A stretch of 64,000 bases of DNA from Atriophallophorus winterbourni (taxonomy: Eukaryota; Platyhelminthes; Trematoda; Plagiorchiida; Microphallidae). A model generated the notes under the pieces. It ran no database searches and was not told where the DNA came from. It was given only the letters and a program-made list of their open reading frames with translations. This document shows positions 1-64,000 of the stretch, piece by piece. Both the position numbers and the translations under genes were made by a program. Location: contig JACCGJ010002764.1 in NCBI GenBank assembly GCA_013407085.1, positions 29,088-93,087 on the forward strand, written 5' to 3'. Numbering within the stretch: position 1 is the stretch's first letter; every line of letters begins with the position of its first letter.

Positions 1-207
1 TAAATCCAATATGGAAAAATCACAATAAATCCTAATTTGCTAATTATATCGAATACAGCTACGAGAGTGGTATATCCGGAATGCTGACTTCGAGCGTAGT
101 CCAACGAGGGTTAGGATATCCACGCACGCGCAAGTATGATAACAGTATATCCTGATAATCAGGAGCTCAAAATAATGCGACCGCACGGCACGTTGACACG
201 TTGACAC

Positions 208-378
208 GTGTATATTCCAATCACATCAGACAGTCATTTCGATTGGAACAACACAAAAATCGTAACCAAAGGAAACGAGCGACACATGCCAGTATTTTAC
301 GACCCTCATGACTCCACAAAAATCGTCCACATCGAAAGAATTATAATTTCATCCACTGTATTACTTATAGCTTTCATC
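208..378 (+). pseudogene. PLE-like GIY-YIG C-terminal tail, copy A
   Basis: The open frame begins with a block containing HFDWNNTK and NERH. This resembles the segment after the GIY-YIG domain of Penelope-like elements, where a (D/N)W(D/N)N(T/S)K motif is followed by a basic stretch and a short tail. The frame stays open to 642, but only the part to about 378 is shared as protein with copy B, which stops after a matching LIQLYM end. No GIY-YIG core or reverse transcriptase precedes it, so this would be a 3' fragment. The assignment rests on a short motif and is moderate at best. Confidence 0.4.
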
Positions 379-649
379 CAACGGTACATGTTAAGGCGAT
401 TGCTTTTTTCACAAATAAAGCATAATTCAGTATACTTGATTCTTGAACTCCAATTAGTCAGCGCCTCTAATCAGCTGCGGTCTATTGACAAAAATGAAAA
501 GTGTACAGACAAGACAGCTGATGAACACAGTCAACGATTGGGAGAGCTGGTCATCGGACAGACAGACACCTTTGTAGTCAGCTCTCCACCTTCATTTCGT
601 GAAAGCGCGTTGAACGTGGCGTTTCGCATCATCTGTGAATGAGTGTGAC

Positions 650-1846
650 TTTTGTTGCCAGTATTGAATAAGCTTTCGTTTAATTGGCTCTATTAAATCT
701 GTTCTACACAACTGATAACCTTTCGTGCGATTCTGCGTCACCTCGATGATTTTTGGATCGTTGAACGATCAATTTCTCTATTGAGCTCATAGAGATCAGT
801 TGGATTATATGTGCGTGCAACGGTTGGTTAACAATCAATATATTCAAGTGTCAGAGCTCTGGAACAGTGCTAAACCCAGAGTAGAGGTTGATAAGGCCCG
901 ACTATTTTGTAATGTGCTCAGATTTTTTCATAAATAGGTTATCAAATATGACTTCACAGTAAGCCATATTCAGGTTTCTTTGAACCAATGGCAACACACG
1001 TACGACTTTATGGCAGTTATATCGGGTAAACTTTTTTTAATCGTTCAGGAAATGCATATCAGTGTATAGGAACTTTCACTTACAAACTGGTTTGGAATAC
1101 ATTTGAAACGATATAGAGCTCGTAGAAATATTATGTGACTGAAAGGCACATTCATTGCAGATATCAGGCTTGAAATTGTTCAATATGCGTCAACGTTAGT
1201 TGACGATATATGTGATCATCATTAACAGTATCGTAATTATGCAAGGTTTAACTACTCTGTTGACAAATTTATGCAGCTTTCGTTTCTGTGTCCATGGGTA
1301 ACTAAAATCTCATTGCACTCTGCAAAGCATTTATTCCTATGCCTTGCTTAGCTCAGTTAAGGGATTATACGTAAATCCGAAATTCATGTGATTCCTTAAT
1401 GTCGTTCAATCTGGGCATATAGATACGCGCATCTATAGCACGTCTTAGTTTTATTCTACCAATTTGTCGTCAATTCCAAAATATGATTCAACATTAATTC
1501 ATTTTAAACTAGCATAACCTCAATAAAACGGAATTTATTATATAGTTATTCACCTTTCTCGATCAACGATGCACCTGTGAAATCAAATCGGTACACATAT
1601 AAATCGTTTGAAGGTCAAGCTAAATATTTCAACGTCATTGATAATTGATGAAAGCAGAGCCTGAACGTATCAGGTGTTCATTTTTCGTAAATATATTTTG
1701 TGCGCATATTGTAAAACCCATAAATTATTCAACATAATGTGGTATCATATCGGAGACTGATAATTTTGTGAATTAGGATAAAATGTTTTTCGCGACAAAT
1801 AGCTACTAATAATTGACAAATGTTGAATACTCATTTTCTATGTGTT
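650..1846. other. Non-coding duplicated sequence
   Basis: No confident gene. It matches 35,880-37,043 in copy B. On the minus strand about 700-1,040 corresponds to the 129-residue open frame at 35,911-36,300, but here the frame is broken by stops and shifts. The AGCTCAGTTA string near 1,350 is not a tRNA. Confidence 0.6.
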
Positions 1847-2296
1847 TTGAAATTTGCTCACATTCTATATTCTTATTCCGACACGCGAAATGACCTCTTT
1901 TGCAATTGGTTCGAAAATTTCCGAGACAGATTGTGTATTCATGTTACAAAGTAATTGGAGTGCACACTCCTCTAGCACCTTCAGAATAATATTTCGCTGC
2001 TGCCGTAAAACTAAATCGTCTCGAGCGCTTGTCCAAGAATATCTTTGTGATTCCCCTTTGAAATCATAGTTATTCATTAAAACGTTATCTAATATCCGAT
2101 TTCACTGTCTTCAATTGATGATGGCAAACGGTTTGAGGGATAGGGATTTGCGCAGCACAATATATTAGTATCAACTCTGCTTTAGACTAAGCAACCAATA
2201 GCAAGCCTAGGAAGTAACATGATACGTAGGTATTACCAGGGTCAGTCGCTGACTTGCCTAATATTAAAATCAATCTGATCAACGATAGCAAAATTA
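1847..2296 (-). other. Copy-A-specific segment with a 70-residue open frame
   Basis: About 450 bp are present in A but replaced by a few bases in B near 37,070, so this is either an insertion in A or a deletion in B. On the minus strand, 2,077-1,865 is open for 70 codons and looks protein-like. It is rich in Leu, Glu and Arg and predicted helical, with segments such as DDLVLRQQRNIILKVLEE and SEIFEPIAKEVISRV, and ends in a stop. I do not recognise the family. It could be a fragment of a retrocopied gene or a chance frame; no poly(A) or target duplication is visible. Confidence 0.35.
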
Positions 2297-4140
2297 ATGC
2301 CTGTTGATTGTGTTGGCCAGAACCGAAAGGCAATTCCATTTGCATATTCAAGAAGGATATGAATAAAGCATCAACAATTGCGTGCGTTATTATCACACAC
2401 CGATGACCGATTTCTTTCTGTTTTCACACATCATGCGGGGTTCGCATAAACTGATGTAGTGTATTAATGTTCTAAGGATGGTCAATCTTATGCACACATT
2501 ATAATACGACGAATAAATCATTACAAAATGCGATGTGAAGATCGGTCGTCGTACGTTTAGCATATATATTTTTCCGACAGGTTTTAATCAGTTGAAATCA
2601 ACATGCTACCGTTAGATTTGCCCTTCGCTGAAAAAGCTGTTCTTCAAGGAACGATTCTTTTTCATTCCTGCTATTCAGCACATCTGGCTGTGTTACACTA
2701 GCAGCCCTGAAAGTTTGTTTGAAAAAAGGAAGTCGACATCGTAGTTGGATGTGCCGTATCCTGAAACGAATCTATGAATTCATTTTTGGCTGAGTTAGAT
2801 GTAGTTACAACGTGGTCAGAATACATATGCTTATATATAAATTCCGAAACCTGTGCTACACTAATACAGTTTTTGGAGAAGATGTTTACGTATGTGACTA
2901 CGCATTCCTAACAACCTCATTTAAAAATCACAAAGTTGTTCATGACTATCCATAATGGAAGCACTGTACTCGAGTTCCGCTATTATTTGATCTCATCAGA
3001 ACACCGTTCAATCTTGGAATGATTGTTGATTTCGGATATAAGCTAAACCATAAACTCCCTTACGAACTGTCATTAAGGATAGGGAAGTACCTTGAAACTC
3101 CCTGTTAGTAATTATTCGTTACTTTCATCGTTTTTCTATTTACTATCTGTTAATAAGGACCCCCGGATAAGTGGGAACGGACCTTTTCTAAATCATTACT
3201 ATTGTTCGTTACGGTTACTTCTGCCATATCGCTTTTAGTGATAGCAAAATCGGTAACTTCCTTAAGGTAAAGAAGTGCTTGTCTTTTTTGCCAATTTTTA
3301 TTTGGTTTGCCTTGCTCTTGGTTTTTACTGACACTGACGAATCAGTTTCGTATCGTATCATCATGCTCACTGGGAAGTCCATTTAAAGAGTCTCAGATAC
3401 AAGGAATACGTTTAACAAACTTCACGCTCTAACTTAATCAGGAATTCATTCCTTTCTCCAAATATCTTTGCTTAGCATGCAAAAGCGTCGGATTAGACAA
3501 ATTCATGACACTAGAATATTTAAGATTGGACATCAGGTGTTTTTTTATAATACAATTCTAATAACTTGTTGAGCTTACGGTTTTGCCGTTCTCTTATACG
3601 CTCTGATTTTGTGACTAAAATCTCTGCGTGATTTTCGCAAATTCCTCAAAAATCCCCTTCACATCATTCTACATCCAGATCACCGGAATTCAATGTAATG
3701 GTTGCCCTGGTGTTTATATATGACAGACCTACAGAGACCTTCACACCAGAATCCGGGAACATCGGAAGCCTGTCAAAAGCGGCTCCCTGATGCAGGATAA
3801 TATCTATCCCTCATTCATGATTCAGCCTTGGCGAAGCACGTTTTAAATACATTCCACAATGTTTATATGGGAAATTTTGTAGTGTTAAGAGTGGTATTAA
3901 ACCGTATGGCATATGGCTACATACAGTGTCTTTCTAAATTGCTAGGGTCGACTGGCAGTCAATAAATTGAATGGGGTAAAAATCTCCACAATAAGCGCTC
4001 AGCACTGATATGAACATAAATAGTCTTATTTACTCTATACTTAACATTTAAGTAGTTTTTTACTCTTAATTCAACAATCTTGTAGCCTTAAGTCGATTAT
4101 TCATGTATTTTTATGCAGCGGGCCACACATGTAACTGATC
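2297..4140. other. Non-coding duplicated sequence
   Basis: Matches 37,085-38,925 in copy B with scattered changes. No reading frame, RNA gene or element end was recognised. Confidence 0.6.
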
Positions 4141-4149
4141 TCAACCGTC

Positions 4150-4390
4150 TTCACTGGTGATATATTGATGTGCATACGTGCTAGGCAAATCAAACACGGA
4201 TCCTGATTATTACTACGTGACTTGTCACAACGTAGACGTAATACAGTCTGTTTAGCGGTAAAGTCAAATCGGAAATGGTGGGTTCAATGCTACTTAATCA
4301 TGTTCCATGTCCTGTCTATCACCCAAAACCTGCTCTAACTGATTTCCCTCAAATTTCTTCTCATCACGAATACACGATCGCCCACAAACA
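4150..4390 (+). repeat. PLE-end repeat that has lost its hammerhead, copy A
   Basis: The segment carries the conserved order of the PLE-end repeat seen at 12,190-12,600, 13,300-13,640 and 38,930-39,245: an ATTGATGTG start, a GGATCCTG block, a TTTAGCGGTAA block, a GGTGGGTT block and CCCAAAACCTGCT. The 42 bp that hold the hammerhead in copy B (between two ACC triplets) are missing here at about 4,321, and ATCACC runs directly into CAAAACC. Confidence 0.65.
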
Positions 4391-5048
4391 TATTGTATTT
4401 AGTTGCTGCAAATTTCGATTTTCCCAAAATTCATTTTAATGTGAATTTACTAATATTTACAAATGCACCTTTGCATCACTTCTGGCTCACTGTAGAACAT
4501 TTCCCGAGAAATTTTGCACTTCGAATTCATCTATTACTTCGCAGTAGTACGATCTTTTCAATAGTAAACATTGTACCGTTCTGAAATATCGTTTCGCGAA
4601 ACATTTCGACAGATTCTGGCAAAACATAAAATCAGATAATATTTAGCATTGTGTAATCAGCCGATATTTTCCAGGAATTGTCAGATAAATTTGGGTTAAA
4701 TACCTTACTTTTTGTTCATGAATATTTATAACATTTTAATGAATTTCGTAAAAAAAACCAATGACCCATAATATTAGCCGGATTTATAGAAAACCTAATT
4801 GAAGTAGCAACTTACTACTCTTCAATTCAGATTGAACTGTGAAAATACGACGGATTATTACGTATTAGATTGTGCACATGGGAAAATAATCTTCATAAAT
4901 CTCTTTGGGCCCCATCAAGAGACTCACATTTCTCGAATTTATCTTTGTCGAATTCTGAAAATATTGGAAAACATTGTATGGGTATAATAACATGAAAGAT
5001 TTAATAATTTGTTTTCGTTAACATACTTCATTAGATGAAATAGAAGCA

Positions 5049-5049
<1 letters not shown>
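4391..5049. other. Non-coding duplicated sequence
   Basis: Matches 39,246-39,885 in copy B. No convincing coding frame or structured RNA was seen. Confidence 0.55.

Positions 5050-5139
<90 letters not shown>
5050..5139. repeat. TTA microsatellite, copy A
   Basis: About thirty uninterrupted TTA triplets. In copy B the same place (39,886-39,975) is interrupted by other AT-rich triplets, so the tract has expanded or been kept homogeneous in A. Confidence 0.97.
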
Positions 5140-5144
<5 letters not shown>

Positions 5145-6129
5145 GAAACTTTTGACATTTTCAGAGTAAGTTCAATATGCAATTTGCGTATGTTTTATCA
5201 ATCTGAATAAAGACATTGAGATCATTGAACTTTGAAGCACATTCAACCTTTGGGTGACTATTATGCATATTGGATCTACGTCAGTCGATCGAATGAATTG
5301 GATTTACCACTGCTCACATCCTTTGCACTCAAACATCTTAAACGGTTTCTGGGTCTTTGCAGTTATCGATTGGAGACTGTAAGTTTGCATGCAATGAGAA
5401 TCAAAGCATTAAAAAAGTAGTAAAAAAGTGAAACGTGAATGCCTGAAACGCATACAATTGACCAATTTGAAGTTATGATCTCTTATTTTTTTGTCTTGTA
5501 CACCACAACCAGCTTTTTTCTGTATATTGTCGTCAGTAAGCGACAGTATTATTAGATTCAGCAATCGTTCGTGTTGAGCGGGTGAACCGGGACTAATTTA
5601 TGAATATGTATATGAATTACTTGGTTCGTTCAATGAACCCCATTAAACCGTGTCATTATTTTCAAAGTTATGGCCCAAATGAGTAACTTGGATGAACGAA
5701 AAGTGATAATTGTAATGTGTCCATTCTGGCTGATGCTTTTGCGGAAATTCTGAATATTTATATACGCAATTTCGTTTATTTGACGCCATATTTCATTTGG
5801 ATCCATAATGTATGTTGCATGTACAAAATATATTATCGCTGTTTTTGGAAAAACGTCAATCAAGAGGCTACTCATAATAACCCTACGGGATGGGAATATC
5901 TTGGTTTAACTGCTTACAATGGATGCGCTGTTTAAAGCATCATCTACAAACTATGAACTGAATATATACTATTTTCTGCTGCTGCACGACATCCATGCCA
6001 TTAGCGTGCAACTAAACTCGTTCGACAGATATTATTCTTCCCAAATCAAGATAAATGGTTTATAGATTGTAATAGATTTTTCATTCCACTCATTCAATGT
6101 AGGCCGAATTTGACCTCCATGAAATGTAA
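5140..6129. other. Non-coding duplicated sequence before the PLE
   Basis: Matches 39,976-40,950. The short frame at 5,232-5,420 is also open in B, but the differences do not favour silent sites, so I do not call it a gene. Confidence 0.55.
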
Positions 6130-6212
6130 CACATTCTTCCTGTTTAAAAATAGACGACACAGATCCATAATCATGTAATTAAAATTTGCAATGAATCCGT
6201 TAAAGCAAGATT

Positions 6213-6257
6213 TTGGTAACGTTTCGCTTCTGAACACAGAAGCTTCGTCAGACCAAT
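6213..6257 (-). ncRNA. Hammerhead ribozyme, PLE type, core complete
   Basis: On the minus strand the order is UUGGU (stem I), CUGACGA, an extra A, the hairpin GCUUCUG-UGUU-CAGAAGC (stem II, 7 pairs), GAA, ACGU (stem III, self-complementary, no loop), U at the cleavage position, then ACCAA closing stem I. All conserved core bases (C3 U4 G5 A6, G8 A9, G12 A13 A14) are present. An extra A after A9 is known in some natural hammerheads. With only two pairs and no loop in stem III, a dimer is probably needed for activity. This is the best PLE-type copy in the window. Confidence 0.78.
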
Positions 6258-6558
6258 GGTGACGGTACGAACAATGTTCAGGTTTGAATGACATTTTCTT
6301 GACCAATCCTGATTTTTTTCAGATAGACATTGGAAATCAAGACTATTGATCACACCCTTTAAATGCCGTGTTAATCCCTAAATTGTATATCTAGTGTTCA
6401 AACATGAATACTTCAGATACCTTGCTGTCTACTACGAACCAAAAGTTCGCAATCCAGCCAGCAACGTTGTACGAACAGCCGAAACGGAAGCAAAATGTCA
6501 TAATCATTGCATTTACAACTTGAGATGCCAATAGAATGAAATCACACCAAGGGTCTAA

Positions 6559-7125
6559 GTGGTGAAATCTCCAGATAATGCTCGCAATTCTAGGAAGGCT
6601 GCCGAAAACCTATCCAAAGTTTCCTTAAAACAAAAGATCAACACGACCAATGAAAGCCTGACAAACGCGCGATCCAAATCTTCTAGTTTGATGTCCGAAA
6701 TGCAAAATCAGTTATCTGCAAAAAATCTGTTTTCTGCAAAACTAGTGCGAAACACGCCGAGGACTTGGCCACACAATCTGAGTACATCGAATAAGGACAG
6801 ATACGTAAGTTCAGCATGAATTAAGTAGAACCTTAGTCAAAGATTATGGTCCATGCTCTACCCAAAATCTGCTCATTTCCCTAGATTCTATGGACTTCCG
6901 AAGATACATAAGGAGACGTCCCATTGAGGAACATTTTAGACGGCATTGGATCCGCAACACACAAAATTGGCTAAGCTCCATGCCCAGCTTCTGAACCCAC
7001 TGTTTGGTAACAGGAATTCGTTTATTGAGAACTCGTTTTATTTTGTTCGTCGTTTAGGTACCGCAATGGGCTCACTTATGTTCCCCATGCTGGCTAATAT
7101 ATACATGGAGCACTTCGAAAAGACA
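6559..7125 (+). pseudogene. PLE reverse transcriptase fragment, copy A
   Basis: Spread over more than one frame are the PLE reverse transcriptase blocks YGLPKIHKE (about 6,885-6,925), a linker with KLAKLHAQLLNPL and SFIENSFYFV (6,960-7,050), then GTAMGSLMFPMLANIYMEHF (7,058-7,117), matching the TAMGS(P)LSP..AN(I/L)YME motif of the family. Compared with copy B about 234 bp are deleted just before GTAMGS. The catalytic D-D region that should follow is missing, so no active enzyme can be made. The 6,559-6,819 frame upstream is not recognised on its own. Confidence 0.72.
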
Positions 7126-7189
7126 GTCGTCAACTTACAAGTCATGAATACACCAAGAGATTAATTGAGCGCCAATTAAACCGAGTTAA

Positions 7190-7570
7190 ACACCCGCAAC
7201 CAAAAACGGAAAACGTTTGGCGAGTTACGGTATTTCTACCGTATGTTGAAAGCGCCTCCAAAGGAATAACTCGAATCTTGAATAACGCAGGCATGAGAGT
7301 AGCTTATTAGGGAGGTAGTACTCTCTATCTGTATCAATGACTCTCAAATATAAGACTCCTTTAGGTTGTGCGAAAAAACTGCATCTACAAAATCAAATTC
7401 AAGGGATTTGCGGGTGTTTACATTGAGTGGACATCTAGAGAATTTTGCACCAGGGTAAATGAACATGGGAAACGAGTAGGAAATTAACCCCGCAAATACA
7501 GTGAATATCAATCACTAATTCTGTATTCCGCCCTAGCTGAACACGGGCTGAGTTTACGCCTAGACAGTTA
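7190..7570 (+). pseudogene. PLE linker and GIY-YIG endonuclease remnant, copy A
   Basis: About 7,190-7,370 encodes the linker TENVWRVTVFLPYVESASKG then TRILNNAGMRVAY, typical of the region before the endonuclease. At 7,375-7,560 the frame reads NCIYKIKFKGFAGVYIEWTS, then REFCTRVNEH and later SALAEHG. This is the GIY-YIG layout (Y..K ten residues before VYI, then R and a His-rich end). The second Tyr-Ile-Gly is changed to Tyr-Ile-Glu, and stops interrupt the frame, so it is inactive. Confidence 0.72.
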
Positions 7571-7867
7571 AAATAACAAAGGCTGGGGCGAAGTGAACAA
7601 GATGGATGAGGCAGATATCTCCAAATTCTGGCGTTTGGTTATGCAGCGGATAAGGATGACGTGCATAGCACCTAATGTTTACATTGATACGTAATCAGAG
7701 AGCCAGCGGACGCTGTTTGCAACTGCAAACTGAATAAACAATTATGGGATTTACACAGCATTTTGGAAGTGTGATAAATTGTCTTGATCTCCCTTGTCTA
7801 CCTGAAAGAACACAGGATTAGTCAAGAAAATGTCATTTAAACCTGAACACTGTTCGTTCCGACATCA

Positions 7868-7911
7868 TTAGTCTGACGAAGATTCTGTGTTCAGATGCGG
7901 AACGTTACCAA
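7868..7911 (+). ncRNA. PLE-type hammerhead, degraded
   Basis: This is the plus-strand partner of 6,213-6,257 in the opposite end of the PLE. CUGACGA and ACGUUACC are intact, but stem II is weakened (GAUUCUG against CAGAUGC) and GAAAC is changed to GGAAC. Probably inactive. Confidence 0.65.
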
Positions 7912-7960
7912 CAACTTGCTATAACCGAATCATTGCGAAATTTATTTTTATGATAAACAT

Positions 7961-9819
7961 AGGATTCATCCAAGTAACATGATTTGATGGGGTGTGAATT
8001 AGTATTATGTTTGCCATTTGTATGTAATACACGACTCTACAAATAGGTTTGATTATGTATTTGCGGTTAAATGCCAATTGACTGATTGGGTAGTAAAATG
8101 TAGCCGTTTTTATCTAGTGCAAATAAACTCTCGTAACGTACTCTTCTCCAAGTCCGATACCGCTAATAATAAAATGAAAAGAACAAAATAATACGCATAT
8201 ATAAAATAAGAATTTCCATTCAAAGAATAAATTCCTCTTCTTTTATGTTATTCAGGAGCATTCAACATGTGATTTTGTTTTATTTTAAACATCAATGGTT
8301 GATCCATTCACATCGTCACGTTGGCGTCACATAAATATCAGAGTTGCTCAGAAGTAAACCGGTTTTGAGGTGTGTAAGTTCCGGATATCAAGATTACATT
8401 GCATCCTATTTTTAGCAGTAAAGGACAAGATTCACGTTGGTGTTTGCAAGCGGTTTCTCATTGGTCGTTATGTTGCCACTAATTGGAAATGCTGGTTAAT
8501 TTAGTTTGTTGTTGAGTGTCACGCTTCCAGGAATTCGTGCGCATTCGTGCGTCATTTCATTCGCATAATATTTTCCTGCGGTCCCAGTAAAACGTGTGAA
8601 GGAATTGGTCAATATGTATTGACATCATTGAATTTCGATCATGTCAGCCTATAGTTAACTTGTCTTGGTGTTGCCATCTGCTTCCTACCTACTTGTATGA
8701 CGCATTACTTCTCTCAAATTCACATGTAAACTTGAAAATTGCATTCAACTGTTTTACTTTCGACTGTCTCTTTTATCATTCTAGAGATACATTCGTCGTC
8801 CTTGCTAATATATAGAGACTGAACGCTCCATTTTCCTTATATGTATGCACAACACTGCTCTGTACTACACTTCAGCAAAGAACATTTCAACGATAATTCA
8901 TATGCAGTTCCATCACACTCCATTACACAAGTTCTCTGCAGTTTTCACTCATGAAGTAGGGACAGTAAGATCAAAATTCGCATGCCTTGAAACAGTGGAA
9001 CTATGGTAAACAAGATTGATGCTTGTATGCCGCTGTTCGAAACGGTTAATAAGACCACATCACATGCGATCGCACAAATGTATATGGAGTTTAACCCATG
9101 ATCATGAGCAAAGATTATCATCAGCTTGCATGACCATTATCTAAGATCATCTTTCAAATGGCCCTACATTGTTTGCGAAAAAAATTGATTTGATTAAAAT
9201 TTACTTTCATAAAACGAATACTCGATTGAGCGTGATGTGCGAGTATGTAACCATGGTGTCAACAGGATGTTGACTTGTGATTGAACACACTGCGTTTCGC
9301 CATTCTGGCTAACTCATCAGTATCTTCAAAGTTTAGAGTTTAGGCTAAGATCACCAAATCTTCGCTGAATCGAAACAATCATTTTTGACTGTACAATCGT
9401 TTTCTAACGACTGCATACAGCACAATTTTGTTCGTGATGCGTACGTGATGTATTTACATACAAATAAAAAACCGTTTATCCAGATTATATGTATCATCAA
9501 ACTTAACTATCCACTTGATATCGTTTTAGAAAATATAGTTTTCTACGAAAGAAAACGTGAGTTTGTATATCAAAATATATGACCTACCCTTATCAATCAC
9601 GTCCAACGCTAGAATAATAAAATGCGAGTCGTTAGGAAATCATATGTTACAGAAACCACTAAATGTTTTTGAATATTTTACATAAGTCAATCGACGAAAT
9701 ATAGGAATAACCGAAATGTGATTATGAAGTAATAAGATTATATGATTCGAGCTAACTATAAAATATTCGTGAGAATCAATTTTCAGGTAGGTATACACTT
9801 GGACCTGATACCTAATCTG
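7961..9819. other. Non-coding duplicated sequence
   Basis: Matches 43,080-44,865. A 65-codon frame at 9,385-9,582 is open in both copies, but almost all differences change the amino acid, so it looks neutral. A short GTGCGCATTC duplication near 8,537 is absent in B. Confidence 0.55.
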
Positions 9820-9880
9820 TGGAAGTAAAAGGAGAAGATGGAAAAGAAGAAGGAGGAAGGGAGAAGCGGAAGAAGCAAAA
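9820..9880 (+). repeat. Polypurine tract, copy A
   Basis: Roughly 60 bases almost entirely A and G (GGAAGTAAAAGGAGAAG, then GAAAAGAAGAAGGAGG). The counterpart is at 44,866-44,930. Such tracts can form triplex DNA; no other role is visible. Confidence 0.8.
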
Positions 9881-10129
9881 CACTGTATGCGCGTACACAC
9901 CTTTCCATAAATAAATTAAATTCTCCATAAAACTGAGAAATATTGAAATGTTAAATAACCGCAAACCTGATTCTGGTAAATTGTCGCACAATAAATACCG
10001 TACGTATACTCTAATACTGTCAGATAACCAAAGTCTAGACAGACATCAGAATGAAATTAGAAAATTAAGTTAGAATAATTAAGGTAAGATCCGAACATCT
10101 GTTATCAAATTATCGGGCGCATCTTGAAC

Positions 10130-10335
10130 TCCGAAAGATCCATCGATTGATTAACCGTGTTTCACGCCAAGTAAGGAACAAAATAGATTCTGGATTTATT
10201 AGCTCGAGAATAAGGAATAAATATTGACTTCTAGTGGAGGAAAATGATTTGCAGGCAACAGGGATCTTGTTTACTGGATGTGAATTATCGGAATAAATGT
10301 TTTCGATAAATGTGTTGCATTCACGGAAGTGACGA
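10130..10335 (-). pseudogene. Non-LTR reverse transcriptase C-terminus, copy A
   Basis: Read on the minus strand this matches the tail of jockey/CR1-like polyproteins: an IVDRHF..CN block, then HPVNK, then S(F)..RTNISR..FVPHLAR, the usual RT.. (N)S.(L/V)P.LAR ending. The frame is shifted at least once. The same LINE tail is at 45,165-45,430, and the related plus-strand copy at 25,825-26,460 stops just where this part begins. Confidence 0.6.
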
Positions 10336-12189
10336 TCGACAATAGTGTTTCAAATCAAATTCGCGAAAACACAACTCAATCTTGAGATATCCCTAATACC
10401 TTTTCTGATTATTAAAAGATTATTTTCCCAGGGACAAAAACAATTATGGGAGGAATAATTAGGTTGGATTATTTCTTCACAATTAACGAGAAAACAAATA
10501 TTGAGATAGGATGTTACATTATCACATTATTTAGAGACATCCTGTTCATGAAAAAATCTGTGGTATCAATTATGTCTGTGAAGGCTCAAATATTCTCATG
10601 TTTACAGGCTTTTGTAGGCTTTTGTGGTCCGAATTACGGATTGGAGCTAACTTGCGAGCATCAACAATTTTGAGTGCATTAGTGAACGGGAAATCCAGAC
10701 AGACTTAAAAACGTTGCTGAGAAATGAGCAATATTTCTAACAGACAAGAGAGAAAGCATGAATAAATTGGAATTATTGCAATCAACAACTAGTAGAAGCA
10801 AATAATTTCAACTTTCTTTGTGTCGCTAATGACGCTCGCGCTTAATAGTCAGAACTGAGGTCAACATTTTTCCAAAATTTTTCTGAGAAATCGAAGCGAT
10901 TCAAAACCAGCTAGAAATTGAAGCAGCGAATTATGTCAGCGCTAAGATAATGCTGTTTCTTCAATGTGTCAGTACTGTTCTACAAACAAAGTTGTTTGGA
11001 ACTACAACAACATTTCATGTGTATTTCATGGGCATGAAATGCTAGGTTCCGGCATAAAAATGGCGTTGATGTTTCAAGTGAATCATTTGTGTGGTAACCC
11101 ATTTCGCCACAGCGTACATGAACAATAAATTACAAGCACTCACCAATTTGGGTGATCGCTTTTCATATAGCAAATTGAATGAAAGCTTTAATTAGATATT
11201 TTCTCAAAATATATTTTAGACATTTCTGAATTATATTATTGGTCCAGATTTGAGCATGAGTTCGTTATACGGATGGAGATAAGATGAAGGATAATATATT
11301 TGTTAATATTATGAAGATTTAGGATCACGTATTGTCAAGCGTCGAATCCTAACACTCGGATGGTATGTGGTGCACTAGGAAGGATTTCAGAATAACGATC
11401 CTAGAGGCAAAATTCTGCAAAAAAGTAGGACAACGCAAGCCGTAACCATTGATCAAGGTACGCCGAAGCGGTGACCGCTTCAATGGAGTTTGTTGACACG
11501 CTGTCGATAGACAAATCAGATCGAGGTGGCAGCTGTCCAGCCATTCCAAGGCTAGTGTTGTGCTCATGCTATTTGCTTATGAAAGTAGGTGTCTGTTCTT
11601 ATCTTCGTGAGGCACGTAATATTTTCCTCTAACGAATTGGGTTGTGATGTGAGATTTGTGTATGCACGTGACTAGTGATAAATTGGGTCACAACTGACAA
11701 ATAAATGAATCACTTGAATTTGGCGTTGTTAATGTTTCACCCATTGTCTCGAATCTCTCTCGAACTGCGTAATATACTTTACTAAAGCGAACGCGCTAAA
11801 TTCCTTCTGAACACTTGACAAATATTTTTTTGAAAATTATAAATATCGATTTCTACACATATTCTTGTAAGTTGGCGGAACGTTAACGTAGATATGACGT
11901 TATAACAAACATTTTAACTTCTGATTCCAACCGCTGAGCACCTCGGGAAATGTACTCAACCCAGAAACGGGCTAAGCAAGATGTGTACCAGTTTAAGCGA
12001 TTCGTAGCACGCAGTCAAAAATTAGAAAATATGGGTGGAGACGGGATGATAATTGTTTCAGGACCATCGATATATAATTGTGTGAACGTTTCTGAAAATC
12101 TATTGGGTTGTGTACATAGACATTGAGAATACTCGATGCTAAACTAAACACGTCAGACCCCGCGTTTCAAGCCCACTTTTCAATTATAT
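10336..12189. other. Non-coding duplicated sequence
   Basis: Matches 45,431-47,229. Copy A lacks about 85 bp near 10,630 and has about 55 bp extra near 10,850. About 11,108-11,280 corresponds to the possible exon at 46,174-46,350 but is broken here by a TAG and a frameshift. Confidence 0.55.
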
Positions 12190-12600
12190 CACATCATCGA
12201 TGTCAACTATTAAAACTTCAATCACGTTAACACATGACTCTGACAACAACAACAGCATTAAATAAGCACATAATAAAGAACAAACCACAATGCAAATAAA
12301 TATGAGTGCCACGTTTAGAGCAGTTTTTCGGTTACGTTCTTCTCCTGACACAGACGTTTTGTCAGATAAACGGTGATAGTCAGGACAGGGAAGATGACAA
12401 ATTAGTAGACAACCCACCACCACTTATTTGACCGTACCGCTAAACAGCCTATAATACGCCTACATTGTGTCTTGTCTCGTCAGAATGACCAGGTTCATTG
12501 GTCGATTTTCCTCTTAGTGTGTATCCACATCAATCTTATACAAGTGCACACGGTCAACTTGTAACCAGCGACACAGCCACCCATATGGGTAAAAGTACGC
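12190..12600 (-). repeat. PLE-end repeat, minus orientation, copy A
   Basis: Read on minus: ATTGATGTGGATACACACTA, a GGTCATTC block, TTTAGCGGTA, GGTGGTGGGTTG, a CCTGACTATCACC block and a strongly altered hammerhead (12,335-12,375). It forms an inverted pair with 13,300-13,640, about 700 bp apart, the same head-outward arrangement as the PLE at 6.1-8.0 kb. The sequence between them has no recognisable PLE protein. Confidence 0.65.
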
Positions 12601-13299
12601 AAATTACGGATGTAATGCGATGCTTAGTTTGAATCGTAGCGAACTACACTGATACGGTAGTAATGCGTGTTCAATTTTTAGTGACAATTTATTTTAAATT
12701 CAGCCAGAGATAAAACCAGAACACTGATATTGATTTTTAGATATTACGCTACAAATTTTACGATATTGTGTGAGATTATCGTCAGGCCTTCGGCTTTGTA
12801 GAATCCTAAATGAATTCACCTAGCGCTGTCTGGGTTAGAACGTCATGTTGTGGCGGCGGTAGAAGGATTGAGTTTGATCGTACCGTATCTCATGTCGTAA
12901 TTTGCAGTACGATAGTCGCACACACTAAGAAGGTCATTCGCACCAACATTCAGCACGTAACTATTGCGCTTGGCTCCCAGCATGGTGAATAATCGTTGGT
13001 TCAACCCTGTGGTCCACTTTTCCACTTTTCCCTAAAGAGAATGCCGATTGGCGAAACTCATGTATTTAGCACATGACAAGAACCAAACCTCCCATATTCA
13101 TCAATCGATTGAAATATGTTTGAGACCGATCGGGTATTTATAATTCGTAATATTATATAACTAACGGGGTTTAGGTTAACCATTGATGCGAAAGTAAATA
13201 GTTGTTATACACCTTATAGCTCTAAGTTAAATAAATTATTGTTTCTCTTCAAAACAGCTTATCCGTAACCCGTTAGTTATGTACGTTTGCGCTTGTGGG
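12601..13299. other. Spacer between the inverted PLE-end repeats, copy A
   Basis: Both strands have ~60-codon frames here (12,810-12,992 plus; 12,843-13,025 minus) that are also open in copy B. The minus frame contains NVGANDLL and a conserved YDMRYG block. I cannot assign it to a family; it may be the remnant of the element's internal part. Confidence 0.4.
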
Positions 13300-13640
13300 C
13301 CGCTGTGTCAATAGACCTCGGCATTGTTCAATTTTATTAGATTGATGTGGATACACACTATTTGGCAAATCGACAAATGATCCTGGTCATTCCGACGTGA
13401 CAATGCACACTGTAGGTATTAGTATAGGATTTTAGCGGTAAGATCAAATCAGTGGTGGGGGGTTGACTACTACTTAATTGTGTTCCCTGTTCTGATGATC
13501 ACCCTTCGTCAGAGGAAGCCCGTGTGTCAGAAGAGTAACGTTGCCCAAAACCTGTTTTAACCAAGTGTACTCAAATTTATCTGCATTATGAATGCACGAT
13601 CGGACCCAATCTTATTACAATTGATTGTTAACAAACCACA
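13300..13640 (+). repeat. PLE-end repeat, plus orientation, copy A
   Basis: Inverted partner of 12,190-12,600 with the same block order. The hammerhead position at 13,501-13,548 is degraded: CGTCAGAGGAAGC and GTGTGTCAGAAGAG remain, and GAAAC has become GTAAC. Counterpart in copy B: 48,390-48,700. Confidence 0.65.
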
Positions 13641-15109
13641 CGATTACCTTATGCTTCCAAATCTTTCCACCACGAAACCGTTTTTAATCTGCATACGCCA
13701 CGTGTCTGTTTTATCTTATTTATAAACAAGCTTCGTGCCCGCCGGTTTAATTTCAGGTATCACCATGTTGGTTCCGTTTGAGCGACCTTGACAAACTCAT
13801 TATCATTCTGAATTTATGTGATACAATTGTCATAATCGTGAAAACGTTTTTGATTCTTGCGATATGGTGATTGTTACTTGCTGTCATCGTCCCGCGGGAG
13901 GGTGATGTTGTACAATATCGTGATAGGTATCATGATTAACACACTTCATAATCGCACTTAACTCTTCTGTGATGTCACCGAAATCGTTTCATGCGAAAGG
14001 AACGGGTGATAACTGCCGAGTCACAATGGTGCATCTCAAACATAGTTGTACATCACAAGCGCATGAATGTTTCATGATCCGCAGCTTTTAGAAAAACTAA
14101 ACAATCTCTGTCTCTCTAAAACGAATGATTAATCTACAAAGATATAAATGTACTACGTCACGATCGAAAGTCACACTTTATAGTGTATTGGCGTGAATCT
14201 GATTAATGTCATAAAAACTCACGGATTCCTCGATAATTCCAAACTACAATAAAGGATGTAATTGAGATAACAATTACAAGAAAACCATGTGAGTCTTCAA
14301 AATTCAAAAAAAGAATAATAAATTATAGTGTTGATTATTAGATGTCAAAAATATAAAATGAGAAAATGCGTTTGTGAAGTTATTTGCTTGGTCGATTAGT
14401 TTCGAAATCCGTTCTTTGATTCATGTCACGGAAACGGATACGTAGTTCTAGTATAACGTTTTCAGTATTACTTTTATCATAACTGAACTGCAGTTCCCAG
14501 TTACCAATTTCACCGTGTTTGAACGTGGACGAATGCTAATATGGTTGATTTTTCTCGAAACATTTCCTATGCGATTAACCAAAATTATACCAGTTGACCG
14601 CGAAAAGGTTTTTTTTCAAACACGTTGCGTTTGACGTGCACAACACATGGACTAAAGTGATTTGAGCTTCAACAATTCTTGTCATTTCACTGAATGCGAC
14701 CTATCTAGCACGCTCAACTTACTCTGAGGTATTTATTCCACCACAGCATTAAAGGTGAGTGCTCTCCACATGAATGTTTTTCATTTTTGTTACTACTAAT
14801 AAGTAAGTAAGTCCTTCGAAATATTCACAAAGATGATCACAACGGTCCACATTGGAAGCACTTGATTCAGGTTTTTACTTCCATTTTAGCTCATCAACAG
14901 TGTATAGCCTCTGTTATGGGTCGGTTTCGAAAACAAGACCAAACAGGTTTCGAAGACTGTGTCCTGATGTTTGGTTGATGTTGGTATTAGAAATTATACA
15001 CGCTCACGCGAATAATTCACCATTTTATGCGTCAACATTGGATTAACTTGAAAAGTTGTAAAAACTGCAGTTTTGTCACTTTAGCAGTTGAAAGATCGGT
15101 TTTATAGCA
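13641..15109. other. Non-coding duplicated sequence
   Basis: Matches 48,700-50,530 apart from a B-only stretch of about 400 bp (50,025-50,425). No gene or structured RNA recognised. Confidence 0.55.
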
Positions 15110-15246
15110 TAGCATTTCGTTCATGCTCATGGGTTTAAAAGACATCTACATGAGTGTGGTCTCAGGAGATTGAGAATGTCGGCCGTACCAACCTTATAAA
15201 TCAATGACATACAGTTTCAAGCATATGAGGATCCTGATCCTACTGT

Positions 15247-15288
15247 CCCCACCTAATGAATGCAAACATCGCCAAACCGACCGTTGGA
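15247..15288 (+). ncRNA. Retrozyme-type hammerhead, degraded
   Basis: Layout CCCCAC, CUAAUGA (G5 changed to A), a weakened stem II (AUGC against GCC), AAACCGACC and GUUGG. The G5 change alone should abolish cleavage. Confidence 0.7.
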
Positions 15289-15477
15289 ATGTGTGTGATG
15301 GAAATGCATACATGTAGCAATTTGTTTCATGGTGATGCGTTAGAAAGTATTATAGACGTCTTTTGTCACAGGTTGAACAGGTTGATCTAACCAGACTTAT
15401 CCAACAGTGGCCGACAAGCGCTACTCGTTTACCCTTCACCCACTGTTCTAATTGCAGGCGGATCATAATCTTACTGT

Positions 15478-15518
15478 CCCTACCATGATGAGTACAAACT
15501 GCACGAAACCGGTCAGGG
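15478..15518 (+). ncRNA. Retrozyme-type hammerhead, degraded
   Basis: Stem II (GUACAAACUGCAC), GAAACCGGUC and the following AGGG are well kept, but the core reads CAUGAUGA with an extra A after C3, so activity is unlikely. Confidence 0.72.
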
Positions 15519-15619
15519 TGTGTGTGATGGGAATGAATGCATATGAACATCTTTATTGTTTCATAGCATTTTTAACATTTTCTTTACTCTGTTAATTCGG
15601 AAGACAACATAATTTCCAG

Positions 15620-15796
15620 GATTATGCTGATCAGTTTGCTCAAGACTTCTTTTATTCTTGAATGAACAATAAATTTCGCAAACATATTGAAAAATTCCGT
15701 GACCGATCGGGTAAACATATTGATGTTATGAATCGGCTAGAGCAGTTTGTTGATAACGTCCTACTTGAGACGCATAAGATTCATCTGTTCAAGGAT
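15620..15796 (+). pseudogene. Decayed spliced exon of an unidentified gene, copy A
   Basis: The segment is bounded by an acceptor-like AATTTCCAG and a strong donor GTGAGT, and is 177 bp, exactly 59 codons. The frame reads DYADQFAQDFFYS, one TGA stop, then MNNKFRKHIEKFRDRSGK and HIDVMNRLEQFVDNVL, ending ETHKIHLFKD. Charged, regular composition and an intact frame apart from one stop suggest a former host exon rather than chance. Copy B (50,885-51,063) keeps much of the peptide but has frame changes and a lost donor GT. The protein family was not recognised. No neighbouring exon was identified. Confidence 0.5.
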
Positions 15797-16119
15797 GTGA
15801 GTTCGAACAGGATGCAGGTTTTAATTGAATTTAGCTGACCATTCCTAAGCTGGCTAACATTTGCACAGGACATGGTGATTTAGGTAGAGATGGTTAAAAT
15901 AGATCTGCGAGATTTTGATCAATACCAACACCTTTTACATTATCTGGAACACTTTAATATTTTTAGTTGTTTGCAGGTGCGATTGAAATTCGCTGACCAA
16001 CTATAATGTTTGCGTAATTAGTGTGCAGACACGGAATTTTGTGTTGTGCACAAAATGTTCATAATCTACCTTTCTATCTTGACAAAATCATCACCCGACA
16101 TATCATTTGCTATTCTTAG

Positions 16120-16335
16120 CCAGCTTAGGATTGGTGAAGTGAATGCGATTTAAGCGAGAACAGGTTGGTAGTGCCCAGCCTATCCAACGGTGGCTCAACT
16201 CAACTTGTTTACAATTGTGAAATTGATTTAGGAATTGCCAATCCTGATCTAACCACCGTAGCTGTTGTGTACAAACTGCATGAAACGCGTCATGAGATAT
16301 TTGATGAAAATCAAGCATATATGAATATTTTTACA
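16120..16335 (+). repeat. Hammerhead monomer remnant, copy A
   Basis: The monomer blocks GAACAGGTTGGT, CCTATCCAACGGTGGC, CTTGTTTAC and AATCCTGATCTAACC are present, followed by a ruined ribozyme (GTACAAACTGCATGAAACGCG). In copy B (51,400-51,800) it lies behind a PLE-end fragment with a degraded hammerhead at 51,447-51,495; in A that piece has been deleted. Confidence 0.6.
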
Positions 16336-16649
16336 CATTCAAACGAGTAAGTGTACCTTCTGTCTTTAATTCTTTCACTAGAAAAGAAAAATGAATGAAT
16401 GTATATAATTTGTTCACACAGCAAACTGGCTAATTGAACGGTACGCTTTCAAAATTGCTGAAATAAATTGTGAAAACAATTTATCTCGAACGCTTCGAAA
16501 CGTTCACGGTTACATTGAAAATGTATATCTTGTTTCCTAGTGTTACAATCAACGTACAGCGTATGATAATGTGTTACATTCATGCGATAACGTCATTGCA
16601 TTTTGGAATTCATGTCGATTCTCAGCGTCACTGTGAAAATCGGTCAACA

Positions 16650-17060
16650 ATAAACGGAACATCACTTCTCGTATCTTGGTGAAAATATTGCGGATGACCC
16701 CTAGCTAGGCATCAAGGTTGATCAGTTGATTGAAGGAGTAGTTGACATCTTGTCCAGTTTGAACTTTCTTAGCTGATGCAAACGCAAAGTGACTGTGAAC
16801 ACAAAAGTGATGGTGTACACCGCGTGCGTACTAAATGCTTCAGTGAACAGCAACGAACACTGAATCTCCCATGCAAGACACGCACGAAGATGAATGCATT
16901 TCATCAAATGAAACTTTGCAGTATGTTCGAGAGATCGTGTATGGACAGTGATAAATGCAGAAGTGCTTACTGATGCTTGTCTACAAAGCATTATCACCCT
17001 ATTAGGACACGCCGCTTGCGTTAGCCGAGTTATTTATACAACAAAATGTTGTACTGTATT
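16650..17060 (+). pseudogene. LINE-X reverse transcriptase C-terminal region (plus), copy A
   Basis: On the plus strand the blocks are FSYLGENIADD, IKVDQLI..V..LSSLN, VNTKVMVYTACVLN, a broken ..ERRLNAFHM-like region, and VINAEVL..A.LQSI.TLL. This is the well-known LINE ending in which F.YLGS.I..D..L..EI..RI, K..VY.ACVLS.LLYGSETW, and V.N.EVL.RA follow in order. Many stops and shifts are present. Copy B keeps only the first 150 bp (52,110-52,262). Confidence 0.62.
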
Positions 17061-17679
17061 ATAAAGAGTTATAGTCAGAAAGCCGACTTTCAAACCTACC
17101 GCGAAAGAGATATAACAGCTCTTGACATTATTTCAACTCAATAGATCATGCTTACTCTTGACTCTTTTGTAAGTAGGCACTATGTAAAGCGTCTCCTCCA
17201 AACTGGTGACAGTAGATTCTGTTGAAGTTAAATCAAACCGAAAGGTTGTGAATGCTACCGATCGACCGAGTACTGCCTATTTTTGCGCGCACTGCGGAGA
17301 GACTTTTCCTCCCGAAACGGACTGTTACGTCGTTTGAAACCTTCGAGCGAGGCTTACAACAAAGTCATTATACTTTTGGAATTCTGTTATATCTTTTTAC
17401 TCCGGGATCATTCCGACAGACTCGACATACCTGATGAAATGTGTGAGCACACTGGGACACATTCGCAACACTTTACGCTTTGGCAGATCTATTCACGCGA
17501 TTACAATTCCCTTTAAATATGAGACAACCGTGCTTTGTTTTTTTTAACCTGAATGTTTGCTAAATCAATAAAACTCCGACAGATAAACCCTTTTAACATT
17601 TTGGGCTGCTGATTATGAAAAACATTCTAGATCGCTTTCGAGTAGCTTTCTGATACATAAAACGTCTGCCATAAAGATT

Positions 17680-18340
17680 TACGTTTGGAGCATGGATTTC
17701 CAATTCACTCGGTCGAACATAAACTATGTGCTCATGCTAACTATTTCATGCCAGTAATAAGTGCATCGAACAATCTGTGACGAAAATACTATATAACCAT
17801 AAGTTCCTCGGTTCCTTTTCCCCCTACATTCTCTGCAAAGTGATTTCGACCAGCATCTGTCCTTATATCGAATATTTTATACCTGCATATGATCCTTGGT
17901 TGAAAAAAGATGCTCAGCTATTAAGATCTCCACAGCGCAGAGCTATCAAACTGGTCCTAAGACATTCTAATTATCCATAGGAAATTAGACTTAAAATACT
18001 GAAATAGCATTCGGCTCAATAGAGACGAAAACGAGGAGCACGAATATTCATTTGGTCAGTGCTTAATCAAACGTATCTTTCTTTCAGTAGTTTGTTTCAT
18101 ATTTCCAATAATACACATCTGCGTGGCAACCAACTTTACCAACAGCATAGCAGGTTGGACTGCAGCAAATATACATTTTTCTTTCGCAATGTGAAATTGT
18201 GGAACAGTTTACCTTATCATGTGGTACAATCTGGAACATTTTATGTTTTCAAGAAATCACTAGATGTTCACATGAAAGAGTATTTGTTTACGTTTAACAA
18301 TATTCTCAAACAATATTTTGATATTTTTACTATCTGACCA
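17680..18340 (+). pseudogene. Jockey/CR1-like reverse transcriptase C-terminus (A only)
   Basis: The plus-strand frames encode DLGAWISNSL (about 17,680), then CPYIEYFIPAYDPWLKKDAQ and LLRSPQRRAIKLV (17,777-17,980), then HLRGN and FFRNVKLWNSLPYHVVQSGT followed by FKKSLD (18,059-18,337). These are the family's Y.R..LEYA.P.W.PWL.KD, QRRATKL and VWNSLP..VV....FK..LD blocks in order. The frame is interrupted. In copy B it is missing up to the very tail: sequence resumes at TGTTCACAT, a microhomology shared by both edges. Confidence 0.78.
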
Positions 18341-19269
18341 GATGTACATTTGTGTGGGTCTTGTAAAGCATAGCTATTTACCCGCATATCATCTATGAAT
18401 GGAAAAACCTACAAAAGTCTTTATTTTTTCTATGGTCATACATTGTTTGTTTGGCATATTAGAATTTGAAAGTATATTCTAATATTTCTTTAAAACAACA
18501 GAAAAGCATGCGTCCTTAAATAATCGAGGGCTGAATACGCAAAAACATGAAACTGGAAAATTATCGGAAAAGCCATATACGATTAAAGATTTTGAAGTAT
18601 ATCAGATGCAATATCCTGCACAAAACACCGATTCACATACTTCGATCTTTAGCTTCATCAGAGAGTTTAAAAGCTACAGGGAAGAATAGTGGTCGTTAGG
18701 TCGGAAAAATTGTGATTAGCAATAACTCAAGGTCATCTGTACTTACGTTTTTCTTCATCCTTAACCGAAATTTCTATAAATTTTTAAATAAACGTTTCAC
18801 GGAAGCATGGAAAATGTATAGTTATAGAATAAATTGCCCTCAATGATCCAATAAATATATCCCTTTAGTTGCGACAACTATGAGTAAAACGTATGATAGA
18901 TGTTCAATATATCGATGTTTTTGATGACAATATACAGTTTCGAACGATTAATAGAGGCAGCCTGGGATTTACCAACATCGTTCTGTATTGGGTGAAAATT
19001 ATCGACCGTTGCTCGGTACAGCAATTCGATGCGTCTCCGGCAAATAAACTAAGAATTCAAATACTATCAATAATGGCCTTCTTTGGACGATGTCGGTCTT
19101 GGATATACATTATAAGCGCATGATGGTTCATTGCTCCACAGCGTTTCGAATGACTGAACAGTCTGATACGCGAATGACAATCCATCCCTCAGTGCTTACA
19201 GCAATAGACAGGCCTCGGGCTATCGGCGTCAGTAGCACGTTGCCGATTCGAGTTTCAGCAGCCAAGAGC
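18341..19269. other. Non-coding duplicated sequence
   Basis: Matches 52,300-53,300. No gene recognised; AT-rich with short non-conserved frames. Confidence 0.55.
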
Positions 19270-19760
19270 TGCATCCACGTTTCCTCAACTTGACGCTGTA
19301 CACAATGCCTTCATAGTGAGCGGTCAAGAACAAATTCTTCCTAATTCGTACAATCGATGCCTTAGGTTATCATATTTTTTTGCAATAGTCTTTGTACCGC
19401 TAGTGCGATCTACCCAATTGTCGATTTCCTGATTTCAACTCACCATGGAGTTGATCTTCCGGAATTGGACAATTTTCCATCCTGTGCACATGAAACAGTA
19501 TGCTTTAATGGCACTGTCATTGCTGGGTGAACATGCACTGTATAGCAGCTTTTGAGAACATTTTAGCGTTTATTACATTGTCCATCAACGGTATGTTTAG
19601 GATACTACGGATGCTTCGTAAATAAAACGTTTTCAGCATATGTTCATGTCTTTCGTGGATGGTCCGGGTCTCACTGACGTAAAGTAAATCACTTATTACA
19701 CACGCGCTGTAAACCGCTATCTTTGTCTTCATAGTAAATCTGGGGTTTGCCCAGTTTCAG
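19270..19760 (-). pseudogene. LINE-X 3' coding end (minus), copy A
   Basis: On minus: KTKIAVYSACVISDLLYVSE then RHEHMLKTFYLRSIRSILNI, PLMDNVINAK, AAIQCMFT, then frame-shifted HVHRMENCPIPEDQ..GELKSGNRQLGR. This is the LINE ending K..VY.ACVLS.LLYGSETW, ERRLN.FHLR..R.ILNI.W.D.V.N.EVL.RA, RLRWLGHV.RM..GRIPKDLL.GEL. It is broken. Related copies are at 22,200-22,820, 53,300-53,800, 55,440-55,890 and 60,560-62,090. Confidence 0.75.
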
Positions 19761-19769
19761 GCGTAAATA

Positions 19770-20606
19770 AAGCTTTTCATCAGACCGCTCTTTGTTGACA
19801 AACACGTCCTCAAAACGGACATGAAAGCTCTCGGAATTGATCATTCGGGTTAGGAAGAAATTGTTTTTATCCGCTCCAGTCAGGTACTGTGTTAAGCTTT
19901 ATCTGCACATTGTAGAAGAACTGATGCTGTTGAACGTAGATCGTACAGTCACCATACAACTGCCGTCCAACGGACGACTAGTATCTATCGGTTTCTGAGC
20001 TATCGGGGATATTTCTTCAGAATTGAACTGTTATGGATCATTAAACTGTGAAAAACTTTTGAGAAAAATCGATGCTCGATAGAAGGAGAAAAATCACAAT
20101 AAATAAACATTAATTTATGACAATAAGCTCACCAGTTTGGATTTCTTTTATATGAAAAAAAAATTCGTTAGAAATCAAGCATGCTCAGTAATTATTCATC
20201 AAAATATTTTATTAAATGTAATGACTTTCCATTGGTAACATGGATTGCTTCCTAACATGTTATTTGAAAATTTAACAACTGTAGAACATTTCGGAAAAAA
20301 ACATCCGGTTTTCTGCAATATAAAACGTCAGCTTAAACAGTAGAATAAGAGATCTTCATTATCGTGTAAATATGTTTCTAAGTATTGGGTTAGAGCAGTT
20401 CTGAATAAACGTTTTCACTCTGATGCACAAGCGGGTTAGAGATGCTGATCGATCTTGTATTTGTCTAAACGACATGAAATCGCTCGTACTTAAATACACG
20501 ACCGGTGAGTTTTTGGATGTGCGAAGTGAAAGAGCAATTCGTGATTATCACGAGCTTTCGAACATCACATTCTGGCATGAAACAAGGGCAGGAATCGCCG
20601 AGAATT
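19770..20606. other. Duplicated sequence including the empty site of the hammerhead insertion
   Basis: Matches 53,800-55,240 and 55,890-56,760. Around 20,340 it carries the AGTAGAATAAGAGATCTTC sequence that corresponds to the uninterrupted target of the insertion at 54,380. The frame 20,423-20,641 has no intact counterpart in B. Confidence 0.6.
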
Positions 20607-21131
20607 TTAATGACGACATTCGCGAAATCGTAATATTTTAATGCTGGTTAAACGTGCACTGCGTGATAAGGGCTTGAAGTGTAACGTTTGGCACAAAATC
20701 CACCGGCAAATCTGATCGAAGTGACAACGGGGACAGACACATTTGAGGTTCAGTTTTGTGGGTGCTGAATTGTCCATAAAATAGAGGTGTGTTTTCTCAT
20801 ATGCCTTGTCCTCAATAAACGCCTTTGACCAATCGGGTATTCTCCTGTGTTGTTGCATTCTTTGGTGAACCTGATTAGCGTTGAATAGGTTGACTGCCTT
20901 AAGGAATCGAAACACAATGGATGAGCGCGCGTGTAACGCGGGGCTAATGTGGTTATTAGAGGACCGATGACCCGAATGTTGCGATAATTGACAAGATGTT
21001 GTCCAGCTGTGATTTTCAGTTGTTTCAGCGTTTTCAAGTTGGAACAAGACAGAGGAATCAGTTAACAATGACGCATGCATGAGTGCGAACAGCACGAAAT
21101 CGGTCCTAGGGTGTGATGAAGATGCATGCAA
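20607..21131 (-). other. 174-codon open frame, unassigned
   Basis: The longest open frame in the window without transposon motifs. Its first 25 residues are read through the reverse of a hammerhead remnant (21,074-21,110). The middle (VHQRMQQH, KAFIEDK, NSAPTKLNLK) has a degraded match in copy B (56,820-57,000). I see no signal peptide, membrane segment or known motif. The partial overlap with a non-coding repeat and the decay in B argue for a chance frame, but its length is unusual for this AT-rich sequence. Confidence 0.2.
21074..21110 (+). ncRNA. Retrozyme-type hammerhead, 5' half lost, copy A
   Basis: GAGUGCGAACAGCAC and GAAAUCGGUC are preserved, but the CUGAUGA core reads CAUGCAUGA and the upstream stem I arm is gone. 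The equivalent at 59,437-59,475 in copy B is worse. The monomer tail GATGCATGCAAATGAGCAT follows in both. Confidence 0.7.
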
Positions 21132-21799
21132 ATGAGCATTAATGAATTAGATTCTCAACCTACACAGATAACTCAAATCGTTTTTAACAAAAATGCAAGT
21201 GGAAAAATTGTTCGGGCGTCTTACTTTTTATAAAAACGAGTACGTCTAGAGTGAAAAAAATGCATATTAAAAATGAGAAATTGATAGATACATATATATA
21301 CGCATACAACTAAACAGGATCAAAAAGTATTCAGAATTTCATGATGAAATAAACACATAGCATAACAACTACCATAGTATTGTGAATATAAGTTTATTGG
21401 AAACAAATAACATAAAATCATGTAGAGTCATTTATTTACATCCAGAAATAGAACTCACCTTGGCAAAACGCGTATTCTGCGAATGAATGACAAACAAGTG
21501 ATTATTCGTTTGTTAAGAATAAGTTGACTCAAGCGTCTACAAAACACACTCCGACCATTGCCGGATAATATATTTGAAAGAAGTTTTAATTATAATAACT
21601 ATCCTGTTTTTTCGCGTAAACGACCATATCTTAAATGAAAAAATCTCAATCAGCAGGTTAATGTATCAGGTTATGAAGCTGAGTGACGCAAAGTAACTGT
21701 GGTTAAATTTGCTCGGATAATTGATCAAAAGGTACTATCAAAATCCACAGAATACAGACGATCGTTTCCATGACGGTCCATCACACACACGCACACACA

Positions 21800-21838
21800 T
21801 CACAGCGAGATTCTAGATGCTTGCACTCATCAGATATT
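21800..21838 (-). ncRNA. Retrozyme-type hammerhead on minus strand, degraded
   Basis: On minus CUGAUGA is intact and followed by GUGCAAGCAUC (weakened stem II), UAGAAUCUCGC in place of GAAACCGGUC, and a long GUGUGUG run. It faces away from the plus-strand copy at 22,025-22,068. Copy B counterpart: 60,160-60,204. Confidence 0.55.
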
Positions 21839-22024
21839 GACTGTGGGATAAGGATATTCAAATGTGATTGAACAGGTTGACCGCGTGAACCCTTATGTTT
21901 AACACCATCCACGTGTGTGTGAGTACATGTGACAGAAAACATTGGTCGTTCAATCATATCCAACGGTAGCTTATAATCGGAACATGTATACCAGGCTTTA
22001 CACTAAGGTTCCTGAGCGTACTGT

Positions 22025-22068
22025 CCATACCTGAGGAGTGCCAACAGCAAAAAACCGTTCGATATGTA
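22025..22068 (+). ncRNA. Retrozyme-type hammerhead, degraded, copy A
   Basis: CCAUAC, CUGAGGA (U7 to G, which is tolerated), GUGCCAACAGCA, AAAAACCGUUC, GAUAUG. Stem I still pairs in part, but G12 is lost. Copy B counterpart: 60,384-60,425, which keeps GCACGAAAAC but has C3 changed to U. Confidence 0.62.
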
Positions 22069-22199
22069 CGTGCGTGCTTTTGATGAAATGCATGCAAATA
22101 CGGATTTAAAATTGAATCGATATTTATGGAATCCGGTTGACAACGCTGACCGGCTTTCATTAGTTTAAAGATCCATTTTTGAAGGTACTCTAAATGAAG

Positions 22200-22820
22200 A
22201 TCGGTTAACTGTGCGCTGACGGGTGGTTTGCATCCAGTAGCCGAGAGCTGCTCCTCACTAGCTTGCGAACGACGCTTAACGCAATGTTTTCAATGGGAGC
22301 GATCCACAGAAAGTGCAATCCCATTCGCGGCGTCAATGACAAGAGCTTTCATATCTCTTTTGTGAACGTCTTTGTACCGCAAGTGTGGTTTGCCAAGTGT
22401 CGACTTCCTGATTGCAACTCAAGACAGAGTAGATTTTTAGGAATACGACCATTTTGCATTCTGTTTACGTGACTAAGTTACTACAGGCGGCGTTTTGGTA
22501 GTACTATAAAAATGGACTGTAGACTAGCTCTCGAAATAACTTCAACATCAATCACTTTGTCCATCCACGAAATGTTCATGATAAGACGTATGATTCCTAG
22601 CTGGAAAGCATTCAGATTCCGTTCGTATCTTACGTGGGTGGTCCAGGTTTCACTGTCGTACAGTAAATTATTTAGTACACACTTACAAACTAGCGGTTAC
22701 CCGTAAACCAGAAACTTTCGTGGGATGAAATAACAGCTGCTCTGCCAAACTGCTTATCAATCTGCGTGTCTAGCGAGTGGTTATCCGCAATGGTTTAACA
22801 AATATATTTTAAACGATCTA
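22200..22820 (-). pseudogene. LINE-X 3' coding end (minus), second fragment in copy A
   Basis: On minus the blocks are ADNHSLDTQIDKQFGRAAVI, a frame-shifted VSALLYDSETWTTHVRYERN, AFQLG.IR.I.NI.WMD.V, SRASLQ, HVNRMQNGRIPKNLL and ELQSGSRHL, then a tail with KLVRSSSRLLDANH. It is the truncated counterpart of the much longer LINE-X body at 60,560-62,090; in A homology stops near 22,830. Several stops and shifts. Confidence 0.72.
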
Positions 22821-22829
22821 CTGGTTAAA

Positions 22830-24019
22830 AAATTGATAAACAACATGTTTCATTTGATAATCTGCTCATAAAAACTAACTGAAGATAATTCTCATTCCCA
22901 GCATGAGGATCTTGTAAAAAGTCATTTTTTCCCGAGGACCCGTTCAAAACACATCATATTGCTTTTAGAAATTCTTCACATGCTTGTTGGTCCATGCACT
23001 CATTTGGTTGAGACAGTGTTCTGAAAAACCTATGGGTGTATTTTCCATTGAAAAGTTGTTCCAGCCAAACATATCAATCGAAGGCATATACCATTTTTAG
23101 AGATTTTCTTAAAATAGGATTTCCAGTGAAAATATCGCAATAATTGACTCACGATTATTCGGTTTTCGGTTTTTCTGCAGAAGTTAATTACACAATGTAA
23201 ATAACTTGTTAGATATATCGTTCCAATATAGTCGGCAATTATGAAAGAATCGTTGATTTATCACCTAATATTGAGTGGCCTAATAGTTATATGATATATC
23301 ATTGAAACTCTCTCTTTTTCTCAATCCTTGGGATTCGTTTCTGTTGACATTACCGATAATTACTCAAAATACCGAAACTTCTACATCTTTTGCTCTAGGA
23401 CGGTGTAGAGCCGACCCCCATCAAACAAAATGCGTGAGTCTTTCGCTGATAAGTTCAAGGAAAACAAACCTTAACCCAAACGTTTTTAAGACAGGTTTTC
23501 ACGTTTTCGAAAGTCAACGTAGATGGGTAACACTATCCGGTTTTGAATAATATGCAGTTTGTCATTTTGATGGATTGTTTTCGATTTGGCAAGGGTTTGC
23601 GCATAAAACAGGTTAGCATGAAATCGCTTGGCAACGAATTTCGATGTGACAACGGAAGCAAACAAACTTAATGATTGCAGTGTATGTGGTTGCGGTGTAT
23701 ATATGTGCGAAAACACGCTGGAGTCTCACTATTTATCTATTTCTATTTCTATTTTATTTATCATATATATCTGCGCATGGGCATTCTGACAGTATCTTAA
23801 CAACCTTGGCGTCAATCTTGATTGTGATTATATACAAAATATCTGTTTGATTATTTGCCATTTTCCTGAAACTCGAGGGCTTAATCGTATAGCTTTGTTT
23901 TAGAGAAAATTACGTTGGTCACACAAGCGTAAGGTCACTCTTTCCATCCACTCAAAGCACATGCTTCACAATTACAATTAGTTAAAAATAACGGAAAGAT
24001 TATTACCCCGAAAATTTTC
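22830..24019. other. Unassigned sequence, unique in the window
   Basis: No match to copy B and no recognised gene. Short frames at 23,302-23,550 and 23,486-23,716 overlap on opposite strands and look like chance. A short TATTTCTATTTCTATTT run is at about 23,735. Confidence 0.5.
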
Positions 24020-24620
24020 CATGTGGTTCGTCACTTGCAATTTCTACTGTGTTGGATAGTGCCCAGCAACGCCAGCCCTGATGACTCTACTAATCAAGTA
24101 ATCCTACATCGGAGCCAATAATCTACCAATGAAATTGCTCAATTTCGGTAACAGTATGTTGTGGTTCACACAGTCAAAAGCTTTAGACATATCCAAGTAA
24201 TAACATGGATAGGGTCTCCTTTATCCACGACCGGAGTCCAGTTAACATGAGTTATGAGAGTATTGGTGAGGCCTTACCAGCACACTTTCCGGGTTAACAA
24301 CGTTTTTCTGTATTGTGTTAATATGTGATCTGATTTCCGGCATGAAATAACATAAGCGCTTTCAAGGGTGTAACTCTATAAGTGAAAATTGAGCGATTTT
24401 GTCGGCGGCTCCGAGAGCAGTGGATGTAGTTTTTGTCGTGATAAGTAAAACGGGAACGCAAAGGTTTTTTCTGGTCTTATAGTTCACCTTCCCGGAAGGG
24501 ATCTTCGAGTTTCGTTCAATTTTACCCAGCAGATTGATTTGATACTCTCTTCCGTTCTTCTGGACAATGTTATAAATTTTTTCCTCATCTAACGTTGAGA
24601 TACCCATGATTCAAGTGTTT
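24020..24620 (-). pseudogene. CR1/jockey-like LINE fragment (minus): RT linker and motif region
   Basis: On minus, after a linker (24,607-24,362, TSTALGAADKIAQFSLIEL, resembling the ..A..LA..F.SVY region before the RT), the frames read THVNWTPVVDKGDPIHV, YLDMSKAFDCVNHNILLPKL (24,240-24,150) and VIRAGVAG. The Y.D.SKAFD.VNH motif carries the first catalytic Asp of non-LTR reverse transcriptases. The C-terminal half is missing, so it is an inactive fragment. Confidence 0.75.
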
Positions 24621-25824
24621 CCTGGAATATGTAGTAACTCCGCGCAACGTTTTCTAACTTTATCATTTCTGCGTTCGACTCCGGGTCATGAAATTGAATC
24701 CCTTTTTCGATTGTTTCGGAAAGTATTCATAGTGGAGTTCTGCTTTTCGTAGATTTTCTCAAGTATCGATGACCTGCTTTGATGGACCTCAGTGTTAACC
24801 AACTCAGCCCCCGTTTTCAACCCATACATTTTAATTGCGTCGCGAGTTACTCTGTGGTCAGCCTTTCAAATGCTAATCGCGTTCACCAAAGATCACCACA
24901 TCGCAAGAGGACCTCAATTAGTCAAACAAGTTTAATACGCGTATAAAAAGAACATACCACACTCGTATCTCATTTAGGTAATTCACGTAACCATGAAAAT
25001 GACCTTAACCTAGCTGTCCCGGTTATCACTTCGATCCGATTTGTCAATTGATTTCGTTCCAATCGGTTCAAATGAAGCCATCAATAAGATTGATTTATTT
25101 TACACACCTTTCCGTACTACATACCATACAATAGCAACTGATGACAGCCATCAAATCTTCTTTCCAGAAATATTTTAATTGTTCGGTTTTTTGCTATACA
25201 TTTGAAACCGAATTATAGGTAGATTTTGATTATTGTCCTTGGTGGTTTCTGTGCACGTGTGATTTGTTCTACGCATCATTCAAACGCGTGTGATTAGCAC
25301 TTATCGATAATATACGTCATTTATCCACAATTATAACCTATTTTGGTTTTCATAGAGCCTTCAGTAATGTAATTGGATGTATTTTCGATTAACGTTCAGA
25401 TTAAGTGACTTACCCTCTCAGCAATTTTCTTTGCCTGTTCAGCTAGAATGCAATTTCACAATGAATTGTTTGCCATGAATCTGAAATGTATGACGTTCAT
25501 CAATATTCTAACAATATATACTCACCAAGTTTAGCTTCGTTTTTCTCTGAAATACGAAAAGAGAATTTGATGACAAGATTATTGGGTTGTTTATTGGCAT
25601 ATCTATCCTGAGATATTGATCTGTCAAAAACACATATTGTGACAGTACAGAAAACTGACTGCTTTGATGTTTTGTTCCAGTGTTTCAGACTGTCAGTTTT
25701 TTTCCATCACAAAGAACAAAAAATCTTCAGGGTAAATGTTACTTCAAAAACTGTCTGAATGTGTTGTCCCGTTATACATTTTTATTAGATAGCATTTTAC
25801 ATTGAAGGATGTATAAAATATAAC
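24621..25824. other. Unassigned sequence
   Basis: No gene or repeat family recognised. It separates a minus and a plus LINE fragment. Confidence 0.5.
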
Positions 25825-26460
25825 GTCGTGAATGGCGCAGTATCCCCTGTGTTAACGATTCCGTTTGGTGTCCTGCAGGCAACTTTGCTTGCCTCACTTT
25901 CATTCTGTATTAACATTTCTGATCTTCCGTGTAGCCATTATGCACTCAAGATTAAATATTCCGCCGACGTTGGCGTTGCATGGAAACAAAATATTGAAGT
26001 CAACCAACATGCATTAGATCCAATAGTTATTAAAATTGGTCAATATTCATCCAAACTGGGTTTATCCTCGAATCGCTAAAAATGCAAAGTAATAAACAGC
26101 GATGCTTAGGTATGCAGCAAATCGTTACTCGTTTTCGATTTAATCGATCAGTCTTTTTAAGATGCAGTCACTTCAAGTATGTTGGCGTTACAATGTCCGA
26201 CAGTTTAATCTGGACCAATTATGTGAACACACCAATAATTAAAGTTCGCCAGTTTTCATTCTATGCATTCGCCCCCGTTCCGTCTCCGCCCTGCCTAACG
26301 CAATTCAACATTTGTTTTACTTGCATCGTTTCACACATCTTCTACGCGGCCGTAATTTTCCAGGCTTCCGGAAGAGTTAATAAGAATATCTCCAGATCGA
26401 CATTTTCCGCGGATTTAATTCGAGACACTATTGTCGATAGTCACTTTCGTGAATGCTGCA
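25825..26460 (+). pseudogene. CR1/jockey-like LINE reverse transcriptase fragment (plus)
   Basis: Two consecutive frames encode PFGVLQATLLASLSFCINIS then KIKYSADVGVAWKQN (decayed G.PQGS.L.PLLF..YINDLP and YADD), IGQYSSKLGLS, then FKYVGVTMSDSLIWTNYVNT and IKVRQFSFYAF, FNICFTCIVSHIFYAA. The order is the RT palm, the GLS.N..KC region and the thumb of jockey/CR1 elements. The YADD box has become YSAD, so it is inactive. It ends at IVDSHFRECC, where the minus fragment at 10,130-10,335 begins. Confidence 0.78.
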
Positions 26461-27059
26461 GATGAATTGTGAAACATTTTTTATGATAGTACACATCCGC
26501 TGAAAATAATCATTTCAGGGTCTCGATTATATTATAAATCATGGAAATTGTCAACTGGAGAAGATCTTTTCATTATTCACAGCACGCTCAACTAAACCCA
26601 ACCAAAGTTAACGTTCTTCAACAAATGTTTTGTCATGACTGATAAATTGGAATCCGTGTCCTTTAGCAATTTGAATTAGAAAACGCACACGGACCCCAGC
26701 CAACGTTACACAGTTTTCATCAATATTTTTGACAAACTTCTTTATAAGACAGCTTACGAACGCAAGTAGTCATCGGAGAGCTAGTCATCGGACAGACAGA
26801 CACCTGATAAAAGCCCTGATCCCTATTCAACTAAAAATGTATTGCTGGTGATGAAACGTCTAACAATGATAAAAACCACTCAACGCACACGAAACCTTTT
26901 CAACGTTACACAATTTTCACCAATTATTTAGAAAAAGTTGCAAAGGAAGAACGATGGAATATCGTCTGCAAGATTGAATTTCGGCGTACGTCGAGCACGG
27001 GGCTACTAAAACCAACGGAATAGGTATGCAGAATCGTTAGGATTTAAGGATTCAAGGTT
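26461..27059. other. Unassigned sequence with a copy of the 5' PLE-tail motif
   Basis: The string GAGCTAGTCATCGGACAGAC at about 26,777-26,796 matches 545-570 in copy A (GAGCTGGTCATCGGACAGAC), suggesting a shared repeat. Nothing else recognised. Confidence 0.45.
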
Positions 27060-28955
27060 TCAAGGATTTATGGTTAAAAAAGTTATTAATTTACAGCACC
27101 ACAGGATCACGTTATGTATAAAACATGAAAATTACAATAGTATAAAAGCAATAGAGAATATCGAATGTAAGGCTCACGAATGATGCTCGTTTGCAAATGC
27201 AAGTCCAAGTTCGATTTATAAATCGCGAGGCAAGTAGAGTCCACCACATATTGGGGTGAGGAATTTCAAAGAAACATAGCTCGTACGGCGAAACAATGGC
27301 GCCTACAAACAATACGGGAACTTAGAACGTGAAGAGATAATGTGTGTCCGCGTGTCACCTTTCCATCACATGCATCGAGCAAGTGTTTTAGTGGATGTCC
27401 TTCGGTAGACACAATTATATAGGTCAGAATAATATCGCGTCATATCCTCCTTTGGGTAAATTCACATAGACCCAGATGTCGCAGTCTTTCGGTAGACGGA
27501 ACATTGCGAAGACCCATCACTAACTTTGTTGCTTTATAATAGATTTTATCGGAGATAGCAAAATCTTTTCGCATCCAAGGAACCCAGACCTCTACCGCAT
27601 ACTCCAACGTAGGGCGAAGGTAGATGTTCACTATCCTTGGTAACGTTAGCACAGAGAATCTTTCAAATATTCTTCGAACGATACCTAGCAATATGTAGGC
27701 ACGTCGATTTATATTCTGGCAGTGCACTGTGCTCTTCAAGTAACCTCTAATCCGCACTCCGAAATGTTTTTCTAACGAGCTTCATGCTAGGTTTTCAGTT
27801 CCCAATCGATATGTCCGTGTTACATTCTTGCCAAGACGGAGCATCTTACATTTATGTATGTTGAATGACATGTCATTTATGGCCGCCGAATTTGACACGC
27901 TCTCCAAGTCAATTTGTATTTTTTCATAATCCTCTGCAGAACTAATCGGCGTCCAAATTTTCATATCATCCGCGAACAGGACCATTTTACACGATGTGAC
28001 AAAGAGGGGGGAATCGTTTATGTACAACAGACGAGGACCGGGCCTCACACAGATCTTTGTGGGACTTCACTGGTGGTTTTGAACGTTTAAGATAGCGCTC
28101 GGTTAACATTAACTTTGGCGTCGCGATCTGACAGATAGTCGCACGAACGTTTGATGAGAGGTTCACATATTCCTGAACGTATCAGTTTTTGGAAAAGCAG
28201 ATGATGATTGACTGTGTCAAAAGCTTGCGGAATGTCTAAGTAACAGACGTAGATGCAAGACCTTTTGTCCAACTCCTTTGTCCAGTCGTCTAATGCTATG
28301 AGAAGATTTTTGATCGGTGAGATCGAAATCCATGCGGTGCTGGCAAAAATAAATTACGCGATTCAACGTGTGCAACCATTCTTTTCGATACTATGCGTTC
28401 CATAAACTTAACATTAACAGGTACAAGTGTGACGGGACGGTAATTTGCAGCGTTAGATCGGCAACTGCCTTTGAAAATAGGTTTTATCACGCCGGACATT
28501 CAATCTTTTGGTACAACTTCCTCAAGCAACGAATAGTTGAACATGCTGGAGGGAGGTTCACAAACCTGACGTCGACATAACCTGAGCACATCCGGTGTGA
28601 TGCCATCCGCTTCTGGGGATTTTCTTACATTTAGTTTCGGCAAATGACTTGCGGCAATCATTGAATTTATTGAAATATCGCACAATGTTTCGATTCCTGT
28701 TTCGATTGCATACTCAGTAAGTTTAAGTAAAACCTCTGTTACGAACACATTAGAATAGCAAATATTCAGAGCATTCGCGGTTTCAAACGCTGTTTCAGTG
28801 AGTTTTTCATCATTCTGGATGGGAAAAATACCTGGTTTGAATTTCGCTTTCGCGTTTTTTTTGTAATTGTAATTTAGGTTTGCGTTCCATTTTTGACAGG
28901 AGGATCAATTGGTGCGCTTACATGTCCTTTCGAATAAATGCAGTCACTTTGTTGC
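27060..28955 (-). pseudogene. CR1-clade LINE, reverse transcriptase and 3' end (CR1-1)
   Basis: On minus from 28,955: linker ending KPGIFPIQN and ANALN; VRKSPEADGITPDVL; MSGVIKPIFKG, NYRPVTLVPV, ERIV; YLDIPQAFDTVNH (first Asp); a decayed GPRLLYINDSP; LFADDMKIWT (catalytic FADD intact); LGTENLA; YLRPTLEYAVEVWVPW; YYKATKLVMGL, RLRHLGL; then EGHPLKHLL and a frame-shifted WNSLPQYVVDS-like end near 27,200. After the stop come tandem AATCCTT(G/A) octamers (27,040-27,090), a hallmark of CR1 3' ends. At least four frame breaks. Possibly the same element as 32,860-35,040. Confidence 0.85.
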
Positions 28956-28984
28956 GTAACATACAGAAATGTTGTCAAAAAGTA

Positions 28985-29312
28985 GAAGTATTGTTCACTT
29001 TATGTTTTACCCACGCTGCTCATTGCTGTTACCGAAACATGGTTTAACGAACAGGTAGACGATTGCGAACATGATCCTACTTCGACGAGACCGTTCAAGA
29101 TCAGGTGGTGTAGTTGCTTTGTATTATAACGAGCGTCTTCAATGCACAGCTGTACCTCACACAAGGTTTGAGCGATAGGACACAATGTGGTGTAGCCTTC
29201 GCTTGAAAACTAGAGAGATCTGTATACTCGGTGTGATCTACCGCTCGCCCAACTCTTCCGATACTCACAATGAAACGTTGTTACAAATGATGCGCAACGC
29301 TGGAAATCTTGA
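28985..29312 (+). pseudogene. CR1-clade LINE endonuclease, 5' half (CR1-2, left part)
   Basis: On plus the decayed apurinic-endonuclease-like domain reads LLIAVTETWFNEQVDD (the ETW motif), then REICILGVIYRSPNSSD and NETLLQMMRNAGN. It breaks off at about 29,310, where an RTE-like element has inserted, and resumes at 30,252 with IMGDFKLTH. The element is 5'-truncated or decayed before ETW; no ORF1 is seen on this strand. Confidence 0.78.
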
Positions 29313-30252
29313 CTTACTTACTTGATTTAATCCCTTGAGTTCCTGGAGGAACATAGAGCCTCGGCAACTTGTCTCCACTTTGGTCTGTCCATAGCAGCCA
29401 GTTTGATCTCGTTCCAGTTAAGTCCACACTTGCGGATCTCCTCTTCACACGAGCGCTTCCAAGATAGCCTTGGGCGTCCGACCCGTCTCTTTCCGATTGG
29501 GTTCCATACCAGAGCATGACGCGTGATGTCATCATTAGGTTTCCGCAAAGTATGCCCAACCCATCTCCACTTTCTTCTACTGATCTGCTGGGCGATCGGG
29601 TCCTCAGCAGCAATCTGCCACAGGTCTTGATTCCTTATCTTTTCTGGCCATTTTACCCCAATAATTCGACGAAGGCAATTATTGTGGAATGATTGCAAGC
29701 GGCCAGAAGACTTTGCTGGCACTCGCCAGGTTTCCGATCCATAGAGTAGCACGGATTTGACGTTGCTTCTGAATATACGGAGTTTCGTGCGTTTTGATAG
29801 AACCTTCGACTCCCAAATGGGTTTCAAAGCTATGAACGCGTATCTTGCTTTGCCGATTCTGGCGACTATGTCTTCGTCCGTGCCACCACTTATTGAAACA
29901 ATGCTGCCGAGGTAGACGAATTGCGTGACGTCTTTGACTGCTTTACCATTGATGGTGATTGATGGGTGCTCATCAGTTAGCACACGGAGGACTTCTGTTT
30001 TTTCGGTATTCACGCGTAGTCCTGCATATGAAGCAAAGTGTGCTAGTCTATCGGTCTTTCTCTGAAGACGTTGGGGGTCACGTGATATCAAGCAGACATC
30101 ATCAGCGTATTCCAGATCCTCCAAATGCTCGGATTCCTTCCAATCGATACCATTCCTCTCACCTTTTACTGTCTGTTTCATTATCCAGTCTATTACCAAC
30201 AGAAAAATCATTGGGGACAACAGGCATCCCTGGCGAACGCCAGGATGCCAAT
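29308..30252 (-). mobile_element. RTE-like (SR2/SR3-type) LINE, 5'-truncated, inserted in CR1-2
   Basis: About 945 bp in antisense to its host. Its right edge begins inside the RT at GVRQGCLLSP and its left edge is the 3' tail, rc TCAAGTAAGTAAG, a short AAGT repeat typical of RTE tails. The host endonuclease reading is interrupted exactly here. The tail ending in TAAG merges with the CTTACTTA of the target, so a target duplication cannot be delimited by eye. Confidence 0.85.
29327..30251 (-). CDS. Reverse transcriptase C-terminal half of the RTE-like LINE (truncated)
   Basis: One uninterrupted frame of about 300 codons; there is no true start because the 5' end is cut. Order: GVRQGCLLSPMIFLLVIDWI; HLEDLEYADDVCLIS with intact catalytic YADD; LRVNTEKTEVLRV; VKDVTQFVYLGSIVS; GTDEDIVARIGKARYAF; RIFRSNVKSVLLYGSETWR; CLRRIIGVKWPEK; then RRKWRWVGHTLRKP and NPIGKRRVGRPRLSWKR. 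These are the palm, thumb and basic C-terminus of RTE-like elements related to schistosome SR2/SR3. It has no stop or frameshift, unlike every other LINE here, so this is the youngest LINE in the window. Without the N-terminal RT part and endonuclease it cannot be autonomous. Confidence 0.85.
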
Positions 30253-32850
30253 TGTTTATAATGGGTGATTTTAAACTTACGCACTTCTACACCAAACGTG
30301 TGCATACTCAGCAATCCCTTGAGTACAAATTCCGTGAAATTATCACTTTCACTCCCCTATACAACTATGTCCATTCAATTACTCGACAAAGGGGCCTCAA
30401 TGAATCATAAATTCTAGATCTGGTTTTTACCTCCGAAGCAACAGCAGTGGAGTCATTGCAGTATCATAGCCCTTGGGGGCTATATGACCATCTAGTGTTG
30501 TCATTCGAATTCGTGTGCAACGCGAGAATGGCGTCGGGCGACGTTAAGTTCATCAGGAGAGTCGATTACTTCGGCCTTCGCGGTGCCATTACGATTATGG
30601 AGGAAAAACATCTCGATCTTACGAATGCAGATACTCATTGTTCTAGTCTGTTAAGTTATATCGACGACAATCCTACTTGTGTTCCCAGAAGGAAATCAAG
30701 TATATTTTGTTTCAAACTACGAAGCCGCACTCGGAAGTGGATAGCCATGCAAAATTCCGGATGGGCTGCACACAAAACAATACGAATAGACGCATCTTGG
30801 GAACAATTTCTTAGTTTTCGTAAACAGGTGACGTCCCTAATTCGAGAAGACAAGCAACAACACCATAAAAAGCTGATCAACCAGATCGAACGACATTTCA
30901 AGTTGCTGTACACCATCGTAAAGACCGCCACGAAGGTAAAGCCATGTGTATTTCCTATCCATACAAAGAACAAACTGACTGATAATGTCAAGGATTCAGC
31001 TGATGACTAATATCATTTTATGCGCAAGTATTTTGTCCAAAGGACGTGTCAACGCTGACATCTTTGCCGCACCCACAACACGTCGATTGCCTTAGCAACA
31101 TCGAGTTAAATACTACGGTTGTGCGAAAGCAATTACGCGGACTGAACGTTTGCAAATCACCAAAAGAGGATGGAATAATACCCGCTGTTCTGAAGTCATG
31201 CGAGCTGGAGGTTTGTGGCCCACTAAGTGGTCTATTCATGCAATCATTGAATACGGGAACCGTACCAACTCAATGAATAACCGGTGTTATCACACCAATC
31301 TACAGAGGGGCAGTCGTTCTGATCCGGCGAATTACCGCCCCGTGACGCTTCTTTAAGCGGTTTCTAGAATTTTGGAACGCCTGGTGTGTGAACGACTTGT
31401 TGAACATCTCGAGAACCATCAGCTAATAACTTTCACACAACACGGATTTAGGAAAACATATTCATGCCTGTCTAACTTGCTCACGACTCTAAGTGACTTG
31501 ACGCAAGCGCTAGACCAAGGAGGTTCCGTTCATGCCGGTTACTGAGATATATCTAAAGCATTTGACAGAGTGAATCAATCCTTACTGCTTCAAAAGCTGC
31601 GGAATGTTGGCGTCATCGGAAACCTACTAACATGTTTCACAAGTTACCTGTCTGGACGCAAAGTAAAAGTCAGAATAGATGGTGAAACTTCTCGAACAAT
31701 TGAAGCTACGAGCGGAGTACATCAGCGTTCGGTTATCGGTCCGATACCGTTTCTCATTTTCATAAACAATCTACCGAACTTACTAGCATGTAAGCTTGTT
31801 TTATTCGCAGATGATGTAAACATCTGGACGGAGGTCAACTCAATCGAGGACTCTCAAGTTCTACAAGGAGATTTAAATAAGCTGAACCAGCGGTCAATCC
31901 AAAACAAACTGCCATTTAATTTCCGCAGGTGCAAAATGTTGCAAGTCGGAAAACCCTTTCTCTTTACCTACAAACTTGGCAGCCACCCGTTTGAATGGAG
32001 TACATCACACAAAGATCTTGGAATCTTGGTGTCTGGCACTTTGAAGAACAGCCTTCAGTGCGAAGCCGTCTACAAGTGTGCGTGCAGCTTGCCAGGTTTA
32101 CTGAAACGCATTTTCGGACGTTTCCTACCACACTCACTCGCGAATTTACTGAACACTTACATACATCCTGTCGTTGACTACGCTGTACAAGCTTGAACGT
32201 CATGAATGGCAAAGAACATCTCGCTCCTCGAACGAATTTATCACAACGCAACCAAAATGGTTACCAGATTGAATAATTTACACTTTGAGCAGCAACTTAC
32301 CAGACTTGGACTGTGCACCCTCCAGCGCAGGCGTATCCTACACGACCTCACTCTGACATATCGAATCATCTACGCGAAATCCCACCCTCTCAAACGCCTC
32401 TTCAAGTTTGGTTCGGTTGTCCCCACACGCAGACAACCTTTGACTCTTTAAATCTTACACTCACGATTGAATTGTCGTCGTCACTTCTTCGCTGTTCGTG
32501 TATGCTTCTTGTGGAATAGCTTGCCGACACATATTCTAACCTCAGCGAACGAGCACATCTTTAAACAGAGGGTAGGATACATTATGTTGAGAACTACTTC
32601 GTTGGCCTCTACCTATTGATGTCTATATTTTTCAACGCACGGAACTACCGTCCAGTCAAAGATTCTTTCCCTCCAGTCTGTGTTGCCGATGAGGATTATT
32701 TTTGATCCACCTATAAATAACACGGATAAGATCATACAAGAAACGATTTTTTTTAATTTTTTATACGTATATCCTATGGTACTGTACAGCAATTTGCTTT
32801 TTCAACCATAAATCCTGATTCCTAAATATCCAGTGCTATCCACTATTTTG
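30252..32850 (+). pseudogene. CR1-clade LINE, end of endonuclease, RT and 3' end (CR1-2, right part)
   Basis: The plus frames resume with IMGDFKLTH, EYKFREIITFTPLYNYV, LDLVFTSEATAVE and GLYDHLVLSFEFVC (end of the endonuclease, with GDF and D-H motifs), then RRVDYFGLRG. Next come KVKPCVFPI, VCKSPKEDGIIPAVLKSCE, NYRPVTLL, a broken FD region (ISKAFDRVNQSLL, 31,550-31,585), GVHQRSVIGP, LVLFADDVNIWTEV (31,795-31,835), RRCKMLQVGKP, KDLGILVSGTL, YIHPVVDYAVQA and ATKMVTRL..L..E..L.RLGL..L..RR. The end is near HIFKQRVGY (32,555) and ACCATAAATCCTGATTCCT octamer-like repeats (32,808-32,840). There are several stops and shifts. Confidence 0.85.
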
Positions 32851-32859
32851 TTCTGTTGC

Positions 32860-33700
32860 GGGAAAGAAAACGAATTTCATGTACGCACCTTTACTGAACG
32901 ATTTGCCAGTTCTCGTCTATCTTCAGGGCTTATGTTGTCCGTCTGAAGATGCGGAATCTGTATAAGAGATTAACTCAGGGCCAATTTATCTACCCGTCGA
33001 ACCACCCCATTCGGTGCAAGCGATTGCTGAGTACTGCAAACATAGTCGAACACAAGCACTGAATGGTCACTAAGACCCAGCGGGGCCTGGAATTTGATCG
33101 CCTCGATAGAATTTTCTTCCCATGTTAACACCAAATCCAAGACAGATCGGCGGTCAGAAACTATACTCCGGGTGCATTCGTCAACATGGTTGTATAACGG
33201 GACTGAATCTAGTTTTTCTCTAAATCGGTATTCTAGCGTTTGTGGCGAGTGATTGTCCCTGAGATAAAGGGTGGACAGATTGAAATCACTCATAAGAAGT
33301 GTCGTTGCTTGCTGTGTGCGGGTCAAGCGCTAGAGAACTTGGATCAACCTCTGGTTGTACGAGTCCGTGAATGAAGGGGACCGGTAGAATACACACCAAT
33401 CATGCAAACTCCACCAGACATTAGCGTTAAAGAACACAAAATTGTTTCCTCGAGCGTGAATTCTGTGTTGTTTTTTGGGTGGCACTGGAGTCAATTATGA
33501 TAATAAACGGCACAACCACCACCAATTCCATCTCGATCGTTCCTTATCAAATTCATATTTTGGAATTGTTATCTCCGTTTCAATCAATTAGGAAGAATAC
33601 CATGTTTCTGTAAAGGCGATAATGTCAGGTGAACATATCTAGCTTAACGTCAGCTAATTTGTTTGGAAGGCTTTGTGCATTTGTATAAAAAAACATTTTA
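32860..33700 (-). pseudogene. CR1-clade LINE endonuclease domain (CR1-3)
   Basis: On minus from about 33,695: YTNAQSLPNKLADVKLDMF, then FTETW after a shift; further on LLMSDFNLSTLY (the GDFN motif with G to S), LEYRFREKLDSVPLYNHVDE, SVLDLVLTWEENSIE, LGLSDHSVLVFDYVC (the SDH motif intact), RRVDKLALS. This is the apurinic-like endonuclease of a CR1 ORF2. The RT that should follow is absent before 32,860, where the 3' end of the opposite-strand CR1-2 lies. At least two frame breaks. Confidence 0.82.
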
Positions 33701-35040
33701 TAAAATTTGTAGTGTTCAAATCATGAACGGTTATCAAAGATCCGACTAGGATAGAGTCGGAACGCTCAAGTGTTTTTGGAGGTATTTCTTTACATTCAGG
33801 TTGAAACTCATCACTAGGCGTTTGTGGGTCGGTACTATCAGTTTGCTTTCTTTCGGCTATTAACCTGGCCAAACTCAACTTGACGTTTTGGGGTAGGTTC
33901 CTTCCTGTTAGCTTTACATCCACGTTCGATAGTATCGGTCATTTTGGTCGTAAAGAAGGTTAGCTTTAAAGGAGTAGGACCTTGTCCTTTATATTTGGCA
34001 GACCGCGGTATCCTAAATATATATGTATGGCAGCTTTAATGCCAATGGTTTCGGCTAGATATTTCTACTGTTTTTGATCGTGCTCAGACTTTTTTTTAGA
34101 TGGTACGTCAGCGGCATGTTCCAGAACACCTAGAATTACAACACTTTTTGGATTACTTTATTCTCGAGATTTATGTGACGACTTTCGCTCCCACCATGTT
34201 AAGTCTGCATGGATACGATATGTTGTCTCTGGATAACCTTAAAGAAGAAGAAAAAGTTTTTCACATCCTAGGCAGATTGAAGCGTTATTCTTAAAAGGCG
34301 AGGATCATCCTTGTGAGGAGAATTCAGATGGCGGTTTAATCGGAATATTGATAAAGGAGTAACTGCGGCCAGTCTCACCTGACATTTGTGTTTATACCAC
34401 TAAGCTGATTCATGTTTTTGTTTAGCTTCAAACAGCGTTTCCTGCGACTCGGTCACGTTTGTACATATAACGCTAAGATTAACACCCGCGGATTTTGTTT
34501 TATATTTTGTGTCAGTCACTTCAATAATGGTTTTTCTGAGTCCTTTCTCGTTTACGTCAATTCAAGGAGTCACTGATTCCAATGAATGCTTCCTGGTTAT
34601 CTGGGCAAATGTTGGCCTGTTACAAACTGATGGATTTCGTACCGGCTCTTCGGCAGTAACCACTAAATCTAGCAACAATGGTGCCGTTATGAACTTGTTT
34701 GTGAATTCATTCAGTTTTTGCATACTAGATTCCAGTCCGTTTAGACGGGTCTCAATTTCAGGAGTTTTCGCATGCAAGAATGACGCTGTTTATTTGGCCT
34801 TGCAAGCTTGGCAAATGTAGCAAACCCCGGGACAAACATCTCCATTAATGAGCGATACTAAATCCGAGGTTAGCGATTTGTTGCATCTAAAAGGAACTTT
34901 CGAAAAACAATAGTAACACGTGACAGACTCCGCCTTTGGGCTTACGGACATTTTGCAAACCGTACACATGCAGCTCGGTGCGCTTTGTAACCTGTTTAGG
35001 GTCATTTGATCAGGGTTGTCTGCAGTACTGTTCAATGGTG
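33654..35040 (-). pseudogene. CR1-clade LINE ORF1 with Cys-rich finger (CR1-3)
   Basis: The open frame 35,035-34,790 starts with Met and encodes a PHD-like Cys-rich finger: CMCTVCKMSV, then CYYCFSKVPFRCNKS, then CPGVCYICQACK. Such zinc-finger N-termini occur in ORF1 of CR1 elements. After a shift, 34,777-34,562 reads IETRLNGLESSMQKLNEFTN, a short coiled coil, and RPTFAQITRK. Then 33,923-33,654 is a hydrophilic C-terminal part that runs into the ORF2 endonuclease start. The protein acts as an RNA-binding partner of ORF2 in related elements; here it is broken. Confidence 0.68.
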
Positions 35041-35265
35041 TGTGTACATGCAGTGTTTCTGTCGAGCGATCGATGGTGAATATCGTGAGCGCGACGAAAA
35101 GAGTTGTTCACAAATAACAGCGAAATCAGTATTGATTCCGGTGATACGCTGCGGTTATTGATTGCACGATGTTGAATAGATAACCAGTCGACGGAGAAGA
35201 ATGAGATCTTCTCAATGACCTTAATCTATTTGAGGACTTGAAGAGTATTAACAGGGTTGCACGTG
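35041..35265. other. Junction between CR1-3 and copy B
   Basis: No gene. The boundary of the duplicated unit cannot be fixed because the sequence left of copy A is outside the window; this piece may belong to the unit or to the CR1 5' region. Confidence 0.5.
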
Positions 35266-35471
35266 TAAATCCAATATGGGAATATCACAATAAATCCTAG
35301 TTTGCTCGTAATATCGAATACAGCTACAAGAAGTGTATATCCAGAAAGCTGACTGCGAGCGGAGTCCAACAAGGTATAATATATTCACTCGCGTGTAAGT
35401 ATGAGAAGAGTATATCCTGATAATCAGGAGTTCAAAATAATGCGAACGGATCCAAGTTGACACGTTGAAAC

Positions 35472-35657
35472 GTGTATATACCAATAACATCGAGCAGTCA
35501 TTTCGATTGGAACAACACAAAGTTCGTAACCGGTGGGAACAAGCGACACGTGCGAGTATTGTTCGACCCTCATGAATCCACAAACATCATGCACCCCAAA
35601 AGAATTTTAATTTCTTCCACTGTATTGCTGATAGCACTCATCCAACTGTACATGTAA
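35472..35657 (+). pseudogene. PLE-like GIY-YIG C-terminal tail, copy B
   Basis: This is the counterpart of 208-378. It encodes HFDWNNTKFVTGGNKRH followed by a short hydrophobic tail and a stop, 61 residues in all. It is the cleaner of the two copies, since its stop lies at the expected end. No upstream endonuclease core is visible. The PLE assignment is an inference from the WNNTK block and the basic residues after it. Confidence 0.42.
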
Positions 35658-35910
35658 ATCGATTGCTTTTTTTACAATAAAACTTGATTCAGGATTCTTG
35701 ATTCTTGAATTCCAATTAGTCAGCGCCTCTAATCAGCTGCGGTCCATTGAAAAATGAGAAACGTGTACAGAAAAGACAGCTGATGAACACCGTCAACGAT
35801 CGGGAGTGCTGGTCATCTTCACACCTTTATTTCGTAATAATGTGTTGAACGTGGCGTCTCGCCTCATCTATGAAATGAGTACTGAATAATCATTCGTTGA
35901 AGTGGCTGCA

Positions 35911-36300
35911 TTAATGCTGCTCAACACAGGTGATGACCTTTTTAGCGATTCTGTCGTCACCTTGATGATTTTGAATCGTTGAACGGTCAATTTTTCTATC
36001 GAGCTCATCCAGATTGGTTGGATAATAAGTGCGGGCAACGGTTCGTTGACAATCAACATATTGCAGTATCAGAGCCCTGTAACCTTGCTGGACCCAGAGT
36101 AGAGGCTGATAAAGGCTCGACCATTTTGTAATCTGCTTAGTTTTGTACGCAATCAGGTTATCAAATATGACTTTACAGTAAGCTATATTGAGGTTCTTTC
36201 GAACCCATGGCAACACACATACGACTTTATGGCAGTTATATCTGGAAAACTGTTTTTTGAATCGTTCAGGAAATGCATACCAGTGTATACGAATTTTCAC
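35911..36300 (-). other. 129-codon open frame, unassigned (copy B)
   Basis: Open on minus with an internal acceptor-like TTTTCCAG before YNCHKVVCVLPWVRKNLNIA. Further on are LIAYKTKQITKWSSLYQPL and a charged end TNLDELDRKIDRS. The counterpart in copy A (about 1,040-700 minus) keeps YNCHKVVRVLPLV but is shifted and stopped soon after. It may be a decayed exon or transposon part, or chance. No family recognised. Confidence 0.28.
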
Positions 36301-38929
36301 TTACAAACTGTTATGGAAAAACATTTGAAATATTTGTAGAAATATTATGTGACAGAAAACCACATTTATTGCAGATTTCAGGCTTGAAATGTTTCGATAA
36401 GATATGAGTCAACGTCAGTTGTCGATATACGTGATATTCATTAACAGTATGGTAATTATGCAAGGTTTAACTACTTCGTTGACAAATTTATGAAGCTTTC
36501 GTTTCTTTGTCCTTAAGTAACCAAAATCTCATTGCACTCTGCAAAGCATTTATTCCTATGCCCTTGATTAGCTCAGTTAAGGGATTATACGTAAATCCAA
36601 TATTCATGTGATTCCTTAATGTCGTTCAATCTGGGCATATATATACGCGCATCTATAGCACGTCTTAGTTTTATTCTACCAATTTGTTGTCAATTCCAAA
36701 ATATGATTCAACATTAATTCATTTTAAACTAGTATACACTTAATAAAACGGAATTGATTAAATAGTTATTCACCTTTCTCGATGTACGATACAGCTGTGA
36801 AATCAAATCGGTACACATATAAATCGTTTGAGTGTCAAGCAAAATATTTCAAGGTCATTGATAATTGATGAAAGCTGAGCCTGAACGTATGAGGTGTTCA
36901 TTTTTGTTAAATATATTTTGTGCGCATATTGTGAAACCCATAAAATATTTAACATAATGTGATATGATAACAGAGACTGATGATTTTGTGAATTAAAATA
37001 AAATGTTTTCGGCGACAAATAGCTAGTAATAATTGATAAATGGTGAATACTCATTTTCTATGTGTTTTGTTGTGTTTTTGTGTGCCTGTTGATTGTGTTG
37101 GCCAGAACTGAAAGGCAATTCCATTTCCATATATAAGAAGCATATGAATAAAGTATCAACTATTGCGTGCGTTATTATCACACACCAGACGACCGATTTC
37201 TGGCTGTTTTCACAAAACATGCGGGGTTCGTATAAACGAATATAGTGTACTAATGCTCTAAGGATGGTCAATATTATGCACACATTATAATACGACGAAT
37301 AAATCCCTACAAAATCTGATGTGAGGATCGATCGTCGTACGTTAAGCATATATATGTTTCCGACAGATTTAATTCAGTTGAAATCAACATGCTACCGTTA
37401 GCTTTGCCCTCCACTGATAAAGCTGTTCTTCAAGGAACGATTCTCTATCATTCCTGCTATTCAGCACACCCGGCTGTGTTACACTAGTAGCCCTAAAAGT
37501 TTGTTTGAAAAAAGGAAGACGACATCGTAGTTGGATGTGCCGTATCCTGAAACGAATCTATAAATCCATTTTTCGCTGAGTTAGATGTAGTTACAACGTG
37601 GTCAGAATACATATGCTTATATATAAATTCCGAAACCTGGGCTACACTAAGACAGTTTTTGGAGAACATGTTGTTTGAGTGTGTGACTACTTATTCCTAA
37701 CAAGCTCATTTAAAAATCAAAAAGTTGTTCATGAGTATCCATAATGGAAGCACTGGACTCATGTTTCGCTGTTATTTGATCTCACCAGCAGACCATGGGA
37801 TCAAGGAATGATTATTGATTTCGGATATAAGCTGAACCATAAACTCTCTTACAAACTGTCAGTAAGGATAGGGAAGTACCTTAAAACTCCCTGTTTTTAA
37901 TTATTCGTTACTTTCATCGTTTTTCTATTTACAATCTGTTAATAAGGACCCCCGGATAAATGCGTACGTTCTAAATCATTACTATTGGTTGCTACCGTTA
38001 CTTCTCCCATATCGGTTTTAGTGATAGCAATATCGGTAACTTGCTTAAGGTAAAGAAGTGCTTGTCTTTTTTGCCAATCAATATTTGGTTTGCCTTGCTC
38101 TTGGTTTTTACTGACACTAACGAATCAGTTCCGTATTGTATCATCAAGCTCACTGGGAAGTCCATTTGAAGAGTCTTCGATACAAAGGATACGTTTAACA
38201 AACTTCATGCTCTTACTCATTCAAAAATTCAATCCTTTCTCCAAATATCTTTGCTTAGCATGCGAGAGCGTCGGATTAGACAAATTTATGACACTAGAAT
38301 ATTTAGGATTGGACACTGCCTCATTATAGTCATCCGGTGTTTTTATAATACAATTCTAATAACTTGTTGAGCTTATAGATTTGCCGTTCTCTTATACGCT
38401 CTGTTTTTGTGACTTAAAACTCTGCGTGATTTCCGCAAATTCCGCAAAAATCCAATTCATATCATTCTACATCTAGATCAAAGGAATTAAATGTAATAGT
38501 TGCCCTGGTGTTTATATATGACAGACCTACACAGACCTTCTCACCAGAATCCGACACATCGGGAGCCTGTCAACAGCGGCTCCCTGATGCAGGAGAATAT
38601 CTATCCCTGATTCTTGATTCAGCCTTGGCGAAGCACGTTTTAAATACATTCCACAATGTTTATATGGGAAATATTATAGTGTTAAGAGTGATATTAAACC
38701 GTATGGCAAGTGGCTACAAACACTGTCTTTCTAAATTGCTAAGGCCGACTGGCAGTCAATACATTAGCTGGGGTAAAAATCTCCACAATAAGCGCTCAGC
38801 ACTGATATGAACATAAATAGTCTTATTCACTCTATACTTGACATTCAGGTAGTTTTTTACTCTTAATTCAACAATGTTGTAGCCTTAAGCCGATTATTCA
38901 TGTATTTCTATGCAGCGGGCCACACAGTC
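36301..38929. other. Non-coding duplicated sequence, copy B
   Basis: Counterpart of 1,050-4,140, without the 450-bp segment at 1,847-2,296. No gene recognised. Confidence 0.55.
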
Positions 38930-39245
38930 AACTGAACTTGACCGTCTTCACTGGTGATATATTGATGTGCATACGTGCTGGTCAAATTGACCACGGATCC
39001 CGATTATGCCTACGTGACGTGTCACACCGTAGACGTACTACAGTCTGATTAGCGGTGAGGTGAAATCAGAAATGGTGGGTTCAATGCTACTTAGTCATGT
39101 TCCATGTTCTGTCTATCACCATTGGTTTGACGAAGCTTATGTGTCAGAAGTGAAACGTTACCCAAAACCTGCTCTAGCTGTTTGCCCTCAAATTTCTTCT
39201 CATCATGAATACACGATCGCCCCGAAACATATTGTATTTAGTTGC
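38930..39245 (+). repeat. PLE-end repeat with hammerhead, copy B
   Basis: Same block order as 4,150-4,390 in copy A, but here the hammerhead is retained at 39,122-39,165 between CCATTGGT and ACCCAAAACC. Confidence 0.68.
39122..39165 (+). ncRNA. PLE-type hammerhead, nearly complete
   Basis: UUGGU, UUGACGA (C3 changed to U), stem II AGCUUAU-GUG-UCAGAAGU with mismatches, GAAACGUU and ACCCAA. The C3 change would be expected to abolish or cripple cleavage. Confidence 0.7.
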
Positions 39246-40899
39246 TGAAAATTCTATTTTCCTAAAATACATTTTGATGTGAATTTACTAATATTTACAA
39301 ATGCACAGTTGCATCACTTCTGGCTCACTGTGGAACATTTCCCGAGAAATTACACACTTCGAATTCATCTGTTACTTCGCAGTAGTACGAACCTTTCAAT
39401 AGTAAACATTGTACGGTTCTGAAATATCGCTTCGCGAAACATTTCGACAGATTTTGGCGAAACATAAAATCAGATTAAATTTAGCATTGTGTAATCAGCC
39501 GATATATTCTAGAAATTTTCAGATAAATTTGGGTTAAATACCTTACTTTTTGTTCCTGAATATTTATAACCTTATAATGAATTTCGTAAAACAAAACCAA
39601 TAACGCATAATGTTATCCGGATTTATAGAAAACCTAATTGAAGTGGCAACTTACTACGCGCCAAAGCAGAAAGAACTGTGTAAATACGACGGATTATTAC
39701 GTATAAGATTGTGCACATGGGAAAATAATTTTTATAAATCTCTGTAGGCCCCATCAAGAGACTCACATTTCTTGACGTTGTTTTCGTCGGATTCTGGAAA
39801 TATTGGAAAACATTGTATAGGTATAATAACATAATTGATTTATTAATTTGTTCCCGTTAACATATTTCAATAAATAAAATAGCAGCAATTATTATTAATA
39901 TTATTTTTATTATTATCATTATTATTATTATTTTTATGATTATTATTATTATTAATATTATTAATATTATAATTATATAACTTTTGACATTCTCAGAGTA
40001 AGTTGAATATGCAATTTTTGTATGTTTTATCAATCTGATTAAAGACATTGGGATCATCAAACTTTGAAGCACATTCATCCTTTGGGTGACTATTATGCAT
40101 ATTGGATCTACGTCAGTCGATCGAATGAATTAGATTTACCACTGATCACATACTTTGCACTCAAACATCTGAACCGGTTTCTGGGTATTTGCAGTTATCA
40201 ATTGGAAACTATGAGTTTGTACGCAATGAGAATCGAAGCATTGAAAAAGTAGCAAAATATTGAAACGTGAATGCCTGAAACACATAACATTGGGCAATTT
40301 GAAGTTATGATCTCTTCCTTTTTTGTCTTGTACATGACAACCAGCTTTTATCTGTTTATTGTCGTCAGTTGGCGACAGTATTATTAGATTCAGCAATCGT
40401 TCGTGTTGAGCGGGTGAACCGGAAATAAATTATGAATATGTATATGAATTACTTGGTTCGTTTAATGAACCCCATTAAACCATGCCATTATTTTCAAAGA
40501 TATGGCACAACTGAGTAACTTGAATGAACAAAAAGTGATATTTGTAATGCATCCATTCTGGCTGATGCTTTTGCGAAAATTCTGAATATTTATATACGTA
40601 ATTTCGTTTATTTGACGCCATATTTCATTTGGATCCATAATCTATGTTGCATGTAGAAAATATATTTTCGCTGATTTTGGTAAAACTTCTATCAAGTAGC
40701 TACTTATATTAACCCCACGGGATGGGAATATCTTGGTTTAACTGCTCACTTTGGATACGCTGTTTAAAGCATCATCTACAAACTATAAACTGAACATATA
40801 CAATTTTCTGCTGCTGCACGACGTCCATGCCATTAGCGGGCAACTAAACTCGTTCGACAGATATTATTCTTTCCAAATCAAGATGAATGGTTCATAGAT
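39246..40899. other. Non-coding duplicated sequence with an interrupted TTA tract, copy B
   Basis: Counterpart of 4,391-6,100. The microsatellite at 39,886-39,975 is interrupted (TTTTTATTATTATCATTA and similar). No gene. Confidence 0.6.
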
Positions 40900-41051
40900 T
40901 GTAATAGATTTTTCATTCCACTCATTCAATGTAGGCCGAATTTGACCTTCATGAAATGTAACACATTCTTCGTGTTTAAAAATAGACGACACAGATCGGG
41001 AGTCCATAATCATGAAATTATAATTTGCAATGAATCCGTTATAGCGAGATT

Positions 41052-41096
41052 TTGGTAACGTTTCGATTCTGAACACAGAAGCTTCGTCAGACCAAT
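41052..41096 (-). ncRNA. PLE-type hammerhead, copy B left end
   Basis: On minus: UUGGU, CUGACGA, A, GCUUCUG-UGUU-CAGAAUC, GAA, ACGU, U, ACCAA. All core bases are present; one stem II base differs from copy A (CAGAAUC for CAGAAGC), breaking the pair next to the outermost one, so activity would be reduced. Confidence 0.72.
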
Positions 41097-41689
41097 GGTG
41101 ACGGTACGAACAATGTTTAGGTTTAAATGACATGTTCTTGACCAATCCTGAATTTTTTCAGATAGACATTGGAAATCAAGACTATTGATCACACCCTTCA
41201 AATGCCGTGTAAATCCCTAAATTGTATATCTAGTGTTCAAACATGAATATTTCAAATACCTTGCTGTCTACTACGAACCACAAGTTCGCAATCCAGCCAG
41301 CAACTTTGTACGAACAGCCGAAACGGAAGCAAAATGACATGATCATTGCATCTACAACTTGAGATGCCAATAGAATAAAATCATGCCAAGGGCCTAAGTG
41401 GTGAAATCTCCGGATAATGTTCGCAATTCTAGGAAGGCTGCCGAAAACTCATCCAAAGTTTCCTTAAAACAAAAGATCAATTAAAGCCGGACAAACGCGC
41501 GATCTAAATCTTCTAGTTTGATGTCCGAAATGCGAAATGTGTTATCTGGAGCGGATTTCTGCAAAATTAGTGGGAAACACGCCGAGGACAAGGCCACACA
41601 ATCTGAGTACATCGACTAAGGACAGATACGTAAGTTCAGCATGAATTAAGTAGAACCTTAGTCAAAGATTATGGTACATGCTCTACCCA

Positions 41690-42235
41690 AAATCTGCTCA
41701 TATCCCTAGATTCTATGGACTTCCGAAGATACATAAGAAGGCGTCCCATGGAGGAAAATTTCAACGGCATTGGATCCGCAACATACTAATTGGCTGAGCT
41801 CCTTGCCCAGCCTTTGAACCCACTGGTTGGTAACACGAATTCGTTTATTGAGAACTCGTTTTATTTTGTTCGTCGTTTAGGTGACGTAATCATTAGGGAG
41901 AATGAAACGTTCTAAACCTTGACGTAAGCTCGTTGATCATGAATGTTGACACTACAAGCGCTTCAAAATTGCTAGGAATTCACTCAACTCCGACATGACC
42001 TTAAAGGATCGTACCAACTCGAGTGTACAACAAATCATGAACGGTGTAGCATTTTGTCTAAATATGAACTACGCCTTATTTAATGGACAGATATAGAAGC
42101 AAAACGATGGTTTAGCAATGAGCTCACCTATGTTACCCATGCTGGCTAATATCTACATGGAGCACTTCGAATATACAGTCGTCAAATTACAAGTCATGAA
42201 TACACCAAGAGATTTATTGAGCGCCAATTGAACCG
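41690..42235 (+). pseudogene. PLE reverse transcriptase fragment, copy B
   Basis: YGLPKIHK (about 41,718), then SFIENSFYFVRRLG, and after a poorly preserved linker LKDRTNSSVQQIMN, NYALFNGQIYKQNDGLAMSS and PMLPMLANIYMEHFE (to about 42,170). The FNG..Y.Q..G.AMG(S)P..P..AN.YME motif of PLE reverse transcriptases is far better kept here than in copy A. The catalytic D-D segment beyond it is missing, as in A, so that loss predates the large duplication. Confidence 0.75.
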
Positions 42236-42239
42236 AGTT

Positions 42240-42600
42240 AAACACCCGCAAACAAAAATGGAAAACGTTTGGCGAGTTACGGTATTTCTACTGTATGTTA
42301 AAAGCGCCTCCAAAGGAATAACTCGAATCTTGAATAACGCTGGTATGAGAGTAACTTATTAGGGAGGTAGAACTCTCTATTTGTATTAATAACTCTCAAA
42401 TATAAAATGCCTTTAGGTTGTGCGACAAACTGCATCTACAAAATCAAATTCAAGTGTTTCGCGGGTGTTTACATTGAGATGACATCTAGAGAACTTTGCA
42501 CCAGGGTAAACGAACATAAGAAACGAGTAGTAAATTAACCCCGCAAATCCAGTGAATATCAATCACTAATTCTAAATTTTGCCCTAGCTGAACACGGGCT
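42240..42600 (+). pseudogene. PLE linker and GIY-YIG endonuclease remnant, copy B
   Basis: Follows the RT piece: a TENVWRVTVFL-like linker, TRILNNAGMRV, then NCIYKIKFKCFAGVYIEMTS and ELCTRVNEHKKRV, ending ALAEHG (42,415-42,600). The ancestral reading NCIYKIK.KG.AGVYIGQTS, REFCTRVNEH is clear when A and B are compared; each has its own damage. Confidence 0.7.
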
Positions 42601-42990
42601 ATATAATGGGTCACCCCTATATCTTGGTAACGTGGAAGTGATAAGACGGTGTGTGAAATCATATAGGGAAAGAGTTTTCGCCTAGACAGTTAAACTAACA
42701 AAGGCTGGGGCGAAGTGAACAAGATGGATGAGGCATATATCTCAAAATTCTGGCGTTCGATTATGCAGCGGATAAGGATGACGTGTAAAGCATCCAATGT
42801 TTACTTTGATACGTAAGCAGAGAGCCAGCGTACGCTGTTTGTAACTGCAAACTGTATAAACAATTATGGGATTAACACAGCATTTTTGGAGTGTGATAAA
42901 TTGTTTTGATCTCCCTTGTCTACCTGAAAGAACTCAGGATTGGTCAAGAAAATGTCATTTAAACCTGAACACTGTTTGTTCCGACATCAT

Positions 42991-43032
42991 TAGTCTGACG
43001 AAAATTCTGTGTTCAGAAGCGAAACGTTACAC
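42991..43032 (+). ncRNA. PLE-type hammerhead, copy B right end
   Basis: UAGU, CUGACGA, AAAUUCUG-UGUU-CAGAAGC, GAAACGUU, ACACAAAA. Core intact; stem II retains only the inner pairs (UUCUG with CAGAA), and stem I is weak. Confidence 0.68.
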
Positions 43033-43099
43033 AAAACTTGCTATAACCAATTCATTGCGAAATTTATTTTTATGACTAACATAGGATTCATCCAATTTA

Positions 43100-44865
43100 C
43101 ATGATTTGATGGGGTGTAATTAAATATTATGTTTCCCGTTTGTTTGTAATAGTAAAATGTAGCAGTTTTTCTCTAGTGGAAATAAATTCTCGTAACATAC
43201 TTTCCTCCAAGAGCGGTACCACTAATAATAAAATGAAAAGAACAAAATAATATGCATATATAAATTAAGAATTTCCATTCAAAGAATAAACTCCTTTTCT
43301 TTTATGTTATTCATTTGCATTTAACATGTGATTTTGTTTTATTTCAAACATCAATGGATGATCCATCCACATTGTCACGTTGATGTCACATAAATATCAC
43401 AGTTGCTCAGAAGTAAACCGGTTTTGATGTGTGTATGTTCCGGATATCAAGATTACATTGCATCATATCTTTAGCAGTAAAGGACAAGATTCACGTTGGT
43501 CTTCGCAAGCGGTTTCTAATTGGTCCTTATGTTGCCGCTAATGGGAAATGCTGGTTAATTTAGTTTGTTGTTGAGTGTCACGCTTCCAGGAATTCGTGCG
43601 TCATTTCATTAGCAAAATATTTTCCTGCGGTCCCAGTTAGACGTGTGACGGAATTGTTCAATATGTATTGACATCATTGAATTTGGATCATGTCGGCCTA
43701 TTGTTAACTTGTCTTGGTGTAGTTATTTGCTTGCTACCTACTTGTTTGACGCATTACTTCTCTCAAATTCACATGTAAACTTGAAATTTGCATTCAACTG
43801 TTTTACTTTCGACTGTCTCTCGTATCATTCTAGAAATACATTCGTCGTCCTTGCTAATATTTAAAGATTAAACGCTCTATTTTCCTCATATTTATGCACA
43901 CCACTGCTCTATACTACACTTTAGCGAGGAAAATTTCAACGATCATTTATATGCAGTTCCATCACACTTCATAACAAAAGTTCTCTGCAGTTTTCACTCA
44001 TAAAGTAGGGACAGTAAGATCAGGATTCGCATGCCTTGAAACAGTGGAACTATGGTAAACTAGATTGATGCTTGTATGCCGCTGTTCGAAAAGGTTAATA
44101 CGACCACATCACAAGCGATCGCACAAATGTATACGGAGTTTAACCAATGATCATGAGCAAAGATTATCATTAGCCTGCATGACCATTATCTAAAATCATC
44201 TTTCAAATGGCCATAGAATGTATGCGAAAAAATTGATTTGATTAACATTTGATTTCATAAACCGAATATTTGATCGAACATGATGAGCGAGTATGTAACC
44301 ATGGTGTCAACAGGATGTTGACTTGTGATTGAACACACTGCGTTTTGCCATTCTGGATAACTCAGCACTATCTTCAAAGTTTAGAGTTTAGGCTAAGATC
44401 GCCAAATCTTCGCTGGATCAAAACAATCATTTTTGACTGTACAATCGTTTTCTAACGACTGCATACAGCACCATTTTGTTCGTGATGCGTACGTGATGTA
44501 TTTACGTACAATTAATAAAACGTTTATCCAGATTATATGTATCATCACACTTAACTATCCATTTGATATCGTGCTAGAAAATATAGTTTTCTACGAGAGA
44601 CAACGTGAGTTTGTATATCAAAATATATGACCTACCCCTAACAATCTCCTCCAACGCTAGAATAATAAAATGCGAGTCGTTAGGAAATCATGTGTTACTG
44701 AAACCACTAAATGTTTTTGAATATTTTACATAAGTCAATCGACGAGATATAAGAATAACCAAAATGTGATTATGAAGTAATAAGCGTATATGATTCGAGC
44801 TAACTTTAAAATATTCGTGAGAAGCAATTTTCAGGTAGGTATACACTTGGACCTGATACATAATC
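43100..44865. other. Non-coding duplicated sequence, copy B
   Basis: Counterpart of 7,961-9,819. No gene. Confidence 0.55.
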
Positions 44866-44930
44866 TGAGGGAGTGAAAGGAGAAGATGGAAAAGAAGAAG
44901 GTGAAAGGGAGAAGATGTAGAAGCAAAAGA
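44866..44930 (+). repeat. Polypurine tract, copy B
   Basis: GAGGGAGTGAAAGGAGAAG, GAAAAGAAGAAGGTGAAAGG and AGAAG run, counterpart of 9,820-9,880. Confidence 0.75.
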
Positions 44931-45164
44931 CTGTATGCGCGTACACGACGTTCCAGTAAATAAATAAAATTCTCCATGAAGCTGAGAAATATTGAAATGT
45001 TAAAGAACCACAAACCTTATCTTGGTAAATTGTCGCACAATGAATACCGTACGTATACTAAAATACTGTCTGACAACCAGGGTCTAGACGGACATGAGAA
45101 TATAATTAGAAAATGAAGCTAGAATAAGTAAGATAATATCCGAACATCTATTATCAAATTATCG

Positions 45165-45430
45165 GGCGCATCTTGAACTCTGAAAGAGCCATCGATTGAT
45201 TAACCATGTTTCACGCCAGGTGAGGAACAAAATAGATTCTGGATATATTAGTTCGAGAATAAGGAATGAATATTGAATTCTCGTGAAGGAAAATGTTTTG
45301 CTGGCAACAAGGATCTTGTTTACTGGATGTGAATTCTCGAAATAAATGATTCCGATAAATGTGTTGCATTCTCTGAAGTGACGATCGACAATAGTGTTTC
45401 GAATCAACTTCGCGAAAACACAACTCAATC
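45165..45430 (-). pseudogene. Non-LTR reverse transcriptase C-terminus, copy B
   Basis: On minus: VFAKLIRNTIVDRHFRECN, FIGIIYFENSHPVNKILVA, then after a shift SRTNISRIYFVPHLA and NQSMALSEFK. It is the jockey/CR1-like polyprotein end, less damaged than its counterpart at 10,130-10,335. Confidence 0.65.
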
Positions 45431-47229
45431 TTGAGATATCCTTAATATCTCTTCTAATTATTATATGATTCTTTTATGAAGGACGTAAACAATTACGGAA
45501 AGACTAACAAAGTTAGATTCGTTTTGACAATTAACGGGAGATCAACTATTGAGATAGGATGTTACATTATCACATTCTTTAGAGACATCATGTTCATGAA
45601 GAAAATCAGTGGTATCAATTATGTCTCTGAAGGCTAAAATATTCTCATGTGTACAGGCTCTTGTAGTGACCTTTGTGCCATATGTGTGGGTTAGAGATTT
45701 GTGCGCAGTACCTATATAAATTTGAGAGAGAAATATGATAGCCCAGTGTTCCGAATTACGGATTGGAGCCAACTTGCGAGCATCAACAATTTTGAGTGCA
45801 TTAGTGAAAGGGAAATCCAGACAAACTTCAAAACGTTGTTGAGAAATGAACAATAATTTTGACAGACAAGAGAGAAAGCATAAATTAATTGGAATTATTG
45901 CAATCAACAACTAGTGGGAGCAAAGAATGTCGACTTTCTTTGTGTCGCTAATGAGGCTCGCTCTTAATAGTCAGAACTGCTAGAAAATAAAGCAGCTAAT
46001 TATGTCACCGCTAAGATAATGCTGTTTCTTCAATGTGTCAGTGCTGTTGTACAAACAAAGTCGTTTGGAACTACAACAACATTTCATGTGTATTTCATCG
46101 GCATGGAATGCTAGGTTCCGGCATAAAAATGGCGTTGATGTTTCAAGTCAATCGTTTGTGTGGTAACCCATTTTGTTACAGCGTACATGAACAATAAATT
46201 ACAAGCACTCACCGGCTTTCGAGAACGCTTTTTATTTAGCAAATTAAAAGAAAGCTTTAATTGGATATTTTCTCAAAATATTTTTTCCGACATTTCTGAA
46301 TTAGATTATTGGTTCAGATTTGAACATGAGTTGGTTATACGGATGGAGATATGATGAAATATAATATATTTGTTAATATTATGAAGATTTAGAGTCACGT
46401 ATTGTCAAGCGTTGAACCCTAACACTCGAATGGTATGTGGTGCACTAGGAAAGATTTCAGAATAACGATTCTAGAGGCAATATTCTTCAAACAAAGTAGA
46501 ACAACGCAAGCCGTAACCATTGATCAAGGTCCGCCAAAGCGGTGATCGCTTCAATGGAGTTTGTTGACGCGCTGTCGATAGACAAATCAGATCGAAGTGG
46601 CAGCTGTCCAGCCATTTTAAGGCTAGTGTTGTGCTTATGCTATTTGCTTATAAGAGTAGGTGTCTGTTCTTATCTTCGTGAGGCACGTAATAATTTCCTC
46701 TGACGAATTGGGTTGTGATGTGAGATTCGTGTATGCACGTGACTAGTGATAAATTGGGTCACAATTGACACATAAATGAATCGCGGGAATTTGACGTTGT
46801 TAATGTTTCACCCATTGTCTTGAATCTCTCTCGAACTGCGTAATATAATTTACTAAAGCGAACGCGCCAAATTCCTTGGCGCTTGACACTTGACAAATAT
46901 TTTTTGAAAATTATAAATATCGATTTCTACACATATTCTTGTCAGTTGGCGAAACGTTAAAGTAGATATGACGTTATAACAAACATTTTAACTTCTAATT
47001 CCATCCGCTGAGCACTTCGGGAAATGTACTCAACCCATAAACTGGCTATGCAAGATGTATAATAGTTTACCAGATTCGTGGCACGCATTCAAAAATATGA
47101 AAATATGGGTGGAGACGGGGTGATAATTGTGTCAGGACAATCAATATATACCCGCGTGAACGTTTTCGGAAATCTATTACGTTGCGTACATAGACATTAA
47201 GATTACTCGATGCTAAACTAACCACGTTA
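45431..47229. other. Duplicated sequence with a possible exon remnant, copy B
   Basis: Counterpart of 10,336-12,189. At 46,174-46,350, behind an acceptor-like TTTTGTTACAG, a frame reads YMNNKLQALTGFRERFLFSK, LKESFNWIFSQN and ELDYWFRFEHELVIRMEI. It looks protein-like, and copy A has the same peptide start but is stopped. Not recognised. Confidence 0.4.
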
Positions 47230-47640
47230 GACCCCGCGTTTCAAGCCCTTTTTCCAATTACATCACATCATCTATGTAAACCATTAAAACTTCAATCACG
47301 TTAACACATGACTCTGACAACAACAACAGCATTAATTAAGCACATAATAAAGAACAAACTACAATGCAAATAAATATGAGTGCCATCGTTTAGAGCAGTT
47401 TTTCGGTTACGTTCATCTGACGTTTCGTCAGATGAAGGGTGATAGTCAGGACTGAGAAGATGACAAATTAGTGGACAACCCACCACCACTTATTTGACCG
47501 TATGGCTGAACAGCCTATAATATGCCTACTTGGTGTCTTTTCTCGTGGGAATGAGCAGATTCATTGGTCGATTTTCCTCCTAATGTGTATACAGATCAAT
47601 CTTATACAAGTGCACACGGTCAAGTTGTAAACAGCGACAC
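47230..47640 (-). repeat. PLE-end repeat, minus orientation, copy B
   Basis: Counterpart of 12,190-12,600. The hammerhead position has been reduced to a palindrome (CATCTGACG TTTCG TCAGATG at about 47,415-47,437), so the ribozyme is destroyed. Confidence 0.62.
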
Positions 47641-48389
47641 AGCCACCCACATGGATAAAAGTACGAAAAATTACGGATGTAATGTGATGCTAAGTTTGAA
47701 TCGTAACGAACTTAATTGATAAGGTAGTAATGCGTGTTCCATTTTTGATAACAATTCATGGTAAATTCAGCAATAGATAAAGCCAGAATACTGACATGGA
47801 TTTTTGCGGAGTACGCTACACATTTTACGATATTGTGTGAGATTATCGTTAGGCCTTCGGCTTTGTAGAATCCTAAATGAATTCACTTAGCGCTGCCTGG
47901 TTTAGAACGTCATATTGTAGCGGCGGTAGAAGGATTGAGCTTGATCGAACCGTATCTCATGTCGTAATTTGCAGTACGATAGTCGCACACACTATGAAGG
48001 TCATTCGCACCAACATTCATCACGTAACTATTGCGTTTCCCACCCGGAATGGTGAATAGTCCACGGTTCAACCCTGAGGTCCACTTTTCCAAACTAATTA
48101 TGTTCACCGAAGAATCCCTCAAGAGAATGCCGATTGGCGAAACTCATGTATTTAGCACATGACAAGAACCAAACCTCCCATATTCATCAATCGATTGAAA
48201 TATGTTTGAGACCGATCGTGTAATTATAATTAGTAATATTATATAACTAACGGGGTTCAGGTTAAGCATTGATGCGAAGGTAAATAGTTGTTATTAACCT
48301 CATAGCTCTAAGTTAAATAAATTATTGTTTTTCTTCAAAACAGCTTATCCGTATCCCGTTAGTTATGTACGTGTGTCAACCGACCTCGG

Positions 48390-48700
48390 CAGTGTTCAAT
48401 TTTATTGAATTGATGTAGTAGGCAAATCGACAAATGATCCTGGTCATTCCGACGTGACAATGACACTGTAGGTATTAGTATAGGATTTTAGCGGTAAGAT
48501 CAAATCAGTGGTGGGGGGTTGACTATTACTTAATCATGTTCCCTGTCCTGATGATCACCCTTCGTCAGAGGAAGCACGTGTGTCAGAAGAGGAACGTTGC
48601 CCAAAACCTGTTTTAACCGAGTGCACTCAAATTTCTTTGCATTATGAATGCATGATCGGGCCCAATCTTATTGCAGTTGATCGTTAACAAACCACACTAT
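48390..48700 (+). repeat. PLE-end repeat, plus orientation, copy B
   Basis: Counterpart of 13,300-13,640; degraded hammerhead at 48,557-48,603 (CGTCAGAGGAAGC, CAGAAGAGGAACGTTGCCC). Confidence 0.62.
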
Positions 48701-50024
48701 TACCTTATGCTTGCAAATTTATCCACAACGAAACCGTTTTCAATCTGCATACGCCACGTGTCTGTTTTATCTTATTTATAGACAAATTTCGTGCCCACTG
48801 CATTAATTTTAGTTATCACCAAGTTGGTTTCGTTTGAACGATCTTGACAAACACATTATCATTCAAACATCATGTCAAACACTTTATCATTCTGAAATCA
48901 TGTCATTATTCGTCATAATCGTGAAAACGTTTTTGATTCTTGCGATGTGGCGATTGTTGCTCGCTGTTCACGTCCTCCGAAAGGGTGATGTTCTACAATA
49001 TGGTAATATGTCTCGTGGTTGGCACACTTCGTAATCGCACTTAACCCTTCTGTGATGTCACCGAAATCGTTTCATGCGAAAGGAACGGGTGATAACTGCC
49101 GAGTCACAATGGTGCATCTCAACCATAGTTGTACATCACAAGCGCATGATGGTTTCATGCTCCGCAGCTTTTAGAAACAGCAAACAATCGCTGACTCTTT
49201 GAAACGGAAGATTAGTCTGCAAATATATATTACCTGTTATTACGCCACGAATGAAAGTTCACTCAATAGTATATTGCCGTGAAGCTGATTATTGTCATAG
49301 AAACTCACCGGGTCTTTTAACACCGGAAGCTACAATAAAGGATGTAAATGAGATAACAATTTTACAAATACAAAAATAACAAAACCATGCGAGAGTCTTC
49401 AAAATTTAAATATACAATAATAAATTATAGTGTTGGTTAACGAATGCCAAAAATATAGAATGAGAAATTGCGTTTGTGAAGTTATTTTCTTATTCGATTT
49501 GTTTCGAAATCCATTATTTGATTCATGTCACGGATACGGATACGTAGAACTAGTATAAGGGTCGCAGTATTATTTTTAAACGTAATTGAACTACATTTAA
49601 TAATTAGCATTTTTACCGAGATTGAAGGCGGACGAATGCCAATATGGTAATGATTCTCGAAATGTTTCGTTTGCGATTAAGACAAATTAATCCAGTTGAC
49701 CGTGTATTGTTCATATTTCAATACACGTTGCGTTTACCGTACACAACACTTCGACTTATGTGCTTTGAGCTACGGCAATTTATGTGATTTTACGGAATGC
49801 GACCTTTCTAACAACTTACTCCGAGCTATTTATTTCACCACATGTTTGAAGGTGAGTGCCGTCCACATCTTTTATTTCCTTTTTGTTACTACTAATAAGT
49901 AGGTAAGGCCTTCGAAATATTCACAAAGTTTATCACTACAGTCAACATTGGAAGCACTTTATTCATGTTTTGCTTTCATTTTAACTCATCAAAAGTGAAT
50001 ACACTCTGTCTTGGGTCAGTTTCG
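48701..50024. other. Non-coding duplicated sequence, copy B
   Basis: Counterpart of 13,641-14,925. No gene. Confidence 0.5.
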
Positions 50025-50425
50025 ATTTGCACACCCTTACCATTGTAGTTTCACGAATTACGGCCAGAGCCAGCGTCCACTGTTTGGCGGATGGCGATTA
50101 AGGATTTATCAATCTTTATTGTGACTGACAAATTTGATTAGTATTATATGCTCTATCATTCGAAAAAGAGCAAGCGAAATCTGATGTGGTTGTGTGACCT
50201 AATTGCTGCGATATTTATTATATTCATGTTATCACATCGTAGAATATGTCCGAGATAATTTTAATGTAATTAGATAATAATTGAAGGTAACAATGTAATC
50301 AGAATAAAAGACAGAAAGATTTATCTACGTAATTTTTTTCTTCACTTGCGTGTAGGATTCAAGTTTATCTTCAGGTGTCGCAGTGTTGTTAATAGCATAG
50401 TCACATGGAAAACGGTAAGCTTTAC
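50025..50425. other. Copy-B-specific segment
   Basis: About 400 bp with no counterpart in A, where the flanks meet near 14,930. AT-rich, no frame or element end recognised; insertion in B or deletion in A cannot be decided. Confidence 0.6.
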
Positions 50426-50479
50426 CATAGAGCCTGTGCCTGCCAAACACGTTCTGAAGACCGTGTATCCTGATGTTTG

Positions 50480-50850
50480 GTTGATGTTGATATATAAAAT
50501 ATACACGCTCACAAGAATAATTCATTATTTTATTGATGAGGGTCATGATGCTACTATCCCTACTTAATGAGTGCAAACAACACAAAACCGGGCTTTGGGA
50601 TGTGCGATGGAAATACATGTAAATGAGCATTTTTTTATGGTTATGGGACGTACCGCATGATAAATGTGTTTGGACACATATGATTGAGCAGGTTGGTCGT
50701 ATCAGCCTTATCTTTTAAGCGCATGCGTATCCTGAACCAACTGTCCGTACCTAATGAGTACAAACTGCACGAAATTGGTCATCATATGTGATGGGAATGC
50801 ATGCATATGAACGTATCTATTCTTTCGAGACACATTCAACATTTTCTGTA
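50480..50850 (+). repeat. Decayed tandem hammerhead monomers, copy B
   Basis: Two ribozyme positions about 187 bp apart. The monomer between them has lost the GTGGCATACAAGCG to CCCACTGTTT part. Core at 50,558-50,599 reads UUAAUGA and AAAAC; core at 50,745-50,785 reads CUAAUGA, GUACAAACUGCAC, GAAAUUGGUC, differing from active only by G5 to A and weak stem I. The counterpart of 15,110-15,560. Confidence 0.78.
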
Positions 50851-50884
50851 CTCTGTTTGTTCAAAAAGGTAACTTAATTTCCAG

Positions 50885-51063
50885 GTTTAAGCTGATTGGT
50901 TTGCTCAAAACTTTCAAATTCGCGAATTAACAACGAGAAATTTCGCAACATGCTTGAAAACTATCTTTACCGATCGGGGAAACAAATTGATGTAATGAAG
51001 CGGTTAGAGCCGTTTTTTGTTAACGTCCTACTTTCGACGCATAAGCTTCATCTGTCCAAGGAT
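50885..51063 (+). pseudogene. Decayed spliced exon of an unidentified gene, copy B
   Basis: Counterpart of 15,620-15,796. Acceptor TTAATTTCCAG is kept; the donor GTGAGT has become ATGAGT. From NNEKFRNMLENYLYRSGKQI, then DVMKRLEP, VNVLLSTHKLHLSKD the peptide is clearly the same as in A, but the length is 179 bp and the first part is in another frame. The lost donor means it could no longer be spliced normally. Confidence 0.48.
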
Positions 51064-51399
51064 ATGAGTAAGAACAAGATGCATGTTTTAATTGGATTCA
51101 GCTGACCATTTCTAAGCTGGTTAAGATCTGTACAGGACATGGTGATTTAGGTAGAAATGGTTAAGATCGATATGCGAGATTTTGTTTATTACTTACACTA
51201 TTTACAATATCTTTAACACTTTTATATTTTATTTATTTTCAGGTGTGATTGAAATACGCTGACCAACTATACTGTGTGCGTCATTCGTGTGCAGACATGG
51301 AATTTTGTTTTGCGCACAACTTGTTCATACTCCAACCTTTCTATCTGGACAAAATCACCACCCGCCATGGCATGTGTTATTCTTTGCCAGATTAGGATT

Positions 51400-51800
51400 T
51401 GGCAAGTGAATGCGATTTAAACCTGAACTTTGTTCGTACTTTCACACTTAGTCTGATGAAACCTCTGTCTAAGGAGCAGAATGGTGCCCACATAGTGTTT
51501 TGGTCTGTAGCGCAAATAGCATGAAAACGGACGTCAGGTATGTTCGATTGAAATTCATGAGAATGGGACATTTTTAATCAAGCCGACGTGTATAAACCGA
51601 TGTACGTTTGTGTGCACATGTGATTGAACAGGTTGGTCGTGCTCAGACTATCCGAAAGTGGATTGCAACTGGTTTAAAACTGTGAAATTGCTTAATGTAT
51701 TCACAGTCGTGATGTTATCTCACTAACTGTTGAGTACCAACATCATGGAACACCTCATGAGATATTTAATTAAAATTATGCTTTGATGAATAATTTACGC
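51400..51800 (+). repeat. PLE-end fragment fused to a hammerhead monomer fragment, copy B
   Basis: First part: GGATTTGGCAAGTGAATG, ACCTGAACTTTGTTCGTAC, AGTCTGATGAA (PLE-end repeat with degraded hammerhead 51,447-51,495). Second part: GTGATTGAACAGGTTGGTCG and later CAACATCATGGAACACC, a ruined monomer. Copy A keeps only the second part. Confidence 0.58.
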
Positions 51801-52109
51801 ATGCAAACAAGTAGCTGTACCTTCGTCCAATAATGCATCCACTAGAAAAGAAGAAAATGAATTAACGTATATAATTTCTTTACACCGCAAACTGAGGAAT
51901 TAAACGGTACGCGTTCAATATTGCTGAAATTATTTGGGAAAACATATTATCTGAAACGCTTCGAAACGTTTGCGGTAATATGAAAATGTTTATCTTTGTT
52001 TCCGTGTGTTACAATCAACGTATAACTTTTCATATTGTGTTAAATTTCATGCGATAACGTCATTGCATTTTGGCATTCATGTCGATTCTTAGCGTCAATG
52101 CGAAAATCA

Positions 52110-52262
52110 GTCAGCATTGAATAAACATCACTTCTCGTATCTTTGTGCAAATATTGCGGATGAACGCTAACTAGGTATCAAGATTGATCAGTGAATTGGC
52201 AGAGCAGTTGGCATCTTGTCTCGTTTGAACTTTCTTGGCTGGGGCAAACGCAATTTGACTGT
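52110..52262 (+). pseudogene. LINE-X reverse transcriptase fragment (plus), copy B
   Basis: HHFSYLCANIADE, LGIKIDQ, IGRAVGILSRLNFLGWGKRN and LTVH. It matches 16,650-16,800 in A and clarifies that the ancestral text was the LINE block YLG..I..D..L...ID..IGRA...LSRLN.R.W. It is then joined by deletion to the tail of the LINE at 17,680-18,340. Confidence 0.65.
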
Positions 52263-53299
52263 TCACATAGAGAAGTATGTTTTTCACGTTTGACAATAAT
52301 CTCTAACAATATTTTGATATTTTTTACCATGTGACCCGGTGTACATTTTTGTGGATCTTGTGAAGCATAGATTTTTACCCGCATATCATCCAGGAATAAA
52401 TCTATGAATGAATAAATCTAAAAAATTCTTTGTTTTCTCTGGTCGTACAATCTTTGTTTACATAAATGGAATAACATTATATATATATTTGAATTTTAAT
52501 GTAAATTTTAATATTTCTTTCAAACCAGAGAAAAATCCCACTCCCTTAAATTATCTAGGGCTAAATACGAAATGAAAAAATTAGAGGAAATGTAAAATTA
52601 GAGAAAAATACGTATACGATGAAATCTTGTAAATTAACTTTGATGCAAAATCCTGCACAAAACCCGATCACATACTTTGAATTTTGGCAATAGGACTGAG
52701 TTTAAAATCTAAATGGAATAATATTGGGCGTTATGATTGATGAATTGTGATTATCAATAATTCAAGTTCATATGTACTTACATCCTTTCTTCATCACCAG
52801 AATTTCTATAAATATTTCAATGAACGTGTTACAGAAGCATGGAAAATGTATAGTTATATAATAGGTTGACCTCAATGATCCAATAAAAATATTCCTTTAG
52901 ATGCGACAACTTGGAGCGAAAGGATGAAAGATCTTTGATGTAGTGATGTTTTGGATGAAAATATATAGTTTCGAACGATTAATAGAGTGGGGCTGTGATT
53001 TAACAACAACGTAGTGTATGAAGTTAAAATTAACGGCCGTTGCTCGGTACCACAATTCGATGCTTGTCCGACAAATCAGCAAAAAATTCTTATATTATTA
53101 TTGATGGCTTTCTTCAGTCGATGTGGTCCAACAATGTACTTCACATGCGCATGAGAGTTCATTGCTCAACAGCGTTTCCAATGAATAAACAGTCTGATTC
53201 TTGAATGACAATCTATCCCTCAGCGCTCACAGCGATTGGCAGGACGCGGGGTGTCGGCATCATTAGCACGCTGCCGAATCTAGATTCAGCAGCCAAGAG
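52263..53299. other. Non-coding duplicated sequence, copy B
   Basis: Counterpart of 18,265-19,270. No gene. Confidence 0.5.
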
Positions 53300-53800
53300 C
53301 TGCATCAACTTTTCTTCCCTTACCGATCTACGCGATGTCTTTATAGTGAGCAGTTAACAGCAAGTACTTCCCAACTCGTAGAATGGATGCCGCGATCTTT
53401 CATATCTCTTTTGCAAAAGTCATTGTAACGCAAATGCGGTCTACCCAATAGTCGACTTCTCGATTTCAACTCAGATGTTTGTATCCTGTACACATTAACT
53501 ACTATGCATAAGTGGCACCGTCGTATTAGGGTGAAAATGTTGCGTAAACCTGCTCTTTAAAACTAATCAGCGTTTGTTACATTATCCATCAATGGTATGT
53601 TCAAGAAACGACGGATGCTTCTTAAATAGAACGTTTTCAGCATCCGCTCGTATATTGTGTGCATGGTCCAGGTCTCACTGCCGTACAGTAAATAACTTAG
53701 TAATCACACGCTGCAAACCGCTATCTCTGTCTTCATATTCAATTTGAGGTTGGTCAAGTTTCAGGCGAAAAGTTGACAATTCGACAGATCGCTCTTGCGT
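53300..53800 (-). pseudogene. LINE-X 3' coding end (minus), copy B first
   Basis: On minus the ending GSRSRLLGRPHLRYNDFCKR then DMKDRGIHSTSWEVLA is clear (53,455-53,340), preceded by decayed RSIRRFLNIPLMDN and SETWTMHTIYERML. These are the LINE-X blocks G.P.LRYKD.CKRD.K..GI....WE at the C-terminus. Confidence 0.72.
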
Positions 53801-54369
53801 GAAAAAATACGTTTTTAAGAGCGACATGTAAGCTCTCGGAATTGATCATTCTATTTGGAAAGAACTTGCTTTTGTCCGCAACATTCAGGTACAGTGCTAA
53901 GCGTCATCTGCGAATATGGGAAGAACAGATGCTGTTGAACTTAGATCGCACAGTCAGTAGGCAACTGCTGTCGACCGGAAGACTATTGCCTATCGGTTTG
54001 AGTGTTGCCGTGGATATTCCTTCCGAATCGAATTGTTTTACCACTCGAACTCTATGAAGCATGAAACTCTGAGAAACGTGTAAGAAAAATCGATGCTTGT
54101 TTGAAGGAGAAAAATAACAATAAATAACCATAAATGTATGACAATGAGCTTACCGGTTTGGATTTCTTTTATATGAAGAAAAACAAATCCATTAGAAATC
54201 GTGCATGCTTAGGAATTATTCATCAGCATATTTTTATTCAATTTAATGACTTTCCATTAGATACAATGGATTGCTTTGTAAAATGTTATCACAAAATGTA
54301 ACACTTGGTGAACATTTCGGAATAAACAACTGGTTTTATGTCTGCAATATTAAACGTCGACTTAAAAAG

Positions 54370-54379
54370 TAAATAAGTG
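54370..54379 (+). repeat. Target-site duplication, left
   Basis: TAAATAAGTG, identical to 54,942-54,951 and present once at the empty site 56,464-56,473. Confidence 0.88.
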
Positions 54380-54395
54380 ATCCTCATCTTACTGT

Positions 54396-54437
54396 CCCTA
54401 CCTGATGAGTGCAAACAGCACGAAACCGGTCGTGGGG
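54396..54437 (+). ncRNA. Hammerhead ribozyme, retrozyme type, complete (1 of 3)
   Basis: CCCUAC (54,396-401) pairs with GUGGGG (54,432-437) as stem I. The core is CUGAUGA (54,402-408), stem II GUGC-AAACA-GCAC (409-421), GAA (422-424), ACCGGU (425-430) as a self-complementary stem III without a loop, and C at 431, with cleavage expected between 431 and 432. Every conserved core base is present. A three-pair loopless stem III cannot close within one molecule, so two ribozymes probably pair, which tandem copies make easy. Confidence 0.93.
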
Positions 54438-54628
54438 TGTGAATGACGGAAAAGCATGCAAATGAATATTTTGTTTCATGGTTATGGGTTTAACACCATT
54501 TAACATGTGTTTCGACACATGCTTTGAACAGGTTCGTCGTACGAGCCTTATCCAACAGTGGCATACAAGCGCTCCTTGTTTACCATTCCCCCACTGTTTC
54601 AAGCGCATGCGGATCCTGATCTTACTGT

Positions 54629-54670
54629 CCCTACCTGATGAGTGCAAACAGCACGAAACCGGTCGTGGGG
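54629..54670 (+). ncRNA. Hammerhead ribozyme, retrozyme type, complete (2 of 3)
   Basis: Identical in core and stems to the first; expected cleavage after C at 54,664, 233 nt downstream of the first site. Confidence 0.93.
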
Positions 54671-54861
54671 TGTGAATGACGGAAACGCATGCAAATGAAT
54701 ATTTTGTTTCATGGTTATGGGTTTAACCCCATTTAACATGTGTTTCGACACATGCTTTGAACAGGTTCGTCGTACGAGCCTTATCCAACAGTGGCATACA
54801 AGCGCTCCTTGTTTACCATTCCTCCACTGTTTCAAGCGCATGCGGATCCTCATTTTACTGT

Positions 54862-54903
54862 CCCCACCTGATGAGTGCAAACAGCACGAAACCGGTCGTG
54901 GGG
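54862..54903 (+). ncRNA. Hammerhead ribozyme, retrozyme type, complete (3 of 3)
   Basis: Same core; stem I is CCCCAC with GUGGGG, so the U-G wobble of the others is a C-G pair here. Expected cleavage after C at 54,897, again 233 nt on. The C/U difference is compatible with pairing. Confidence 0.93.
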
Positions 54904-54941
54904 TGTGAATGACGGAAAAGCATTCAAATGAATATTTTGTT

Positions 54942-54951
54942 TAAATAAGTG
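54942..54951 (+). repeat. Target-site duplication, right
   Basis: TAAATAAGTG followed by GTCATTTTT, as at the empty site. The first T may belong to the element, so the duplication is 9 or 10 bp. Confidence 0.88.
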
Positions 54952-55437
54952 GTCATTTTTATTTGATATTTGGTTTGAAAGTAGTGGGATAGAGAAGTTG
55001 TAGGAAAATGTTTTCAGTCTGGTGCATATGCGGGTTAAAAATGCTGATTGATCTTTATTCTGCTCAAACGACAAGAAATAATTAAATAGACGACCAGTGT
55101 TATTGCAGAGGTCCGAAGTGAATTAGCAATGAGTGCTGATCAAGAGCTTTCGAACATCGCCTTCTGGCATACCACAAGGCAAGGAATCGCAAAGAATTGA
55201 GATGACGACATTTGCAAAATCGTAATATTTCAATGCCAGTAAAACGAGCACTACTTGTCGAAAGCTTGCAGTGTCACGCTTGGCATGAAATCGACGGGCA
55301 AATCAGATCAAAGTGACAACATTTGAGGTTGGGTGTTGTGGGTGCTGATTTGTCTTTGAAGTATAGTTGTGTGTTTTGTTATTTGTATTGTGCGTAATAA
55401 ATGCCTTTAGACAGTCGGATTCTCTCTTGTGTTGTTG

Positions 55438-56962
55438 CAAGTACTTTCCAACTCGTAGAATGGATGCCGCGATCTTTCATATCTCTTTTGCAATAGTCAT
55501 TGTAACGCAAATGCGGTCTACCCAATAGTCGACTTCCCGATTTCAACTCAGATCTTTCGGAATTCGATCATTTTGTATCCTGTACACATGAACTACTATG
55601 CATAAGTGGCACCGTCGTATTAGGGTGGAAATGTTGCGTAGACCTGTTCTGTAAAACTAATCAGCGTTTGTTACATTATCCATCAATGGTATGTTCAAGA
55701 AACGACGGATGCTTCTTAAATTGAACGTTTTCAGCATCCGCTAGTATATTGTGTGAATGGTCCAGGTCTCACTGCCGTACAGTAAATAACTTAGTAAGCA
55801 CACGCTGCAAACCGCTATCTCTGTCTTCATATTCAATTTAAGGTTGGTCAAGTTTCAGGCGTAAAGTTGACAATTCGACAGATCGCTCTTGCGGGAAAAA
55901 ATTCGTTTTTAAGAGCGACATGTAAGCTCTCGGAATTGATCATTCTATTTGGAAAGAACTTGCTTTTGTCCGCAACATTCAGGTACAGTGCCTAGCGTCA
56001 TCTGCGAATATGGAAAGAACAGATGCTGTTGAACTTAGATCGCACAGTCAGCAGGCAACTGCCGTCGACCGGAAGACTATTGCCTATCGGTTTGAGTGTT
56101 GCCGTGGATATTCCTTCCGAATCGAATTGTTTTACCACTCGAACTCTATGAAGCATGAAACTCTGAGAAACGTGTAAGAAAAATCGATGCTTGTTTGAAG
56201 GAGAAAAATAACAATAAATAACCATAAATGTATGACAATGAGCTTACCGGTTTGGATTTCTTTTATATGAAAAAAAACAAATCCATTAGAAATCGTGCAT
56301 GCTTAGGAATTATTCATCATCATATTTTTATTCAATTTAATGACTTTCCATTAGATACAATGGATTGCTTTGTAACATGTTATCACAAAATGTAACACTT
56401 GGTGAACATTTCGGAATAAACAACTGGTTTCATTTCTGCAATATTAAACGTCGACTTAAAAAGTAAATAAGTGGTCATTTTTAATTTGATATTTGGTTTG
56501 AAAGTAGCGGGATAGAGAAGTTGTAGGAAAATTTTTTCAGTCTGGTGCATAAGCGGGTTAAAAATGCTGATTGATCTTTATTCTGCTCAAACGACAAGAA
56601 ATAATTAAATAGACGACCAGTGTTATTGCAGAGGTCCGAAGTGAATTAGCAATGAGTGCTGATCAAGAGCTTTCGAACATCGCCTTCTGGCATACCACAA
56701 GGCAAGGAATCGCAAAGAATTGAGATGACGACATTTGCAAAATCGTAATATTTCAATGCCAGTAAAACGAGCACTACTTGTCGAAAGCTTGCAGTGTTAC
56801 GGTTTGCATGAAATCGACGGGCAAATCAGATCAAAGTGACAACATTTGAGGTTGGGTGTTGTGGGTGCTGATTTGTCTTTGAAATATAGTTGTGTGTTTT
56901 GTTATTTGTATTGTGCGTAATAAATGCCTTTAGACAGTCGGCTTCTCTCTTGTGTTGTTGCA
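55438..56962 (+). repeat. Local tandem duplication, second unit
   Basis: Second copy of 53,361-55,437. It contains the empty target site TAAATAAGTG at 56,464-56,473. Its right edge agrees with copy A near 20,860, its left edge does not, so the duplication arose in B after the 35-kb duplication. Confidence 0.93.
55440..55890 (-). pseudogene. LINE-X 3' coding end (minus), in second tandem unit
   Basis: Same as 53,300-53,800, with the C-terminal GRPHLRYNDFCKRDMKDRGI block, plus the 18 bp around TCTTTCGGAATTCG that preserve PKDL-like sequence upstream (RIPKDL). Broken by stops. Confidence 0.7.
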
Positions 56963-57180
56963 TTCGTGAGTGAACCTGAGTAGCGTTGAATAGGTTAAAT
57001 ACATTGGGGAATCTAGACACAATCGCTGTGAGTGCTGCGAAGCAAGCGTAACGTGGTTAATGCTAAACCGATGACCAGAACTGGCCAGATGTTCTCCATT
57101 TATCCCAAACCCACCACATAGGACAATTAATAGGTGGTCTTTAGAATGCTACTTGATGACGTTCCTTGCGTGACTATGAC
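56963..57180. other. Duplicated sequence flowing into a PLE-end repeat
   Basis: Matches copy A near 20,870-20,960, then shows CCCACCACATAGG and a degraded PLE-end repeat with hammerhead traces at 57,181-57,225 (GGTCACGAAGCTTCGCTGTC, then AAACGTTACCC). Confidence 0.5.
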
Positions 57181-57259
57181 CCTTGGTCACGAAGCTTCGC
57201 TGTCAGAATTTAAACGTTACCCATAACTAATCTAAACGACTGCACACAAATTTATTTCC

Positions 57260-57700
57260 ATGACAATTGTTCTCAAGTTTATGGTTGAAATAATTTGCGG
57301 GCAACTTCGGCAAGAACTGCGTCGAGTGCAAGCGCACAATATTTCTCAAAAACATAGCAAGGGATTCTACGGAACCGAATGGCTGCCTTTCCACGCGATT
57401 ATAAAACATTTTGCACGAGACAAAATCCTACGCTCCAATTTGGCAATAAGGTAAGCTGCAAATTTCGATGAATGCTAGGCATGGCGGTCTGTAAATAATT
57501 ACGTCGATGCATTGGATAGTGGAAATCAGAAATGCATGAACCTTCGGCAGAATATATATCGAGATAACCAGACGATTGTTGGGTTTAATTCGAAGAATAT
57601 TTGGAACATTACCAGCGATATTTATCGTCTACTCAGTACAAGTTTATTCTATAGCAGCAAATCAAGCACTGTGCATTGGAACTGTTACGCAGACTGAATG
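57260..57700 (+). other. Two consecutive short open frames, unassigned
   Basis: 57,260-57,454 encodes a segment with RVQAHNISQKHSKGF and TEWLPFHAIIKHFARDK; 57,512-57,697 encodes LRQNIYRDNQTIVGFNSKN and a Ser-rich end. Neither is recognised and copy A has no counterpart. They may be pieces of an unknown element. Confidence 0.25.
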
Positions 57701-58231
57701 ATTGCCATGTCTAGTTCTGTGTGACTTTAGACATGCTGGTATAATGCGCGATAGTATTCTTGCCTATAAAAATATGTTTAGAGAAAGACACGTGTTTCAA
57801 GAGTGTGGTGTAAAGTCGTAGACGGAGAAAAAAAGAATCTCTCTACATCCAAAGATCACGTATATATTACAGGCGCCAATGTTACCATGCGTGCTGTACT
57901 TTACGGAAATTCCTTATTTAAACTTGTAGTGGGGATTCTGTGCATAGCGATATTCAAAGCGTAATTAGACCTATCAATGCTTAGGTTAATTTGATATGCC
58001 TGTTGCGTAATATTTTCAATCACAACATGATACACTGGGGTGGCAAATTATTCGCCCTTTTAACCGCAATTTCTTGAAGCCTTGATTTGTTTCTTGGAAC
58101 ACCAATAGTTCGTGGAGCATTGTGGATAAACCGCTAATCGAATGAACATCAGAATCTTATGGCAAAACTTATGCGTACCAAACCGCGAATAGTGTAATGT
58201 TTTTTAATAACATGAACAACATCACCACCAT
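57701..58231. other. Unassigned sequence
   Basis: No gene or repeat family recognised; no counterpart in copy A. Confidence 0.45.
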
Positions 58232-58495
58232 TTGACCACCCTTACAATGTTCAATGCACCTGAGCTTACTGATGACGGCAAACAGCCAGAAACTCGTTGT
58301 AGTGTTTTAGTGCGTGGATATGAACAACACTTTACACTGGTCTTTCATCAGCGCCTCGAGCGCTTGACCAAAAATCATTCAGCGATTCCCTGTTTGAACA
58401 TCGTGGTTCGTTACGCGAACACTATTAAACATGGTCATCAAATTATAAATTGTTTCCCACTTTTGCATAGTCGCAAAGCTCACTTAACCTAATCT
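58232..58495 (+). repeat. Element with variant hammerhead, also at 63,700-63,930
   Basis: At 58,265-58,302: CUUACUGAUGACGGC, AAACA, GCCAGAAAC, UCGUUGUAG. The core is nearly complete, stem II is GGC with GCC. A related unit lies at 63,700-63,930: both contain CGCATCGAG or CGCCTCGAG, TGCTTGACC, CTGTTTGAACAT-like text. It is a third, more diverged hammerhead subfamily. Confidence 0.5.
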
Positions 58496-59395
58496 TAATG
58501 TCTCCACCTAATTAAAGCACTTATCTTTTGAACTATTTCAAGAAATATCAGGTTTCAACGACATTCAGTTTTAATCATATTTATGCGATACATAGCAGAT
58601 TTAGCTCATATATACTGGAACCTTCTATTTGTAATTTCAACAATGGATTTAATACTTATAATCATGTTTTTGGTTAATAAAAAATGTTAATTTTTGGTCG
58701 AAATGAAAAGCCGCCACCAACATCCACAGCGTGACAAACAATCTTTCGTGATTGGCCCTAGTTCAGGATTAGAAAAACCTCCGGCAAGATTTCTTTAAAG
58801 ACGAAACGTTTTGAAGTTAACTAGATCCCCAAAATGTAGCCCTTGTATGCCACGGTTGGATATGGTTTGTACGACCAACTTGTTCAATCACATATTCCCA
58901 AACAATTATATCTTGTTAAACAGATTAACATGTGTAAGTGGAAAAGCATGCACATATGGATTTCGTTTAATAGATAACTGTGCATGAATTTCCAATTTGA
59001 CCTCATGATGGACACCTTAATGTTTTAAACTTGAATGTAACAAATTTAATTTCAGTTCATCATATATCACCGCCGCAATAAACTCACTACCAGATTCAGA
59101 TTTTTCCATTGATCAGTGAAACAAAAAATGGTGATATATTATGTGCTTCAAATTTGTCAACCTGAAATTACTCTGTGATTTTGTGTTTGAACAACAAGCT
59201 TCATGAATGAGACATCTCTTACAGTAACTACAAATTGGTGCCATATTTCCTACGTATGAAGGCAACCTGAAAACAGTTTGTGTCCAGGTATATAAGGGGT
59301 AATCTTGTTCTGTAGTATTGAAATTAACCATCTGACAAAAATGACTTTGTGATCTCAACAAGGCAGTTCATTTCATGTTTTCAATGTTTCAGAGC
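58496..59395. other. Unassigned sequence
   Basis: No gene recognised. The GTACGACCAACTTGTTCAATC at about 58,870-58,890 is the reverse complement of part of the hammerhead monomer, so a degraded minus-strand monomer may be present. Confidence 0.45.
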
Positions 59396-59436
59396 TTTCA
59401 AGGTCGAACAAGATAGAGGAATCAGTAAACAATAGC

Positions 59437-59475
59437 GCATGCATGAGTGCAAACATCAGGAAACAGGTCATATGG
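59437..59475 (+). ncRNA. Retrozyme-type hammerhead, ruined, copy B
   Basis: CAUGCAUGAGUGCAAACAUC, AGGAAACAGGUC; counterpart of 21,074-21,110, with stem II broken. Confidence 0.6.
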
Positions 59476-60150
59476 TGTATGTTGGAGATGCATGCAAATG
59501 AGCATTTGCGAATTATGTTCTCAACATCCACAGATAACGCGAATCCATTTTAACAAAAATACAAGTCCAAAACGTGTTGGTGCGACTTACTATTTATCAA
59601 TAAGAGAACATCTGCAATGAAAAAATGCATATAGAAATATGAATTTGGCTAATATATGCATACAACTAAACAGATTTAAAAAGATTAAAAACTTGTATGG
59701 TGACAGAAATACATAGCTTCACAAGAACCGTAACATAGTAAGTATAAGTGTATGAGAAAGATGACATAAAATCATATAAGTTAATGTATACATATACATA
59801 CAACAATAGAACTCACCCAGACAAAATTCGAAGTCTGAGAATCATTGAAAAACAAGTGTTTATACGTTTGCTAAAAACAAGTTGATTGAAACGTCTCCCA
59901 AAAACACTCCGACGATTGCGGGATATTATATTTGCAATAAGATTTATAATAATAACTAACCTGTTTTCGTCGCGCCGACGACCAAATCTGAAATGACAAA
60001 TTCTTAATCAGCAAAGGAATATATATAACTTCCGACGTCGTTATGAATCTCAGTGACGCAATGAAACTGCGGTAGAATTCGCGCCGATAATTGATTAAAA
60101 GTTACTAACAAAATCCAATTTATATAGACGATGGTTTCCATGGAGTTCCA
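59476..60150. other. Non-coding duplicated sequence, copy B
   Basis: Counterpart of 21,112-21,780. No gene. Confidence 0.5.
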
Positions 60151-60159
60151 TCACAAACA

Positions 60160-60425
60160 CACACACCACGACAAGATTCTTGATGCTTGCATTCATCAGC
60201 TATTAACTGTAGGATAAGGTTGGACAAATGTGATTGAACAGGTTGATCGTGTGAACATTTAACACCATCCACGTGTGTGTGTCTAAATGTGACTGAACAA
60301 GTTGGTCGTTCAATTGTATCCAACGGTAGCTTATAATCGTAACATGTATAACATGCTTCACACTACGGATCCTGTTGCACTATCCACACTTGAGGAGTGC
60401 CAGCAGCACGAAAACGTTCGTAGTG
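60160..60425. repeat. Inverted pair of hammerhead monomer remnants, copy B
   Basis: A minus-strand core (60,160-60,204, CUGAUGAAUGCAAGCAUC) and a plus-strand core (60,384-60,425, UUGAGGAGUGCCAGCAGCAC, GAAAAC) lie head to head, as at 21,800-22,068 in copy A. The linker GTGATTGAACAGGTTGATCG occurs twice near 60,230-60,310. Confidence 0.6.
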
Positions 60426-60559
60426 TGCCTGCGTGTGCGTGTGACGAAAATGCATGCAAATACGGATATAACAACTAATTATATTTATGAAATCCGGATA
60501 ACAACGACGACCGTCTTTTATCAGTTTGAAGATCCTTTTATAAAGTATTCTAAGTGGAG

Positions 60560-62090
60560 ATCGATTAACTTTACGCTGGCGGGTGATCTGCGATCAGCAG
60601 ACGAGCGCTTCTCCGCACCGTCTTGCAAACGACGCTTTACACAATGTTTTTCAATAAGAGCGATTCCGAGAATGTTGTTTTTATGTGGCGGGGCAAGGTC
60701 AAAAGCTTTATCTAAACGTCTATCTATTCCGTAAACGACTTTGTAACGCAAGTGTGGTTTGCCCAATGGTTGACTTCAAGATTGCAACTCACCATAAGGC
60801 AGATCTTTCGGAATACGACCATTTTCCATTATGTAGACATGACCAAGCCACCACAGGCGGCATTGTAATGGAACGATAAACATAATCTGTAGACTAGCTC
60901 TCGAAAGAAATTCAGCATCAGTCACTTTTTTCATCCACGGAATGTTCACGATACTACGGATGCTTCCTAGTTGGAATGCATTCAGCTTCCTTTCGTGTCT
61001 TACGTGTGTGGTCCAGGGTTCACTTTCGTACAGTAAAGCGGTTACGCCTAAACAATGGACGTCAATCGGGTAAAATAACAGCTGCTCTGCGAAACCGCTT
61101 ATCAATCTCCGTGTCCAGCGAGAGGTTATCCGCAATGGATGAACCAATATATATGAAAAGATCTACAGGTTCATCCTGAGAATTTCCGCGGTAATGATTC
61201 GATCCCATACAATCTCTTGATCAAAGACTGTGGTCTTGTTCTTGTTGATTGTGAGCCCAAAATCTTTGCATGCTGACAAAAAAACAGTTTATCAGCAAGT
61301 GCAGTTGTTCTTGAGATTGAGCAATAATGGCTGCAGTGCCGGCAAATAGCACGTCAAGGATAAGCATATCACGTGCCTTAGTCTGTGATTCTAATCGTTT
61401 CATGTTTACAATCTTTCCATCCGTCGCGTGCATAAGTAAATGCCTTTTGTTCTAGCCCAAAAAGCTAGCTTCAGAAGCAGAAAAAAATAGCTAACAGCGT
61501 GGGAGCAAGAACACAATTGATTTATCGCCTTGGTGAAATGCAATGGCTTTTGAACAAAAACCGTCAAAATAGACTGAGTCCTCCATGTCGGAGTAGAACG
61601 AAATAACAAATTTGTGCAGAAATGTAGGCAGTCAATGAGATCAAGCATTTTGAAAAGACTCTGAATAATGAAGTAGTTGAATGCATACGCTATTCATGAC
61701 AATTTTCTTAAGGTTGTCTCAGGAGAAGATCGTGGACACGATTGATCTTTCACAGCGAAAGCCGCATAGAGATTCAGCGTGAATTCTACGAAAAAAGTTT
61801 CAGGCGGGCATGTAGGACTTTAGAAAACCATTTGTCTACAACATTCCGAAGACAGATTCCTCTGTAATTGTTGCCTATGCCACTATCTCCCTCATTCTTG
61901 AATAGCGTGATGATAATTGTTTATCGCATCTCTTGGGGGACACACTACACCTGCAAGCACTAAAGAAGCAGATAGTGGAGAGGCTGTATCAATGATGCTC
62001 TACAACATTTGATGAGCTCAGGTGGAATTCCATAGTCACAAATGACTTTCCAGGACTGCAGTTTGGTATGCACAGCCTATCGTAGTTCAC
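60560..62090 (-). pseudogene. LINE-X reverse transcriptase, longest copy (minus)
   Basis: On minus from about 62,090: WKVICDYGIPPELIKCCRAS and IIITLFKNEGDSGIGNNYRG (GIPPELLK, IITL.KGKG.....NYRGISL), VLHARL, MLDLIDCLHF, a decayed V..GV.QG region, KIVNMKRLESQTKARDMLIL, DVLFAGTAAIIAQSQEQLHL (FADD changed to FAGT), NHSLD-like block, ALLYESEPWTTHVRHERKLN, VNIPWMKKVTDAEFLSRASL, CRLWWLGHVYIMENGRIPKD and LPYGELQS. All domains from the RT fingers to the C-terminus appear in order, with several shifts. The lost catalytic DD makes it inactive. Confidence 0.82.
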
Positions 62091-63267
62091 GGAACAACCG
62101 GATTCGAGTGTATCGACAATCTGCAAATACATCCATCAAAAATCATCACAATAATACGAATACCGCAAATCAATCTTCGGATTGTTAATACAATCTAAGA
62201 AGATCGTATGAGACAAGGACTTACGCATTGACTATGACTGTCCTTCGATCCCAAGTTAATAGGAGATGATACTTTTACCAAGCGGGGTCATTTTACGTCG
62301 AATAACATGCCGGTTGTGGTGTTAACTCCCCAAATTAAAGCATATTCAAAAGAAAACGTGATGCCCTTCCAGCCATTACGCAATGCATCGAAGAAAAATT
62401 TACTTCCTTATCCATGGATCAACATGTGTCACCCCACCCCGATTTCTCCAGATCCCGTTTTTGCCTATTATATGCTATGCTATCTGCGGAATCATATGCT
62501 TTTTCAACCAGTAATTTGAAATGTAATGTAATGTAATCATAAAATTGGCGTATTGGTCTCGTAACGATATGTGTTTTTGAGTTTGTGACACATTGTAACT
62601 CTCCAACTGCATAGATTTTGAAGGAGGCCAACAAAAATGTAGAAAGAACGCATGAATCATGTTGCTTATGCTGATTGTATGGAACGAAAACCTAAGGAAT
62701 ACGGATATTTGGTGTCCTATACATATGTGATGAGTACAATAATACAAAACTTGTCGTTTGCAAAATGTACATTTTTGTTTATACACAGTTTAAGTTTAGT
62801 TAGATTTATTTCAAATAAAAATATTAAACTTCCCGCTACGATAATGTTGCGAGAGACATTTAAAAACGGTTAACAAATAATGAACCTGTTGTTCAAACAG
62901 AGAATCAACACGTTATTTTAAACGTGCTGCGTGCAAGGTGAGATGTGATTAGAAAAATCCGTTGGCCATTTGCAAGCGTCTTGTGCACTCGACCACAACA
63001 ATTTTATTAATACTGTATCGTTTCAGAGCCTAAGTTTGTTTAGCACTCTCCAGCTGTTTAAAGTTCATGGAAAATAATCTTACGGTCTCCAAATGATGAT
63101 GATGAACCACCAACAACGGGTAGTGGTTTGCAAGTGCGGTGAAGGTGATCATCGCAATGCTAAAATTTCAGCAAATTTTAAAATATAAAGAATATATGGG
63201 TATATTAACTGGGCGATTCTTGAATAAGAATTAGAGTAAAGTTTATCTAATGACGCATACTTACCAG
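62091..63267. other. Unassigned sequence
   Basis: No gene recognised; short TGTAA repeats at about 62,520-62,536. Frames at 62,475-62,786 and 62,652-62,873 overlap on opposite strands and look like chance. Confidence 0.45.
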
Positions 63268-63270
63268 GAA

Positions 63271-63390
63271 TTACAATGGCCGATAGCAAAGCAACCAGCG
63301 AAATTACGGTAACGGATTGCATCGTACTAAAAACATACATGAAATTGGACGTTGTCATATTTATACTGGGTATCACGCCGCTCATTGAAC
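63271..63390 (-). other. Possible small exon with a hydrophobic leader
   Basis: On minus an acceptor-like AATTTTTAG precedes TTCA and ATG; the frame MSGVIPSINMTTSNFMYVF then STMQSVTVISLVALLSAIVI, PG ends exactly at a consensus donor G|GTAAGTATG at about 63,265. The last 20 residues form a membrane or signal segment. An in-frame stop lies eight codons before the Met. This could be a first coding exon of a small secreted or membrane protein; family unknown and no further exon seen. Confidence 0.3.
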
Positions 63391-63699
63391 TAAAAATTTC
63401 TAGTCAATTTGACGAATCAGCGCATGAACAAATGTCGACAATTCAGATCGATACTGCGAAAACCGTAAACGTAGCGTTGAGTTCAAACGCCAACAAGCTA
63501 AGTGGTTCCAGACGCAATAATTTTGGTGAAAAAGGCATCTTATGGATTGATTTTCACTTAAGGATATAAAATGTTCGTTTGAGAAAATGGATGATAAATA
63601 TTAATAAAAAATAAAAATAAAATAAAAAGTTTGATGAACAATTAATGAATGATTGACAATAATTTCGTGGACACGTAAACCAATGCACTCAAGTCGTTT

Positions 63700-63930
63700 T
63701 GCAGCAAATAAATTGATCACCTTAAGAAGCGCATCGAGTGCTTGACCAAGTAGCACTTTATGATTGCCTATTTGAACATTATGGTTTTTTGTAAGAACCC
63801 TAAATAACATTGGCATGCAATAATTTCTTTGTCCAACAATATGCCACTTTTTCAAGGCACACTGAACCGAGTCATCCTGTCTACACCTGATGGCGGCAAA
63901 CACCGACAATCGGTTTTGGTGTTACGTTTC
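63700..63930 (+). repeat. Element with variant hammerhead, second copy
   Basis: At 63,881-63,923: ACACCUGAUGGCGGC, AAACA, CCGACAAUC, GGUUUUGGUGU. A9 is changed to G and GAAAC to CAAUC; the outer ACAC with GUGU pairing remains. Related to 58,232-58,495. Confidence 0.45.
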
Positions 63931-63968
63931 AGATACAGGTGCGTAAACTGAAAATACGCGATATAGAT

Positions 63969-63994
63969 AATTATTATTTATTATTATTATTATA
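63969..63994. repeat. TTA microsatellite at window end
   Basis: Short run of ATT/TTA triplets with one interruption. Confidence 0.8.
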
Positions 63995-64000
63995 TGTGCA

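Follow-up and report, generated by a model that had tools for sequence, protein, structure and literature searches.

The closest described relatives of the element reported here are the metazoan retrozymes without long terminal repeats (LTRs) (Cervera and de la Pena 2020; PMC7229834). Shared features are type I hammerheads in tandem repeats of ~170 to 400 bp, a GC content below 50%, the lack of coding capacity, target duplications of more than 4 bp when these are present, and arrays of up to tens of copies. In the accessible sections of that paper, the mobilizing enzyme and the template RNA of animal retrozymes are left open, with Penelope-like elements named as a strong candidate; we find there neither junction evidence for this candidacy nor a map of start sites, cut motifs, or empty sites. 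Unlike the elements as described there, the copies analyzed here end preferentially at two internal hairpins; some are arranged head-to-head, some do not reach the length of a single unit, and many of the arrays mix haplotypes.

Schistosoma hammerhead satellites and W-elements are likewise hammerhead tandem repeats in a flatworm, and a target duplication has been suggested for one element (PMC8490949). They differ in that the accessible text of that paper contains no systematic junction analysis that we could find, and the word "empty" is absent from it. Plant LTR retrozymes are also non-autonomous hammerhead elements (PMC4918200), but they have LTRs, type III hammerheads, and 4-bp duplications (summarized in PMC7229834 and PMC7761336).

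The window, by which we mean the whole 64,000-bp stretch of the Atriophallophorus winterbourni contig that was analyzed, contains a tandem array at 54,379 to 54,942 (plus strand, as are all window features whose coordinates follow unless stated) with a period of 233 bp, 2.42 copies, and 97% matches. The sequence CTGATGAGTGCAAACAGCACGAAAC occurs exactly at 54,402, 54,635, and 54,868, with no further exact occurrence on the plus strand of the window, the one strand searched. All three hammerheads of the array (54,396 to 54,437, 54,629 to 54,670, and 54,862 to 54,903) are type I by covariance model, at 34.7, 32.9, and 32.9 bits; one exceeds the Rfam gathering score of 34, and the other two lie 1.1 bits below it. 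Predicted cleavage falls at 54,431/54,432 (a site derived from the hammerhead fold), 54,664/54,665, and 54,897/54,898. The array is bounded by two copies of TAAATAAGTG, at 54,370 to 54,379 and 54,942 to 54,951, which form its target-site duplication. The last G of the left copy is common to the element, and because end bases are shared between the element and TAAATAAGTG, the true duplication is 9 to 10 bp long. Thus, array, covariance scores, and exact TAAATAAGTG copies agree with the sequence-only reading of this DNA, which had described 233-bp monomers with three hammerheads between two target duplications. An expectation that the array ends would coincide with the ribozyme cleavage site does not hold, since the array neither begins nor ends there. 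Counting monomer phase 1 as the first base after predicted cleavage, its 5' end is at phase 181 and its 3' end at phase 44 to 45, that is, 44 to 45 nt downstream of cleavage. The copy closes with TATTTTGTTT (54,933 to 54,942, phases 36 to 45), which comprises the loop and 3' side of the hairpin at what we call start site 1.

The retrozyme has a GC content of 0.46. The only frames of at least 95 amino acids in the array are two on the minus strand (112 and 113 amino acids), neither with a Pfam family at E 0.1, and no LTR-type flank is seen. The 233-bp units hold no reverse transcriptase plus GIY-YIG endonuclease frame of their own, and thus the element is not itself a member of the Penelope-like group. 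It has the properties that characterize metazoan retrozymes: a 233-bp tandem repeat with a hammerhead in each unit, no coding capacity or LTR, and dispersed copies with duplications of more than 4 bp. Judged by its sequence, the window array is a metazoan-type retrozyme, a noncoding and non-autonomous retroelement whose RNA is predicted to carry hammerhead ribozymes, and it inserted recently.

The insertion lies within a tandem unit (53,363 to 55,439) that is followed by a sister unit without it (55,440 to 56,962). In the sister unit, the target TAAATAAGTG is present as a single, uninterrupted copy at 56,464 to 56,473. The two units are 95.8% (left part) and 98.2% (right part) identical, with 34 mismatches in 1,505 aligned bases (2.3% divergence). 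An older copy of the host unit, copy A (19,338 to 20,857), aligns with the empty unit in one alignment of 1,563 columns at 75.8% identity. A genome search with 600 bases of the host unit gave 42 matches, and the seven fetched loci of contig C10720 (L047 to L053) are, like copy A, uninterrupted at the insertion site. Five of these seven align across the site with a 110-base probe, and the other two and copy A align on the left side only; coverage of the site comes from the 600-base matches for all seven loci and from the 1,563-column alignment for copy A. Because copy A and the seven C10720 loci are uninterrupted too, we take the empty site to be ancestral. The filled state is therefore the derived one, and it postdates the local duplication of 53,361 to 56,962, which is the order of events that had been proposed from the sequence. 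A precise deletion in the sister unit was also considered and is very unlikely, since copy A and the seven C10720 loci lack the insertion as well. The further suggestion that such a filled and empty pair is rare needs a correction, in that the pair is not unique: loci L027 and L029 occupy one target sequence at a distance of 40 bp, and in an all-versus-all flank comparison the L029 flank reads through the L027 site and is thus its empty version.

The surroundings of the array contain other duplications. Window blocks 13,500 to 16,800 and 48,556 to 52,262, and likewise 8,701 to 9,250 and 43,750 to 44,298, represent two block copies ~35 kb apart, parts of which are 75 to 91% identical. An old, decayed relative of the retrozyme at 15,211 to 15,564 has its site in common with 50,536 to 50,811, where the second block carries this insertion too. 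Hammerhead remnants of very great age occur at 21,079 to 21,140 and 59,443 to 59,507; their flanks are homologous, and they likewise end close to phase 40. On contig C10720, eight loci match the host unit over most of the query. Together, the window blocks and these loci represent a large tandem-duplicated region.

We find at least 169 matches to the array in the genome (537 Mb in 15,840 contigs), from a search in which 39 of 2,340 first-look candidates were scored, and 35 regions around array matches were taken for junction analysis. A second search with 98 bases gave at least 40 matches (40 scored of 660 candidates), of which 20 were taken for analysis; 6 others fell on contigs that were represented before. 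The shortest arrays measure less than half a unit and the longest at least 36 units. Of 477 units read, 374 have an intact ribozyme core (with a duplicated locus, L058/L059, counted twice). These copy numbers are likely underestimates, because many long arrays reach contig ends (C5901, C9300, C2218, C7305, and others) and the assembly breaks on the retrozyme family. Three arrays (L035, L036, and L043) sit within another satellite with a period of ~82 bp.

Target duplications, on whose presence at other copies the sequence-only reading had staked its claim of mobility, are found well beyond the window. With boundaries set by hand after viewing the flanks, duplications reach at least 7 bp in 11, and at least 8 bp in 9, of the 22 hand-listed insertions for which both ends can be read (lengths 7 to 14 bp); in 460 controls with mispaired left and right flanks, the corresponding shares are 1.1% and 0%. 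The other 11 of the 22 have no duplication of 7 bp or more. With raw boundaries, repeats of at least 10 bp occur in 6 of 14 insertions, L035 and L036 included, versus 3 of 182 mispaired controls. The repeats at L035 (10 bp) and L036 (13 bp) are left out of the hand-set count because both loci sit in a satellite with repeating units. Among the 11 insertions with duplications, a cut motif N/(N)TTT is present on both strands, again with hand-set boundaries. Positions +2 to +4 are T in 44 of 66 cases (24/33 on one strand, 20/33 on the other), compared with 20.6 expected from the flanks (0 of 20,000 simulations). The first one or two bases of the duplication often match the end of the element (T, GT, TG, or TT), as if the tip of the primer had paired with the RNA.

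The 3' ends of the copies, placed by local alignment, concentrate ~40 to 50 nt (site 1) and 143 to 153 nt (site 2) downstream of cleavage. Two 14-nt windows contain 24 of 28 hand-listed 3' ends, a concentration reached in 0 of 20,000 uniform simulations. A few phases (those of L021, L014, and the plus half of L035) were adjusted by eye, as the alignment there had entered the duplication or the flank. Excluded from the 28 are ends at contig or locus edges or at N; L042 and L043, whose 3' flanks are identical to others; and old or short pieces with 3' phases of 41 (L014), 103 (L016), 5 (L023), and, in the window, 222, 48, 39, 34, 35, 149, and 40. Two minus-strand pieces, of L011 (phase 123) and L014 (phase 225), are also excluded; with both, the count is 24 of 30. 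The test was redone on arrays of at least 3.8 units because the first query ended at phase 45, and such arrays can accommodate the full query wherever they end; two 11-nt windows contain 20 of their 23 3' ends (0 of 50,000 simulations). In the second sample, which favors site 1 by design, 12 of 13 readable ends are at phases 39 to 49 and one is at 145, after dropping L059 (identical to L058), the unclear L067, and ends running off the fetched pieces. A start at the 3' end generated by the ribozyme (phase 233) was considered and rejected: none of the 28 ends lies within 9 nt of it, the nearest being L037 at phase 10. Among the excluded pieces, the old L023 fragment (phase 5) and the minus-strand piece of L014 (phase 225) come nearer.

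When the circular monomer is folded at minimum energy, both preferred sites coincide with hairpins. The loop UAUUUUGU (phases 36 to 43) together with the 3' arm of the same hairpin makes up site 1; site 2 consists of the 3' side of the hairpin ACAAG-CGCUC-CUUGU plus the unpaired bases that follow. Within a hairpin at 99-106/110-117, the pair 104/112 is C-G in 227 of 479 units and G-C in 221, and 456 of 479 are able to pair. This swap is consistent with selection for the predicted hairpin, though it may represent one historical double change. The 5' ends show no clustering (n = 16, P ~ 0.5). Among short insertions, 5 of 10 stop at phases 166 to 172 (scan P = 0.00075, a value that is too small because the query that fetched them favored 5' ends before phase 181). 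The half-unit insertions L063, L065, L060, and L058 start at phase 168 to 169, just outside a stable helix. As a lead, these stops would fit an enzyme stalling at the helix 122-130/160-167.

Ten loci (L011, L014, L033, L035, L036, L055, L056, L061, L069, and L071) carry an adjacent inverted piece at the 5' end of the array, each with a score reached in 0 of 200 flank shuffles. A further locus, L072, has a weak, decayed inverted piece (P = 0.14), and the inverted pieces of L037 and L066 (P = 0 and 0.03) are nonadjacent and were not counted. The array in the window has no adjacent inverted piece (best score 7.0). Both outer ends are in view in seven loci. A pairing of site 1 with site 2 is seen in three of them (L035, phases 43 and 150; L036, 42 and 148; and L069, 44 and 149 to 151) and in the decayed L072 (41 and ~148). 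In the remaining three, one end lies off both sites: L033 (site 1 and ~133 to 136), L011 (47 and 123), and L014 (site 2 and 225). The second target strand was therefore often, though not always, extended from a preferred start.

The preference for an internal start, the scatter of 5' ends, the target duplications, the exactness of the empty site, and the use of both strands as primers combine to make us infer target-primed reverse transcription, and we consider it very likely that the retrozyme inserts by target-primed copying with an internal start. In the scheme that we propose, an endonuclease/reverse transcriptase supplied in trans would cut both target strands ~7 to 14 bp apart. The 3' DNA ends would then prime reverse transcription at either hairpin rather than at the end of the RNA, at points ~45 nt (site 1) and ~149 nt (site 2) after the ribozyme cleavage point. 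Copying would proceed 5'-ward for about half a unit to many units, leaving a 5'-truncated array if one strand were extended and a head-to-head pair if both were.

The nature of the template can be approached through four linked monomer sites (82, 104, 112, and 158), which define two haplotypes among 523 array rows (A, 232; B, 227; unclear, 64). A and B are nearly 1:1 across the family, and one pair of these sites is the compensatory C-G to G-C swap in a hairpin. Of 28 arrays or array pieces with at most eight rows, 12 are pure and 16 mixed, where the halves of head-to-head loci are counted apart and some are pieces of longer arrays. Hand-sorting the arrays with both ends in view gives 8 of 15 mixed (L011, L021, L023, the plus half of L033, both halves of L035, L037, and L042) and 7 of 15 pure (the window array, L016, L027, L064, and the minus halves of L033, L036, and L055). 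The mixed arrays include L021, a dispersed array of 3.9 units that reads B A B B and has a clean duplication. The two halves of L035 also each read B A B B; a single RNA copied into both was considered and set aside, as the halves differ by 1.8% and L017 is closer, at 1.0%.

The sequence-only reading had followed the view that retrozymes move through a circular RNA, and a single monomeric circle of 233 nt copied round and round, as proposed for retrozymes, is one alternative for the template. It has several points in its favor. A circular template makes an internal start easy to understand, other animals are documented to have circles (accessible text of PMC7229834), and 7 of the 15 arrays with both ends in view, the window array included, are pure. 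Adjacent monomers are alike in 256 of 389 cases (0.658), more than in within-array shuffles (0.581, P = 0.0005) or overall (0.50). Of the five typed multi-unit loci whose duplication measures 7 bp or more, three are pure as well (the window array, L027, and L064). The 8 mixed arrays weigh against it, among them L021 and one half of L033, which belong to the other two of these five loci: as we read the haplotypes, one monomeric circle cannot yield a mixed array in a single event, so that this alternative needs gene conversion or unequal crossing over to have mixed the arrays later. We regard it as possible but doubtful. A mixed array can come from an uncleaved multi-unit transcript, from a dimeric or larger circle, or from template switching; later gene conversion can also produce one. 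Because many arrays mix two haplotypes, the template would often be an uncleaved RNA of several units, or the enzyme would switch templates, and it is quite probable that at least some insertions used a multimeric or switched template.

Under target-primed copying, a Penelope-like element is the leading candidate source of the enzyme, which by analogy we hold to be fairly probable. The mode of copying resembles that of published Penelope-like enzymes more than L1-type priming, as comparison with two systems suggests. The first is the purified protein of PAc, a Penelope-like element of the green anole (Frangieh et al. 2024; PMC11167929). In PAc, too, reverse transcription begins within the RNA, at two positions close to a stem-loop; each strand of the target is cut and extended; the cut motif is AT-rich with a preference for 5'-ATT-3'; and a hammerhead lies upstream of the start sites, with uncleaved RNA usable as template. 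PAc differs in being autonomous, with start sites in its open frame, whereas the retrozyme has no recognized protein; its tail is 30 to 40 nt long, whereas the retrozyme start sites are ~105 nt apart; and its enzyme started at non-homologous sites, whereas retrozyme duplications often match the 3' end by one or two bases (accessible text of PMC11167929). The second is the Penelope-like elements of Adineta vaga, with 8- to 10-bp duplications, head-to-head pLTRs or inverted terminal repeats, 5'-truncated copies and partial tandems, an empty site that served as proof, and trans-mobilization of unrelated sequence (PMC3846280). These elements differ in being protein-coding, and the word "hammerhead" is absent from the accessible text of that paper.

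Within the sequences analyzed here, a motif scan of 326 kb found no intact Penelope-like element, and its only hit of this kind is a decayed endonuclease-like frame in L037 (987 to 1,304, minus strand), ~230 bp from a retrozyme array. By its motif, this fragment resembles a Penelope-type endonuclease. It has no significant Pfam family and no meaningful match among solved structures, and two unnamed proteins are 54 to 55% identical to it. No Penelope-type frame was recognized among the nine frames searched in the window. The degenerate retroelement frames that were recognized there are RVT_1 (29,327 to 30,220 and 31,570 to 32,196) and Exo_endo_phos_2 (32,973 to 33,329), which in our reading derive from LINEs. 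The Penelope-type partner is thus a presumed one.

These window frames speak for a different partner, in which a conventional LINE of RTE- or CR1-like kind, equipped with an endonuclease of APE type, performs the target-primed copying, with head-to-head copies arising by twin priming in the style of L1. Truncation at the 5' end, variable duplications, and microhomology are LINE traits too and count in its favor. L1 uses targets in the order TTTT/A, and SINEs mobilized by L1 carry an A-rich or microsatellite tail. The retrozyme has neither. Its cut motif N/(N)TTT differs from the L1 order and is present on both strands, and its 3' ends share no common A-tail or microsatellite tail, L056 alone being followed by an ATT repeat. 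Moreover, the second strand starts at a preferred site in L035, L036, L069, and the decayed L072, whereas twin priming would start at arbitrary internal places. We therefore consider a LINE partner unlikely.

Spread of a satellite by DNA-level events alone, such as extrachromosomal circles and unequal crossing over with no RNA step, would account for arrays of 36 units and more, which are hard to make in one copying run, and for this reason DNA-level expansion probably also occurs. As an explanation of the insertions themselves it is very improbable in view of the preferred 3' ends, the 7- to 14-bp duplications, the target motif, the 5'-truncated copies shorter than one monomer, and the exact empty site. 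An assembly artefact at the window locus is scarcely credible, as the array is internal to a 93-kb contig, the two copies of its duplication match exactly, and junctions of this type are seen again on unrelated contigs.

Taken as a whole, the best explanation combines retrozyme insertion, an enzyme acting in trans, priming at two hairpins, and a Penelope-like element as the candidate enzyme, and we think it likely, with some room for doubt. A broader proposal is that animal retrozymes may be parasites of Penelope-like elements. Their hairpins would mimic the start hairpins of the enzyme, and its two active units would copy uncleaved multi-unit RNA at two fixed points, one for each cut strand, so that the ribozyme would not make the inserted copy. 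We offer this proposal tentatively, at somewhat below even confidence.

The window element belongs to a known family, and the copying mode that its junctions reveal was not found described for retrozymes in the literature searched. A comparable junction map for retrozymes was found neither in the accessible text of PMC7229834, PMC7761336, PMC8490949, PMC3846280, and PMC11167929 nor in titles and abstract openings, a search that covered few subscription papers. Retrozyme junctions make the questions of enzyme and template testable from DNA sequence by itself. The enzyme is indicated by start sites, cut motif, and head-to-head structure, whereas the template is barcoded by the two linked haplotypes within arrays.
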